Assembly (NCBI RefSeq): GCF_033958435.1
Contig: NC_134138.1
Span: 192,235,298 to 192,299,297, forward strand
DNA length: 64,000 nucleotides
Direction of reading: 5' to 3'
Source: Carettochelys insculpta
Taxonomy: Eukaryota; Chordata; Testudines; Carettochelyidae
Shown: piece by piece, positions 1-64,000 of the stretch
How positions within the stretch are numbered: the stretch's first letter is position 1
Layout: each line of letters opens with the position of its first letter
Notes under the pieces: generated by a model
Told to the model about the DNA's origin: nothing
Database searches by the model: none
What the model saw: only the letters and a program-made list of their open reading frames with translations
Translations under genes and position numbers: made by a program

Positions 1-549
1 GGGAACGTCTACACGTCAAAGTAGCACACATCGAAATAGGGATGCCAGGCACAGCTGCAGACAGGGTCACAGGGCGGACTCAACAGCAAGCCGCTCCCTT
101 AAAGGGCCCCTCCCAGACACAGTTGCACTAAACAACATAAGATACACAGAGCTGAGAACTGGTTGCAGACCCTGTGCCTGCAGCATAGATCCCCAGCTGC
201 CGCAGAAGCAGCCAGAAGCCCTGGGCTAAGGGCTGCTGCCCACGGTGACCATAGAGCCCCGCAGGGGCTGGAGAGAGAGCATCTCTCAACCCCCCAGCTG
301 ATGGCCGCCATGGAGGACCCAGCAATTTCGACGTTGCGGGACGCGGATCGTCTACACGGTCCCTACTTCGACGTTGAACGTCGAAGTAGGGCGCTATTCC
401 TATCTCCTCATGAGGTTAGCGACTTCGACGTCTCGCCGCCTAACGTCGAAGTTAACTTCGAAATAGCGCCCGACGCATGTAGACGCGACGGGCGCTATTT
501 CGAAGTTGGTGCCGCTACTTCGAAGTAGCGTGCACGTGTAGACGCAGCT
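1..549 (+). mobile_element. Harbinger-type miniature element (MITE), left end outside the window
   Basis: The segment ends in GTAGACGCAGCT followed by TTA, which matches the inverted terminus and 3-bp target site of the other Harbinger copies here. It is nearly identical to the reverse complement of 13554-14181; base 1 aligns with base 14048 there, so about 133 bp of the left end lie outside the window. Its outer part matches the ends of the large elements at 16070-20070 and 27322-31251, while both genes are absent, so it is a non-autonomous deletion derivative. The right 200 bp consist of short palindromes built on TTCGAAGT and CGACGTT. A 121-codon frame at 163-528 is a by-product of this CpG-rich sequence and not a gene. 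Strand is given relative to the large element's transposase. The 3' target triplet TTA is at 550-552; the partner copy is off the edge. Confidence 0.85.
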
Positions 550-552
550 TTA

Positions 553-1477
553 GAGAGATAAAGGAATCAGCTGTTCGACCCTGGGTGAGGGGTCCTGACC
601 TGAACGGTAATGCTGTTGGAAGCAGGTGGTGAGAAACTTTGCTTTAAATCTATTCTAGTTTGTTACGTTAAGCATTAGAAAGCATTTTATCTTTATTTTA
701 CTTGCAATCATTTCTGGCTCTTCTGCTTCATCCCTGTTCTCACAATCTAGGTCTTTGTAGTTAACAAGCTTCTTTTATGGTTTTAGCTGATCCAGTGTGT
801 AAGTTAAAGTGCTTGGGTAACTTGGTTTAGGATGATAGACTGGTGAATTTTATTCCCTCTCAGAAATACCTGACAATATAATTGGACTATCCAGGTGGCC
901 TGGACAGTACTAGACATACGTTTCAGGGGATAAGGGTGGGGGAATGAGACCTCAAGAGTGGTAGGGTAACTTTGTAGTATAATCAAAGCTGGTGAGAGCC
1001 AGAGTGAAACTGGAATGTGAATGGCAGGCTGCAGATACACATAAATTCAGAAGCTGCTTGCATGCTGGAAGGGTGTGAACAACCCAGGTGGGAGTTACCA
1101 CCAGTAAGGTATAGTAAGGCACCCAAGGTTACAGGGCAGAATTGAAACAGCTCCTCAGGGGTTTGGATAGCCTGGTATGTCACAGAAGGCAGCTCCAATT
1201 TCATGTCACCAGTGCATCAGTCAATCTGCAGCACTAGTGGTTAAAACAAAGAAAAACCCAGAGAACTCCAAGAGCTAGCTTTCCCCCCATGCCACCTCTG
1301 ATTGGCATCCGAAGAGACATCAACAGGAGGAGATGCTAATAGACTAAAGAAATGGGGAGTAATAGGTTCAGGAAACTGCAAAAAATACTCCAGACAGAGC
1401 TGAAACCAGGCAGCCACGGAGGAAGCTTAAATTAAAAATCAGAAAATTCAGAAATGGTTGGTTTGGATGAAGCATGA
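553..1477. other. Unassigned intergenic DNA
   Basis: No coding motif, RNA gene or recognisable repeat is seen. The open frames on the minus strand near 804-1204 have no known motif and ordinary AT-rich composition. Confidence 0.5.
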
Positions 1478-1479
1478 TC

Positions 1480-1590
1480 TTGTATTAAGACTGGGAATCA
1501 GGAGACTCCATGTTTAATCCTGGACAGGTCACTCTGTGTGCCTCAGGTTTCCCATCTAAGCAGAGCATAATATTTCCTTTATCTTTCCTA
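1480..1590 (+). repeat. MIR/CORE-type SINE remnant
   Basis: The run from AATCAGGAGACTCCATG through CAGGTCACTCTGTGTGCC to CCTCAGGTTTCCCATCT follows the order of the conserved core of MIR-like amniote SINEs (trailing tRNA-related part, then the GTGTGCCTCAGTTTCCCATCT core). It is short and diverged, so this is an ancient insertion. Confidence 0.55.
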
Positions 1591-1600
1591 CTTAAACTAC

Positions 1601-1940
1601 ATAAGATTGGCCATACTGGGTCTGAGCAATGGTCCTTCTAGCCCAGTATCCTATTGCTGATAGCAGCCAATGCAAGATGCTTCAGAGGGAATGAACACAA
1701 TAGGGCAATTCCAAGTGGTCTATCCCCTGTCATCCAGTCCATGCTTCTGTCAGTTGTAAGTTTAAGGACACTTGGAGCATAGGTTGTGACCCTGATTCTA
1801 TTGCCTAACTCATTGATAGACCTATCCTCCATGAATTTAGCTAATTTTATTGAGCTTAGTAAACTTTTGATCTTCACAACGTCCCATGACAATGAGTCCC
1901 ACAGGTTCATTATGTGTTGTACAAAACCATTCTTTGTCAA
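1601..1940 (-). mobile_element. CR1 LINE 3'-end fragment, antisense
   Basis: ATAAGATTGGCCATACTGGG followed by GAGCAATGGTCC and AGCCCAGTATCCTATTGCTG is the reverse complement of the CR1 3' end. It continues into the part encoding the ORF2 tail (CTATCCTCCATGAATTTAGC, then CACAGGTTCATTATGTG). The 3' end of the LINE lies at the left edge. It is strongly diverged and 5'-truncated. Confidence 0.75.
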
Positions 1941-2099
1941 AGTTGCCAGCCCTTATCATGTGTGCATACAATGCCTAGATAACATGATGGGCCCATGGTC
2001 ATGAAATGAATCCAGGCGAGAGTCAGCAACGGAACCTACACCTACTAACTGCGTCCTATGTTGAATCTGCCAGGCCAAATTCTCTCTTATGGAAATCAC

Positions 2100-2456
2100 T
2101 TAACCTTAGATTAAAATAAAGTATTTCTTCACATGCAACCTATGGTACTCTTTGCCAAAGGATATTGTAAAGGCCAAAATAAAACAGAATTCAAAAAATA
2201 ACTAGATAAACTCATGGAGGATAGGTCCCTCAATGGCCATTAGCTCATGTGGGCAGGGACCTAACACCATGTTCTGCATGTCCCTCACCTCTGCTTTCCA
2301 GCACCTGGGAATGGGTGACAGGGATGAATCACTCTATGATTGTCTGTTCTGTTCATTCCCTCTGGGGCATCTGGCATTGGCCACTGCTGGAAGACAGAAT
2401 ACTAGGCTAGATGGACCTTTGGTCTGACCAATATGGACATTCTGATGATCTTCTAT
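2100..2456 (+). mobile_element. CR1 LINE 3'-end fragment, sense
   Basis: The order AAGTATTTCTTCACATGCAA, AACTCATGGAGGATAGGTCC, GGGGCATCTGGCATTGGCCA, GCTAGATGGACCTTTGGTCT is the last 350 bp of a CR1 LINE in sense orientation. It ends with decayed versions of the 3' octamer near 2440-2456. With the antisense copy at 1601-1940 it forms an inverted pair with 3' ends pointing outward, separated by about 160 bp. Confidence 0.75.
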
Positions 2457-2547
2457 AGACTCCAGATGTATCCTCCCCTCACCCCTTTTAACCAATTAAA
2501 CCTCCCTCCCATCCCAGAATGGGGATAGAACCCAGGAGTCCTGACAG

Positions 2548-2584
2548 GGTCGGTCGGTCGGTCAGTCAGTCAGTCAGTCTCTCT

Positions 2585-2616
<32 letters not shown>

Positions 2617-2622
2617 CTGTGC
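2548..2622. repeat. Compound simple repeat (GGTC/AGTC)n-(CT)n
   Basis: A run of CGGT/CAGT tetramers passes directly into a CT/CCCT tract. The tetramer array directly follows GGATAGAACCCAGGAGTCC, a phrase common at the ends of dispersed sauropsid repeats, so it may have grown from the tail of an older element at 2461-2547. Confidence 0.9.
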
Positions 2623-2732
2623 GTAGTAACAAAGTATATAGGTTTAAAATTTTAAGTCTAACATTGTCTCATGTTATTTGACATAAGATGTCAGAACAAT
2701 GAATCATATGTAGTACCCAGAGGGGTACTACA

Positions 2733-3945
2733 CACAGAACACTAGAACTGAATGAGACCTCGAAAGGCCATCAAGTCTAGCCCCTGCCCTCATAGCAGAA
2801 CCATCCACCATCTAGATGATCCCTGACAACTGTTTGCCTAAACTTCTTTTAAATATCTCCAATAATGAAGATGCCACAGCCTTCCTAGGCAATTTATTGC
2901 AGTGCTTAACTGCCCTGACAGTTAGGAATTTTTTTCTAATGTACAGCCTAAACCTTCAATGCTGAAACTTAAGCCCATTGCTTCGTGCCCTATCATCAGA
3001 GACCAAGGAAAATAATTTTCTCTCTCTTCCTTGTAACACCCTTTTATGTACTTGAAAGATTCTCTCTCACGTCCCTTCTCAATCATCTTTTTTCCAAACT
3101 AACCAAACCCAGTTCTTGCAATCCTCCCTGACAGGTCGTTTTTTCTAGACCTTTAATATTTTTGTTGCTCTTCTCTAGACTTCTGCAATTTCTCCATGGT
3201 GCCCAGAACTGGACAATACTCCAGTAGAGACCTAATCAGCGCAGAGTAAAGTAGAAGAATTACTTCTCATGTCTTGCTTACAACATTCCTGTCAATGCAT
3301 CCAAGAATGACATTTGCTTTTTTTTTTTGCAACAGTGTCACACTGTTGACTCATATTTAGCTTGTGGTCTACTATGACCCCTAGGTCCCTTTTGCAGTAC
3401 TCCTTCCTAGCCAGGCATTTCCTGTTTTGTATTATGTATTACATTAATTAATCTTTCCTAAGTGGAGTATTTTGCATTTGCCCTTATTGAATTTCATCAT
3501 ATTTACCTCAGATAATTTCTCCATTTTGTCCAACCCCTCTCAGCTTTATAAAGGTACCCTCTATGCCATCATCTAAATCATTAATGAAGATATTGAATTG
3601 AACTGGTCCGATCTGATCACTGTAAAACGCCACTTGTTACACCCTTCCAGCATGATCATGAATCATTGATAACCAAGGAATGGTTATCCAACCAGTTGTG
3701 CATCCATTGTACAGTAGCCCCATCTACCTTGTACTTCCTTGGTTTATTGATAAGACCACATGACAGTGTATCAAATGCTTTACTAAAGTTTAAGTATATC
3801 ATGTCTACCGCTTCCCCCTTATCCACGGGACTCATTATCCTGTCAAAGACAGCTATCAGGTTGGTTTCACATGATTTGTTCTTTACAAATCCATGCTGTT
3901 ACTTATCATCTTATTATTTTCCAGATGTTTGTATATGTGGTATTA
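2733..3945 (-). mobile_element. CR1 LINE, 5'-truncated, antisense
   Basis: Reading from the left, GAACACTAGAACTGAATGAG, CTGACAGTTAGGAATTTTTT, CTAACCAAACCCAGTTCTTG and GTGCCCAGAACTGGACAATA are the reverse complement of the CR1 ORF2 C-terminal region and 3' end. The right part (TTATCCAACCAGTTGTGCAT, then TTTACAAATCCATGCTG) is the reverse complement of the reverse transcriptase region. Alignment in memory to related CR1 copies suggests a loss around 3525-3560, just where the FADD catalytic segment should be. The minus strand has many stops, so this is a dead copy. Confidence 0.8.
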
Positions 3946-4129
3946 TTAGAGCTGACAGGGTCTAATACCTATTTAATTTTATTTCTTTTATACAGTAATT
4001 AGATACAGGGCTTCTGTCAGTTAAAACAGCTAAAGTATCTACAAAAAAAAAAGAAAATGACGTTTTCAACGGCCTAAAAAGCCCTTGGAATAGTTCTTAT
4101 AGTTGCTACCCACCCACCAAAATGTGAAA

Positions 4130-4290
4130 TGATGGTCCTGCCACTTGGCTTTGAAAGACCTGAGAGCTATACCTGGCTGTACCACTGATTTCTTCTGAGA
4201 CCTTGACCAAGTCATTTAATCTTTCTGATGCTCAGTTCACCATTGGAAAAACAGGAATATAATATTTATTTAATTCACAGCAGGGTTGTG
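4130..4290 (+). repeat. MIR-type SINE remnant
   Basis: CACTGATTTCTTCTGAGACC, then TTGACCAAGTCATTTAATCT, GCTCAGTTCACCATTGG and ACAGGAATATAATATTTATT follow the order of a MIR element (unique part, core, tail with variable A/T-rich end and GGGTTGTGG). It is diverged but collinear. Confidence 0.6.
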
Positions 4291-4589
4291 GCAGGGGGGA
4301 ATTTATTCATGTTGCTGAGGTGCATAGATAGTAAGATGATAAGGTCCATAAACAGATAGAGATATATCTGAAAGGTTTCACTTAGTGATGCCCATTTACT
4401 AGGGCCCATCAAAAACTGATGCATACAATTCCCAATCCCTGAATAAGCATAACCCCAAAAAGGTAGCCACTGATACCAATTCATATTGTAGGTCAGGAGA
4501 TTGTGAAGTCCAAAAGTGTATCTGTCTCAAGCCATCTGGATGTTTTTGGGTTATGGCAAGACAGAAAATGGAAGACTTGAGAAAGTGTT

Positions 4590-4945
4590 CAAACGCATTT
4601 CATTCAAATAACTCATCCTTTATTTCAAAATACCTTTGGCATCATCTAAATGATGCACACACTATTTGAAATAAAATCAAAATAGTGGGTGCAATTATCT
4701 GATTCTGACAAACCTGATTCTATGAGGAATAATGCCTATTTCAAAATAGGCACTGTTAAGGCCTGGAATAGCTCTATTTTGATGTAAGCCATAATGGGCT
4801 CCAATGGCACCATTTCAAAGTAGGGCTATGTGTCTGGAAATGCTATTTCAAAATAGCTGGGTGCTATTTTGAGATGCATTTTGTGTGTGGTTGTGTTATT
4901 TCGAAATAAGATATTTCAAAATGGCTCTTTCGAAATATCTGATCT
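4590..4945. mobile_element. Decayed TTCGAA-rich miniature element
   Basis: This block contains at least eight variants of ATTTCAAAATAG and ATTTCGAAATA in both orientations, for example CTATTTCAAAATAGGC at about 4737 and TATTTCGAAATAAGATATTT near 4900. The same words fill the ends of the Harbinger copies in this window and most CpGs are now TpG/CpA, so it is an older relative. Exact ends and target duplication could not be fixed. Confidence 0.5.
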
Positions 4946-4959
4946 TGAAAGAAGGTTCT

Positions 4960-5977
4960 CAGGTACCCAAAGCCTTACAAATGCCTCATCTTATTCCTTT
5001 AGACTTTTCAGAAAAATTTTATATATAAAACTTAAATGAGATTTGTTTAGCTTTGGTAAATTATAGGAGATATTTACAAAGGGGGTTTACTGGGAGAAGT
5101 TGGCTTCAATCTTAAATGTAGAGTGAATACTAACATTTTGTTATATGCATACACACAATAGTGTACATCTTTATTGTATTGCAACATGACATAGCAAGGA
5201 AGATGAGAATAGACTACAGAATGCAGAGAGCAGAACAAGAGTGATATAAATTAGGGTGACAAAATATAACTGGTAAAAACACTAAAGTAAAGAAACCATA
5301 TCATGTTAAATCTGAAGTATTCTATCATACATCATACTTCAGCATGAATATAGTGAACTTACTGGAATGAGTACATCACTCTTGTAGCATGACTAATATA
5401 ATCAGCTTGTTCATGTGACCCCGATGAGAGCTTCCTGTATGTGAGATTTAAGGTGAGAATTTAATGATTTTGTTGAACTAGAGCTAATGTCATCTGGCAC
5501 TTCAAATCTCTCATATGAAAAGTTATCAGCAAATAAAATCCTTTTGTTGAGTTCAGTTAGTGATTCAGAGAGGTAGGTTTGCAAAAATGGCATGACTAAA
5601 TCTGAAGGTAATGTTAACATTTATTTCTGTGCAATAAAGAATAAATTTAGCAGATGAAAAGTATGATCTGTAGAGCAGTAGATAAAGCCAGGCATAGCAT
5701 GGGGACACACTTTTAAAACTTGCTCTTTTACCTCCACAGTAGTTCAATGCAATCCTGATTTGGAATAATTGGCTGCTAGTTATCACTCATGCTACTTAGA
5801 CACTCCAAGTAATGGCCTCCCAGTTATCTGGTGGTACTCTGACACAGACATATATCCATGTGACACTAGGATAAAACCACCAAACTCACTTTAGCTTGTA
5901 ACCTAAGCAGTGCTTAAACTTCTAGAAATAGCAAATTGAGTTCTTACCTCTTAAATGACTATTTTTATTCAGTATCA
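4960..5977. other. Unassigned intergenic DNA
   Basis: AT-rich sequence without recognised motif, repeat or RNA gene. Small frames on the minus strand (5411-5786) look random. Confidence 0.5.
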
Positions 5978-8900
5978 GATGGGTAGCTGAATTAGTCTGT
6001 ATCTTCCTGTGCCACAGGACTTCTTGCTGTTTTTGAAGATACAGACTAACTCAGCTACACCTCTGAAACTTGTCACCGTGCAAGGTACTGCACTTAGCCA
6101 TACTGAGCAGAAATCCATCAACCTCATGAAAAAAACTTGCACAGATAGACACACATCATCTTTCTCTCCAAATGCAAACAGATTGACATCATACCAAAAG
6201 GACTGCAGGTGAAAAACCCACTGAAATCAACATACTATACATGCCACACACTCTCTAAGAAACTGAGGAACCACCTGATCAGCATCCTGTACAGCAAACA
6301 GAAAAACATCAAAAAAGAGCTCTCAAATCTGGAGACTCCCATAAAAAAACATCCTTCCACACAAACCTCCACATGACTGGACTTAACTAAAACAAAACAG
6401 GAGATTTACAATGCGCATTTCTTCTCTACAGAAGAAAAAAGACTCTAAACTATCTAAACTCCTACTTTCCACAAGGGGCCACAATAGTGGTATCCTTAAC
6501 ACACCTAACAATATTGTCAGTCTCTCCACTTACACACCTATCCCAGCAGAACAGTCTGCCCTTTCTCAGGAATTCTCTTTTTGCCCCACCATCCCCAGAA
6601 ACTTGATACAGTTCTGCAGGGATCTGGTAGCCTAGTTTCACCATCTCCAACTCAAGGAATACATCAAACATGACAATGAACAGTGCACTGACTCACAGTA
6701 CCTCCCACCTGCAATACAAGAAAAATAATTCTTCATGGATTCCCTAGTGGTCAAAATGACAGACTGGACCTATACATAGAATACTTCCGCCGACGTGCAC
6801 AGGCAGAAACCGTGGGAAAGTGGCATTGCTTACCCCATAAACTCAGCCGTGCAGAACTCAATGCCATCAATAGCCTCAAAAACAACTCTGAAGTCATCCA
6901 AGAGGCCGACAAGGAAGGTGCTGTTGTCATAATGAATAAGACAGACTACCAAAAGGAGGCTGCCAGGCAATTCTCCAATACCACATTCTACAAGCCACTG
7001 TCCCAGGATCCCACTGAGGAGTACACAAAGAAACTACAACATCAGCTCAAAAACCTCCCTATAAAACACACAGGAACAAATCTACACAGACACACCGCTA
7101 GACCCCCCAACAGGTTTATTCTGTCTACTACCCAAGATCCATAAACCTGAGAATCCCAGATGCCCCATCATCTCGGGAATTGGCGCTCTCACTACAGGAT
7201 TGACTGGATATGTGGACTCCCTACTCAGACCCTACACTACCAGCACTACCAGCTTTCTTCAAGATACCACTGACTTCCTTAGGAAACTACAATTCATTAG
7301 TGACCTTCCTGAAAACACCATCCTGGTCACCATGGATGTAGAGGCCCTTCACACCAATATCCCACATGAAGATGGACTTAAATGTTAGGAACATTATCCC
7401 TGATGATACTGAGGCACAGATGGTGGTGAAGCTGTGTGACTTTGTCCTCACCCACAACTATTGCAGATTTGATGACAATTAATACCTTCAAATCAGTGGC
7501 ACTTCTGTGGTCACCCTCATGGCCCCACAGTATGCCAACATTTTTGTGGCTGACCTGGAACAACGCTTCCTCAGCTCTCGTCCCCTAGTGCCCCTCCTCT
7601 ACTTGTGCTACATTGATGACCTCTTCATCATCCAGACCCGTGGGAAAGGGGCTCTTGAAAAGTTCCACTGTGATTTCAACAGTCCCTCCCCCAACCACAC
7701 ACACACACCTTAGCCTGGACCAGTCTACACGAGAGATCCACTTCCTGGACAATACTGTGAAAATAAGTGATGGTCATATAAATACCACCCAATACTGGAA
7801 ACCCACGGACCTCTATGCTTATCGACACTCCTCCAGCTTCCATCCAGGGCACACTACATGATCCATTGTACACAGCCAGGCACTAAGGTACAACTGCATT
7901 TGCTCCAATTCCTCAGACAGAGACAAACATCTACAAGACCTTTACCAAGCTCTCCTGAAACTACAATACCCACCTAAGGAAGCGAAGAAACAGATTGACA
8001 CAGTCAGACGTGTACCCAGAAGCCACCTACAACAAGAGAGGCCCAGCAAGGAAAACAAGAGAACACCATTGGTCGTTACATACAGCCCCCAGCTAAAGCC
8101 TCTCCAGTGTATCATCAGTGATCTGCAGCCCATCCTGGACAATGATCCTTCACGCTCACAGACCTTGGGAGGCAGACCTGTCCTTGCCTACAGACAGCCT
8201 TAGCAATCTTAAACAAATTCTCACCAGCAACTATATACCACAACTCAATAACTCTAAACATAGAACCAATCCCTTCAACAAACCTCGGTGCCAACTCTGC
8301 TCACGTATCTACACCAGGGATATCATCACAGGACCTAACATCAACCACACTATTGAGGCTCTTTCACCTGCACATCTACTAGTGTAATATATTCCATCAT
8401 GTGCCAGCAATGCCTTACTGCAATTTACATTGGAAAAACTGGACAGTCTCTATGTAAAAGAATAAATGGACATAAATCAGACATCAGGAATGGTAACATA
8501 CAAAAACCTGTAGAGCGACCTTTCAATCTCCCTGGATAGTAATAGATTTAAAAGTAGCCATCCTGCAACAAAAAAAAAACTTCAAAAATGAAGTCCAAAA
8601 AGAAACTTCAGAGCTGCAATTCATTTGCAAATTTGACACGATCAACCAAGGCTTGAACAGCAGCTGGGAGTGGCTGGCCAATTACAAAAGCAGTTTCTCT
8701 GCTCTTGATGTTCACACCTCCACATTCACTACTGATAATGGGCTACATTCTCCCTGACTGAAGTGACTTGAGTTCTCCTGTCTTGATGTTCACAGCTCCA
8801 CATTAACTCCTGATAATGGGCCACATCCTCTATGACTGAACAGACCTTGTCAACTCTGGCCCTCCCCTTCACTGAGACTCCCTCTTTAAATCCTCCTCTG

Positions 8901-9045
8901 AACCCTTCCCCCACACTCATGCACCTGATGAAGCGGGTCTTTGCCCACAAAAGCTTATGCTCCAAAATACCTGTTAGTCTATAGGTACCACAGGAATTCT
9001 TGTTGTTTTTATTCAGAACAGCCATGAGCTTGAGTTTCCCCCAAG
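5978..9045 (+). mobile_element. Penelope-like retroelement, near full length, inactive
   Basis: The left end (5988-6075) is a hairpin: TAGTCTGTATCTTC is answered by GAAGATACAGACTA, and the second arm runs into CTCAGCTACACCTCTGAAAC. The right end (about 8925-9030) carries TGATGAAGCGGGTCTTTGCC, ACAAAAGCTTATGCTCC and TGTTAGTCTATAGGTACCAC, with CCACAGGAATTCTTGTTG echoing CCACAGGACTTCTTGCTG at the left, as expected from the repeated terminal segments of Penelope-like elements. Between them lie remnants of one long frame with reverse transcriptase followed by a GIY-YIG endonuclease. No target duplication was identified. Confidence 0.8.
6812..8539 (+). pseudogene. Penelope-like reverse transcriptase and GIY-YIG endonuclease, broken
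   Basis: The original protein copied RNA into DNA and nicked target DNA with its own endonuclease. Related sequence begins upstream, at 6009-6635, but is too decayed to read as one frame. The piece at 6812-7144 gives EADKEGAVVIMNKTDY, typical of the N-terminal RT region of this family. The frame then shifts to 7200-7388 (DLPENTILVTMDVEALHTNI, with the first catalytic Asp in VTMDVEA) and to 7507-7713, where the catalytic box YIDD is at 7609-7620. HFLDNTVKI and YWKPTDLYAY follow at about 7740-7825. The 3' part at 8399-8539 encodes CQQCLTAIYIGKTGQSLCKR followed by INGHKSDIRN, the YIG and downstream helix of a GIY-YIG nuclease, and ends at TAG 8537-8539. At least five frameshifts or stops separate these blocks, so no protein can be made. 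Confidence 0.8.
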
Positions 9046-10149
9046 CCTGCATTTGTTACATGGGCTGTATGGATTCACCAGCTTGTTGCTAAGTCTTCAT
9101 CAAACTGTAAGAAACAGAACGTAAATGGGATTATTAAAGAACAAGAAAAAGAAAAACCACTTCTAGTACTTCACAACTTAGAGACAGATCTTTGAAATGA
9201 AAGACTGGATTCTCTTTCCAGGAAACAATCAGATCTGTATCTGATGTCAGCAGCAGCATCCAAATGAAAGGAGATACAAACCAAGCATGTGTTAGCACCC
9301 CAAGGCATTGTCTGGGCAGGCAACATAAAATGAACAAGACAAGATAGTAGCAAGATAAGATAAGAATTGACTGAAGATTCTTCGAAAGGCTTTAAATGAT
9401 GCAGATATTCTAACAGTTTTTAAAAGCCTTTTTAAAGAACTCCTCTCCTAAATGTTACAAGGAACACATTATATGGTTTGTTTAAAATTTTTCCTTCCTT
9501 TTAAAGCCAGTTTTCTTCTCCCGTTTCCCCCGCTCCTCCCATCATGCATTACAAAGCCAAATAGCAGCACTGAGTCTTTTTGTTTTGTTTTGTTTTGTTT
9601 TTGTGGTATTGGTAGATGTCTGAATACACAGAGTCACATTTTCAGAAGAGTGGCATCCTCTCTTTCATATAGGGGTACAGGCAGTTGAATTGCCAGCACA
9701 AATGAGTGTACCTGTCAGTGAACTGCGGGCATAAATCATACAGTGTGAGGTGAAAACTTGCACCTGCAGTTAATTTTGCAAAGTCAAAAAAAAAGGTGGA
9801 ATTTCTCAAAAAAGGGAGGCTAAGTTTTTTCAGTCCAGCTAAAAGTATACTTCAGCAGCAGAGAATGAATGAAGGATATCCAATATCTGAGCAATGTGAG
9901 GATCTACAAAGAACCCCTGGCTACATGTAAACAGGAATAACATAACATCTTCTTAAAGCAACAATGCAGTGGTGTATTCTTCTACATGACTCCACAGTTC
10001 TGACAGTCACAGTGTCCTAATACTAATATACATAGGTAGTAAGTAGGGAAAGGAGCATTTGGATTTAAAATACTGATCATTTAAAGTGCTATGGTGGGAA
10101 TAGTTTTATTTTTTAGAAAAACATAACTTCAGTAGAATTCAGTTTTATA
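9046..10149. other. Unassigned intergenic DNA with a small (TTTTG)n tract
   Basis: No gene or recognised repeat. A short TTTTG repeat occupies about 9579-9602 and an A-run lies at about 9786. Confidence 0.5.
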
Positions 10150-10490
10150 CAGTAAATTCTTTCATATCCAGCAGCCCCAGGACTGGGAAGTAGCCAGATA
10201 ATTTACAAATTATACAAATATTCTGGATAATAGAGAGATACTTAGCAATAAATATGAAAGAAAAACGAGATTAAATATTAAGAAACAGACAAAAATGTAT
10301 GCAGAGTACTTTATTTACCAACAACTGTAGTATTGTACTCTGTAAACTTATATTGTACTTGCTGTACTTATTTGTATTTACTTTCACTATACAGTACTTA
10401 AGGGAAATGTAACTAAAATTTACTTATGGTTAAAATGCTGGTTATCTGAGAGTTCTGTGTTATAGAATGCCAGATGTGAAAGAGCTACTG
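10150..10490. mobile_element. pogo/Tigger-like miniature element
   Basis: The left end CAGTAAATTCTTTCATATCC and the right end, read on the other strand as CAGTAGCTCTTTCACATCTG, are inverted repeats of each other, and both are flanked by the dinucleotide TA (10148-10149 and 10491-10492). CAGT termini with a TA target duplication and subterminal TATCCAGCA/GGATAAT words are typical of the pogo/Tigger branch of Tc1/mariner. There is no coding sequence in the 341 bp. Confidence 0.65.
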
Positions 10491-10492
10491 TA

Positions 10493-11078
10493 CTAGCTAT
10501 TGCTTATAGTGATCAGCTATTTGATTTACTTTCTCTTCACAATAGCTTTGGGTGTTCAAGTTTTTTGTCCTCATTTAGGGCCGGAAACACATGTAAGGTA
10601 TGAATCAGATTAGAAGTAATTATTTTAATGTTCTTTGACATGATAAAAACATGAAAAAAATTCACACCTCTGTGAGTGCTCTTGGTCTGCAAGAACATTA
10701 TAATTTGGGGGGCTGTCAATCAGAGCCGATTAGAACTTGACTGGTCTCTGTCAGCATAAACGCTTAACATAACTCACACTTTCTTTCTCAGTCCAAAAAC
10801 TTGCTTTTACGGTAAGCTCACAGGTTCTCCGCTCTGTATGTAGTGAGATGTACATAGATGAAACATGGATTTGCAATTAGTGATAATCTTTCAGACATAA
10901 TGACTAAAAGAAGTAGGAAGGTGCACAAATCAGCCTTATGACAAATTTTTTACTTCTTCAACTAGGAAAACACTTCAGATCTACTAGCAGCAAGCAAGAC
11001 ACTGGGATTTACTGATACATAGGATGAAAGATACCAGTGGTGCAGAACTGTGAGGACAGGGGGAAAGAACTTGTGACG
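10493..11078. other. Unassigned intergenic DNA upstream of the CR1 element
   Basis: No motif or repeat recognised. The exact 5' boundary of the LINE is uncertain and could lie somewhat left of 11079. Confidence 0.5.
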
Positions 11079-11443
11079 GGGAGCTTGCGAACAGGGTGAG
11101 TGCTAACAGGAGGGAGTTTTGAGAGGCTCTCCTGGAGGAGGAGAAGGAAGGAGCAAACTAAAGCACCTTGGGGTAAGTGGCTGCTTGTGTTTGGGGGTTC
11201 TGGGCTTGTGTTTGTTTGGAGTTTGGAGTGCTGAGCTGAGTGTTTGTTTGAAAGGCTGTGTGCTCAGGCAGGCAGTTGGAAGCTGTGAGTGTTGATTAGG
11301 TTTGAATCGAAACACCGTGTGCTGACTGGCTGAGCTGTAGGCAGAGGGAGGAGCTATCAGGGAGGCCGAGCACTTAAACCCCGCTAGTAAGCGACCAGGG
11401 AGCTTGTGCACAGGGTGAGTGCTAACAGGAGGGAGTTTTGAGA
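11079..11443 (+). repeat. Direct repeat in CR1 5' UTR (promoter-like monomer)
   Basis: GGGAGCTTGCGAACAGGGTG at 11079 and GGGAGCTTGTGCACAGGGTG at 11398 begin two copies of the same roughly 48-bp segment, both continuing AGTGCTAACAGGAGGG and AGTTTTGAGAGG. The spacing is 319 bp. This resembles monomer-type 5' UTR duplication seen in several LINEs, where each monomer can carry promoter activity. Function is inferred from position only. Confidence 0.7.
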
Positions 11444-11566
11444 GGGGAGTTTAGAGGGGGAGCTTGGAGGGAGTCAGTGACTTCTATTGCCCTTAAACTT
11501 AAATCCTTTATAACAACCTCTATCTGAAACATTTAATTAAACCCTCATATATAATTAGAGTAGGAA

Positions 11567-12490
11567 ACGGAGGCAGAAGCCCAGCAGCAGAGTGGGGGCT
11601 ATCCTGTTTATTGTGTCGAGTGCAATACGTATGACTACTTACCCTGTGGGCGGGTGGCGTATGTGTGCGCTTGATGCAAGGAGCTCCTGGCCCTCAGAGA
11701 CCGAGTGCGTGCTTTGGAGGCCAGGGTGGCTGAACTGGAGGAGCTAAGGAAGGCAGAGGTGTTTGTTGATGAGACTTTCCGGGACATAGTAGGGCTGTCC
11801 CACCTCCAATCTGACAGTCCTGATGCTGTTACAGAGGATGAAAGGCTCAGGGAAGGAGAGCAGTCAATGGGAGCACAGGGAAACCATCCCATAGTTGGGA
11901 CCCTCCTTCCAGAGGGTGCTATTGTATCCTCTCGTGCTGAGGATACTTCTCCGGGGGAGGGAGCGCCAGCTGTTAGGAAGAAGCAGGTTTTAGCAGTGGG
12001 GGATTCGATCATTAGAAATATAGATAGTTGGGTTTGTGATGACCGGGAGAAACGTATGGTGACTTGCCTGCCTGGTGCGAAGGTTGCGGATCTCTCGAGG
12101 CATCTAGACAGACTTATGGGCAGTGCTGGGGAGGAGCCAGTGGTCATGGTACATGTCGGTACCAATGACATAGGGAAGGGTAGAAGAGATGTTCTGGAGG
12201 CCAAATTTATGTTACTAGGAAAGAGACTGAAATCCAGAACATCTATGGTGGCATTCTCTGAAATGCTTCCAGTTCCACGCACAGGGCCAGATAGACAGGC
12301 AGAACTTCAGAGTCTCAATGCATGGATGAGACGATGGTGTAGGGAAGAGGGGTTTAGATTTATTAGGAACTGGGGACACTTTTGGGGTAGGGGGAGCCTA
12401 TACAGGAATGATGGGCTCCACCTAAATCAAGGTGGATCCAGACTGCTGGCATTAAACATTAAAAAGGTCATAGAGCAGTTTTTAAACTAA
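11567..12490 (+). pseudogene. CR1 ORF1: Cys-motif plus SGNH-type esterase
   Basis: CR1 ORF1 proteins bind nucleic acid and contain a PLY/SGNH-like lipase-esterase domain of uncertain role in retrotransposition. The intact part (11705-12490, 261 codons) shows the catalytic blocks GDSIIRN (about residues 99-105), GTNDIG (152-157) and DGLHLNQGG (236-244), that is Ser, Asn/Asp and Asp-His of the triad. Upstream in the same frame is CVECNTYDYLPCGRVAYVCA (11612-11671), a Cys-rich N-terminal motif, followed by a TGA at 11672-11674 and CKELLALRDRVRALEARV, a short coiled coil. The stop cuts the motif from the esterase. No ATG precedes it in frame; an ACG at 11567 stands where a start codon would be expected after the TAG at 11561. 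So start loss plus one nonsense codon inactivate it. Confidence 0.8.
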
Positions 12491-12600
12491 GAGGTGGGGG
12501 AAAGCCGATTGGTGCGGGGGAGCACCTGGATCAGACGGAGACTTCTCTTACACGACGCTCCACAGACAGGGATTCCCTAGAAGTTAGTCAGATAGGGAAC

Positions 12601-13553
12601 ATGGGAAATAATATATGGGCAAGATCAGATGTGAAACAATCGCGTATAAAAAAATCCAACGTGTCTGTGAAAGGCAGACATATAAATAGTGGTAGTTTTT
12701 TAAAGTGCTTTTACACAAATGCTAGGAGTCTGTCTAATAAGATGGGTGAACTGGAGTACCTCATATCAAAGGAGGAAGTCGACATAATAGGCATCACAGA
12801 AACATGGTTGAATGAGGACAATCAGTGGGACACTATCATACCGGGATATAAATTATATCGGAAAGACAGAACAGGTCGTGCGGGTGGTGGAGTGGTACTA
12901 TATGTGAAGGATAATATAGAATCAAATGAAGCAAAAATCCTAAAGGAATCAAAATGTTCCATAGAATCATTATGGATAACAATTCATTCCTCTAATATGA
13001 ATATGGCATTAGGAATATATTACCGACCACCTAACCAGGACAGTGATAGTGATGCTGAAATGTTAAGGGAGATTACAGAGGCTATCAAAATAAAAAACAC
13101 AGTAATAATAGGAGATTTCAATTATCCCCATATTGATTGGGTACATGTCACCTCAGGACGGGATTCACAGATTAAATTTCTTGATGCCTTAAATGACTGC
13201 TTCTTGGAGCAGCTAGTACAGGAACCCACAAGGGGAGAGTCAATTCTCGATCTAGTCCTGACTGGAACGCAGGATCTGGTCCAAGAGGTAACTGTTACTG
13301 GACCACTTGGAAATAGTGACCACAATATAATAACTTTTAATATTCCTGTGTTGGGAAGAACACCACAGCGGTCAAACACTCCGGCGTTTAATTTCAAAAA
13401 GGGGAATTACACTAAAATGAGAAAGCTAGTTAAACAGAAACTAAAAGGTAGAGTAACTAAACTAAAATCCCTGGAAGCTGCATGGAAACTGTTTAAAGAC
13501 ACCATACTAGAGGCCCAACTTAAATGTATACCCCAAATAAAAAAACACAGTAA
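12601..13553 (+). pseudogene. CR1 ORF2, part 1: APE-like endonuclease
   Basis: This is the N-terminal target-nicking endonuclease of the CR1 polyprotein. Catalytic and structural blocks of the APE/exonuclease-III fold are in order: FYTNARSL (about residues 37-44), ITETWLN (65-71, metal-binding Glu), GIYYRPPN (138-145), IIGDFNYPHIDW (169-180) and GNSDHNIITF (238-247, catalytic Asp-His). The frame is open from 12601 to the Harbinger insertion. The apparent continuation to 13641 is read-through into the transposon and is not LINE protein. The true upstream start is unclear; ORF2 may begin a little earlier than the ATG at 12601. Confidence 0.85.
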
Positions 13554-14181
13554 AGCTGCGTCTACACGTGCACGCTACTTCGAAGTAGCGGCACCAACTT
13601 CGACGTTAGGTGGCGAGACGTCGAAGTCGCTAACCTCATGAGGAGATAGGAATAGCGCCCTACTTTGACGTTCAACATCGAAGTAGGGACCGTGTAGACG
13701 ATCCGCGTCCCGCAACGTCAAAATTGCTGGGTCCTCCATGGCGGCCATCAGCTGGGGGGTTGAGAGATGCCCTCTCTCCAGCCCCTGCGGGGCTCTATGG
13801 TCACCGTGGGCAGCAGCCCTTAGCCCAGGGCTTCTGGCTGCTTCTGCGGCAGCTGGGGATCTATGCTGCAGGCACAGGGTCTGCAACCAGTTGTCAGCTT
13901 TGTGGATCTTGTGTTGTTTAGTGCAACTGTGTCTGGGAGGGGCCCTTTAAGGGAGCGGCTTGCTGTTGAGTCCGCCCTGTGACCCTGTCTGCAGCTGTGC
14001 CTGGCATCCCTATTTCGATGTGTGCTACTTTGACGTGTAGACGTTCCCTTGCTGCGCCTATTTCGATGTTGGGCTGAGCAACGTCGAAGTTGGACATCGA
14101 CGTTGCCGGCCCTGGAGGACGTGTAGACGTTATTCATCGAAATAGACTATTTCGATGTTGGCTGCACGTGTAGACATAGCC
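13554..14181 (-). mobile_element. 628-bp Harbinger MITE inserted in CR1 ORF2
   Basis: The element is bounded by AGCTGCGTCTACACGTGC on the left and GCACGTGTAGACATAGCC on the right and flanked by direct TAA triplets (13551-13553 and 14182-14184). Both ends are shared with the 4-kb element at 16070-20070, without the genes. Joining the flanks over one TAA restores an open CR1 frame (AAA CAC AGT AA/G AGA CCT). Relative to 1-549 it lacks 54 bp of the TTCGAA-rich end. The motif GTGTAGACG recurs inside it near 13690, 14033 and 14119. The antisense and sense frames found inside (13575-13950) are not genes. Confidence 0.9.
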
Positions 14182-14184
14182 TAA

Positions 14185-15046
14185 GAGACCTAACAAAGAA
14201 CCACCATGGCTTAACAGCCATGTTAAAAAGGTAGTGAGAGAGAAAAGGGCAGCTTTTAAAAAGTGGAAGTCAAATCCTAGTGAGGAAAATAGAAAGGAAC
14301 ACAAACACTCCCAAATTAAGTGTCATAATGTAGTAAGAAAAGCCAAAAAAGATTTTGAGGAACAGCTAGCCAAAAATTCAAAAAATGATAGCAAAATGAT
14401 TTTTAAATACATTAGAAGCAGGAAGCCCGCTAAAAAAGCAGTGGGGCCCTTGGACGACAAAGATATAAAAGGAGCGATCAAGGAAGACAGTGCCATCGCG
14501 GAGCGATTAAATGATTTCTTTGCTTCAGTCTTCATGGCTGAGGATGTTACAGAGGTTCCTAAATCTGAGCCAGCCTTTTTAGGTGACAAATCTGAGGAAC
14601 TGTCCCAGATTGAAGTGACATTAGAGGAGGTTTTGGAGTTAATTGATAAGCTGAATAGTAACAAGTCTCCAGGACCAGACGGTATTCACCCAAGGGTTCT
14701 GAAAGAACTCAAATGTGAAATTGCGGAGTTATTAACAGTGGTTTGTAACCTATCCTTTAAATCCGCTTCGGTACCCAATGACTGGAAGACGGCCAATATA
14801 ACGCCAATATTTAAAAAAGGCTCCAGAGGAGACCCTGGCAATTATAGACCAATAAGTCTAACATCAGTATCAGGCAAATTAGTAGAAACACTAGTAAAGA
14901 ATAAAATTGCAAGGCACGTAGAAGAGCACGAATTGTTGGGCAAACGTCAGCATGGTTTCTGCAGAGGGAAGTCGTGTCTAACTAATTTATTAGAATTCTT
15001 GAAGGGGTTAATGAACGTGCGGACAAGGGGCACCCAGTGGACATAA
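14185..15046 (+). pseudogene. CR1 ORF2, part 2: linker and reverse transcriptase fingers
   Basis: This continues the endonuclease frame after the MITE. It contains the linker (AAFKKWKSNPSEENRK) and the first RT blocks: NKSPGPDGIHPRVLKEL, FKKGSRGDPGNYRPISLTSV and [16 protein letters not shown]. The frame then runs out at TAA 15044-15046 because of a one-base loss close to 15004-15010 (in the run AAGGGGTT); the expected continuation is in the next frame from about 15013. Without this slip and the two insertions ORF2 would be open from endonuclease to C-terminus. Confidence 0.85.
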
Positions 15047-16069
15047 TATACCTAGATTTCCAGAAAGCCTTTGACACAGTCCCACACCAAAGCCTTTTAT
15101 GTAAATTAGGCGGTCATGGGATAGAAGGAAAGATCCTTTCATGGATCGGGAATTGGTTAAAAGACAGAAAACAAAGGGTTGGAATAAATGGTAAATTTTC
15201 ACAATGGAGGGGGGTAACTAGTGGTGTTCCCCAGGGGTCAGTCCTGGGACCGATCCTGTTCAACTTGTTCATCAATGATCTAGAAAATGAGGTAAGCAGT
15301 GAGGTGGCAAAGTTTGCAGATGACACCAAGTTGTTCAGGACAGTCAAAACCACAAGGGATTGTGAAGAACTACAAAAAGATCTCAGCAAACTGAGTGATT
15401 GGGCAGCAAAATGGCAAATGAAATTTAATGTGGGTAAGTGTAAGGTAATGCACATTGGAAAAAATAACCCAAATTACACGTACAACATGATGGGGTCAAA
15501 TTTAGCTACAACAGATCAGGAAAGGGATCTTGGAGTTATAGTGGATAGTTCTCTGAAGACATCCACGCAGTGTGCAGCGGCAGTTAGTAAAGCAAATAGG
15601 ATGTTAGGAATTATTAAAAAAGGGATAGATAATAAGACAAAAGATATCATACTTCCCCTATATAAAACTATGGTACGCCCACATCTTGAGTACTGCGTGC
15701 AGATGTGGTCTCCTCACCTCAAAAAAGATATATTGGCATTAGAAAAGGTTCAGAAAAGGGCGACTAGGATGATTAGGGGTTTGGAACGGGTCCCATATGG
15801 GAAGAGGCTTGAGAGACTGGGACTTTTCAGTCTGGAAAAGAGGCGATTGAGGGGCGATATGATAGAGGTATATAAAATCATGAATGGTGTGGAGAAAGTG
15901 AATATAGAAAAATTATTTACCTTTTCCCATAATACAAGAACTAGGGGACACCAAATGAAATTGATGGGTAGTAGGTTCAAAACTAATAAAAGGAAATTTT
16001 TCTTCACACAGCGCACAGTCAACCTGTGGAACTCCTTGCCAGAGGAGGCTGTGAAGGCCAGGACTCTAT
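15013..16069 (+). pseudogene. CR1 ORF2, part 3: reverse transcriptase palm and C-terminal region
   Basis: The palm of the reverse transcriptase is intact: [13 protein letters not shown] holds the first catalytic Asp, [20 protein letters not shown] is the template-grip block, and FADDTKLF holds the paired catalytic Asps (FADD at 15313-15324). The C-terminal portion has [30 protein letters not shown] and [20 protein letters not shown], typical of CR1. The frame is interrupted by the second Harbinger insertion directly after KARTL. This is the best-preserved LINE RT in the window. Confidence 0.9.
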
Positions 16070-16505
16070 AGCCGTGTCTACACGTGCACGCTACTTCAAA
16101 GTAGCGGCACTAACTTCGAAATAGCACCCGTCACGGCTGCACGCGTCGGGCGCTATTTCGAAGTTAACTTCGATGTTAGGCGGCGAGATGTCGAAGTCGC
16201 TAACCCCATGAGGGGATAGGAATAGTGCCCTACTTCGATGTTCAACGTCGAAGTAGGGACCGTGTAGTTGTTGCGTGTCCCGCAACGTCGAAATTGCGGG
16301 GTCCTCCATGGTGGCCATCAGCTGAGGGGTTGAGAGACGCTCTCTCCAGCCCCTCAGCTCAATGGTGGCCGCGTGGAGCGGCCCCTTAAAGGTTCCCTCC
16401 CCCTCCCTTCCTGTGCAGGAAGCTGAGGGAACGTGCAGGCGGCAGCCCAGACACGCGGCCGGCCTGCACGTCCCTCAGCCACCCAGAACAGGGCCAGCAC
16501 CTGCC

Positions 16506-17412
16506 ATGGCTGCCCGGAAGCCCCCCCAGCGCCCCCAGGGGACCCCCCCCAAGGGGAGCCAGGGCAGCCAGCCCAGCCAGGTGGGCAGCCAGGCTGGCAA
16601 GCGGCAGTGGGGCCCCTCCTGGATGGAGGCCAAGCTGCAGGACCTGCTGGGGCTCTGGAGCGAGGAGGAGGTGCTCCAGGTAATGGGGAGCAAGAGGCGG
16701 AACGCGGATGCGTTCGCTCGGCTGGCCAACGGCCTGGCTGCCCGGGGTCACCCTGCCCGCACTCCTGATCACGTCAGGAGTAAGGTGAAGGAGCTGCGGC
16801 AGGGTTACTCCCGGGCCCGGGATGCGGCCGGCTGATCTGGGGCTGCCCCCATCACTTGCCCCTTTTACAGGGAGCTCAGGGACATCCTGGGCCCCCGGCA
16901 CACCTCCTCCCCTCCGGCCACCCTTGATACTTCGGCCGACGAGCCCCAGCAGGCCCTGCAGCCGGAGTCTGCCCCGGAGGTAAGCCCCGCACCCCGGGGG
17001 CCCCCCCCGGAGGCCACCCCCGGGACATCGCGGCAGGAGGAGGAGGAGGAGGAGGAGGAGGGGGGCTCCTCCTCCGCAGAATCCGGGCTGCAGATCCTCC
17101 TCCTGCCATCCCGGAGCAGCAGCCGGGCGTCCGCCCCCCGGGGATCTCCGGACCATGGGAGTGGACCTACAGGTATGTACCCCCCTTTGGTGTACACCCC
17201 TGGGCTTGAGGGGTGGGGGATAATAGATATGTGTCCAGGGCCCCCCACATGCTCACATGGCCATGGCCCCAAGGACAGCAGGGCCATGTCCCTCACAGCA
17301 GTGCATCAGCCCCTGCCCCCCCCCACCCCGCACGACAGTGCCATGCCCCATCCCTGGGGCAGGGGGGAGTGGAACCTCGAGGGGCCCCCGGGAGGAGGGG
17401 GTGGGACACCCC

Positions 17413-17448
<36 letters not shown>

Positions 17449-18591
17449 TGTGATGGAGTGGGGGGAGTGCAAAAGGGAGACTCAGGCTAGATATGAGCAA
17501 CAAGAGCCGAATAGCTCCCAGGGGCAAAGGATGATCCTGGGGCTACAGCTGGCAGGTGACACCTCTGCCCTGAACAAAGAGGAGGGAGGAGCCGAGCTGG
17601 CTTGGAATTGGGGGGGAGGGCGGGGGCCACAGGTAGAGGATAGGGGAAGGGAGAGCTGGAAGGCAGCCAGCCTGAGGAGGGGGAAAGCTGCATCCCAGAG
17701 GGGCCCCCCTTGGGGTCTTCTCCCCAGGACGGGTTGGAAGGACTGTCTCTTCCGACAGCTGGTGCTGTCACTCCTGGGAGAAACTGGGCATCTGTGGCCT
17801 AAGAAACCTCTCCTGCTGTCAGACCCTGCGGAGTGAATTGAGAGTCGCTCCCACCAGGGGACGGGGTGCAGTGCAGGGGGACCCCTGAACCCCATCCATC
17901 ACAGCAGCATCTCCCGGGGACGGGGATGGGGAACCTGCAGCACAGGGCTAGGGGGGACAAAGGCCACGGCTCGGGGCCCACACTAACGCCTGTCTCCATT
18001 CTTCTTCCCTGCCTCCTCTCCTGTGTCCCGCACCTGCACCATCAGAAGGACTGGAAGAGAGTGCCAGCGAGGCATCAGTGTCCCGGAGAGCCCTCCGGGG
18101 CCATCACTCCAGGCAAGCCCCTTGGCCGAGGACCAACCGGCCCCACGGCGGGCTAGACGGCGGAACCCGCACCACCACCAGCCGACGGCAACGGACCCCC
18201 AGCTGCTGGCCATCCACCGTCAGCAGCTGGAGGTCGCGGAGCAGCACCTGCAGCTGCAGGAGAGGGTGCTGGCCTGGTGCCAAGAGGCATGGGGGCCTAC
18301 ATGGAGACTTTCAACCACCTGGTGGACTACCTGGCCCCCCATGCCGCGCCGGCCGCCGCAGCGCCCGACGTGCCTGCTCCACCCGCCACACCACCAGCTG
18401 CTCCGCCCGTCGCCATCCCGTCCACCGTCGCCCCGCCACCCACCACCGACGGCCAGAGCGCTGAGGGACCCCTGAAGCCAGCTGAGACTCGCCGGGCATA
18501 TCTTCCGGTCCGGCCCGCCCCCAGCCAGCCCCGGACAGGGCTGCAGCCGCGGCGGGGCTCCCGGCCGCCCACGCCCAGTGCCAGACTTTAG
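16506..18591 (+). pseudogene. Harbinger Myb/SANT-like partner gene, two exons, disrupted
   Basis: In PIF/Harbinger elements a Myb-like protein binds the transposase, carries it to the nucleus and helps it find the ends. Exon 1 is 16506-17172, ending CTACAG/GTATGT. The tri-helix Myb domain follows a basic, Pro-rich leader: SWMEAKLQDLLGLWSEEEVL, then KRRNADAFARLANGLAARGH and VRSKVKELRQGYSRA. A TGA at 16833-16835 stands where the other copy has CGG, so it is a later nonsense change. The acid stretch REL..EEEEEEEEGGSSS follows. Exon 2 starts at 18046 after TGCACCATCAG, in phase. It has one-base losses near 18080 and in the G run 18291-18295, and ends at TAG 18589-18591. The helical segment LQLQERVLAW and AYMETFNHLVDYLAP match the other copy. 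An intronic (CAG)n tract is at 17414-17449. Confidence 0.8.
17414..17449. repeat. (CAG)n microsatellite in the Myb-gene intron
   Basis: About twelve CAG/CAA triplets. It lies between the donor at 17173 and the acceptor at 18045, so it would not be translated. Confidence 0.85.
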
Positions 18592-18986
18592 GGGTGAGGG
18601 GCCCGGGACGTGGCCCCCCCCCCGTATATAGTTGGGACTTATTATTTTGTGCCCCCCATTTGCCCCGTCCCCCCCATGTAAATAGTTCTCCCCTTTATCC
18701 TCCCTGGTTTTCTTTTTATTACTGAGTACGCTTTTTTATTACTATTGTTTTATTTGTACATATTACTTTGGTTCCACACATGTTGCGTATAGTTTGTTCT
18801 TGTTTTATATTTATAGTTAAAAAAAAAAGTTCTAAAAGAAAAAGCAGTTTAAGTTCAGCCACAAGTGTGTGCTGTCATTTGTCCAGGAAAAGTGGGAGGG
18901 GGGTGCGGTTGGGTGCTCCATGGTGTGGGCGTTGGGGCAGGGAGTGTGGTGGAGGAAGGGGCGGGCAGTGAGGGGCCTGGCAGAGT

Positions 18987-19741
18987 TCACCCCACGGCCT
19001 CATCATCGAAGTGGGCCCGCAAGGCCTCCCGGACCCGGGTCCCTTCAGGGTCCACCTGCAGACTGGGGGCAGCGGGTGGCTGCACGTCGGCCCTGCTGGC
19101 CTCCACAGCCCAGCCCTGGAAAAAGGCCTCCCCCTTGCTCTCCACCAAATTGTGCAGGGCGCAGCAGGCACCCTCCTCTGCCCTGCCCTGCCCTCCCCCG
19201 CCCTCCCCTCCCCTCCTCTGCCCTGCCCTCCCCCCTTGGGTTCTCTTACCTCCATGAGGACAGCCCCGACGGTGGCCTTGCCGACACCAAACTGCTGCCC
19301 CACGGATCGGTAGCTGTCGGGAGTGGCCAGCTTCCAGACAGCGATGCCGACCCGTTTCTGCACTGTGAGGGCACGCCGCATGGCGGTGTCCTGGTGCCTG
19401 AGTGCGGGGGTGAGCCACTGGCACAGCTCCATAAATGTCTGCCGGCTCATCCTGAAGTTCCTGAGCCAGCGGTCGTCGTCCCACTCCCCAAGCACCAGCC
19501 GCTCCCATTAGTCGGTGCTGGTGGGGTAGCTCCACAGCCGCCGGCGTGTGAGGCGGGGGTGGGGGCGGGGTGCTGCAGGGTTGGGGGTTGAGCCCTGCTG
19601 CCCTGGCGGCAGCTCCTCCTCCTGTGTAGCAAGGAGGTGCTCAGCTGCCTCCCGCATGGCATGGAGCAGGGCAAGCCCTGCTCCTGCCGGGAGGGCTGGG
19701 TGGACCTCTGGCTGCTGCTGCTGCTGCTGCTGGGGGTCCAT
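18987..19741 (-). pseudogene. Harbinger transposase remnant without catalytic core
   Basis: The gene starts at ATG 19741-19739 with a poly-Gln stretch and reads to a TAA at 19510-19508 where the other copy has a Trp codon. In the same frame VLGEWDDDRWLRNFRMSRQT, ELCQWLTPALRHQDTAM and SVGQQFGVGKATVGAVLMEV follow, matching the N-terminal helix-turn-helix region of the intact-length copy. Exon 1 ends at 19250 (ATGGAG/GTAAGA). The intron then runs into a G-rich repeat and is fused at about 19174 directly to the last part of exon 2 (CCALHNLVESKGEAF to HFDDEAVG, stop 18989-18987). The deletion took the splice acceptor and about 570 coding bases with all three DDE residues. Confidence 0.85.
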
Positions 19742-20070
19742 GACTGCGTCGCCCGGGGTCTGTGTGCCTATGGCTCCTCAAACGGCGTGCTGTGGAGGCT
19801 GAGTGTGTCTGGGAGGGGCCCTTTAACGGAGCGGCTAGCTGTTGCCCCGGAAGCGCTAGTCCGCCCTGTGACCCTGTCTGCAGCTGTGCCTCGCATCCCT
19901 ATTTCGACGTGTGCTACTTTGGCGTGTAGACGTTCCCTCGCTGCGCCTATTTCGATGTTGTGCTGCGCAACGTTGAAGTTGAACATCGACGTTGCCAGCC
20001 CTGGAGGACGTGTAGACGTTATTCATCGAAATTGCCTATTTCGATGTAGGCTTCACGTGTAGACGTAGCC

Positions 20071-20330
20071 TATTAGGGTTTAAAAAAGAGCTCGATAAAT
20101 TTTTGCAGGTTAGGTCCATAAATGGCTATTAGCCAGGGGTAAAGTATGGTGCCCTAGCCTTCAGTACAGGGGCAGAAGGTGGATGGCAGGAGATAAATCA
20201 CTTGATCATTGTCTTCTGTTCACCTTCTCTGGGGCACCTGGCATTGGCCACTGTCGGCAGACGGGATACTGGGCTGGATGGACCTTTGGTCTGATCCAGT
20301 ACGGCCATTCTTATGTTCTTATGTTCCCTC
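20071..20330 (+). mobile_element. CR1 ORF2 C-terminal end and 3' UTR
   Basis: After the Harbinger element the CR1 frame resumes (GFKKELDKFLQVRSINGY, stop TAG 20130-20132). The conserved 3' UTR follows: GGGGCACCTGGCATTGGCCA, GGGCTGGATGGACCTTTGGT and CTGATCCAGTACGGCCATTC. It closes with two TTCTTATG octamers. The hairpin and octamers at this end are recognised by the CR1 reverse transcriptase in related elements. Confidence 0.9.
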
Positions 20331-21474
20331 TTACTTACATCACTGAAAAACAGCAGAAACTCCTCTAAAGCCAACAGTTATATTAGTGTACGACAAGCAT
20401 TTAGTTCAGAACTTGCAAACACCTATCATCACAGCAAGAGCATCCCTGCATTCTTAACAGCCTCCCTGAAGAAAGGAGGCTTGCAGTGGCACAGAAACTT
20501 ATTCTAAGGGCTCAGTAGCTAGGCTTTTGGCAGTAACATTACCAGATGTACAATAATTGGTTTGACAATGAGATCACAAACAGGATTTTTCCCCGCCCAC
20601 CAGATTATTGCTAACAGCTGAGGAAAAACAAAAGACCAGGAAAAGGGTTCCTGATCATTTGTCACTTTCACTCCAAATCTGATTCACTGAGCTATGTTCT
20701 GCTTGGTACGAAGTTTCACCTCATATTCTGTCTATCCTGATGCAGCAGTCGTGTTGTTTTGCCTTAAATCTCTTAATACGTGTTACAACCCTCCTGCTAT
20801 TTACATGCATTTGGTTTAACATCAGACTGCATCCATTTTACTACTATTTGTATTTATTTTATGAGATGGCACAGCCGTCTTGGAGGCTGCTGTAGTTGTT
20901 GTTTTTGATGTACTCCCTTTGCTGCATTCCATGAGAGAATTACTAAAACCGTCTCACAAAGCTCCCAATCCACTCAAACAGCTTTCGTCACTTTCATGTG
21001 TGCTGAGTGCACCTCATCAACATGTGTCGTGTCATGTGTTAAAATTGACAAGAGGGCGAGTGAACCAGTTTATGGAGTTTTCATTAATGTTACGTGGGAA
21101 GAATAAAGACCAGAGGCTGCAATTCACAAGGGAGGCTTGACTGTTGTACTGCTGAGCATGGCGCTGCCTGTTACCATACAGAATCTTCAACCTTGTATTT
21201 GGTACCCAGGCTCCCTATCCAATGCATGAGAGAGGTAGGTGCCTAATAATGGGCTCCATGGAAGCTGGCAACTAAACGGAGGTTTCCAGCTAGCCAATAG
21301 AAGAGGCCAAGGAGAAGGCTGGGACCTAAGCCCCTTTCCCCAGAGAGTTAGGTGCCCATCTCTGTCTGGGACTCTCAGCTGTGAGCCCCGTCTTGGAATT
21401 AGGTGCCTAGACCAGCTAGGCTAGTCCTTTCACAAGAAAAACTAAGTCAGCGGAGCCCTCCCACTCTTCCCCAG
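20331..21474. other. Unassigned intergenic DNA
   Basis: No motif or repeat recognised. A short minus or plus frame near 20880-21140 has no family signature. Confidence 0.5.
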
Positions 21475-21700
21475 CCATTAGCCCAGTGGTTAGAGACTCT
21501 GGCTCAGTTCTCATCTCTGCCTGTTGTGGAGTAAAGACTTGAGCTTCAGGATGCTCCCCTTTCAGGAGAAGGCCTGAGCCCAGGGGCAGTGGTCTCTCAA
21601 GCTCCCCTTTGGAAGCCAAGCTGCTGTGTCCAAATAAACAAACATTCATTGAAGCAATGGCACCAGAGCCTGGCTTTCCCACCTCCCTGCTGAGCACCCT
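21475..21700 (+). repeat. tRNA-derived SINE-like segment
   Basis: TTAGCCCAGTGGTTAGAGAC resembles the A box of a tRNA-type promoter. The 3' boundary is a guess and the B box is not clear. Similar words recur antisense at 21730-21960 and 26690-26905. Confidence 0.4.
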
Positions 21701-21729
21701 AACCATGGGGGTTTGGAATCATTCTGACT

Positions 21730-21960
21730 CACTCTCTCCAGCCCAATGAATATTCAATTCGTTCTACAGCGTGGACCAGATTTAACAGGAGAGACCATGA
21801 GCGTTCAGGTCCAGAGTACCACATGCTCCAGAGGCCACAGCAGACTCTAATGCGTGTCAAGGGGTGGTGGGTTGGGTGTTTAAACCCAGGTTTTCTGTAT
21901 CCTGGGTGAGTGCTTTATCCACTGAGCTAAAGTTTTGGACGGAGGCACCTCTCCCACCTG
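21730..21960 (-). repeat. tRNA-derived SINE, antisense
   Basis: On the minus strand the segment begins CTTTAGCTCAGTGGATAAAG and has ACCTGGGTTTAAACACCC about 40 bp later, i.e. an A box and a degraded B box at tRNA spacing. The downstream part has no recognised tail. Confidence 0.5.
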
Positions 21961-23932
21961 TTTATGGAGCACACTGACATCCACAAGTAGGTCTACTGGA
22001 TAGGCTTCAAGGTGAGCTAGGTGGGGGGCAGGCCCACCAATGAGGAAGGAGGGCAAAAAGGCAGTTGTTCCGGTGCCTGGAGATTCAAAAGCGCCCCGTA
22101 GCAGCCCTGGGCCCTTTTAATCACTGCTGGAATGTCACACCACACACCGCAGGCAGCTCTAAGGACTGTCAGAGGGGCAGCATGGAATGCTATGGGTGGT
22201 GCTGATAGCTGGCTGCCCTCGGCCCCACCACAGGAATGCAGGCAAGTCGGAGATTTCAACGGTACAAAAGGCACGCCCTGGCAATTTTAGCACATGTAGA
22301 GTTAGACAGCTACTGATGAGCAGTGATTTTGTGAATGCCAGTGGCACGAAATGCCGAAACCAGTCCATACAATGGTAATTGGGCATCTAAATCTCCCACT
22401 GTGAATCCCACTCATAACATCCAGAGGTTTGTTGTTTAGGTCCCAGTTCCGTACCTGAAGGCAACAGGAGCTGTGTCACTGGCTTCTGTGAGTGCAGGAT
22501 CAGACCTTGAGGCCAAAAATAGATCACTAATTTGGGCACTTTTAAGCAGCATAGCCAGGACTGCACATTACAAATGGCACAGCTCTTATTTGTTAACTAA
22601 ACAAAATTCATATTGATGTCATGAGGCTTTTCACAGAGTAAGCACTTCAGGATCTGGCTTTGTGTAGGCATACTTGGCACGTACAGTAACCAACAAACCA
22701 CCACCGTCTTAGTTTGCAAATTAAAGCTCCAAACCTCGCAATGAGATGCACTGGGGCAGACGCCTGTGTCCACACTGAGATCCACTGAAGTCTGTGGGGC
22801 TCAGGATGGGCAGAGGGACAGATTGGTCTGTACTTTGCAGGAGCTGAGTTTCATCGTCTATTTTTTTTTTCAGATTTGGCCTACAAAGTAGAGATTATAC
22901 ATCTACAAGGGGCAGAATACAAGAGAGTTATCCGTCTCTCTCTCCATTAAAGAGTGGTTCGTCTACTCCAGTAAGAATGGAGCATGAAGTAGCAAGAAAG
23001 TATTCAAATTGACAATAAAAACGCATTCGAACTGTTTCTGTACCCTGAAGGTTAAAAGCATCTATTGTGGGACTCTTGTGTTCCTGCAGGAGGTTGTTTG
23101 GTGGCGTTAAGTTTAAGTCTTTAGGCTACTGTAGCAGAAGGTCTAAACAAAAGTAAATTCTTCATCTTAACCCCCTTTCAATTAGAGCTTCTGGCACCGA
23201 TCCTTGGCTGCAGCTGATGAACGTCCAGAGCATCCCTAAGTTATCTGTGTAGGCCCCACAATCCTGGGGAAGCCCTCTGCTCAACTGGTGCTCCGGCACA
23301 AAGTAAAGGAGCCTCCAGGCTCTGATCTTCCATCCGTACAGGAGCAGAGAATAAAAGACGACTCCATTAAATCTAACCATTAATCAACATTTCTTGTTCA
23401 AAATAAACACATGAATTAACATGGCACTTTGTGGTTGCAGTCTCCTAGCAACAGAACTTTCCCTTAAGTTGTCAGCTCACAGGGGGGTGGGGAGGGAGAG
23501 TGAAGTCTTTAACCGCCTTTCTGTACAGCTGCACTGAAGGTGCTAATCAACTCCTTTCTGAGCACCAGTTGGATTTCCCATCAAGAGTTCATGTTTAGGC
23601 TAGTTCTCCAGCCTGCCCACTGCACTGGGGGAGGCGTAGCCCATACAGCCAGTGCAGGTGCACAGGAGCCCTTCAAACTCAGGGGTCCCGGAACCTGGGT
23701 GGCTCTCAGCAAGGCTCACTGGTACAATTGCATCCACAGAAACGAGGCCCAGGAGTGTATTGCTCACCCTGGCTGAGAGACAGCACCCAAGTCCCACGCC
23801 GCCTGCCAGGCTCTACTGCCAGAACCTGCCAGATCTTCTCTCAGCACCAGGAAGCCTTGAGCCAGCAGGAAGGAGCAAAACATTAGATAGGGCATGAGGA
23901 GCGAGCAAGGACTAAAGAACTAAGCCAGGTCT
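21961..23932. other. Unassigned intergenic DNA
   Basis: No gene or recognisable repeat. A T-run is at 22861-22871. Small frames on either strand have no motif. Confidence 0.5.
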
Positions 23933-24090
23933 ATGGGGTCTGGTCAGGAGGATGAGAGAGGGTGCAAGAGCAGGCTGGGGATGGGTGGTCTGGGCCAGAG
24001 TGGGGGTGGAGAAGCAGGCTGGGGGTGGGGGTTGGGCAGGAGAGAGGGGAAGGATGAAACTTCAGGTGGGGGGAGTCTGGGCAGGAGGGG
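23933..24090 (+). repeat. G-rich minisatellite-like block
   Basis: Imperfect repeats of AGCAGGCTGGGGATGGG / AGCAGGCTGGGGGTGGGG with runs of three to five G give the plus strand several G-quadruplex-compatible tracts. No gene is associated. Confidence 0.55.
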
Positions 24091-24718
24091 ATGTAGTTCC
24101 TTCCCAGCAGGGCTGTAAGACCCCAGACAGGAAACACCAAGGCTGGCAACAGGGCTGGGAGCAGTGTAGCTGCATGGCTGGGAGGAACTGATGGCGTGAG
24201 GCCCTGGATCCCAGGCATGATTGGGCCATGCTCCTTCCCATTGGCCACAAAGGCTCTTAGGAGTAGAACCTGCCCGATCTGTGGATCCCGATATCTATCT
24301 GTGTATATCTGCATGTGTGAGTAGACATTGGAATCCAAAATATTGAAGGTGCCTAATTGCATTATAAGCTCCCTTGAAGAAACACCACCCAGAGCCAGGA
24401 ATGAGAATTTCTTATTGTCTAGCCTGAATAAAACAAATGTGGAACACTCCCTTAAAGCAGAAGTTTATCCATAAACAAATCTAGTGTTCTCCCTTGAGCC
24501 ATCGTTCTTTTTCTGCAAACACCCCTACCCATGCTCAAATAAAGGATTTTGGTGCCTGGATCTAAATTCTGCACCACTTCCATTGGGACTTTATCTTCTA
24601 TTGTCAGATCATGCTGGGGACTCTCCTCTGCCTGTGTCCAACACTCTGGACTCCCAGCTATCACCACCACCTGGGAACCCCGATTGATTCAAGTTTCACA
24701 TAGTGGTGAGATCTCTCT
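24091..24718. other. Unassigned intergenic DNA
   Basis: Nothing recognised. Confidence 0.45.
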
Positions 24719-25173
24719 GGCTGTGTTTACACATGCCACTTCTTCTGGAAGCGGCATGGTAATGAGCTATCCAGAAGATGCTCATGAGGCACAGATGTAA
24801 ATTTTCCATGCCTCGTTAACATATGGGCACATGATTCAAAGTCTGAAGAAGCTCTTCTAGACTCCAAACTGCATGTGCAGACACACAGCCTGCAGGGATC
24901 TTCCAGAAGGAAACCCTCCTTCCTTCCAGACACCCCCTCTTCCCCAAAATTTTGAGGAAGAAGGGGCTTCCAGAAGGAGGGTTTCCTTCCAGAAGATTCT
25001 GGCGGGCCACGCATCTGCACGTGTATTTTGGAGTCCGGAAGACCTTCCTCTGGACTTCAGATCATGTGCCCATATGCTAATGAGGTGTGGAAAATTTACA
25101 TCCATGCCTTATTAGCTTCTTCCAGATAGCTCATTACCATGCCACTTCCAGAAGAATTGGCACATGTAGACAG
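24719..25173. mobile_element. 455-bp long-palindrome MITE
   Basis: The left arm (GGCTGTGTTTACACATGCC, TTCTTCTGGAAG, CATGGTAATGAGCTATCC) is answered inverted at the right (GGATAGCTCATTACCATG is the complement of the arm, then CTTCCAGAAGAATTGGCACA and TGTAGACAG). The symmetry extends almost to the centre at about 24946, where CCCAAAATTTTGAGG is itself palindromic. The element therefore folds into one long hairpin. The terminus resembles the GTCTACAC end of the Harbinger-type elements, but the ends and target duplication are ambiguous. It contains no gene. Confidence 0.75.
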
Positions 25174-25682
25174 TCTCTCAGTATAGTCTCCTGATATTGC
25201 CTCATGTGATCCGTTACAGTTTGCTAGCCCTAACTTTTACAATCAGAGCTTAGTCAGTCAGATTATAACTGTTTTGTTAGTCTTCCCTTATATGGTTAAC
25301 TACATGGAAATAAATAAATTTCATGGATAAGCTGGTTGCTTCTCTCGGGTGCTGTTTTGGGCTTCCCAGTTCGCTCTGCAGCAATGCTCCTTGTATCTAA
25401 GGTAAAGATCCCCATAGCACCCAAAAATCCTGTAGGATTTGTTCATCAAATGGGTCACTAGCAGAACGGCTGCGGCGTGATTGTCAGGGTAGGGACACGC
25501 AGAACCTGGTGGCATATAAGGGTGGCAGCTTAAAATGATGTTTAACCCCACCGCCACCCCACTGAATGCCAGGGCACATGAGGGTCACAGCTTGCCACTG
25601 CTGTCCAACCCAGCCTATTGAGTCAAGAGACATATAAGGGGTCAGTTTGTGAATGCTGATTAACTGGCCATCTCAGCCATGC

Positions 25683-25706
25683 TCTGTGTGTGTGAGTGTG
25701 TGTGTT
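25683..25706. repeat. (GT)n microsatellite
   Basis: An imperfect TG repeat, interrupted once by GAG. Confidence 0.8.
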
Positions 25707-26689
25707 CACTTGATTGTAGAGTGGGGAGATGCCAGGCCTGGGGAACCTAGGTCCTGCAGGATCGCTCCATTGGAAGGGAGCTGGCAGAAGGGAGATGTGG
25801 AGCGCCATATGAGAATACCAGCAGCACACTGATAGAATTATCAACTCCCCCCTTTAGCAGAGTACTGATAAAAAATGAACATACCCCAAAGTAATGGGCA
25901 AATCTGGTATCAGCAGAAGAGTAGACATAGCCTATGAAGCACTGGAGCTGCTTCTGTTTGTGTACAAGGTGATCAACCCTCTATAATCACCAATGATACA
26001 GCTAATGTTATTAACAAAATTCATATTTCATGACTCATTTGCATATGCAATATGCTGGATTCTAACATCAGATTTGCCTATTTTTTATTCCTTCCAGTGA
26101 AAATGTCACATAATCTTTACACGGGTTTTTGTAAGCCCTTCTAATTAGATCAGAAGCATTTCAAGTCCTGCAATATGCTGCTGTGCTTCCAGTATAAGTG
26201 CAGCAAGAAATGGGCACAATGACCTCTGTAGCATGTGACTATTACCGCCTAAAAAGAAGGTTTTAATGATGTCTTGAGTCAGATTCCTGATTACCTACGT
26301 GTTTTATAGTGCAGCAAAATGAGCAGCCTCTAGGCAACCCCATGACAGGTTAGAAATGAGAAATTTTAAGGGCTATTAAACTTTCTAAAAATGTTCCCAG
26401 TGGATCAGCATAAACTCACTTAGTGCCTCCATTTCTGTAATTGTGATACAGTGGGAAATTCACAGTGTTCAATGGCTTATCCAAGGAACAAATACTTCCA
26501 GCTCTGTGGAACACCAGTGGGAGTATATTAAACCTGTGATGCTTAAAAAAAAAGTGCAGACCTGCAGCAGGTGTTTGGCTTATGCAGCCTATTCTTCTTC
26601 AGGGCTAGATTCACAGGGACCTGGGCATCTAACTGCTATTTTATGTGTTCCATGCCCAGTCTCACCGGCAGTGAGACCTAGTTAGTGTG
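25707..26689. other. Unassigned intergenic DNA
   Basis: The whole stretch from 25174 apart from the microsatellite shows no motif or repeat that I recognise. Confidence 0.5.
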
Positions 26690-26905
26690 CTCAGAGGCTG
26701 TCTAAGAACATAGCTACGAACTGTGCTGTGCACAAAACACAGCAGTGGGGTTTCTCAACTTTACACCCAATAAACCACAGGCTGGAGCACTCACAGAGGA
26801 TGTAGAAGATCCATCTCCAAATCTCTCCTCTACCTGATTCAGAGCAGGAACTTGAGGACAGAACACGTACTGGGTGAACTCTTTCCACTGAGCTACAGGA
26901 GAGGC
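26690..26905 (-). repeat. tRNA-derived SINE, antisense
   Basis: The minus strand reads CTGTAGCTCAGTGGAAAGAG, an A-box-like start, followed by TTCACCCAGTACGTGTTCTG. The family appears related to the copy at 21730-21960. The B box is degraded and the tail unknown. Confidence 0.5.
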
Positions 26906-27318
26906 ACTCTGGGGTGGGAATCTTTCCTGTTGAAGCCCTTCACGTTTGTAAGAAATGCTTAAATAGTCACTGGGCACAAGTAATAATGCCTCTGTAAAAT
27001 GAGTATGTTCAAGCTGTGGAAAGGAATGAGTGAATTATGGTACAAAGACAGGAAAGATACAGAATATGAAATTAGAGCTTCTACCTCGGCCTTTGAGCTT
27101 TGCTGAACTTTTGAACAGAGTTGTCATTCCTAAGTCTCAGCCTTATAACAGCACTGATGTCAACTACACAAAGAGTAACTCCAGGTTTATATTGGTATGG
27201 CTGAGAGCAAAGCCCGGCCCTTTATTGTGACAATTTCTTGAGAGATAGCACAGGGTAGCATATGGTGATAGTTTGTTTTATTAAAGAGCGATTCCAACTT
27301 TTAAATGGAAAAGCACGT
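26906..27318. other. Unassigned intergenic DNA
   Basis: Nothing recognised before the Harbinger element. Confidence 0.45.
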
Positions 27319-27680
27319 TATGGCTATGTCTATACTGGGACACTACATCAAAATAGCTTATTTCGACGTAGCGAAATCGAAATAAGCTATTTTGATGCGT
27401 AGCGTCCACACATCCTCCAGGGCTGGTGCTGTTGATGTTCAACATCAACATAGGACAGCGCTAAATCGAAATAGGCCCCGCAGGGGAGAGTCTACACAAA
27501 AAAGCAGCCCCAGTCGGAACAAGGGGGCTAGGAAAGCCTGCAGATGGGGGTCACAGGGCGGACTAGCCCTTCCAGGGCAACAGCCAGCCGCTCCCTTAAA
27601 GGGCCCCTCCCAGGCAGACTCAGCCTGCACAGCACAGGTCTGCAGAGCCCACAGCCACTCGCAGACCCTGTGCATGCAGG

Positions 27681-29091
27681 ATGGCACCCCAGCAGCAGCA
27701 GGCAGAAGCCCACACAGCCGCCCCCGGAGCAGTGGCCGCCCTGCTCAGTGCCATGGAGGAGGCCGCCCAGCATCTCCTAGAAGAAGATGAGCTGTCCTCC
27801 TCCGGGAATGAAGAAGCCGCCCCAGACCATGTAGCCCTCCCAGCCTCCCCTCGCTGGACGCGCTGCCAGCTATGGAGGTACCCCACCAGCACAGAATGGT
27901 GGGAGTGGCTGGTGCTTGGGGAATGGGACAATGACCGCTGGCTCTGGAATTTCCGGATGAGCCGGCAGACGTTCCTCGAGCTCTGCCAGTGGCTCACCCC
28001 TGCCCTTCAGCACCAGGACACCCCCATCTGACGTGCCCTCACCATCGAGAAACAGGTCGGCATCACTGTCTGGAAGCTGGCCACTCCAGACAGCTACTGA
28101 TCCGTAGGGCAGCAGTTTGGTGTGGGCAAGGCCACCATCGGGGCTGTCGTCATGGAGGTAAAGGGACCCTGGGGGAGGGGTAGAGACCGGGAGAGGGGGG
28201 AGGAGGGGGCACCCAGGGGAGAGCCTGGGGGCAAAGGGGGGACCCAGGGGCAGAGGGAGTACCCAGGGGGAGCCCGGGGCAGGGCCATGCACACCCTGCA
28301 CACCCGTCACGGGTGCTCATGTCCTTCCCCTGCAGGTGGTCCGCATGCTGAATGCTCTACTGCTCCACAGGCTCATGCGGCTTGGGGACCCGGATGCAGC
28401 CATCGTGGGGTTTGCCATCATGGGCTTCCCTAATTGCTTCAGGGCACTGGATGGGACCCACATCCCCATCTGTGCCCTGGAGCACAGTGGAGGATGCTTC
28501 CTGAATAGGAAGGGCTTCCATTCAGTGGTCCTCCAGGCCTTGGTGGATAGCCAGGGCTGCTTCTTGGACAGTTATGTTGGCTGGCCTGGCAGCACCCACG
28601 ACACCCGGGTGTTTAGAAACTCGGGCCTGTGCCACTGGCTGGAAGCAGGGACCTACATCCCCCAGCAGGAGATCCCTCTGGGGGACACCACCGTGCCTCT
28701 CTGCCTCATCGCAGATACAGCCTACCCCCTCTGGCCCTGGCTCATGCGCCCCTACAAGGGCCACCTCAGTGCCAGCCAGGAGTGGTTCAACACCCACCTG
28801 AACCATGCACACCAGGTGGTTGAGAGGACTTTCGGCCGCCTCAAAGGCCGCTGGAGGTGCCTCCTCACCCGCCTGGACGCAGGGCTCCCCAACATCCCCC
28901 AGGTTGTGGGCACGTGCTGCGCACTCCACAACCTGGTGGAGAGCAAGGGGGAGGCATTCGTGCAGGACTGGGCTGTGGAGGCTGTCATGGCCTATGCCCA
29001 GCCACCCGCTGCTCCCAGTCTCCAAGCCGACCATGAGGGGATCCAGGTCTGGGAGGCCTTGCGGGCCCATTTTGACCAGGCTGCGGGGTGA
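27681..29091 (+). pseudogene. PIF/Harbinger DDE transposase, two exons, two nonsense codons
   Basis: This is the enzyme that cuts and joins the element ends. Exon 1 is 27681-28157 (ATGGAG/GTAAAG) and exon 2 is 28336-29091 (TTCCCCTGCAG before it), joined in phase 0, for 410 codons. The N-terminal half has a helical region (WWEWLVLGEWDNDRWLW, RMSRQTFLELCQWLTP) and the DNA-binding block QQFGVGKATIGAVV. Exon 2 is fully open and carries the DDE fold: ALDGTHIPI (Asp near 198), GSTHDTRVFRNS (about 86-96 of exon 2), IADTAYPL (Asp near 286) and VVERTFGRLKGRW (Glu near 322), with 35 residues between the last two. In-frame TGA codons at 28029-28031 and 28098-28100 replace Arg codons (the other copy reads MRRAL and SYRSV), consistent with CpG-to-TpG change. 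It is closest to HARBI1-type proteins. Probably inactive. Confidence 0.9.
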
Positions 29092-29202
29092 ACGCTGGCA
29101 GAGCCAGCTGGTGAGCCACCCACTGCCCCCCACAACACTACCTGCCCCCACGCCCACACCACTGAGCACCGAAGAGCACACATCACCACACACATTGTTT
29201 TA

Positions 29203-29208
29203 AATAAA
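29203..29208 (+). terminator. Polyadenylation signal of the transposase gene
   Basis: AATAAA lies 112 bases after the transposase stop codon, in TTTTAAATAAACC. It is a plausible cleavage signal for the transposase transcript. A downstream GT-rich element is not obvious. Confidence 0.5.
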
Positions 29209-29386
29209 CCAAACCTTCTTGAAACAACGATGAACTTTTACATTAATGATGGGGAACTATGTACATCGGGGGGGGGACAGCTACTAAAGGGGGGTGGGAC
29301 AAGGCAACTATGTACAATTAATGGGGGGGAATATGTACAAAGGGGGCCTGGGGGACTCAGTCCTTGGCCTCCTTCGCCCCTACTGT

Positions 29387-30839
29387 TCAGCGCCTGGCAT
29401 GGGCGGGGTGCGACCCACATCTGGGTCGGAGGCCCCGTCGAGGCTGGGTGGGGGCTGGGAGAACCAGCAGGTATGGCTGGGCTGGTTCCTGAGCCCTGCG
29501 GTCCCCCTCCTCAGCAGGCTCCAGGACAGGTGGAGGGCGGCTGAGAGGGATGGCGGCCAGAGCAGCGGGGGGTGCCATCTGCTCCGTGATCCGCTCGAAA
29601 GTCCTCATGAATGACCCCCAAGCCTCCTGGTGCCAGGCCAGCGCTAGCACCTGCAAGTGGAGCTGGTGCTTCTCCACTTGCAGGCGGCGCTCTGAATCCT
29701 CCACTTGACGCCAGAGGGTGGCGAGGAGCTGGGGGTCAGCGGTTGCCTGTGGCTGGCTCTGGCGGTGGCGGGCTTATCCTGGGGCCTGTCCCTGCTCTGC
29801 CACTGGGCTGCCCTGATACGATCACCCCGGTGGGCTGTCCGGCACAACAGATGCAGCGCCCATGCTGTCGAGGTCTTCAGATGGTACGGCTGCGGAATAG
29901 AGGGTGCAAGAGCAGAGACAGCTGTTAGTCTGGGCCCTGACCCATGGCCCACATCCCCTACCCCTCCACTGCTGGGTCCCTATCTCCTGTCCCCAGAGAT
30001 GATGATGATGGGTGTGGTATTCCCACCCCGGGGTGGGCCCCTTCTGAGCTTCTGCTCCCCCCTATCCCCAGGAATGGGGCATGGCGCTGTCCTGCGGGGC
30101 AGGTGCTGACAGGCTCTGAGGGACATGCCACTGCTGTCCTCAGGGCCGTGATCTGGCTGGGTGTGTGGAGGGCCCTGGTCATGTCCCTTGTCCCCACCCC
30201 TCAGCCCAGGGGTGTGCACCCGGGGTACTTACCTGACGGTCCGCTCCCACAGTAGGGGGACACCCGTTGGGCGGATGCCCTGCTGTAGCTGCGGGAGGGG
30301 AGGTCAATGAGGAGCCCCCCGTCGCTGGAGCCCTCCTCCTCCTCCTCCGTGGGCCCCTGGGGTGCAGGTCTGGCCTCTGGGTCGGACTCCGGCTCCGGGG
30401 CCTGCTGGAGCTCGTCGGCTGAGGTGTCAAGGGTGGCCAGGGGGGAGGTGGGGTACCTGGGGTCCAGGATCTCCCTGAGCTCCCTGTAAAAGGGGCAAGC
30501 GGCGGGGGCGGCCCCAGACCGGCTGACCGTGTTCGGGGCCCAGGCGTAACCCTGCCGCAGCTCCTTGACCTTACTCCTGACATTGTCAGGAGTATGGACA
30601 GGGTGACCCCGGGCAGCCAGGCCCTTGGCCAGCCGGGCGAACACGTCTGCATTCCGCCGCTTCCTCCCCATTACCTGGAGCACCTCCTCCTCACCCCAAA
30701 GCCCCAGCAGGTCCCGGATCTCGGCGTCTGACCAGGAGGGGCCCCTCCGCCTCATCCCCCCCCGGCTGGATGGCTGGGAGCCCTGGGTCCCCTTTGGGGG
30801 GGTGCCCTGTGGGCGCCTGGGGGGCTGGCTGGCTGCCAT
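29387..30839 (-). pseudogene. PIF/Harbinger Myb/SANT-like gene, two exons
   Basis: This is the accessory DNA-binding partner of the transposase. Exon 1 runs 30839-30233 and ends CCGTCAG/GTAAGT, a consensus donor. Exon 2 runs 29889-29387 after ATTCCGCAG, in phase, for about 369 codons. The Myb-like trihelix is residues 36-98: SWSDAEIRDLLGLWGEEEVL with three spaced Trp/Leu positions, then KRRNADVFARLAKGLAARGH and VRSKVKELRQGY. It is followed by an acidic segment (PTEEEEEGSSDGG). Exon 2 has a helical segment, QLHLQVLALAWHQEAWG then SFMRTFERITEQMAP. Exon 1 is intact, but exon 2 has in-frame stops at 29824-29822 (TGA) and 29776-29774 (TAA). An intron-retaining product of about 200 residues with the whole DNA-binding domain could still be made. 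Confidence 0.85.
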
Positions 30840-31254
30840 GGGTGCTGGGTGGTGGATCGGGGCGTCTGGAGGGTGTGCAGGCTGTGCTCACTCTCAGCTT
30901 CTTGCCACAGGAAATAAGGGGGCAGGGAGCTTTAAGGGGCTGCTGCACGTGGTGACCATAGAGCTGAGGGGTTGGACAGAGTGTCTCTCAACCCCTCAGC
31001 TGATGGCCGCCATGGAGGACCCTGCTATTTCGACGTAGCGGGACGCTGATTGACTACACATGCCCTACTTCGATGTTGGACGTCGAAGTAGGGCGCTAGT
31101 CCCATCTTCTGATGGGGATAGCGATTTTGACGTCTCGCCGCCTTACATCAATTTCAAGTTTGAAATAGCACTTGGCACGTGTAGACGCACCGGGCGCTAT
31201 TTCGAAGTTGGCCCAGCTATTTCGAAATAGCTGGCTAGTGTAGACGTGGCTTAT

Positions 31255-32218
31255 ATGTTAAGTGCAGGGCACACCTCCCTAAACCAGGTGGCCAGGATCC
31301 AGCGAGCAGGATCGCAGGCAGCTCAGGGCTGCCAGAGTGTCCTCATCTCCCAGATCCATCACAGCCCCAGCTCTGAGCCCTGCCATGTCTGCCACTGTGA
31401 CAGGGCTGGGAGACAGGGCTGAGGTGGCAGCTGCAGTGGAGCTCAGAGATGGGGCTACAGCAGGGCTGAGAGCTGGGGCCACTGTGCTATCTGCCACAGA
31501 GATAGACTGGCTTGGGCCAGTAGCAGGGTAGCCAGCCAGGGCCGGAAGTAGGGCCAGCAGCACTGGTGAGGGGCCAGCAATTGGGGACCACCCTCGGTCT
31601 GGTAAAAATCCCTCATTCAGGACCAGTCTGGTCCCAGGGGGTGCAGGACCAGGGAGAGCCATCCTGTGCTATAAAATTTACCTGTGTTATGTGGGGAAAC
31701 AACTACATATGGGCAAGAGTCAATTTTCAGTTGAGCATTTCATACATGCTCCATTAAGAGGAAAACCCACAAAGGCTTCGATTCAGATGCCAGGGAAATC
31801 ACATATTCCTGGTCACCCCGAAGCCTAGGTTTGACCAGTGGTTTTTAAAGAGAGCTCAGGTATCAAACCAGAACTGTCCCAAGCTCCTCGGTACTGTATC
31901 AGCAGGTACCTGAACATCTCTCCTGGAAGGAAACTTGAGAGAAGTTTTTCAGTATCCCCCCACACACACACCTTTTTCTGTTACAATGGTATAAAATACA
32001 TACTTAATGCAGGACTAGCTGAGTACAGAATGCTGGCTAAATTGGGAAAGAACAGAATATGTCGGTGCCTCTGTAAATATTACAGCTAAAACTGGATATT
32101 GTTTCAATGCAGACAGACAATCTTTTTACCTATAATTGTTTGTATTGTCATAGTGCCTAGGAGCTCCCATCACAAAGGGACCAATGGACTTGGCTCCAAG
32201 TGAAGAAATCCCTCCCAG
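31255..32218. other. Unassigned intergenic DNA
   Basis: 31255-31680 is GC-rich. The phrase around 31600 (CTGGTAAAAATCCCTCATTC, GACCAGTCTGGTCCCA) resembles 56550-56590 (TTGGTAAATCCCCTTGTTCA), so both may come from one dispersed repeat. No gene is seen. Confidence 0.45.
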
Positions 32219-32450
32219 TGATGGGGGAGAGATAGCTCAGTGGTTTGAGCATTTGCCCCTCCCAGCGCCCCAAGGGTGGTAATCTCAATCCTTGAGGAGG
32301 CCATTTAGGGATCTGCAGCAAATAGGTTTTAACAAATTAAAAAAAAAATCTGTCAGGGATGGTGAGAGGTGTTGCTGTGAGTGCAGGGGACTAGGCTCAG
32401 TGACCTCTGAAGGTCCCTTCCAGCTCTATAAGATAGGTATATCACCATAT
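32219..32450 (+). repeat. tRNA-derived SINE with CR1-like tail, cryptodiran-turtle type
   Basis: GAGATAGCTCAGTGGTTTGA is an A box and TAATCTCAATCCTTGAGGAG a B box at tRNA spacing. The body continues GGCCATTTAGGGATCTG, and the 3' part reads GGACTAGGCTCAGTGACCTC and TGAAGGTCCCTTCCAGCTCT, which is the CR1 3' end. It terminates in a short ATATA repeat. A tRNA head fused to a CR1 tail is the known layout of the pol III SINE family of hidden-necked turtles; the partner LINE provides the reverse transcriptase. It is near full length and moderately diverged, with an A-run at 32338-32348. Confidence 0.75.
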
Positions 32451-34008
32451 ATATAAAATCGTATGTGTGGCAAAGCAGGTAAGCTCAGTTCTAGAACACC
32501 CCACCTGTCAGCATGGTAGCTAAAGAGGGAGGGTGGCGGGCAAAGTAGGAAACAAAGCCTCACAGCAATCTCTAGCTGGTTGTTCAGAGTAAATGTGAAA
32601 CAGCTTTAAATTGTGCTAAAGGCTGATCCAACCGCTGTCCTGTTGAACCATCAACAGACTGTACAAATTGCCCTAAAGCTGGCCCTACACCTCTATCACA
32701 ATATCCTTTTCTTTTAAAAAAACCCACCAACCTTCACCTTAAACACCCTTCAGAAAATCCTGGATGCAAGTTAACCTTTATGAGGTGAATGTAGTGGCTA
32801 CAGCTGAAGACGTGCAATGAACAGGTCTTTCATGGGAGAACTATATTTTAATTCTTACCAGAACTCTAAGCCACCATTACGATCTCATTAGTATTAGGCA
32901 TAAATCTTCCAAAGACGCTGCCAGTACCATGGGCACTGTCACTTTATCCAGCTATTGCTCCAGCTTAGTCACAAGCGCATCCAGATGATTTTACTGATGC
33001 AGCCTCAAACTTGTCAAAGGAGACATTTTACAGTGAAATCAGTTTTTTTTTTTATGTCGCAATTCTGAAAGCCTTCAGACAGAGTTTTCCTGGTAGAAGA
33101 GAGAGAGAGAGAGAAAGAGAGAAACAAGATGCCTGCTACAATGAACCCTTCAAAACAGGAGTCTTTACAACAAAAGCAGCATTTATCTAATTGTTATAGG
33201 AGAGAATTGGAACTCAAGAGATCAGGATTTTAATAGACTATCTCCAAACCTCTCTTATTAATCTGCCTAGCTATTTTTACTTACTAGTACAGCCTAGCAT
33301 TCCAGGAGTGTCATGAGGTTTAATCAGTGAATATACATGGAGAACATAAAACCCTTGGATGTGGGTGCTATTTTAACAGTAGACATTTGGACCAACACAC
33401 ACCGGACTGAACAAGTGACTGAGGTGGTACAACTTGAGCCAAAGCTCCACAGTAGGGCTGTTCACAGACTTCTATCCTCTGGGGACCAGACACAGAGGGG
33501 AACACAAATCCAGAAACAGGTTACACTGTATTGGGGTGCACAGGAACACTGTTTTAGCTTTATTTTTACAAGCAGTGGCATTGGCCTTCAGTTTTTAGGC
33601 AGTTTTCTGAAACCTTGGTCATCAGGTTCCTCCTTTTGAGTCCAGAAATATTGATGGTAAACACTAAAAAGGAGGAGAGTAAAAACCTCTCCAGAAGAAT
33701 ATAACATCTATGTGCACATGCCCACATGCATTCACGGAACAAACACACCTGTAGTGTATCATCCTTTACACACACGGACAAGGACAAATTTTCTGGTTCC
33801 GTTTCACACTAACTCATTTCTGTCTCAGAACCCCTTAAATGCTACCCACAGAACATTCTCAACACAAACAGTGGCTCCATGTTTACTTAGTCCTCCATGG
33901 AAATGATTAAGAAAGGAGAGTTAACCATTTTTCCAGATTCCTTTGGCTTTCTTTGAGTCAAATCAGTAGAGTCTTACCTGTATGGAATTATTGAGACTGC
34001 ACACATGA
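32451..34008. other. Unassigned intergenic DNA with a (GA)n tract
   Basis: No gene recognised. A (GA)n microsatellite is at 33097-33124 and a T-run at about 33043-33053. Confidence 0.5.
33097..33124. repeat. (GA)n microsatellite
   Basis: GA repeat with one GAAA interruption. Confidence 0.85.
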
Positions 34009-35053
34009 GACACGGTCTCACATAATATACTTATCAATAAACTACGCAAATACAACTTAGACGGGGCTACTATAAGGTGGGTGAACAACTGGCTGGATAA
34101 CCGTACCCGGAGAGTAGTTATTAATGGTTTTCAATCCTGCTGGAAAAGTGTAACTAGTGGGGTTCCGCAGGGGTCTGTTTTAGGACCAGTTCTGTTCAAT
34201 ATCTTCATTAACGATTTAGATATTGACATAGAAAGTACGCTTATTAAGTTTGCAGATGATACCAAGCTGGGAGGGGTTGCAACTTCTTTGGAGGATAGGG
34301 TCATAATTTAAAAGGATCTGGATAAACTGGAGAAATGGGTTAAGGTAAACAGGATGAAGTTTAATAAGGACAAATGCAAAGTGCTCCACTTAGGAAGGAA
34401 CAATCAGTGTTACACATGCAGAATGGGAAAGGACTGCCTAGGAAGTGAGTACAGCAGAAAGGGATCTAGGGGTTATAGTGGACCACAAGCTAAATATGAG
34501 TCAACAGTGTGATGCTGTTGCAAAAAAAGCAAACATGATTCTAGGATGCATTAACAGGTATGTTGTGAACAAGACACAAGAAGTCATTCTCCCGCTCTAC
34601 TCTGCTCTGGTTAGGCCTCAGCTGGAGTATTGTGTCCAGTTCTGGGCACCGCAGTTCAGGAAGGATGTGGAGAAATTGGAGAGGGTCCAGAGGAGAGCAA
34701 CGAGAATGATCAAAGGTCTAGAGAACATGACCTATGAAGAAAGGCTGAAAGAATTGGGCTTGTTTAGTTTGGAAAAGAGAAGATTGAGGGGGGACATGAT
34801 AGCAGTTTTCAGGTGTCTAAAAGGGTGTCATAAGGCAGAGGGAGGGAACTTGTTCTTCCTTGCCTCCGAGGATAGAGCAAGAGGCAATGGACTTAAATTG
34901 CAGCAGGGGAGGTTCAGGTTGGACATTAGGAAAAAGTTCCTAACTGTCAGGGTGATCAAACACTGGAACGAATTGCCAAGGGAGGTGGTAGAATCTCCAT
35001 CACTGGAGATATTTAAGAAGAGGTTAGATAGATGTCTATCAGGGATGGTCTAG
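34009..35053 (+). pseudogene. CR1 reverse transcriptase C-terminal part
   Basis: The first frame (34009-34311) encodes [35 protein letters not shown] and [10 protein letters not shown] with FADD at 34249-34260. It is closed by TAA 34309-34311 at a position that is CAA in related copies. After about 130 bases and a frameshift near 34440 a second frame (34445-35053, 202 codons) gives [40 protein letters not shown] and [20 protein letters not shown] to the stop. It is a dead but well-preserved C-terminal half of CR1 ORF2. Confidence 0.85.
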
Positions 35054-35141
35054 AAAGTACTTGGTCCTGCCATGAGGGCAGGGGGCTGGACTCGATGGCC
35101 TCTCGAGGTCCCTTCCAGTCCTACTCTTCTATGATTCTATG
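34009..35141 (+). mobile_element. CR1 LINE, 5'-truncated, sense
   Basis: The copy starts within the reverse transcriptase (GAC ACG GTC TCA, equivalent to DTVSH) and runs through the C-terminal ORF2 and the 3' UTR. The 3' end reads CTCGATGGCCTCTCGAGGTC, CCTTCCAGTCCTACTCTTCT and ends in ATTCTATG-type octamers (35127-35141). This end differs from the TTCTTATG end of 20071-20330 and shares its sequence with the SINE tail at 32390-32440, so it belongs to another CR1 lineage. Confidence 0.9.
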
Positions 35142-36345
35142 AGATAAGTAATGTAGATGCATTAATATTTGTAGGACAGGGGCTGTCAGGATGTACAGGT
35201 CCATATGCAGTGGGGATGTAAGGGGTGTGAAAGCATCCTACCCCAGTGGGCAGCCCTGCCCACACCCCAACCAGCCTGGCTAGAGATTACTGGGGCAGGG
35301 GGTGGACAGGCAGCAGCAGCTGCAGGGTATCCCTCACCCAAACTCACCCTGGGGCACTCCACCACTCCGTCCCAGCCCTCTGAGCTCCACTGGGCAGCCA
35401 GAGGCCTCCCACTTGCTCACAGAAAAGTGGGGCTCAGCAGGCCGGGAGGCTGAGGTGAAGCCCCATGGTGAGCATGGAAGGTAGGGAGGCTGTGGGGAGG
35501 TGACCCCTGTGGCTGAGAGGGTGGGAGGGTTCTTGGGCCAAATAGAGAGGTGGAGTCTTTCAGGTTGGGGGGGGCTGTGTTTCAGTGTGTGGGAGATGCT
35601 GGGGCCTTGTGGCAGCGGCTGTTGTGTGGAGAGGGTTCTTTGGACCAAGTGGGAGATGAGGGGGGAACTTTGGGCCTAGCAGGGAAGCTGTTCAGCTGTT
35701 GGGGAGGCAAACCTGGGGGAGATGGAGGAAGGCAGGGACAGCTGGAGGGAAAGGTGAGGGGGCAGGGCTAGCTGGAGGATTGAGGGTGGGGAGAGCCATA
35801 TTTACAAAACAAAACAAAAAAACACACTCCCCCCCCAGAAATTCCTGCACACCGGCCTGATGGATCATCTCTGCTGAAATAAGAAAGGAAAAACCCAGCC
35901 GAAGCTGAGAACGCTTACCAGCTGTAAGGCAGGGAGAGGCAGTCAGAGGAATTCTCTTGCAACATGGCCACTTGATGGCAGCTGCTTGTCTCTGCCACAG
36001 TTAGAGAACCAGGCCCTAGAAAAGCCTTCTGGGAAGCAGTTCCAAGAAGAAGCCAGCCCAGGACTGGGGAAAGATAGTGGAGAGTTATAGAAGAAGGTGC
36101 TGTTTCTGCAGCCATGATGACTGCCATGCCTGGTTAGCGCACCTGGAAGAAATCAGTCAGGAGATCAGCCTCGCCCTTTGAAGAACACTTATTTAATATA
36201 TGTGATGCACCACTGTATATTTATCAAGTTTTCACTGCAAAAACACTGGAATGCTTTACTCACAATGTGTTACAGAAATGCTGCCACGGCCCAGCTGAGA
36301 CTGCCCCGCCCCCATAGCTCTCGGGTCTGTGCAAACATACAGTAA
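35142..36345. other. Unassigned intergenic DNA, GC-rich
   Basis: 35200-35780 is GC-rich with G-runs on + and no codon-like structure. An A/CA-rich tract CAAAACAAAACAAAAAAACAC is at 35808-35828. Confidence 0.45.
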
Positions 36346-36433
36346 GGCCATGTCTACACTTAGAGAAAACTTCTAAATGGCCATGGTAATTACCATGGCC
36401 ATTTCGAAGTTTTCTCTAAGTGTAGACATAGCC
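36346..36433. mobile_element. 88-bp palindromic mini-MITE with Harbinger-type terminus
   Basis: The left arm starts GGCCATGTCTACACTTAGAG and the right arm ends CTCTAAGTGTAGACATAGCC. The two 44-bp arms match at 42 positions and meet at GGTAATTACC. The first 14 bases equal the GGCTATGTCTACAC terminus of the large Harbinger elements apart from one change. The flanks are GTAA on the left and ATAA on the right, compatible with a TA or TAA target duplication. It has no interior, so it is a minimal pair of ends. Confidence 0.75.
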
Positions 36434-39400
36434 ATAATGACAGCCCTTTGCCCTAAAGCATGTACAATCTAAAAAAAGAGATGAGCTGTAGTGAGTCACT
36501 TAATCTTTCCATGCCACATATGAAATTACGATAAACACTCTCCCCACTCCCCCTAACCCCCGCCACCCTTTGTCTGTCTCATCCATAGGTTTGTATGATG
36601 TTTGAGGCAGGGTATGTTTCTTATTAGGTCTATGCACTCATGAGGTTCTGGCTCAGTTGTGCTTATGAAGCTATGGAAATATAAATGACAAATAATACAG
36701 ACACTATGCAGGACTGCCAGGAAGTGAATGTAAATCTGGTCAAATCTAGGTCAGTGCATGAAGCATAAGACTGTCCTTCTTTACAAAAAAGTCTCAAAAC
36801 CATTAAAATGTCCAGAAACAGACAGAAACAACCTGATTTGTAGCAGTGAGGAAAATGGAGAGCAAGTTATTGAATAAGAAAAAGCTTGAGTCTCTCAGAG
36901 ACACCTTGAGTGTTCTGAAGTATCAAGTATGGACTTGGAAAAATGCATCGCAAAAGTCAGAAAATGCCTGACTCAAAAATCTATGTCACTGGCGCAAATG
37001 GGAATTAAACTCTAATTACCAGTCTGACATGTTTCAAAAATTAAAAAACATTCTCAGCAACTGTCACAGTGTCAAAACAATTATTTGCATGCATGAGCAG
37101 ATGTCAGATATTGTAGAGGTGTATACATACTTGCAAATTTAAACAGAAAATTTTCTAAAATTGGAGGTATAATCTGTTACACTAATTGCAACATACACAC
37201 AAATCTTGGGTGAAGGGAAAAGTGCTGATTTAGTCTTTCTATTTTTCTCTCACACAGGAGCCAACTTCTGAGCACAAATAAACTGAAGCAGAATGGAGTC
37301 AACCACATCTTTAGACAGATAAAAAAATCTCGCATTTTTCCAGCCTTATCTTTCTATTGTTTTCCCTTCTGATCTGTTCCTGTTATTTGCAAGCTGGAGG
37401 AATATATTATACTTTTGGGGATTTTTACTGTGTTTGATGGTAATACTGTAATTGCATTGACAATATATAATGCCTCTCATACATAAAATCCTGGAGTACA
37501 TTAGAATCAGGAATTCCATACCACTCTGTGGCAACATTAGGATCCAATTAAAAAAAAAAAGCCTCTTAAGGATATGTTTAAATTTGAGCTCATATTTAAG
37601 TCTCAGTGGGACTTAGGGACATATTTAAGGATGTTTTCCTGAACTGGAGCTTGCGTTTCTTCCAGTGTTTATGGCAATGCCTCTGCACTACAAAGCCTTC
37701 ACTTTTCATTAACAGTTTTCTTAGGTTATAGTGACATTTGATTAGCTGGCTCTGCTGCTGCAGCAGCTTGTCAAAATAAGACTGAGTATGAGCCATTGTG
37801 ATTTAATTAAGTTTAGAAAGAAATCTATGTTTAGAGTTGATCATTATTATGATCTGAGAGTTTGTCAGACAAGGCTTTTATCATCTAATGGAAACAAAAC
37901 AAGTTTTGTCCACACTGCTTATTTATCATGCATGTAATAACTATATTTTTATTTTGCTATCACATTCAGTTTGAGCAAGGGAGCAGGGATGATGCTCATG
38001 GCTCAAGGGATCCTTGTGAAAAATGTATTTATAAGCAAGTGTGAATGACTCTAAAGTATATTTTTATCAAAAATGTAAGTTCAATGACCGGCTTTCCATT
38101 CAGAAGATATGGAACTAAAATAAATTAGGACCTTGGGGAATTTGCATTCCATGAAGCTAATGACTAACACTTTGGTCATGTTTTCTGTTATGTAACAATA
38201 TATCCTATAGCCTTTTGGACTAATCAAGTGAAAGAAGGGGATTTACGTACCAATGTGTTTTAAGAAAGGAGCTTAGTAGATTCCCAAAGTAATTTCGTTT
38301 GACATTCAGAGCTATTTGATTGCAATATCTGAGCACTTCTAGTCACATTTGTATTCAGCATGTAGCAATCTGAGTTTTGTAATGCACTGAAGCTGACAAA
38401 TACATGATGCTGGCTTCTTTTCCTTTTCTGCAGTGCTGATTGATTTCCTATCACCCAGGCAAAAACACTGAGAGCACATTCCAAATTGCTAGCATTATAA
38501 AATCCCAGAGTCACAGGCACTCTGTGGACTATTATGTGGTATTTGGGGATCTGATATTCAAGAGAAAGCAATGGAAGCCTTATTGTATATTTATGACTAG
38601 CCATTTCCCTCTCCTGTGAATTTTGCTAGGATAGAGCAAAAGTCACCAGTGTAATATATTTAGAGGACAAAAAAAATCAAATGTAAATATATTTATAAGA
38701 ATGTGCTATTTGTGGGAATTTTATTTTTATTAATATGATATGATATGGTTTCATCCTAAGCCACGGGCTGGGATTCTTGGATGACACAAAGGCTGTTGTG
38801 ATGCATACACAGAATAATCCTCCTCTTTCTCGTCATCCTTTCTGCTTGTTGCCCTCACTTCTGGGTCCTTTTATGATTATTTGTGTATAGGTCACATTCT
38901 GCTTTAAAACTTGACTTTAGAGAAAGCTAGCAGCTTGGGCTATTTATATTTGACTGATGGGTATTTTTGCAGTGTAGTAAATTGAGTTATAATAGAGGAA
39001 GAGAGGACCCATGACAAGGGATAAATTCAAAAGAGTGCCACTTGTAGACACCACACACCCTTGGAACAAATCCACGGGCATGCAGCATCTTAAATTTCCA
39101 ATAGTCATTCCATTTATTTTGTTCAGGACACTTAACTTCTTTGCTGTCCCCAAAAGTTGCCATAGGCAGATTACTTGAATATGTCACTAATACACATAAA
39201 CTTTAATATAGTGCTCTCACTTTTTTGTATCATTTTAACAAGACCATGGACGATCCTTCTCTTGCAATCGCACAGAAATAAATGCCAGTTCTCTTTTGTT
39301 ATTTCTCCACCAGTGACTTCCACCTGACATTTATCCCAAGCACTGCACTCAGGTGGTTAATAACAGCAAATAAAAATCTCCAGAAGCAGCCTAAAAGTAC

Positions 39401-40090
39401 AGTTTATGACCTTTCACTGTTAATACCCTCAGCTTGCCACAATCCCAGCACCACAAGTATCACTAGCCCTTGTGAGATGTACAGCACAAGGGCTCTCAGC
39501 AACTAAAAGAAGGTTCAGGATATGACCCTATAGGTAATAAATTAAATATGGTAATAAGTAAGAATCCTAGAACACTGACTTGCTTTGTATCTCTATGGAA
39601 CAGAGCACATGAAAAGGAATTTGCTTTTTTAAATAAGGAGGAATAACAGCAAGAACTTAAGGATTAGATCTTGTTTACTCACTCGTGCACTCCTTTTTGG
39701 TGTGAGCAGTGTCACTTCAATAGAACTGCTTATGTGCCTCTGGTAAGGTTTGCCAGGCCCAGTCCTACCAAATTGTTAAGGAACTTGGAGCTAAATTGTT
39801 CAGTGGTTCAGCAATCTGGCTACCTTTTAAAAACATGTTAATACAGTCTCCTGAATGTGTACATTACGCTGCTTTCTCCAAAATGCAGAACCATGGAGGT
39901 TGCTAAGCAACATTCTTGATAGGGACTCAGCATCCATCAGTGAAATGCTACATTCTTTCACTCTCTGCTCCATCTTAGAACTGAGGAGGGTGTCACTCAA
40001 AGAGCATCAGTAAACACTGGCTTCTGAGGAAGGAAACAGGCCTTGACAGCTGAAGACGAAAGAAGCTAATATTTTTAAATAACTAACTGC
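36434..40090. other. Unassigned intergenic DNA, AT-rich
   Basis: No coding motif, RNA gene or clear repeat in 3.6 kb. Small frames at 38260-38604 and 39282-39506 have no family signature. Confidence 0.5.
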
Positions 40091-40094
40091 TTTT

Positions 40095-40325
40095 GAGAGA
40101 GTGACAGAGAAATAGCTGTGTTAGTCTATTTGCTATCAAAATGAAAAAGCAGTCATGTAGCACTTTAAAGACTAACAAAATAACTTATTAGATGGTGAGC
40201 TTTCGTGGGACAGACCCACTTCAGCTATGATCTGAGGAAGTGGGTCTGTCCCACGAAAGCTCATCACCTAATAAATTATTTTGTTGGTCTTTAAAGTGCT
40301 ACATGACTGCTTTTTTGCTTTCAAG
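40095..40325. mobile_element. Penelope-type terminal hairpin remnant
   Basis: A left arm (AAAAAGCAGTCATGTAGCAC, TTTAAAGACTAACAAAATAA, GTGAGCTTTCGTGGGACAG) is followed by its inverted copy (CTGTCCCACGAAAGCTCATC, TTATTTTGTTGGTCTTTAAA, GTGCTACATGACTGC). The word GGTCTGTCCCACGAAAGCTC corresponds to GGGTCTTTGCCCACAAAAGC in the Penelope element at 5978-9045, so this is the terminal part of a second Penelope family. It is preceded by TAGCTGTGTTAGTCTATTTG, also typical of such ends. Confidence 0.7.
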
Positions 40326-43300
40326 AAAGAGAGAAAGATCACAGGACTCTGATTTTGCAGTCCATGAAATGGGAGGTCTTTATCAGGTCAGAAAGCCTTC
40401 TTGATTCAGTATAAATATTTGGTTTGAAAGGTTTTGGTTGGTTTTTTTTGTTTGTTTGTTCTTTTTCTTTAGCACTCAAATCCCAAAGTACACAGCAGTT
40501 TAATGATCTCTCTAATACAGAAAGAAAACATTTTAAAGCTGTTAAACTAAATGAAGGCAAAAAAGTCAGTATAGCCATTTGCCACCACTCATGTTTGCCT
40601 AGTGGCCTGAACTAAAATGAGATTACGAGTTGTGCATGTAGTAGATTCAAACCCATCAGTCTTACGTGAAGCTATAATTACAATAGGCAGTATTCTCTAA
40701 GAACTGTGCTCGTGGTGCATTTCCATGGAGTTGCACGTGCATGTGAGATACAACCTGTCAGTAGGATGAGCCCAGCACTTTTCAGAACCTAATTATTTTG
40801 CTACCTACCCTGACATAATTAAAGTTGGATGAATAATTCATAATGAATAATTTATTTGGTTAATTTCACCCTGTTCCCCCTACCAATAGCTGTCCACAGG
40901 CTGTGAAATTCTAGGATTTATTCGTAATTCAAAATTTCTTCGGTGATTAATCCTTGGGCTACAGATCAAGCAACAATGGCAACTTGCAAATACTGACAAT
41001 TCAAAATGCATGCGGTGGCACGACATGCTGCTGGTATGGTTCATAAGTTGCTAGGAAGTGCTTTTCACTCCCTGTTTGGCTGATCAGCCAATGAGGCATT
41101 AATTGCAATTTATGAAGGTTTCTTTTTTTTTTTTACAATTGAATATACATTTTGATATTTTCTTATGGTGAATATTAGCTAAAGTTCACTTGTTTCAAAT
41201 ACTTGCACTGTAAAGCAAAATGTTCATGAAAAATGAACATCAAAATGTAGCTAAATCTAAATTTGATTCCAAATATTTATAAAATATCTTTTCCTCTAGT
41301 GTTTACTCAGGTCTAGTTAAAATCACACCAGACATTGTTGATCCAACCCCTCTATTGCCTCCATCAGAAACTGTCAGTTAAACATCCATTGGAAGTTGTT
41401 TATTCTGTTACAGCAGTGATCACCAGGTGTTGTTGTTACACATAGAGCACATCCATACTTCCAAGAAGATTGACCGAGTCAGGGTCGATCTTCCAGAGTT
41501 TGATTTTGTGTGTCTGGTAACTAGTACCATGAATACTCTACAAAGAAGGTTTCCAAACACTTTTCTTGGTAGTTTACAGTGAGTTGCTTGGTCATATAGG
41601 ACTTCATCGGCTGTTCGGAGTCAATAGGAGTATTTTCATAGACTTCAGTGGGCTTAGATCAAGCCCAGGGTGCTGGCACTTCTTTTCACATCAGAGAGAA
41701 ACAGAAGAGATGGGAGGGAGAGATTAAATGAAGAGCAAAAAAGCAGGCATAGTACAACTATTTTCTTTTCAAAAAGCACTAAACACTTACCGCATTCAAA
41801 TCAACTAAAAATATATTAAATACTCCCCAGTGTAACCACTGTAGTACAACAGGGATCTTATGTGAAAGAATGAGTGGGCCATGCAGTCACAAGGTAGAGA
41901 AGCAGCTGGTCCAAAGTGCACACTGTTCAGTCCACCAGTCAATATCTTTAAGATGTGACCCATAATATGAAAAAATTATCTAGATCTAGCATAAAGCACT
42001 TGTTATTCTACAACAGGCAAAACCATAGCCAGCTGGGCATGGCTCATCACGACTGTGATGATGCAAGAATTTTCTGTATTATTTTAATGAACACTTTGCA
42101 CGGCACTGATTGACTTAACTAGGAGCTGCCAATCATTGGGAGCAAAAGGATTTGCATCTGCTTGCAGGGCAGAGCTGGAAACAAGAGGTAACTGTATCAT
42201 GTAGTTGTCTGTGGTGGAAGGAATGGGTCATTAAAGGCCTTGCTGAAACCCACCCATATTCGTGAAGGAGACAAAGACAAAGGCAACCAAACAACTGACT
42301 GCTAACTTGTACCTTAGCCAGTATGGCCAATGTCTTCGACTTTGCTTCTCTGTGCTAACCTAAGGACTTCCTGATGCTGTGTTCCAGTTAGCTAAGCAGG
42401 AGAGCAGGACTCCAGAGGCTCAGTCTCTGAGGCATTATGCCCTTGTAGCCTACCTCTAAGAAAGAGTGGAACCCTTTGGTGGCGGGGGCGGTTCTGTCAC
42501 ACTGAATGGAATCCAGGGAACCATTTAAAGGCTAGCAAGTGGCACACAACCTAAGTGTCCATGACAATTACCATACAGGAGATATGGGTTCAGTCTTTGA
42601 CTAGGGCTCTTGTGCCAGGTACCAGTAATTCTGTGGTGACCAAGGGCCCAATTCACTATCATTTGCATGATGGTATAGTCATGACTACACTGCATGACTA
42701 CATAGTGGGTGTAAAATACCATCAGATCCGAAGGGCGCCATATCACACAAACGTTACTCTGATTTAAATGGGTACACAAGGTGGAGGGCAAATGGAGAAT
42801 GAGACCCAGCAGCTTTATCTCCCTACAGAGAAGGAAGGCTTTATGTCACTCAAAGCTTAAACCATTTAGATTCTAAGTGGAATTTTGTCCATTCTTCTGA
42901 TCAGAAAGAAGCTTGCTAAAGCCTTTTGGGTAGAAACTCGGTAGTGATTAGCGCAAAAACTGTGGGTGAACAGAGTGGAGCCTTACAGAACTGAGAAAAG
43001 TCCAAAAGTGCCCTGGGAAGAGAATAAGTTCCTGAAAATAGAAACTAGGATTCTGCACAGGCTTGAACCACAAGAGACCTAAAGACACAATTAGGAGGTT
43101 GCTGAGTTCGACAATATGGGAAAATATTAGCTAGGTAGCTTTCTGGAGTAATTTTTCTAATGATGTACTATCCAATAGTCCTATCCTTTGAATTACAAAA
43201 GGGGATGTTTTCTGCCTATTTATATCTGGAAACGGGAACAGAACTATCCTCAACTGTATATCTCTATCTTAGTCATGCAGGATGAGTGACAATTTTTGTT

Positions 43301-43935
43301 CAGCTGTTGTAACTCACTAATATGTAGGGCTATCCCCAAAACAACCACTATGCTAAAAAATTTCAAATTAGATAAAACCTGTCCAGTCCCTAGACAGAAA
43401 CCTTATTGTCCTAAGCCTCAATGGGTCCACTACACATAGCACGGTATACAGTCATACAAATGTCATATGCCAGGCTCTTTGTTTCTTCTTGCTAGGAGAA
43501 GGCTTTTTACCCTTGTGGGATGTTTTTAAATTACGGCAAGGGGCACTAAATCTGCAGGGGAGAATGCAGATCGGGTAGTAAATACATGGTCCACTTTCCA
43601 TTTGTTGGCTGGTGACCTTACCTGTAAAATCTCCCACAAATATTAGTAAGCAGCTGCAGGAGCCTTGATTGGGAAGAAAATAAAATGTGATTCAAATACT
43701 GTTGAATAGTGAAAGACTTCCAAAATGAATATAACTTTATTTCTTGAAATAGCAAGGAATTTTGGTGCTACAGAATTACATGGCGCTATGAAAAGAAATG
43801 AAGTGATTTAAGGGTGGTAATTCAGTTGTGACACGGAATAAGGAGTTAGAAAAGCCAGCTTCTCTTCCTGCCTCTGCCACCAACTTGTCCCCAAATCTGC
43901 AAACATCTAGGCACAGAGGTTATGCCTTCAGTACA
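40326..43935. other. Unassigned intergenic DNA, AT-rich
   Basis: No gene. A small hairpin, GAAGATTGACCGAGTCAGGG then TCGATCTTC at 41465-41493, may be a remnant of a miniature element. A GT-run (GTTTTTTTTG..TTTG) is near 40440. Confidence 0.5.
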
Positions 43936-43939
43936 ATAA

Positions 43940-44180
43940 AAATTTTTTGGCTGGCCCTACCAGCTGACTGAGGCGTGGGCTGCTGGGCTGCAAAATTGGG
44001 ATACAGATGTTTGAACTCAGGCTGGAGACTGAGCTCTGGAGCCCATGAGTGGGGTGGGTCCCAGATCTTGCAGTGCAGCACAAGTTCAGGGTGCGAGTCA
44101 GGAGAAAGCTTAAGCCCCCTTACCATATATACACACAAATTATACTAAACCAAGGCTTGGAGTTAGGGTCCTGGGGCCAC
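43940..44180. repeat. Possible decayed amniote DNA-transposon MITE
   Basis: GACTGAGGCGTGGGCTGCTG, ACAGATGTTTGAACTCAGGC and TGGAGACTGAGCTCTGGAGC resemble a widespread hAT-type amniote miniature element whose arms contain GCTCAGGCTGGAGCCTGAG words. Ends and target site were not found. Confidence 0.35.
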
Positions 44181-44984
44181 AGGGAGGAGGATCTTAGCCT
44201 GAGTCAAGCTAGGATGCAGGGTTCAAGTTTTCCATTTTGTACGGCAGACAGGGCCCCAGTGTCTTGCATTCTGGATGCATGACAAAAATATTCCACAAGC
44301 CCACAGACCAACTTTATTCATCCCCTGGAAAGCCTAGTTTGGTGGACAGTCAAGTTTTCCCTCAATGCACCACAAAGGGCTAGTGCAGTCACATTTGAGG
44401 GAAGAAGGGTGGCACGACTCAGGTCTGCAATCTGCCAACAGTGTAGATGCTGAAGTGTTTGGGCTGAGGGTTCAGTAATTCCTAACCTGGGGTTACAAAT
44501 GAGTGAAGATACTCAAGTGTTAGGTTAACAACCCTGGGTCTGAGGAAGGTGTTCCCTGGGACTGGGCTACAAGGTGGCAGGACTGGGCAAATTGCAATCG
44601 GGTGTGAGTAGTGCTGGTATTAGAGAGGCCAAGTTTGGACACTGAGACTTCCTTTCAGGACACTTAAAAAGGCAATGTCCAAGAGAAGTCTCTGGTGCCA
44701 AACTTCCTTACAGACCTGTACAGGGATTGCTATGGGCCCAAACTTACTATGAACGGTTCAGTTCTTCAGTGGATTCTCCTGGGATCTTTGCAGTTTCTTG
44801 ACAGCTTCCACAGCTCACCTCCTGAGAAGCAAATCTCTTCCTCACTGGACAGCTCAGTCAGGGAGAAACTAGAGAAGAGGACCCTCATGAAGCTTCCCCC
44901 CACATAGCTCCAATCCCACAAGTTCCATGAGGTAGATTCAAGACACACTATTTCAATCCAACTCTAATCATTCCCAATAGTAAC

Positions 44985-45115
44985 AGAGAGGGAGCTGTGC
45001 TAGTCTATATACTATGAAAACAAAAAGCAGTCAAGAAGTGGGTCTGTCCCATGAAAGCTCACCTAATAAATTATTTTGCTAGTCTTTAAAGTGCTACTTG
45101 ACTGCTTTTTGTTTT
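44985..45115. mobile_element. Penelope-type terminal hairpin remnant, second copy
   Basis: It has the same words as 40095-40325 in a shorter version: GAAGTGGGTCTGTCCCATGA, AAGCTCACCTAATAAATTAT and AAGTGCTACTTGACTGCTTT. The left arm is reduced to AAAAAGCAGTCAAGA. It is preceded by GAGCTGTGCTAGTCTATATA. Confidence 0.7.
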
Positions 45116-45119
45116 GATA

Positions 45120-47214
45120 ATCATTCCCAGTGTTTGAGGGCTGCATCAGCCCACTGTGACAATAAAAATCTGCTGTAGAGCCAGATCCAAACTTCACAAA
45201 AGTTTTGGAGTGTTCCAATCCACAGAGCTCTTCAAATACTTCCTAAAATGAAGGTTAATTCCAACCTGCCTGTTCTTCTGTAGGCCACCTGACAAATCTC
45301 TTGGTCATGTCAAGAGTCACCAGAGTTGTCTATATAAATTAACCTTCTTGCTCTTCGGGATCAGCCAGCAGGGAGTGCTGACGTATAATGTTGACATCTC
45401 CCCTTCTCCACTGAAAGGAATAATAATTACCAGCTCTTCTTATGCTAGACCCTGCTTGTCTACAGCCCTGTAGTCCATATTTTAAGTCGTGTGTCTTGAG
45501 GACTAAATCACCTCCCCTGCTACCCACCAACCTTCTTAACCCCATAATCTTTTGGAACTACAACCCATACAGCAGCAGCAACAAAAACAATACAATTCTT
45601 TGCATCTGCAGCAAATTGAGTACCATTTCACTTGCAGTAGCTTTACAATTATATTTTTTTTATTTGTTCCAAATGCCACTCAAAAAAAGAAAAATGCTCT
45701 TTGGACCATTTGACTAATAAAAAACACCTTAAGATAGCAGTCAAAAGTATGTGCAGTAATAATGAAGGAACATATCCAGCCTTACACTTAATTTAAAATT
45801 GCTAGGATTAGCATATACACTCTTCTCTGGCTACTCTAGGAGTTCAGACTTCTCTCTCTCTCTCTCTCTCTCTCTGTCTGTACATCTCTTTTTCTGTGCC
45901 GCTCTCACACCTGCAGCTGATAATCATATGCAGTTCCAAATGAGCTGAGAAAATGAAAATTACCTTCAAAAAGAAGGAAAGTGCATTTGACATCCCTCTT
46001 GTTCCAGCACTTGTGAGACTCTGATATAATTACCACTGTGAGTGTGCAGGCAGATGGCAAACTCGGCAGCATCTTGTATTCAGTCAGCAAGACGCTGCAG
46101 AAATGTTCTCAGTAACATTTTGTTCAAGATGTCTCAACTCACAAATCTAAAAACTGGCAACCTGATAGAAGTACTGATTATTAGTTAGCCTGAAATTACA
46201 CTGCCACTGGTCTATGCCTCTATAAAGCTACCGATCCCTGACTATGGTTTATGGTGCATAGCTGTATGCAGTCAGCTCCAAGCAACATGCACCCAAACAC
46301 TTAGAAGAAACAATCAACCTTAAAAATATAGAGCAAAAGAAAAGGGCTAGGCCCTGCCCTGAGTCACACTCGGGAAAATTAGAAGCATCTCCACTGGGAA
46401 TGAATGCTGGTGGAATTTTGCCTAATAATTTCAAAACATGTAGTATCACTATTTCACCACATCTCTTGGTTATCTCTTGTGTGAGCTGTATTGGGAAGCT
46501 CATGTCGCACCACAGATTTGCTGGCACATGGCAAGATTGACTCAAGCAGATACCCAGCTTCCATGGTGATTTGTTCGTATTTTCAAACATTCAGCTTGGA
46601 GCCTTGCTCCTTGAGCTAAGGGTCTGGGTCTGGGACTGCCCCCTAAAGAAAGGGGTCTGGTCTGGGAGCTGTGGCCAATCAGGAGGAATAAGGCATGATG
46701 TAAGGGAGAAGGTGCTCACATGGCTGTGAAGCAGTGCAGAGCGAGCTTCATGATCCTACTGCAACAGTAAATGTTAGGAAAGGGCTGACCACATTTAAGA
46801 CCAAATCTGATCTCTCTCTCCCCTATGACTTCAAAAGAATTCATATAAATACATGAGCTTTAATTTTAACTTGTCTTCATGAAATATGGAAAACTGCAAA
46901 TATAGACTGCATTTCAACCTAGAGCAAGGTTGTTTTATCCAGGTCCAGCACTTTGAACAGGAATGGATGGACCCCCAGCTGATCAAAACAGCTCCAATGA
47001 GGTCACTAGGGCTGCGTTGATTTACACCAGCTGTGGATGTGGCTCATAAACTACAATAAAATGCTATTATTACATACAAAAATTGATTGATTAGATGGAC
47101 CATTTCTAAATACCTTGCTGGAATTCTTCAGTCCGTATGATTTGTGCTGCATTCTCCATGGGTAGTTTTAAAACACAGTTGAAGAGTGATGTTTTTATAT
47201 TAAGTCTATGAGGA
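45120..47214. other. Unassigned intergenic DNA with a (CT)n tract
   Basis: Nothing recognised except the microsatellite at 45851-45875. Confidence 0.5.
45851..45875. repeat. (TC)n microsatellite
   Basis: Perfect TC repeat, then TCTGTCTG. Confidence 0.85.
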
Positions 47215-48537
47215 AACAAGTCTAAGAGAGAAAAATTGAAGATGGTTGGCAGTTTTTCAAAGAGACGTTATTTAGGGCACAAGAGGAAACTATCTCATGG
47301 CATAGGAATGATAAGAAGCGTAGCAAGAAATCACCATGTCTTAACCAGGAGGTCTTCAGTGACATAAAAATCAAAAAATTGTCTTACAAAAAGTGGAAAC
47401 TAGATCAAATTACAAAGGACAAATGTAAACAAATAACACAAGTTTGTAGGGACAAAATTAGAAAGGCCAAGTCACAAAACGAGCTCAAACTAGCTAAATA
47501 TATAAATGGTAACAAGAAAATATTCTACATACACATTAGCAGCAAGAGGAAGACTGGGGACAGAAAAGGCCCATTACTCAATGAATGGCGGGGGGGAACA
47601 GTACAGTAACAGAAAATGTGGAAGTGGCAGAGGTGCTTAATGACTTCTTTGTGGATGATACCAAGGTGGGAGTCATTGCATGTGCTTTGGAGGGTTGGAT
47701 TATAAGCCAAAATGATCTGCACAAACTGGAGACAGCGTGTGAGAAAAACAGGATAACATTCAAAAAGACAAATGCAAAGTACTCCACTTAGGAAGGAACA
47801 ATCAATTTCAACCATATGAAATGGGAGGTGACTACCTATGAAGTATTACAGAAAGGAGTATTACATTGTAGACTACAAGCCACATATGAGTCAACAGCGT
47901 AATACTGTGGCAAAAACACAAAACAAAACAAAAAAAACAATCATTCTGGGATATATGAACAGAAGTGTTTTAAGCAAGACATGAGAAGTAATTCTTCTGC
48001 TCTACTCCACAGTAATTAGGCCTCACCTGTAGTATTGTAGCCAGTTCTGGGTATCGCACTTCAGGAAAGATGTGGACAAATTGGAAAAATTCCAGAGAAA
48101 AGCAACAAATATTATTAAAGTTCTAGCAAACAAGACCTATGAGGGAAGATTGAAAGAACTGGGTTTATTTAGTCTAGAAGGTAAGACTTCAAGGGGACAT
48201 AATAATAGCTTTCAAGTACCTAAAACATTATAAGGAGGAGGGAGAAAAAAACATTCTTCTTAACCTCTGATGATGGGACAAGAAGCAATGGGCTTAAATT
48301 GCAGCCAAGCGTGTTTAGGTTGGACATTACACAAACTTTGTGTCAGGATGGTTACTGACAGGAATAAATTACCAATGGAGGTTGCAGAATTTCCATCTTT
48401 GGGGATTCCACAGGGTAGACAAACACCTGTCAGGGATGGTCTAGTTGCTGCTTGGGGGACTGTCTAGAATACCAGGGACTGGGCCTGATGACCGCTCAAG
48501 GTTCCTTCCATTTCCGTCATTTTATGATTCTATGATT
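47215..48537 (+). mobile_element. CR1 LINE with internal deletion of the reverse transcriptase
   Basis: The 5' part (47215-47650) matches the ORF2 linker: GTTTTTCAAAGAGACGTTAT, ACAAAAAGTGGAAACTAGAT and GGGACAAAATTAGAAAGGCC, ending with LNDFF. At about 47650 it jumps to GTGGATGATACCAAGGTGGG, the segment that follows the first RT motifs, so roughly 700 bp including most of the RT are missing. It then runs collinearly to the 3' UTR (CCTGATGACCGCTCAAGGTT) and the ATTCTATG end at about 48537. It has many stops and frameshifts, so it is older than the copies at 11079 and 34009. Confidence 0.85.
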
Positions 48538-49904
48538 AAAGTAAAAGAATTTGTATTGTTTGTTAAATATGTATGCTTGTATAGCTAGATCTTTAAAAAC
48601 TATAACATAAGGTTTGTGTTATATCAATCAACATGTAATTCTAAATAGAAGAATTAATGTCCTGGGTTCTGATCTCAGTTATGCAATTGTAAATCAGTCA
48701 TCTCTACTGAAATCATTACATTTTCACCAATATAAAACGAATGTAAATGAAATCAGAATCAGGCCCTCTATTTCTGAAAAGTGTAAAGTAGAATTTTCTT
48801 AACTCAACCACCTCATTCAGAAAAAAATCATGTTTCCCTCCCATTTTGTAACCTTTTCTTATTTTCAAATGGGATTAAAATCCTCAGTGTCCTAGCATTT
48901 TACATACACAGGACCAAATTCTGCTCTTTGTTGTACCAGTGTGAATACAGAGTAACTGATTTTGAAACTGAGGCTCTCTGAGCTGTAACAACTGAAAACA
49001 GAAAACAGCAGTTCATAAACTGAGAGATAAAAGTTCTGCTTACGTGAACAAAGTTCTTGAATAGAGACTTTAGCATGTTAGAAATTCTGCTTCTTGCCAT
49101 AGTTGCCTCTTTCACTGGAGAAGAGTGAGCTCACTATGTTGACTGTGTTTTTGTTGTTGTTGTTGTTGTAATGGTGTTGACTTTCACTTTTGAACATTCT
49201 TTGTGCTTGTCTCTTCCTCCCTCTCTCTCAGATTGCTTGGTTGTGAATGAGTTTGCATAGAAATATAGTAGCAATTTAATTTTGATTGACAAGCAATGCC
49301 ATACTGTTGAGAAAATACTGAGACAGCAGTAGTAATGATACTGTGTTTGACACTAGCACCTTCAACAATATGCTTTACATACAAATGCATCCTTTGCTGC
49401 AAATACCAGCTTCAGTGCAGCCATAAAGGGAGACGAGGACAATAGCGGTATGTACACTTGGCTTTTTTACTTCAACTAGTGGTGGATTAGAATGAGGTAC
49501 TTAACACATTTGTAAAGACGTGTTCCATAGCTCTTATCTTGTCTTCATAATTGAAAAAAAAAAGACATTTTTTTTACCTCTGGATAACTAACACACGTGA
49601 GCTACCCCAGTATTTAAAAAATGAAGAGAAACTCTTGACTTTTACTACGAGGAGGCAAACCAGGCAAAGTCAGTGCCCAGTCCCTGTCTGGGGTTGACCT
49701 TCCCTAGCTTACCTCAAGGTAAAATTAAAGTGCCTGATCTTCGCCGTGTTTTACTAGGGCTGACCGGAAAACAAGAGTGCCGTTTTGTGAAAAATTTCAA
49801 ATTTAAGATATGATTTTTTTCACAGCGCCGCATGCAATGAGACCTTCCAAAAGGTTTCGTGAAAAATTAGAGAGGAAAAAAAAAACAGACAGGCAGATCC
49901 CAGA
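48538..49904. other. Unassigned intergenic DNA with a (GTT)n tract
   Basis: Nothing recognised apart from the (TTG)n run at 49149-49168. Confidence 0.5.
49149..49168. repeat. (TTG)n microsatellite
   Basis: Six GTT triplets after a short T-run. Confidence 0.8.
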
Positions 49905-50060
49905 ATAGTCAACGGCCCAGTGATCAGGGCACTCTCCTGGGATGTGGGAGACACAGGTCACAGAGCATGGACTTGCACTTGGCCACTGTTGGTTATTCTG
50001 GGCTCTCAAACACATTTTCTCTCTCTTTGCCTGGTTTTGACCAAAAATTCCACCCTGGAC
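49905..50060 (+). repeat. tRNA-derived SINE fragment
   Basis: GGCCCAGTGATCAGGGCACT resembles an A box and CTGGGATGTGGGAGACACAG plus GTCACAGAGC the region up to the B box, at tRNA-like spacing. The tail is not identified. Confidence 0.5.
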
Positions 50061-50224
50061 CTGATAAAACTTCCAACTGAAAGTTGGCTCAAAACTGATA
50101 CATTTCTACAAAATGCTTCAGTTTCAATAAATTGCCACTTACAAACCAAAAAAAAAAAAAAATTGTCAAAATAAAATTTTTCACCAGCTCTAGATTTTAA
50201 TCTCAGGATAGCTTTTATACAATC

Positions 50225-50258
50225 GTTAATCAGAAGTTTTAAAAAACTTCTGATTAAC
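50225..50258. repeat. Perfect 16-bp inverted repeat
   Basis: GTTAATCAGAAGTTTT, then AA, then its exact complement AAAACTTCTGATTAAC. The stem is 16 bp without mismatch and has a 2-base loop. Confidence 0.9.
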
Positions 50259-51412
50259 ACGAAGACAACTTTGATTAGCAGGGAAGACAATACCTCAGCT
50301 TACACTCTGACACAAACTTTGGGATATGTGCACACAAGTGTTTACCAATATATTAACTATCTTAAGTTAATTGGCATCAAAAAATCTAGTACAGAGAATC
50401 CCATGTGAATCAGCAGGAAAGGCTGCCACTGTATGAGAATGTCAGTCCCTTGTCCTGGTAACTTTGATATTTGTCAAGGGAGAACAGCTGTTATTAGTTT
50501 TCTGTCAGTTCAATATCTATTTATTTGTGGGTATAATGGAAAGCAGAGAAAAAAGAAACAGAGTTTGCAATCCTGAATACATATTGCAGTAACCTAGATA
50601 GATTTAGAGTACAGATTAGGACAAAACAAAATTACTGGCATAAACCAAAGCTCATTAGTACATAAGGAATATACAGTCTATACCTCAGCTAGAGGTCACT
50701 AGAATAACACAGGAGAAGCAATCAGAGGGAAAAAAGTTTCCACATTTTAACAAGCTTTGCATAATACAGTGACAAGAACTATAGTAAACAAAATTTACTG
50801 CACATAGATCAAGGGCCTACAGGCACATACACAGCATACAGAACAGAACAAGGATGTTCAACAAGCATAAAAGCTGCTGATCAAAGCCCAACATCACCCT
50901 GTTCATAAACAGTATCATTCTCCTGCTAAAAGCCCTTTAACACAATGTAAGAGAAAGCCCACACTTTGAACAGGGCTGAACTTTGAAGACAATAGACAAA
51001 AAAGCAACTCATATTCAGGCAATTAATACCAAAAAACAAATGCCACTTCCTGCACAGCTTTTTATGTCATTAAATATGCAGCCTGTGCGAGATCAAGGGG
51101 AAAAACTCAGAAAGGTCACAGGAAAAAGTTTCTAATAGGCCTGAAGGCAAGAATAACCTTTAACATTATAGACTTTGGACCCAGCTCCGGACTCACTATC
51201 ACCAACATTAATGTAGTGTACCTCACAGACATTAACAGATTTTTCCACTGATATGAAATAAGATCAGACTCATGTCTTTTTTAGTCTCAAAAACATTCAT
51301 ACTCTATATATGCTCATACACATCCAAATAACAGGTTTTGAATGGTTTTAAATAACCCATAGGTTTTGTTAAAGAATACTTTAGCCTTCTCAGTTTTGAG
51401 GCATTAATAAAG
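50259..51412. other. Unassigned intergenic DNA, AT-rich
   Basis: Nothing recognised. Confidence 0.5.
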
Positions 51413-51580
51413 ATCATACATTGTATTTATATAGTACTTTATATATTTCAAGTGCTTTACAAACAGTAATCAGTCCAAGTATTTGTATCTCCTTTTTTTA
51501 AAGATGGATAAAAGCGTGGCTTGTCCATGACTCAATGCCAGAGCTGGCAACAAAAGCCAGGTTAAAATAAAATTAAATTA
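51413..51580 (+). repeat. L2/MIR-type ancient repeat remnant
   Basis: TATTTATATAGTACTTTATA, then CAAGTGCTTTACAAACAGTA, AAGATGGATAAAAGCG and GCCAGAGCTGGCAACAAAAG follow the order of the common 3' region of ancient amniote SINE/L2-type repeats (ATAGCGC, CAAAGCGCTTTACA, AGATGGGGAAACTGAGG, CAGAGCCAGG). Confidence 0.5.
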
Positions 51581-51905
51581 GACTGATTAAAAATTAAACT
51601 ATGCCCAAAAATGAAGCGGAGGCTAGTGACATCTGAAAGAAGGTAGGAAAAAAATGAGACAACAGCATCCTCAGAGCCTTAATGGCACTGAGTAAAGATC
51701 ATAATGAATCTACCTAAAATACGGCAGGCAAAAATCTTCCTTGCATCCCAATAAGAAGTCACTAAAATCATGTTGAACTGAACAGTTGGCTGGAAGGACG
51801 CATTTTGTGTGACGAAACATGAATCAAAACATACACAGTCGCCATAACAGTCCATTAGGCAACAAAGAAATAATAAATTTTGGTACCACCATTGTTAAGA
51901 ACACT
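51581..51905. other. Unassigned intergenic DNA
   Basis: Nothing recognised. Confidence 0.45.
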
Positions 51906-51913
51906 AACTAAAG

Positions 51914-52446
51914 CAGCATTTTGCAAACTTCCTTGCACTGCGACCCCCTTCTGACAACAAAAATTGCTACAGGACTCCAAGCAGGGTGACCAAAGCCCAA
52001 GCCCACCAGCTTCAAAAGTAGGGTCAAAGAGGAAGCCAAAGTTTAAGGGCTTAAGCATGGAACAGGAGGACTACGCCACAGTTACACTACAGCACTTTGT
52101 CGACAGAAGTCGCTGTCGGAAGGATTTCCCAACAAAACTTCTGTTGACAGAGTGCGGCCGCAACAAAAGCAAATCGGATGAGCGCTGAACTCTGTCAACA
52201 GAGTAGCTGGACTGTCCAGATGCTCTCTCGACAAAACAGGCACCTGGAAGCACAGCAGACAGGGCTTCACATTGTTGTGAATGCCCTGTCTGTCAAGAGA
52301 AGGCCGACCCCCACCACCCGAGCATGGGGCTCAGATTTTGGTGTCAGCTTGTGAACCCCAACAAGCCCAACACCAGCCCCAGTGACCCTATTAAAACAAG
52401 GCCATGCCCCACTTTGGGTTCCCAACCTGCAGTTTGAGAACCACTG
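51914..52446. mobile_element. hAT-type non-autonomous element with 8-bp target duplication
   Basis: The left end CAGCATTTTGCAAACTTCC and the right end, read inverted as CAGTGGTTCTCAAACTGC, have the CAGNGGTTCTCAAACT form of Charlie-like hAT termini. The flanks AACTAAAG (51906-51913) and AATTAAAG (52447-52454) form an 8-bp duplication with one difference, the expected length for hAT. The middle (about 52070-52315) has a different character, with CTTTGTCGACAGAAG, CTTCTGTTGACAGAGTGCGG and ACTCTGTCAACAGAG as inverted words, and may be a second miniature element nested inside. Confidence 0.75.
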
Positions 52447-52454
52447 AATTAAAG

Positions 52455-53955
52455 GACATAACTCATGAACCTCTTATATTTTTATGTTTTAAAAGCAAAT
52501 CTTGCAAAAATATATTGAAATCTTCCATCAGTGTGTTGCCAATGGAATATGAAATCTGTGGGCCAGAATATGTTTGGGTAGTAGACAGATACAGTGCTAG
52601 AGTAGACTATATATTGTTTATATTTCCAGAGATTTCAGTCACTTTGAAAAATACCATGACATGCAGGCTCAGAAATGAATGCTCAAGATTACTGCTGCAT
52701 CTGTCACACTGCTGCAAAAATTGGAGCCACGCATAAACATGGTACTAAAGACTCTGTTGGAGCCTGATTCTAATTTCATTTGCACTGCGGAAACTCCACT
52801 GACTTCAGTAATGAATCAAGCTGCTCCTGATTTTCCCTAAGGGTAATCACAGCAAAATCAGGTGCACAGGGTTTGGGCACCACAGCAGAATGTGCATTGA
52901 CTGGGTAGTACTGTGCCAGGGGATCCATGAAAAATTTGTTCTGGTTGTTGGCCTGCAGCTGATCCCTCAGCTGAAGTCAACAGGCATCAGCTGGTGATCT
53001 GCCTCTATACGCAGATCACACGCAAAAATAAGTTTTCTGGTCTTAGGTATAATATCTGTTTGAACACATCACACCACCACCAATCTCTTCTCAAAAAGAG
53101 ACTGTGACTGGAAAAGCAGGGGCTGCTGCAAGATAGCAGCAACAAGAGGCATTGGGAGAGAGTTGAAGGAACATTTCATGTCACAATTTCCATTCTGTCT
53201 GGTTCAAGCCAACATTGTACACTACGTTCCCCCCTGAATTTTGGAGCACTATGTTCACTCAGAAGCGTGTTTAAAAAAAAGTTGAAGTTGTGGTATATTT
53301 CACCTACATCGACTAAGAGAGGAATATTATTTTAGGTTACAGCTGAAAGTTGTATTGCAAGAGTTCCAAGGTCCAATAACCAGGTAATTTATAGACACAC
53401 AACTGAAAATGTCAAAGAGAAAAATAAGTCGAGATGAAACTATTATTAAAAACTCCAAACTAGGACTTGAAAGTATGTCACAGGGGACAAAACTGAAGAT
53501 TGCTTGTCTAAGGGTGTCTGATGTAGAGACATTATGACTTGATGGTTACAGGCAAAGGGCAGGCCACAAGGTTTCTTTTTCATATTTTGGATGAATTACT
53601 GACCCAATGAGACGCTTTGGCAGAGTAAGTTAGTATCCAGATCCCACAAGAGATCAACCCAACTGTACAGTGTACTAAAAATGAGGACCTGGAAATTACA
53701 GTATATCTGAATCCAGTTGCTCTGGGTAAAACTTGTTCTTGTGTAACAGCACTGGCTCATATAAGAAATTTCATTATCATTTTAAAAAGCTATCTATGTT
53801 TGCTTCATTTTGCGGCGCTTCTTAATTATTACTCCTGGCTCTGTATTATGTCCTATTCTCCCATATTCAGATTCATAAGCAAAACAGTCAAGGAACTCTT
53901 GGTATTTTTTTCTGACAGCTTCAAAACAGCCACTCCTGCCTTCCCCCTCTCTCGA

Positions 53956-53986
<31 letters not shown>

Positions 53987-54660
53987 AAGCCAAAGTGATG
54001 ACATGACAAAAATGTAAATACTTGACAAACCTCAGTCTTCCCCAAAGAAAAGTAAAACCATTGGCACTGTCAAAGGGTAGCAGATGTTCAGGGCCACATA
54101 TCCAGCAGATACATTCATGCAGGAGGTAATTAAAAAAGAAAAAGATTTTGACATCTGAGTCTTTGAACAGTGCTGCTTTTAGAACGGCATTCTAAAATCT
54201 AAATGCCTGCAGAGTATTTGCAGCTGACAAATTTTCAAGAACTGCTGAACTTTCCCTAATGAAAAAATTTTCTTCAGTTACTTTTGTGCTGGGCAGGGAT
54301 ACCTCAAGCTGATGAAGACCAACACCAAAGGATAACTGATAGAGACATTCCACCTGCTTTCCTCAAGAGTTAAAATTATTCTCAACTTGGAAACTGTTTA
54401 CATTGTCCAAGGAAAACATTTAGAAGTTAGTAGATAGGTTTTAGTTGAAATTAGCTGTAGGTGCTTAGCATGGTCACTTCAAAATACAATATTTATCCTT
54501 CAAAAGTATCTATAACCTTCTTGGTCATACAAACTGCAGAAAACAGTTGATTTAAATTTAGATTTCAACTCATTTGCTGTATGGCTTTACTGAATAATGA
54601 AGAAAGTGCTTCTGTTGCTGCTTTTACATCTGCTTATAGTCTTTTAGTGAATATTTCTTT
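52455..54660. other. Unassigned intergenic DNA with a (CT)n(CA)n tract
   Basis: The frame at 52404-52736 starts inside the hAT end and has no known motif. A compound microsatellite is at 53955-53987. Confidence 0.5.
53955..53987. repeat. (CT)n(CA)n microsatellite
   Basis: CT repeat passing directly into CA repeat. Confidence 0.9.
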
Positions 54661-54944
54661 GTTTAAAGAAGCAAACTAGATGTAAATGACATTGTAATTT
54701 CTCTAACATTAAAACTGAGATTTCATCAGCTATCTGTTCATCAGCTATCTGTACTGAGAAAGAATAGTCTTCGCTCCAGTGAAATTAGCCAGTAATTCCA
54801 TTGTTTAAAGAAGCAAACTAGATGTAAATGACATTGTAATTTCTCTAACATTAAAACTGAGATTTCATCAGCTATCTGTTCATCAGCTATCTGTACTGAG
54901 AAAGAATGGTCTTCGCTCCAGTGAAATTAGCCAGTAATTCCATT
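54661..54944 (+). repeat. Recent 142-bp tandem duplication
   Basis: 54661-54802 and 54803-54944 are direct tandem copies, both beginning GTTTAAAGAAGCAAACTAG and ending CAGTAATTCCATT. I see one difference (GAATAGTC versus GAATGGTC). Each unit itself has an internal 15-bp repeat, TCATCAGCTATCTGT twice. Confidence 0.95.
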
Positions 54945-57900
54945 ATTAAAAGTGAGACTTTTTGTCCCTTAAAATGTTCCTAAGAAAAGTTCAAAGATGT
55001 GGTGTTGTTTAGAGATCAATGAAAACTAGATGGAGTTTAAATATTAAGAGGCAAGAATTTGCCTTCAGGTAAAAAATGACATTTGCATAATAACGAGAAT
55101 GACTCATATGCAGGAAGGTGAATGTCTGACTAGAATCTAAAATTCAGGTGCTGGAATGATCTTTTACCTTAGATGGCAAAATAGGAAATGTGCTAATCTG
55201 AGGAAAGCTAGTTATCCATCATATTCAGCATTTTCTAGAGGAACGAAATGGAGAGAATTCACAAACAGGGTATAATATAACAAGAAACTGAGCCAACTTT
55301 TTCTCACTGTTACACAGGTGCAAGTCTCACTGTTTTTAATAAAGCCAATGGATTTTACACCACCTGGCCAGCTATGCAGTTAGCAAGCAAGAAGAGCCCA
55401 TAAGTTATTTCTGAAATGCTTACTTAGCCAAAATCCCCACTGAGGGTTTTGTCTGTGTAAGAACTCCAAGATCCATTATGAAAATTCTGCAGTTTTTCCC
55501 TATTTGGTAATAAATACAAGCTTAATAACTTTCACTGATGCTTCGCTTCATCCTTCTCCCCTGCTGCATTTCCTCTCCCTGTTTATTACTTCATTCCTCC
55601 TTGTTTTCGTTTCTTCTTCTCCTTACCACACGTCTCTCTTCCTCTGCCCACTTTGTTCTCTGTGCTTACATCCATCCATCCATCAAACGTGGCTGTAATT
55701 TATTTTGGATAACAAGAACCTATGCAATGATCTACCCACATAACCATCTCTCTCATCTGCATGGGAGAACCTGTTTTCAAAACTGAGTACTGAAATCTAG
55801 ATTTAGGCATTTAAGAACTTGTGTTAAACCTCTAAGTGCTGATCTGTGGTTCCTAAATTTAGGGACCCATCTCAGCCACGATGTGCATTTCTAACACCTT
55901 TGAAAACTGCTACAGCTGCAGTAATGGGCCCAGTTCTGTCCTCAGATAAAGGACACATGTTGCAGCTCCCACCGACATCCAAAGTCCTATCTCATTTACA
56001 CTGGTATTATCTCCAGTTAAGTCAATGGAGATACAGATGAACCTCTCTCATCTGTCAGTCTCTAGACGAGCAACCACTTACCATTGGTGTGGCAAGTTTC
56101 CCCGGGTCCCACAGAGTTTGTTTACCACCACCAGTCCTGGCTCTCAGTGTTCTTTGCTGTCATTTAGCTATAATTTACCTCTAAATGTCTCCTAAGAGCC
56201 CAATAAGCAGCCTGACTGGGGTGAGCAAACCCCAGCACGGGTGCCAGGAGTGGCACATGAGCCAATTTTCATAGACATGCTAGGTGGGAGCTCAGCCCCA
56301 GCCCTCCTCCCCTATGCAGCCAGGAGCTTGCTCAAAGCTGTGCTACCTGTGAATTAACAAATGACTAGCTAATCCTACCAACCACCATCTAAATGCATCT
56401 TGAGATATTTATTAATGTATCTGTTGTAAGTAGGACTATTAATGACTTTTAAAAGTATCACCAGCACTCAGACTGTACATAGTAGTCAAAGGTGAAATTT
56501 CAGCACTGCCTCAAAAGGGTTGCTGACCCCTGATCTGACCTCCCATGGTTTGGTAAATCCCCTTGTTCAGCACCAGTCAGGTCCCAAAGAGGTTCAGCCT
56601 GTACTCCAGATTTAGAGGTTGGACCCCACAATAAGATTCTCTGGTAAGAATCAGAACAACATTGGAGCTGTCTACTTATGTACAGAGATGCCATGGTAAA
56701 GCTTTGGGGGCCTGATGCAGATATATCCCCCCCCGATATGTAATAAAAAGCTAATGGGGGACTCCAGCCTGAGCTGCCTGGGGCCCTAAGCAGTTGCTCA
56801 GTCTGCTTATGCCTAGTACTGTGCGTAAAACCAAAGTAAGAAAAGAATCAGGCCCATCGTTTCTTTTACTGAGTTAGACATCACAACAAATTTCTCTGGG
56901 GCGAGAATGCGTGAAAAGGTGCTGCTGCTCCAGCTGGTGGCATAGTGCACGTGGCTGTTCAATAGGGTGGGAGCTGCAAGCTTCATTATCTTTAGAAGGA
57001 CCACTTTGGAAAAAAAAAGAATCCTCCATTAAAATTAATATGCAATGAGAACCAGCAGAGCTTTGAATTTACAACTATTAGGAGCCAGGTTCTTCCAAAC
57101 CAGCTAAGTTGTGTTCGGTGTCAGTGTGGATTTTGCCATACTAGTAAGTCGCCTAATCAGGGCAGCTGCCCTGGGGCTAATCTGTTTAAAACGGCTCAGA
57201 GATGCTGCCCACCACCCCTGCTACCCTGGCCACCACAGTGGCTGGGTCCCTGGGCTCTTTAAATAGCCACTGGAGTCCTGGGCAGCGCAAGCCAGGCAGC
57301 ACTGAAGGGCTGGCTGGGGAAGGTTAGCCCCCGAGCTCTGCCTCTTCTGCCCAAGGCCCTGCACCATCTTGGGGTCCAGAGCTGGTCCCTCTATCTTGCC
57401 CAGAGTCCTGGAAATTTCATTGGCAGCCCCTGCCCCTGAGCCTAAAACCACTGCATGCTAGGCCAGTCCGCTGTGCAGCCTGAAGACTACTCTGTGTTAC
57501 TTAGGCACCCAACCACTCAGCAGGGTTATCCTAACGTGAGCTCAGGAATACCACAAATCAGTCCATTTTTGCCATGGTCATCATGATCCTTATGCCAACA
57601 ACTGTATGCTATAGTCCGCTAGCCAACAAAACAGAGTTAAACTGCTTTGCACCATCCATAAGTTGCAAAAAACCATGAGCAACCAGAGAAACCTACCAGT
57701 GGATTAAAATGAAAGGAACTGTCTGCTTTATACCATTTTATCTAGCAGAAGATTCTAAATAGCAACCTCACTCCTCAACCTATGAACCAATTTTTCATTC
57801 ACGGCACACTGTATGGTCCATTCCTGTAGCATCTTGTCTTTTGACTTTAGACATGAGAAGGAAAAACTGCACACTCGTGAGATCACTCAGCTACATAGAT

Positions 57901-59306
57901 TAGAATTTGGCCCTTGGCTCAATCACTTCCAGAGCAACAAATAACAAAATTTAAATGTATTTTGAGCTTTCCTTAATGATTAAAACCTTTCCTTCCTTCC
58001 AGTGGCAGCTTGGAATCCTCTTCTCGCCCTGTTGGAAATTTTGCTCAGGACAGACCCTTCATACCAGTAAATAATGTTCTTGGGAAACTGCTGCCGTTTA
58101 GACCCAAAGATTTTTTAAGAATTGTAGGAAAACTAATTGACAGCAAAATTAGCTCAGATCCACTGAGCAGCTAAGACTGATATTGTGCTTCCTCTCTTTA
58201 CACATACAGAGCTCCCATTAGTGTCAATAGGAGTTTTGACAACATTGATAGCAAAAGAAATCAGATGAACTCCATCATGTGGATCTCAGATGAAAATTTT
58301 CCCTGTTGTGTGAGGTTTTTGGTTTGGTTTTAGCCCAATGTAAAGAAAGCCCTGACAACATGCAGCCAGCAAAGAATAATATAAGTGTTTTTCTTGTGAT
58401 CAGTTTCCAACCAACATTCATATTTGGGTAGGTTGGCATCTGGCAAAAATCACACACAATCCTTTACAAATGTACATCACTTGACTAGTCCATTATTTTA
58501 TCAGCTACTAAATTACTTCACCATTTACTGGCAGAGATTGAAGCTTCAAGGCAACTGAAAAAAACAACAAAACAGTGGACAAAAAACAGCTGGTTGAAAA
58601 CAGGAGGGCTGAAAAACAGAGAAAAACTAATAGAGGGGAATGAGGGAGCTTATAGAGAAAATTGATAAAAAGGATTCATAAGACCTTAAAAATTCTTTGT
58701 GGGCCCCCCCCCATACTTTTGGGTTGTGAAAAGTAGATTGGTGAATCTGTCTAGCCCCTGGACACACTATAATAAGTCTTCAGTCTTGAAAAGAAGCCAT
58801 GTGAAGACTATTTTAAGATATGCCAAATAGTTCACAGAGACGCCAAGTAACACCATCTGCAAGCATGACAGAGTTATCCTGTGATTTCTCTCAAGATCAC
58901 AGGCTTAGATTAACTAATTTTGCTTTGACTTGTATGTCATTACATACACGTACAGACAAGCACATTTCCATTGACCTCAGTTGTTCTAGATCCTTGAGGG
59001 AGCTTTAAAATTTTTGAAGACTTAGGCATCCTGAACATGTTTCTCTTCCGTATTCACCTTCCCTGCTTCAGCCTGTATCTCTTCTGCACTCACTTCTGCA
59101 AGTTTTTAATAGCATACATTTTAGATTCACACTCAGATAAAAGCCCAACAAAGTGTCTTTCAACTTACACTCTTAAATGCCTACGACATTTCATCATGTT
59201 AATAACAATTATGTTGCCACTAGTTTGGAAAATGTGCTTCCTAAGCCTAGCATTGTCTTCTGGAGAAAACTACTTTGTCTTTGTCATTTACCCTACTTAA
59301 GAATGG
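54945..59306. other. Unassigned intergenic DNA
   Basis: No gene is recognised in 4.4 kb. 57180-57430 is GC-rich and may be a dispersed repeat. 57563-57615 is similar to 59307-59359. Confidence 0.5.
57563..57615 (+). repeat. 53-bp dispersed direct repeat, copy 1
   Basis: GCCATGGTCATCATGATCCT and TATGCCAACAACTGTATGCT match GCCATGGTCTTCATGATCCT and TATGCCAACAGTTGTGTGCT at 59307-59359 with about seven differences. The second copy abuts a CR1 3' end. Confidence 0.65.
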
Positions 59307-59358
59307 CCACTTTTGCCATGGTCTTCATGATCCTTATGCCAACAGTTGTGTGCTGTAG

Positions 59359-59870
59359 TATCCTGTCTTCCAATAGTGGTCAGTGCCAAGTGCTCCAAAG
59401 AGAATGAACAGAATAAGAAATCATCGAGTGATCCATCTCCTTTCACCAATCCCCAGCTTCTGGCAAACAGAAACAAGGGACACCATCTTTACCTTGGCTT
59501 TCATAACAGCCTCTGGCAACATTCTTCTTGTCCACACATGCTTGTTGAGACGTCTCAAAGAATTCCAGTAGATTAATGAGGTATGATTTCTGTTTTGACT
59601 CTTCCCCAGCAAATTACGTTCATGTCTATGCCTGATAAGTCTTTTCTTTTCTATATTTTCAAGCAGTTTGCCCAGTACTGAAGTCAGGCTTATCAGCTGG
59701 TAATTCTGGGACCCAATTTAGAGCTCTATTTTAAAAATTGGCGAAACATTAGCTAGCCTACAGTCATTTGGTACAGAAACTGATTTAAATGATAGGTTAC
59801 AAAGTGCGTTAGTAGTTCTGCAATTCCACATTTGAGTTCCTTCAGAATTCTTGGGTGAATGCTGTCAGGG
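59359..59870 (-). mobile_element. CR1 LINE, antisense, internally deleted
   Basis: 59359-59513 (GTATCCTGTCTTCCAATAGT, CAGCTTCTGGCAAACAGAAA, CAGCCTCTGGCAACATTC) is the reverse complement of the CR1 3' end. 59560-59868 (ATTAATGAGGTATGATTTCT, CAGTTTGCCCAGTACTGAAG, CATTTGAGTTCCTTCAGAAT) is the reverse complement of the first RT motifs. About 1.2 kb that should separate them is missing. The family is that of the 11079 element. Confidence 0.75.
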
Positions 59871-62800
59871 AGCTATAAATGGCTCCAGTAGGCTGCCTCC
59901 GCATTTCACGCTGCTGTGCCCACCACCAGCTAGACAGAGCAAGAATCTGCTATTTCTGTGTATTCACTGGTTGTGCTTGTCTGTCCTTAGGGGCGGATCC
60001 CTCCATCCCCTTTCTCTTCACTTCCCTCCGACTGTGGGAGCCTAGCAGTTCATGCTGGGTAGCCATGAGTTATGCAAGAAATCTGTCCTCTTAACTTCAA
60101 TTACTTATTCCTGTGGTAGCTGAACTTGGATTTATTCTTTGTTGGTGGCCTTCTCCCCATCAGACTCAAGCCACAGCATTTCACAGCAATGATTTCAAAG
60201 CCTGAGATGCCCAGAGATGAGGGTCTGGTTCTGCCTCATCAGCCCTTCTTTAGCACCTGTCCTCCCACATTCCCCCAAAAATCAGAGCAGTCCAGATCTG
60301 GGGACTTGGTTTGACTTCCCTTTAGTCATGAGATAAAACTTGTGGTGAGGTGGAGTGATGCACCTCCAGTGCTCACCCGGAGGAACCACTCCACGATCCA
60401 GGGTGGGTGGAGCTAGGCCAGGAGATGTGAAGCAGGAGAAGGGCAAGCAGTATAAGAGGCTGGGCCTTAAGCTTAGTTGGGCTGCAGTCAGTGAAGAATG
60501 CAGACATCCCTATTTTACTGCCATCCACTGAATATCCAGAGGAGCTGCTGGGACTATGAACAGACTGGCACAGGAAGGAGTCCAGGGAAACCAGACATGT
60601 GTGGTGCAGGGAGCTGAGAAAGCACTCTGTAGTGTAGTCCCAGCTGACCAAGTGGGAGCATCATTCACCACTGCTAGGGCCCGGGTCAGGCTATCCTTAC
60701 TCACAGGCAGAATAGGCTACATAGGGCACCCAAAAATTTGGAACACCACTAGGGTCTTAATAGCCACTGACTCACCTCTTCCTATCCCTCTTCAGAGGTT
60801 CTGCTTCCTCTGGAGAAGAGCTAGTTAACTTATAAGTAAGTAAACCTATCGGAGCTATTCACAGAACACTGAATCTGTGAAAGAGCCATTCACATGGTAA
60901 TGTATTCTGTCAGTTTCTGAATTTACTGTGTTAGTCAACAGGACTTTTGTTTAAAATTTGCTTTAAAAATATTTCATTCATGTGTCGCTGAAGATTATAA
61001 AATCATATCTCTACAAATAAATCCTCTCCCTGCCCCTGGCTGCCATCTGGAATAAGGGCACAAGTTTTATAGTACTGAATAGGGCCCCATCCATCCTAAG
61101 GATGGCCCTGGGCTAGGATGAAGTGCAGTAAGTTGGGCCTGGGTCTCCCTGCCACCAACCCCATCTCTGAGCGTCAGCCTATTCACCTGAAGCCAGAAGG
61201 CCTGTTTGTTTGCTGTCTGCCACAGCCAGGGAGGCTGGGCTAAAGATTGCTAACTGCTCTGCCCTGGTCACAGTGCTGGAACCTGAGTGTGGCTGCCATC
61301 TGCCCGAGAAAGAGTTGAGGTGACAGGATGCTGGTTACCAGCCGCCACCCCAAAGGGCCTGGGCCATGGACCACTGACTGACTGCCATTGGCAAAAGCCC
61401 TGCCAATTGATTGACAGCTTGCTAGTTGACCTAGTGAAAGACTGGCCTCCCTTTGAAGCTGGTCAGGAGGAAACACTCAAAGCCTCTACAGAGGTATAAA
61501 ACCTTCATGCTGTGCAATTTGTATCTTTAATTTATAAGCAAAAATGGAATGCATGTTGCATTTATAAACAGACTCTTTCTGGTCTACAATTAGCACCAGA
61601 GCTGCAAATAAAACCTCTCAGTCTTAAATGCCTTATCACAGCAGCCTATGCGGTTTACATTTATAGAGCAATTTGCACAAATGCCTTTCACTTGATACAC
61701 ATTTACTACTTCTCTCTTGCAAGTGATCAGATTTTTTTTTTTTTTCACCTCTTGGCACATTGTGGGTTTTTTTCCTATTACACTGCCTCTTTGTCAGGAA
61801 ATGGCTTCTTTCATTTCTCAGGCACAACTGGTTTAACATAGGCAGATGGAGAACACTGAGAGTAAAACAAGAAAACCATCTCTACATGACATAAGAGTAT
61901 CCCCTGTGTGTTAGTGTGTATAAAATTTTAAAAGAGTTGTATTTCACCTTAAAATCAATTACTTTTAATTGTGATTCTCAGTATGAAAAGGTTACTAAAT
62001 AATATGTTTCAGTTACCTGCATAGTTACACCAATAAGTTCAAAACACACACACAAATTAAGATTTACTGGAAATAAACAGGAACTTATTTCTACTGATCA
62101 CACACTGCAATATTTTTTATGCACGTCTGAGTGAAGATGATATGTTACATCTCAAAGTCGTCTTGGGCCTCAATCAGCCATGATAGATTTAAAGTGCCCA
62201 GAACTAAAGCCAAATGTATAATTTGCTTTTTCATTACTCTAAAGCTTGGTGTTTCTCTAAATCATCAAAAAAACAACAGTATTTCATGGAATTACTATAA
62301 CTTAATTAACAAGTTCTCAGTTATCAGTTGATTGTCAGTGATATACACAAGTATTAAAATTCCAAAGAGTGCTATGCGTTACAGATAAATCTCTCTCTAT
62401 CTATCTCTCTCTCTCTCACACACACACACAAAGTACTCAGACATTATGTAGAAACACAACATCACTGCAGCCATGGAATCACTCCTTTGTCCCCAGGGCA
62501 ATTGCAAGGCTTCATATAGAGAGCTCTGCGATGGCCTCTTTGGTGCTGGCACCCCACCTCATTCAGTGGTATCCTATAGCTTCCCTTGCATGATTGCTCC
62601 ATCACCTCCCTCCCATCCGTGTAGAGCCAATGCAGGCCTAGGCAGCCCCTGGCATGTGGACAATTTCACCCTTAAGGAATAGAGATGTAGGACATTAATG
62701 GGGCTCAGCTACACGCTGCCATGCTACTTGGTATGTTAGAGAGCTGTTCCATTTAACATTTTCATATAGTCCAAAGAGTAATAAATATGTCTATATGGAC

Positions 62801-63374
62801 AAGAAAGTACACAAAGTTAATTAGTGGACAACATTCCTGCTGCGGGGAAAAATCATGTGCACACAAAGGAACAGATTCTGCTCTCAGTTATGCTGGTGTG
62901 CATTCATAGTTTCCCTATTGACTTTGGTCAGGATGGTATTTGGCCAGATTAACACTGGCATAAATCAGAGTAAAATTGGATCCAATACTTTCTCCAGTTA
63001 GTTACTGATGCCAAAAGGCACACATGGGCTACCAGTGGTGAAACCAAAATGTAGTTTCTGGCAGTTAATATCCCCACCCCCATCTATGAGACCCATCATT
63101 CATTGTTGTTCTTCCTCATCATGAGTCTCATCACACTGCGCCTGGGACGTGATAACGGAATGATTGTAACAGGTTTTACTCCTGGACCACTGAGCGTTCC
63201 TGGCTAGAAAGCTACAGTGCAGAATACATCTCTATCTGCAGCAGATGGCTACAACTATTTCCAGTGAGTTCTCAAGCGAGCCTTCGGCAAAGGAAAGTAG
63301 TGGGGTATTTTTAACTGGTCTGTTTTGTTTGTCCTCTGCACTCAGTGTCAAAGTTCTACCCCCTATCATTTATC
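59871..63374. other. Unassigned intergenic DNA
   Basis: No gene recognised. 60320-60700 is a more GC-rich block with a TATAAGAG box at 60451, discussed under findings. Minor A/T runs and the microsatellite at 62391-62430 are the only simple repeats. Confidence 0.45.
62391..62430. repeat. (CT)n(CA)n microsatellite
   Basis: CTCT/CTAT repeats followed by a CA run. Confidence 0.9.
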
Positions 63375-63540
63375 TCATTCAGCAGACACAGTGGGTGAGG
63401 TAATATCTTTTATTGCACCAACTTCTTGTTAGTAAAAGAGGGAAGCTGTTAAGGCACACTGAGCTCTTCTTCCAACACAAGTTGGTCTAGTAAAGATGCT
63501 ACCTAACCCACCATGTTTCTCTAATATCCTGGGACCAACC
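63375..63540. mobile_element. Penelope-type terminal hairpin remnant, third family
   Basis: GGGTGAGGTAATATCTTTTA with TTGCACCAACTTCTTGTTA is answered inverted by ACACAAGTTGGTCTAGTAAA and GATGCTACCTAACCCACC. It is followed by ATGTTTCTCTAATATCCTGG and GACCAACCTGGCTCC, the same kind of terminus as ..CTAACTCAGCTACACCTCTG at 6050. Between the arms lies GAAGCTGTTAAGGCACACTGAGCTC split as usual for these ends. The sequence differs from both other Penelope families here. Confidence 0.6.
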
Positions 63541-64000
63541 TGGCTCCAATAATGGAATGTGTTGCATTAAGTCAGAGCTGGGGCACCAGCACCAATGTCA
63601 GGCAAAAGAGGGCTTAAAATTCTGCAAGCATCTCTGAAGTCTATACACACATCAAAGCTTTACTGGACTCTGGATGAGGGAGGAGAAAGCCCATTATTAC
63701 TCCCATGGTAAGAACCAACTAGGTGGTAACACATATCCCTATTCAGCCTGCATTTGAATGGGTTCCTGTCAAAATTGACATTCATGAGTAGCTGACAGCT
63801 TTAAAGAACTAAGATATTGCAGTAAAAAAATTATACATTTGTCATTCAATATGATGATAGCTTAGAAATCAGGGAGGTACAAGTCCCATTCTCTATGGTG
63901 CCAGCGTGTCTGTGCGCGCAATAGTGCTTTCAGTCTTCAGCATTACATTATTACATTTGAGTTTCATGTCAACAAATTAGACAAAGTTTGAGGAAGAGCA
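63541..64000. other. Unassigned intergenic DNA
   Basis: Nothing recognised to the window edge. Confidence 0.45.

What the first reader, a model, noticed from the sequence alone, without database searches (positions are those of the whole stretch)
27322..31251. Structurally complete PIF/Harbinger element with convergent intron-containing transposase and Myb genes
Both genes, consensus splice sites, termini and target duplication are present. The transposase exon 2 with all DDE residues is fully open, and the Myb DNA-binding domain is intact. Only four nonsense codons stand between this copy and a coding-competent pair, so close relatives elsewhere in the genome are probably active or recently active.
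Basis: partly seen in the sequence, partly recalled or inferred. Interest (0 to 1): 0.75.

Follow-up and report, generated by a model that had tools for sequence, protein, structure and literature searches.

The report
Decayed turtle PIF/Harbinger DNA transposon
This is a full-length but inactivated cut-and-paste transposon of a well-known type in what is almost certainly a turtle genome, carrying dead versions of its two usual genes, so it is largely ordinary.

Summary
Window 27321-31250 is a 3.93 kb PIF/Harbinger element: 14-bp terminal inverted repeats (11/14), TTA duplicated on both sides, a transposase gene (+; DDE_Tnp_4, E 2e-37) and a convergent Myb/SANT-like gene (-; E 9e-11), one intron each. 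[quoted passage not shown] The four nonsense codons are real. The activity inference is weaker: the copy also carries missense decay (28 of 215 conserved transposase exon-2 positions; 6 of 14 conserved arginines) and eroded CpGs, and the closest listed protein relative is 83% identical (120 of 223 hits listed). The host-genome search did not complete. A related non-autonomous pair in the window (C and D, 95% identical) hints at later movement of a sister family. Beyond the finding: the phase-0 exon-2 acceptor is joined in several predicted turtle gene models to other upstream sequence, including host genes, which suggests exon capture; no read support was seen. Overall: a new, dead member of a known kind.

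The parts
27321..31250 (.). PIF/Harbinger element A, 3.93 kb (left end carries one or two bases, T or TG, before the TIR match)
27318..27320 (.). left target site duplication TTA
31251..31253 (.). right target site duplication TTA
27323..27336 (+). left TIR, 14 bp, 11 of 14 matching the right TIR (3 transitions)
31237..31250 (-). right TIR, 14 bp
27338..27407 (.). subterminal imperfect palindrome (83% self-complementary over 72 alignment columns) with TTCGACGT
27681..28157 (+). transposase exon 1 (from ATG); nonsense codons at 28029 and 28098
28158..28335 (+). transposase intron, GT..AG, phase 0
28336..29091 (+). transposase exon 2, open, DDE_Tnp_4 domain, DDE triad residues kept
30233..30839 (-). 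Myb/SANT-like gene exon 1, open
29890..30232 (-). Myb gene intron, GT..AG
29387..29889 (-). Myb gene exon 2, nonsense codons at 29824 and 29776
16069..20072 (-). related element B, in reverse orientation inside a LINE; about 690 bp with most of transposase exon 2 missing; TSD CTA/TTA (one mismatch)
13554..14181 (-). related non-autonomous copy C, inside the same LINE ORF2; TSD TAA
1..549 (+). related non-autonomous copy D, cut by the window start, 95% identical to C; TTA beyond its only visible end
36346..36434 (.). MITE-like palindromic element E with similar ends and TAA duplication; kinship rests on the ends alone

Best explanation
Element A is a once-autonomous PIF/Harbinger cut-and-paste transposon of a turtle (most likely Carettochelys insculpta). 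In its working ancestors a spliced DDE transposase and a spliced Myb/SANT-like partner, made from convergent genes, would have acted together: the Myb protein binding the repeated subterminal motifs and bringing the transposase to the ends, the transposase cutting at the TIRs and inserting at TWA with duplication of 3 bp. Shown here: anatomy, domains, TSD, TIRs, agreement of the junctions with gene models of relatives, a repeated subterminal motif, decay. Inferred from the known family: the partnership and the mechanism. This copy is dead (two nonsense codons in each gene plus missense changes) and could at most be moved by proteins from other copies.
Confidence: 0.95

Rival explanations
1. 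The locus is a domesticated host gene pair (HARBI1/NAIF1-like) rather than a transposon copy.
For: Two genes of the right kinds lie side by side, and PIF pairs have been co-domesticated repeatedly (PMC9710019, passages).
Against: TIRs and TSD are still present and both genes carry nonsense codons; missense changes have accumulated.
Confidence: 0.02
2. It belongs to a sister group of the PHIS superfamily (NuwaII or ISL2EU) rather than PIF/Harbinger in the strict sense.
For: NuwaII also has a Myb/SANT second ORF, a C|TNA|G target, and is reported from one turtle (PMC4482050, abstract and passages).
Against: The TSD flanks are not C on the left with G on the right in A, B, C or E; the duplication is three bases, not the AT of ISL2EU, and the second gene is Myb, not YqaJ.
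Confidence: 0.05
3. The family is recently active: close, intact copies (>95%) are still transposing in the host.
For: Uninterrupted gene models of relatives exist (P0005 388 aa, P0123 397 aa). Non-autonomous copies C and D differ by 13 substitutions over about 480 bp and C keeps CpG o/e 0.84. DNA elements are 14.23% of the Carettochelys assembly (PMC10960847, passages).
Against: The best listed proteins are at most 83% identical to A's transposase and 76% to its Myb protein. CpG o/e is 0.40 in A (0.30 in exon 2) against 0.52 in B and 0.84 in C. The genome itself was not searched.
Confidence: 0.2

Closest known systems
PIF/Harbinger group as characterised by Han et al. 2015 (PMC4482050: abstract, passages, and the section on the landscape of PHIS transposons)
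   Same: TWA target duplication, DDE transposase plus Myb/SANT second ORF, short TIR beginning with G, length near the 4.1 kb average.
   Different: This copy has both genes interrupted; an HTH was not detected.
Zebrafish Harbinger3_DR (seen here only through passages of PMC9710019 and PMC9179366)
   Same: Two-protein system whose Myb-like protein binds a 9-bp subterminal motif; here too a motif is repeated in the ends.
   Different: The motif here (around TTCGACGT) is inferred from repetition alone; no binding was tested.
Carettochelys insculpta gene models with DDE_Tnp_4 (P0001-P0008 and others) and Myb-like ones (P0121-P0144, P0146, P0147)
   Same: Same exon junctions where these can be seen; 54-83% local identity in the listings.
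   Different: Annotated as host or uncharacterised genes; several join exon 2 to other upstream sequence.
Host-transposase fusion genes (Cosby et al. 2021, itself not read; described in passages of PMC12062965)
   Same: A transposase exon is joined to host exons.
   Different: Reported fusions tend to keep DNA-binding domains; here the catalytic exon is joined, and in HLF it replaces the C-terminal part (that this part is the bZIP domain is recalled).

Membership tests
PIF/Harbinger | DDE transposase of the DDE_Tnp_4 type | tested here: met
   E 2.1e-37, 128.6 bits against a cut-off of 24.8
PIF/Harbinger | second gene with Myb/SANT domain | tested here: met
   PF13837 E 9.1e-11, 42.5 bits against a cut-off of 27
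PIF/Harbinger | 3-bp TWA target site duplication | tested here: met
   TTA on both sides of A; TAA on both sides of C and E; CTA/TTA for B (one mismatch); TTA beyond the only visible end of D. TTAT on both sides of A leaves a 4-bp reading open for A alone
PIF/Harbinger | short TIRs, first nucleotide usually A or G | tested here: met
   14 bp, 11/14, beginning with G; the one or two extra bases at the left end are unexplained
PIF/Harbinger | HTH motif in the transposase | tested here: inconclusive
   no Pfam hit in exon 1; SpoIIID hits below cut-off (E 0.034 and 0.047) in relatives P0005 and P0007
PIF/Harbinger | both ORFs intact (the criterion for a potentially active family in PMC4482050) | tested here: not met
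   two internal stops in each gene of this copy; this concerns activity, not membership
PIF/Harbinger | transposition when both proteins are supplied | not testable with these tools
   needs a cell assay
NuwaII | C|TNA|G target | tested here: not met
   flanking bases are not C on the left with G on the right in A, B, C or E
ISL2EU | AT duplication and YqaJ second ORF | tested here: not met
   TTA duplication; Myb second ORF
Domesticated HARBI1/NAIF1-like pair | intact genes without TIR or TSD | tested here: not met
   TIR and TSD present, genes interrupted

The most novel reading that the evidence does not exclude
The Harbinger transposase exon 2 is a portable exon: phase-0 acceptor, whole catalytic domain and stop codon in one open exon. 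In softshell-group turtles it has been captured repeatedly as a terminal exon by host transcripts. Of 20 turtle protein records examined, 7 join it to the canonical exon 1, 1 starts with the last two residues of exon 1, and 8 begin it at the same place after something else: 7 after other sequence (among them records with ANKRD13C, HLF, PNPLA4 and, in Pelodiscus, adenylosuccinate-synthetase-like parts), 1 from an alternative donor in exon 1; in 2 of the 8 (P0003, P0022) the first residue differs, so the place is extrapolated. The other 4 do not show the junction. If transcribed and kept, these would be a family-scale set of host-transposase fusions.
Probability: 0.12. Interest if true: 0.5.

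Novelty: new member of a known kind. Interest (0 to 1): 0.2.

Why it matters
As an element it adds one decayed member to a well-described superfamily, with splice junctions that agree with predicted gene models. Its use lies in annotation: turtle gene sets contain host-named or uncharacterised models that are Harbinger transposase or Myb genes, or fusions with them. If such fusions are expressed, they would give many parallel cases for studying how transposase exons enter host genes.

Tried and rejected
So copy number, copies above 95%, and an empty site for A stay unknown, and no window sequence was matched to a named assembly.

A first decay measure with a 90% threshold over the mixed alignment did not separate A from its relatives (A 4 of 80 conserved columns; 13 relatives 2 to 41 deviations). 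The second used a 70% threshold. Transposase exon 2: A 13.0%; the 8 closest relatives 4.3-13.4%, two of them (P0006 12.9%, P0008 13.4%) as decayed as A, and P0006 has also lost 6 of 13 arginines. Transposase exon 1: A 6 of 40 (15.0%); four Carettochelys relatives 7.3-16.1%, three distant ones 37.7-52.8%. Myb exon 1: A 18.9%; 13 relatives 3.2-12.5%. Whole Myb gene: A 73 of 245 (29.8%); 9 relatives 3.1-13.3%, but subfamily differences and alignment of the variable C-terminus weigh on this one. Relatives were picked by hand: 8 of the 120 listed (223 found) for exon 2, and 13 of 27 for Myb exon 1.

The global A-B alignment is unreliable over introns, transposase exon 2 and Myb exon 2, because B has a large deletion; only the ungapped exon-1 figures are used. 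The CpG figures used boundaries for B and C that differ by a few bases from the final ones.

Papers: 9 searches were answered. In their listings (some capped, for example 20 of 30, 15 of 50, 10 of 176 and 10 of 46 papers) I saw no title or start of abstract about this turtle family; subscription papers and Repbase are not in that library. No paper was read whole.

Full report
What is there. Window 27321-31250 is bounded by TTA on both sides (27318-27320, 31251-31253) and by 14-bp inverted repeats that match at 11 of 14 positions, all three differences being transitions. The left end has one or two extra bases (T or TG) outside the repeat match. On the + strand lies a transposase gene: exon 1 27681-28157, intron 28158-28335, exon 2 28336-29091. 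On the - strand, converging on it, lies a Myb/SANT-like gene: exon 1 30839-30233, intron 30232-29890, exon 2 29889-29387. Pfam finds DDE_Tnp_4 in exon 2 (E 2.1e-37) and Myb_DNA-bind_4 in Myb exon 1 (E 9.1e-11). The aspartates of ALDGTH and ADTAYPL and the glutamate of VVERTFG are kept (alignment; that these form the triad is recalled).

Host. The 16 best exon-2 homologues are all turtle. Carettochelys insculpta rows among the 120 listed run from 61 to 83% identity; Pelodiscus and sea turtles follow at 50-55%. Of 27 Myb homologues 26 are Carettochelys and 1 is Pelodiscus. The host is therefore very probably Carettochelys insculpta (Trionychia); this is inference, since the assembly could not be searched.

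Splice junctions. Transposase relatives P0004, P0005, P0007, P0011, P0016, P0052 and P0105 read ...ME|VV... (VE|VV in P0052) exactly where A's exons join. Myb relatives run without a break from the exon-1 end into sequence like A's exon 2 (for example P0129 GSGPSAAPAEGPES; A's own join). These are predicted gene models, not reads. B, a relative in the window, keeps a GAG|GTAAGA donor.

Other copies. Similar ends occur on B (16069-20072), C (13554-14181), D (1-549, cut by the window) and a MITE-like E (36346-36434), whose kinship rests on its ends alone. C and B lie inside one LINE; joining the flanks with one copy of the TSD gives an open LINE frame across each site. B lacks about 690 bp corresponding to A 28224-28914, so it has no catalytic core. 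C and D are 95% identical, with 13 mismatches and 11 gap positions in 494 columns. B's target duplication has one mismatch (CTA/TTA).

Ends. TTCGACGT or its complement occurs in 7 of 7 end segments of 250 bp from A to D. TTCGA occurs 3 to 11 times per segment against 0.38-0.46 expected in 2000 mononucleotide shuffles (weakest case A left, 3 times, p 0.021); the 756 bp of exon 2 have none and 5 kb of flank have 2. The ends are related by descent, so they are not seven independent cases; left and right ends of one element are the better comparison. In zebrafish Harbinger3_DR the Myb-like protein binds a 9-bp subterminal motif (PMC9710019, passages). By analogy this motif is the likely binding site; that is inference.

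Decay. In transposase exon 2, A departs from the residue shared by at least 70% of 8 close relatives at 28 of 215 columns (13.0%); the relatives themselves depart at 4.3-13.4%, six of the eight at 7.5% or less. Six of 14 conserved arginines have become W, C, H or Q, as CpG decay would do; one relative, P0006, shows the same number. In Myb exon 1 the figures are 27 of 143 (18.9%) against 3.2-12.5% in 13 relatives. Some of this may be subfamily difference. CpG observed/expected is 0.40 in A (0.30 in exon 2), 0.52 in B, 0.84 in C, and 0.18-0.22 in the flanks, so A looks the most eroded of the three, although they differ in length, kind of sequence and base composition. The claim that four codons alone separate it from function is not supported.

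Past function. A and B differ in transposase exon 1 at 35, 21 and 46 of 159 sites for codon positions 1, 2 and 3 (position 2 against 3, p 0.0009), as expected if the two lineages were kept functional for some time; Myb exon 1 gives 38, 34 and 49 of 202 (p 0.084), which is not significant.

Activity. Uninterrupted relatives exist as gene models but are distant. C and D suggest that a related non-autonomous family moved more recently. DNA elements make up 14.23% of the Carettochelys assembly (PMC10960847, passages).

Exon capture. Of 20 turtle records examined (P0001-P0016, P0020, P0022, P0052, P0105), 7 have the canonical junction and P0006 begins with the last two residues of exon 1. Eight begin exon 2 at the same place after something else: P0002, P0003 (named ANKRD13C), P0008 (named HLF), P0010 (Pelodiscus, with PF00709, recalled as adenylosuccinate synthetase), P0013 (named PNPLA4), P0020, P0022, and P0001 (alternative donor in exon 1). 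In P0003 and P0022 the first residue is A instead of V, so the place is extrapolated from the second. P0009, P0012 and P0014 start inside exon 2, and P0015 is in another frame. PNPLA4 has one isoform of each kind (P0011, P0013). Other records with host names (P0004, P0005, P0006, P0016) show no host part. Known host-transposase fusions tend to keep DNA-binding domains (PMC12062965, passages); here the catalytic exon takes the place of the end of the host protein, which looks more like by-product isoforms than new genes. No read support was seen.

Verdict. A genuine, structurally complete, inactive PIF/Harbinger copy: a new member of a known kind, low interest in itself, with a modest lead on exon capture.

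Noticed in passing
11675-13553, 14185-16068 and 20076 onward: A LINE with an ORF1-like frame (271 aa) and ORF2-like frames, interrupted at two points by related Harbinger elements (C and B).
   Followed up: partly
27338-27407 and 36340-36439: Long imperfect palindromes in the left subterminal region of A and over the whole of E.
   Followed up: no
Protein records P0002, P0003, P0008, P0010, P0013, P0020, P0022: Turtle gene models join other sequence, in some cases host exons, to the Harbinger transposase exon at its native phase-0 acceptor.
   Followed up: partly
2733-3754, 34030-35133, 47648-48544: Three related repeat copies (70-72% identical); by eye of the reading frame at 34442-35053 they look like LINE ORF2 tails.
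   Followed up: no
54653-54952: Head-to-tail repeat with a period of 142 bp, 97% identical over 158 bp.
   Followed up: no
24724-25172 and 40144-40315: Palindromic repeats (78% and 91% self-complementary), possibly other MITEs.
   Followed up: no
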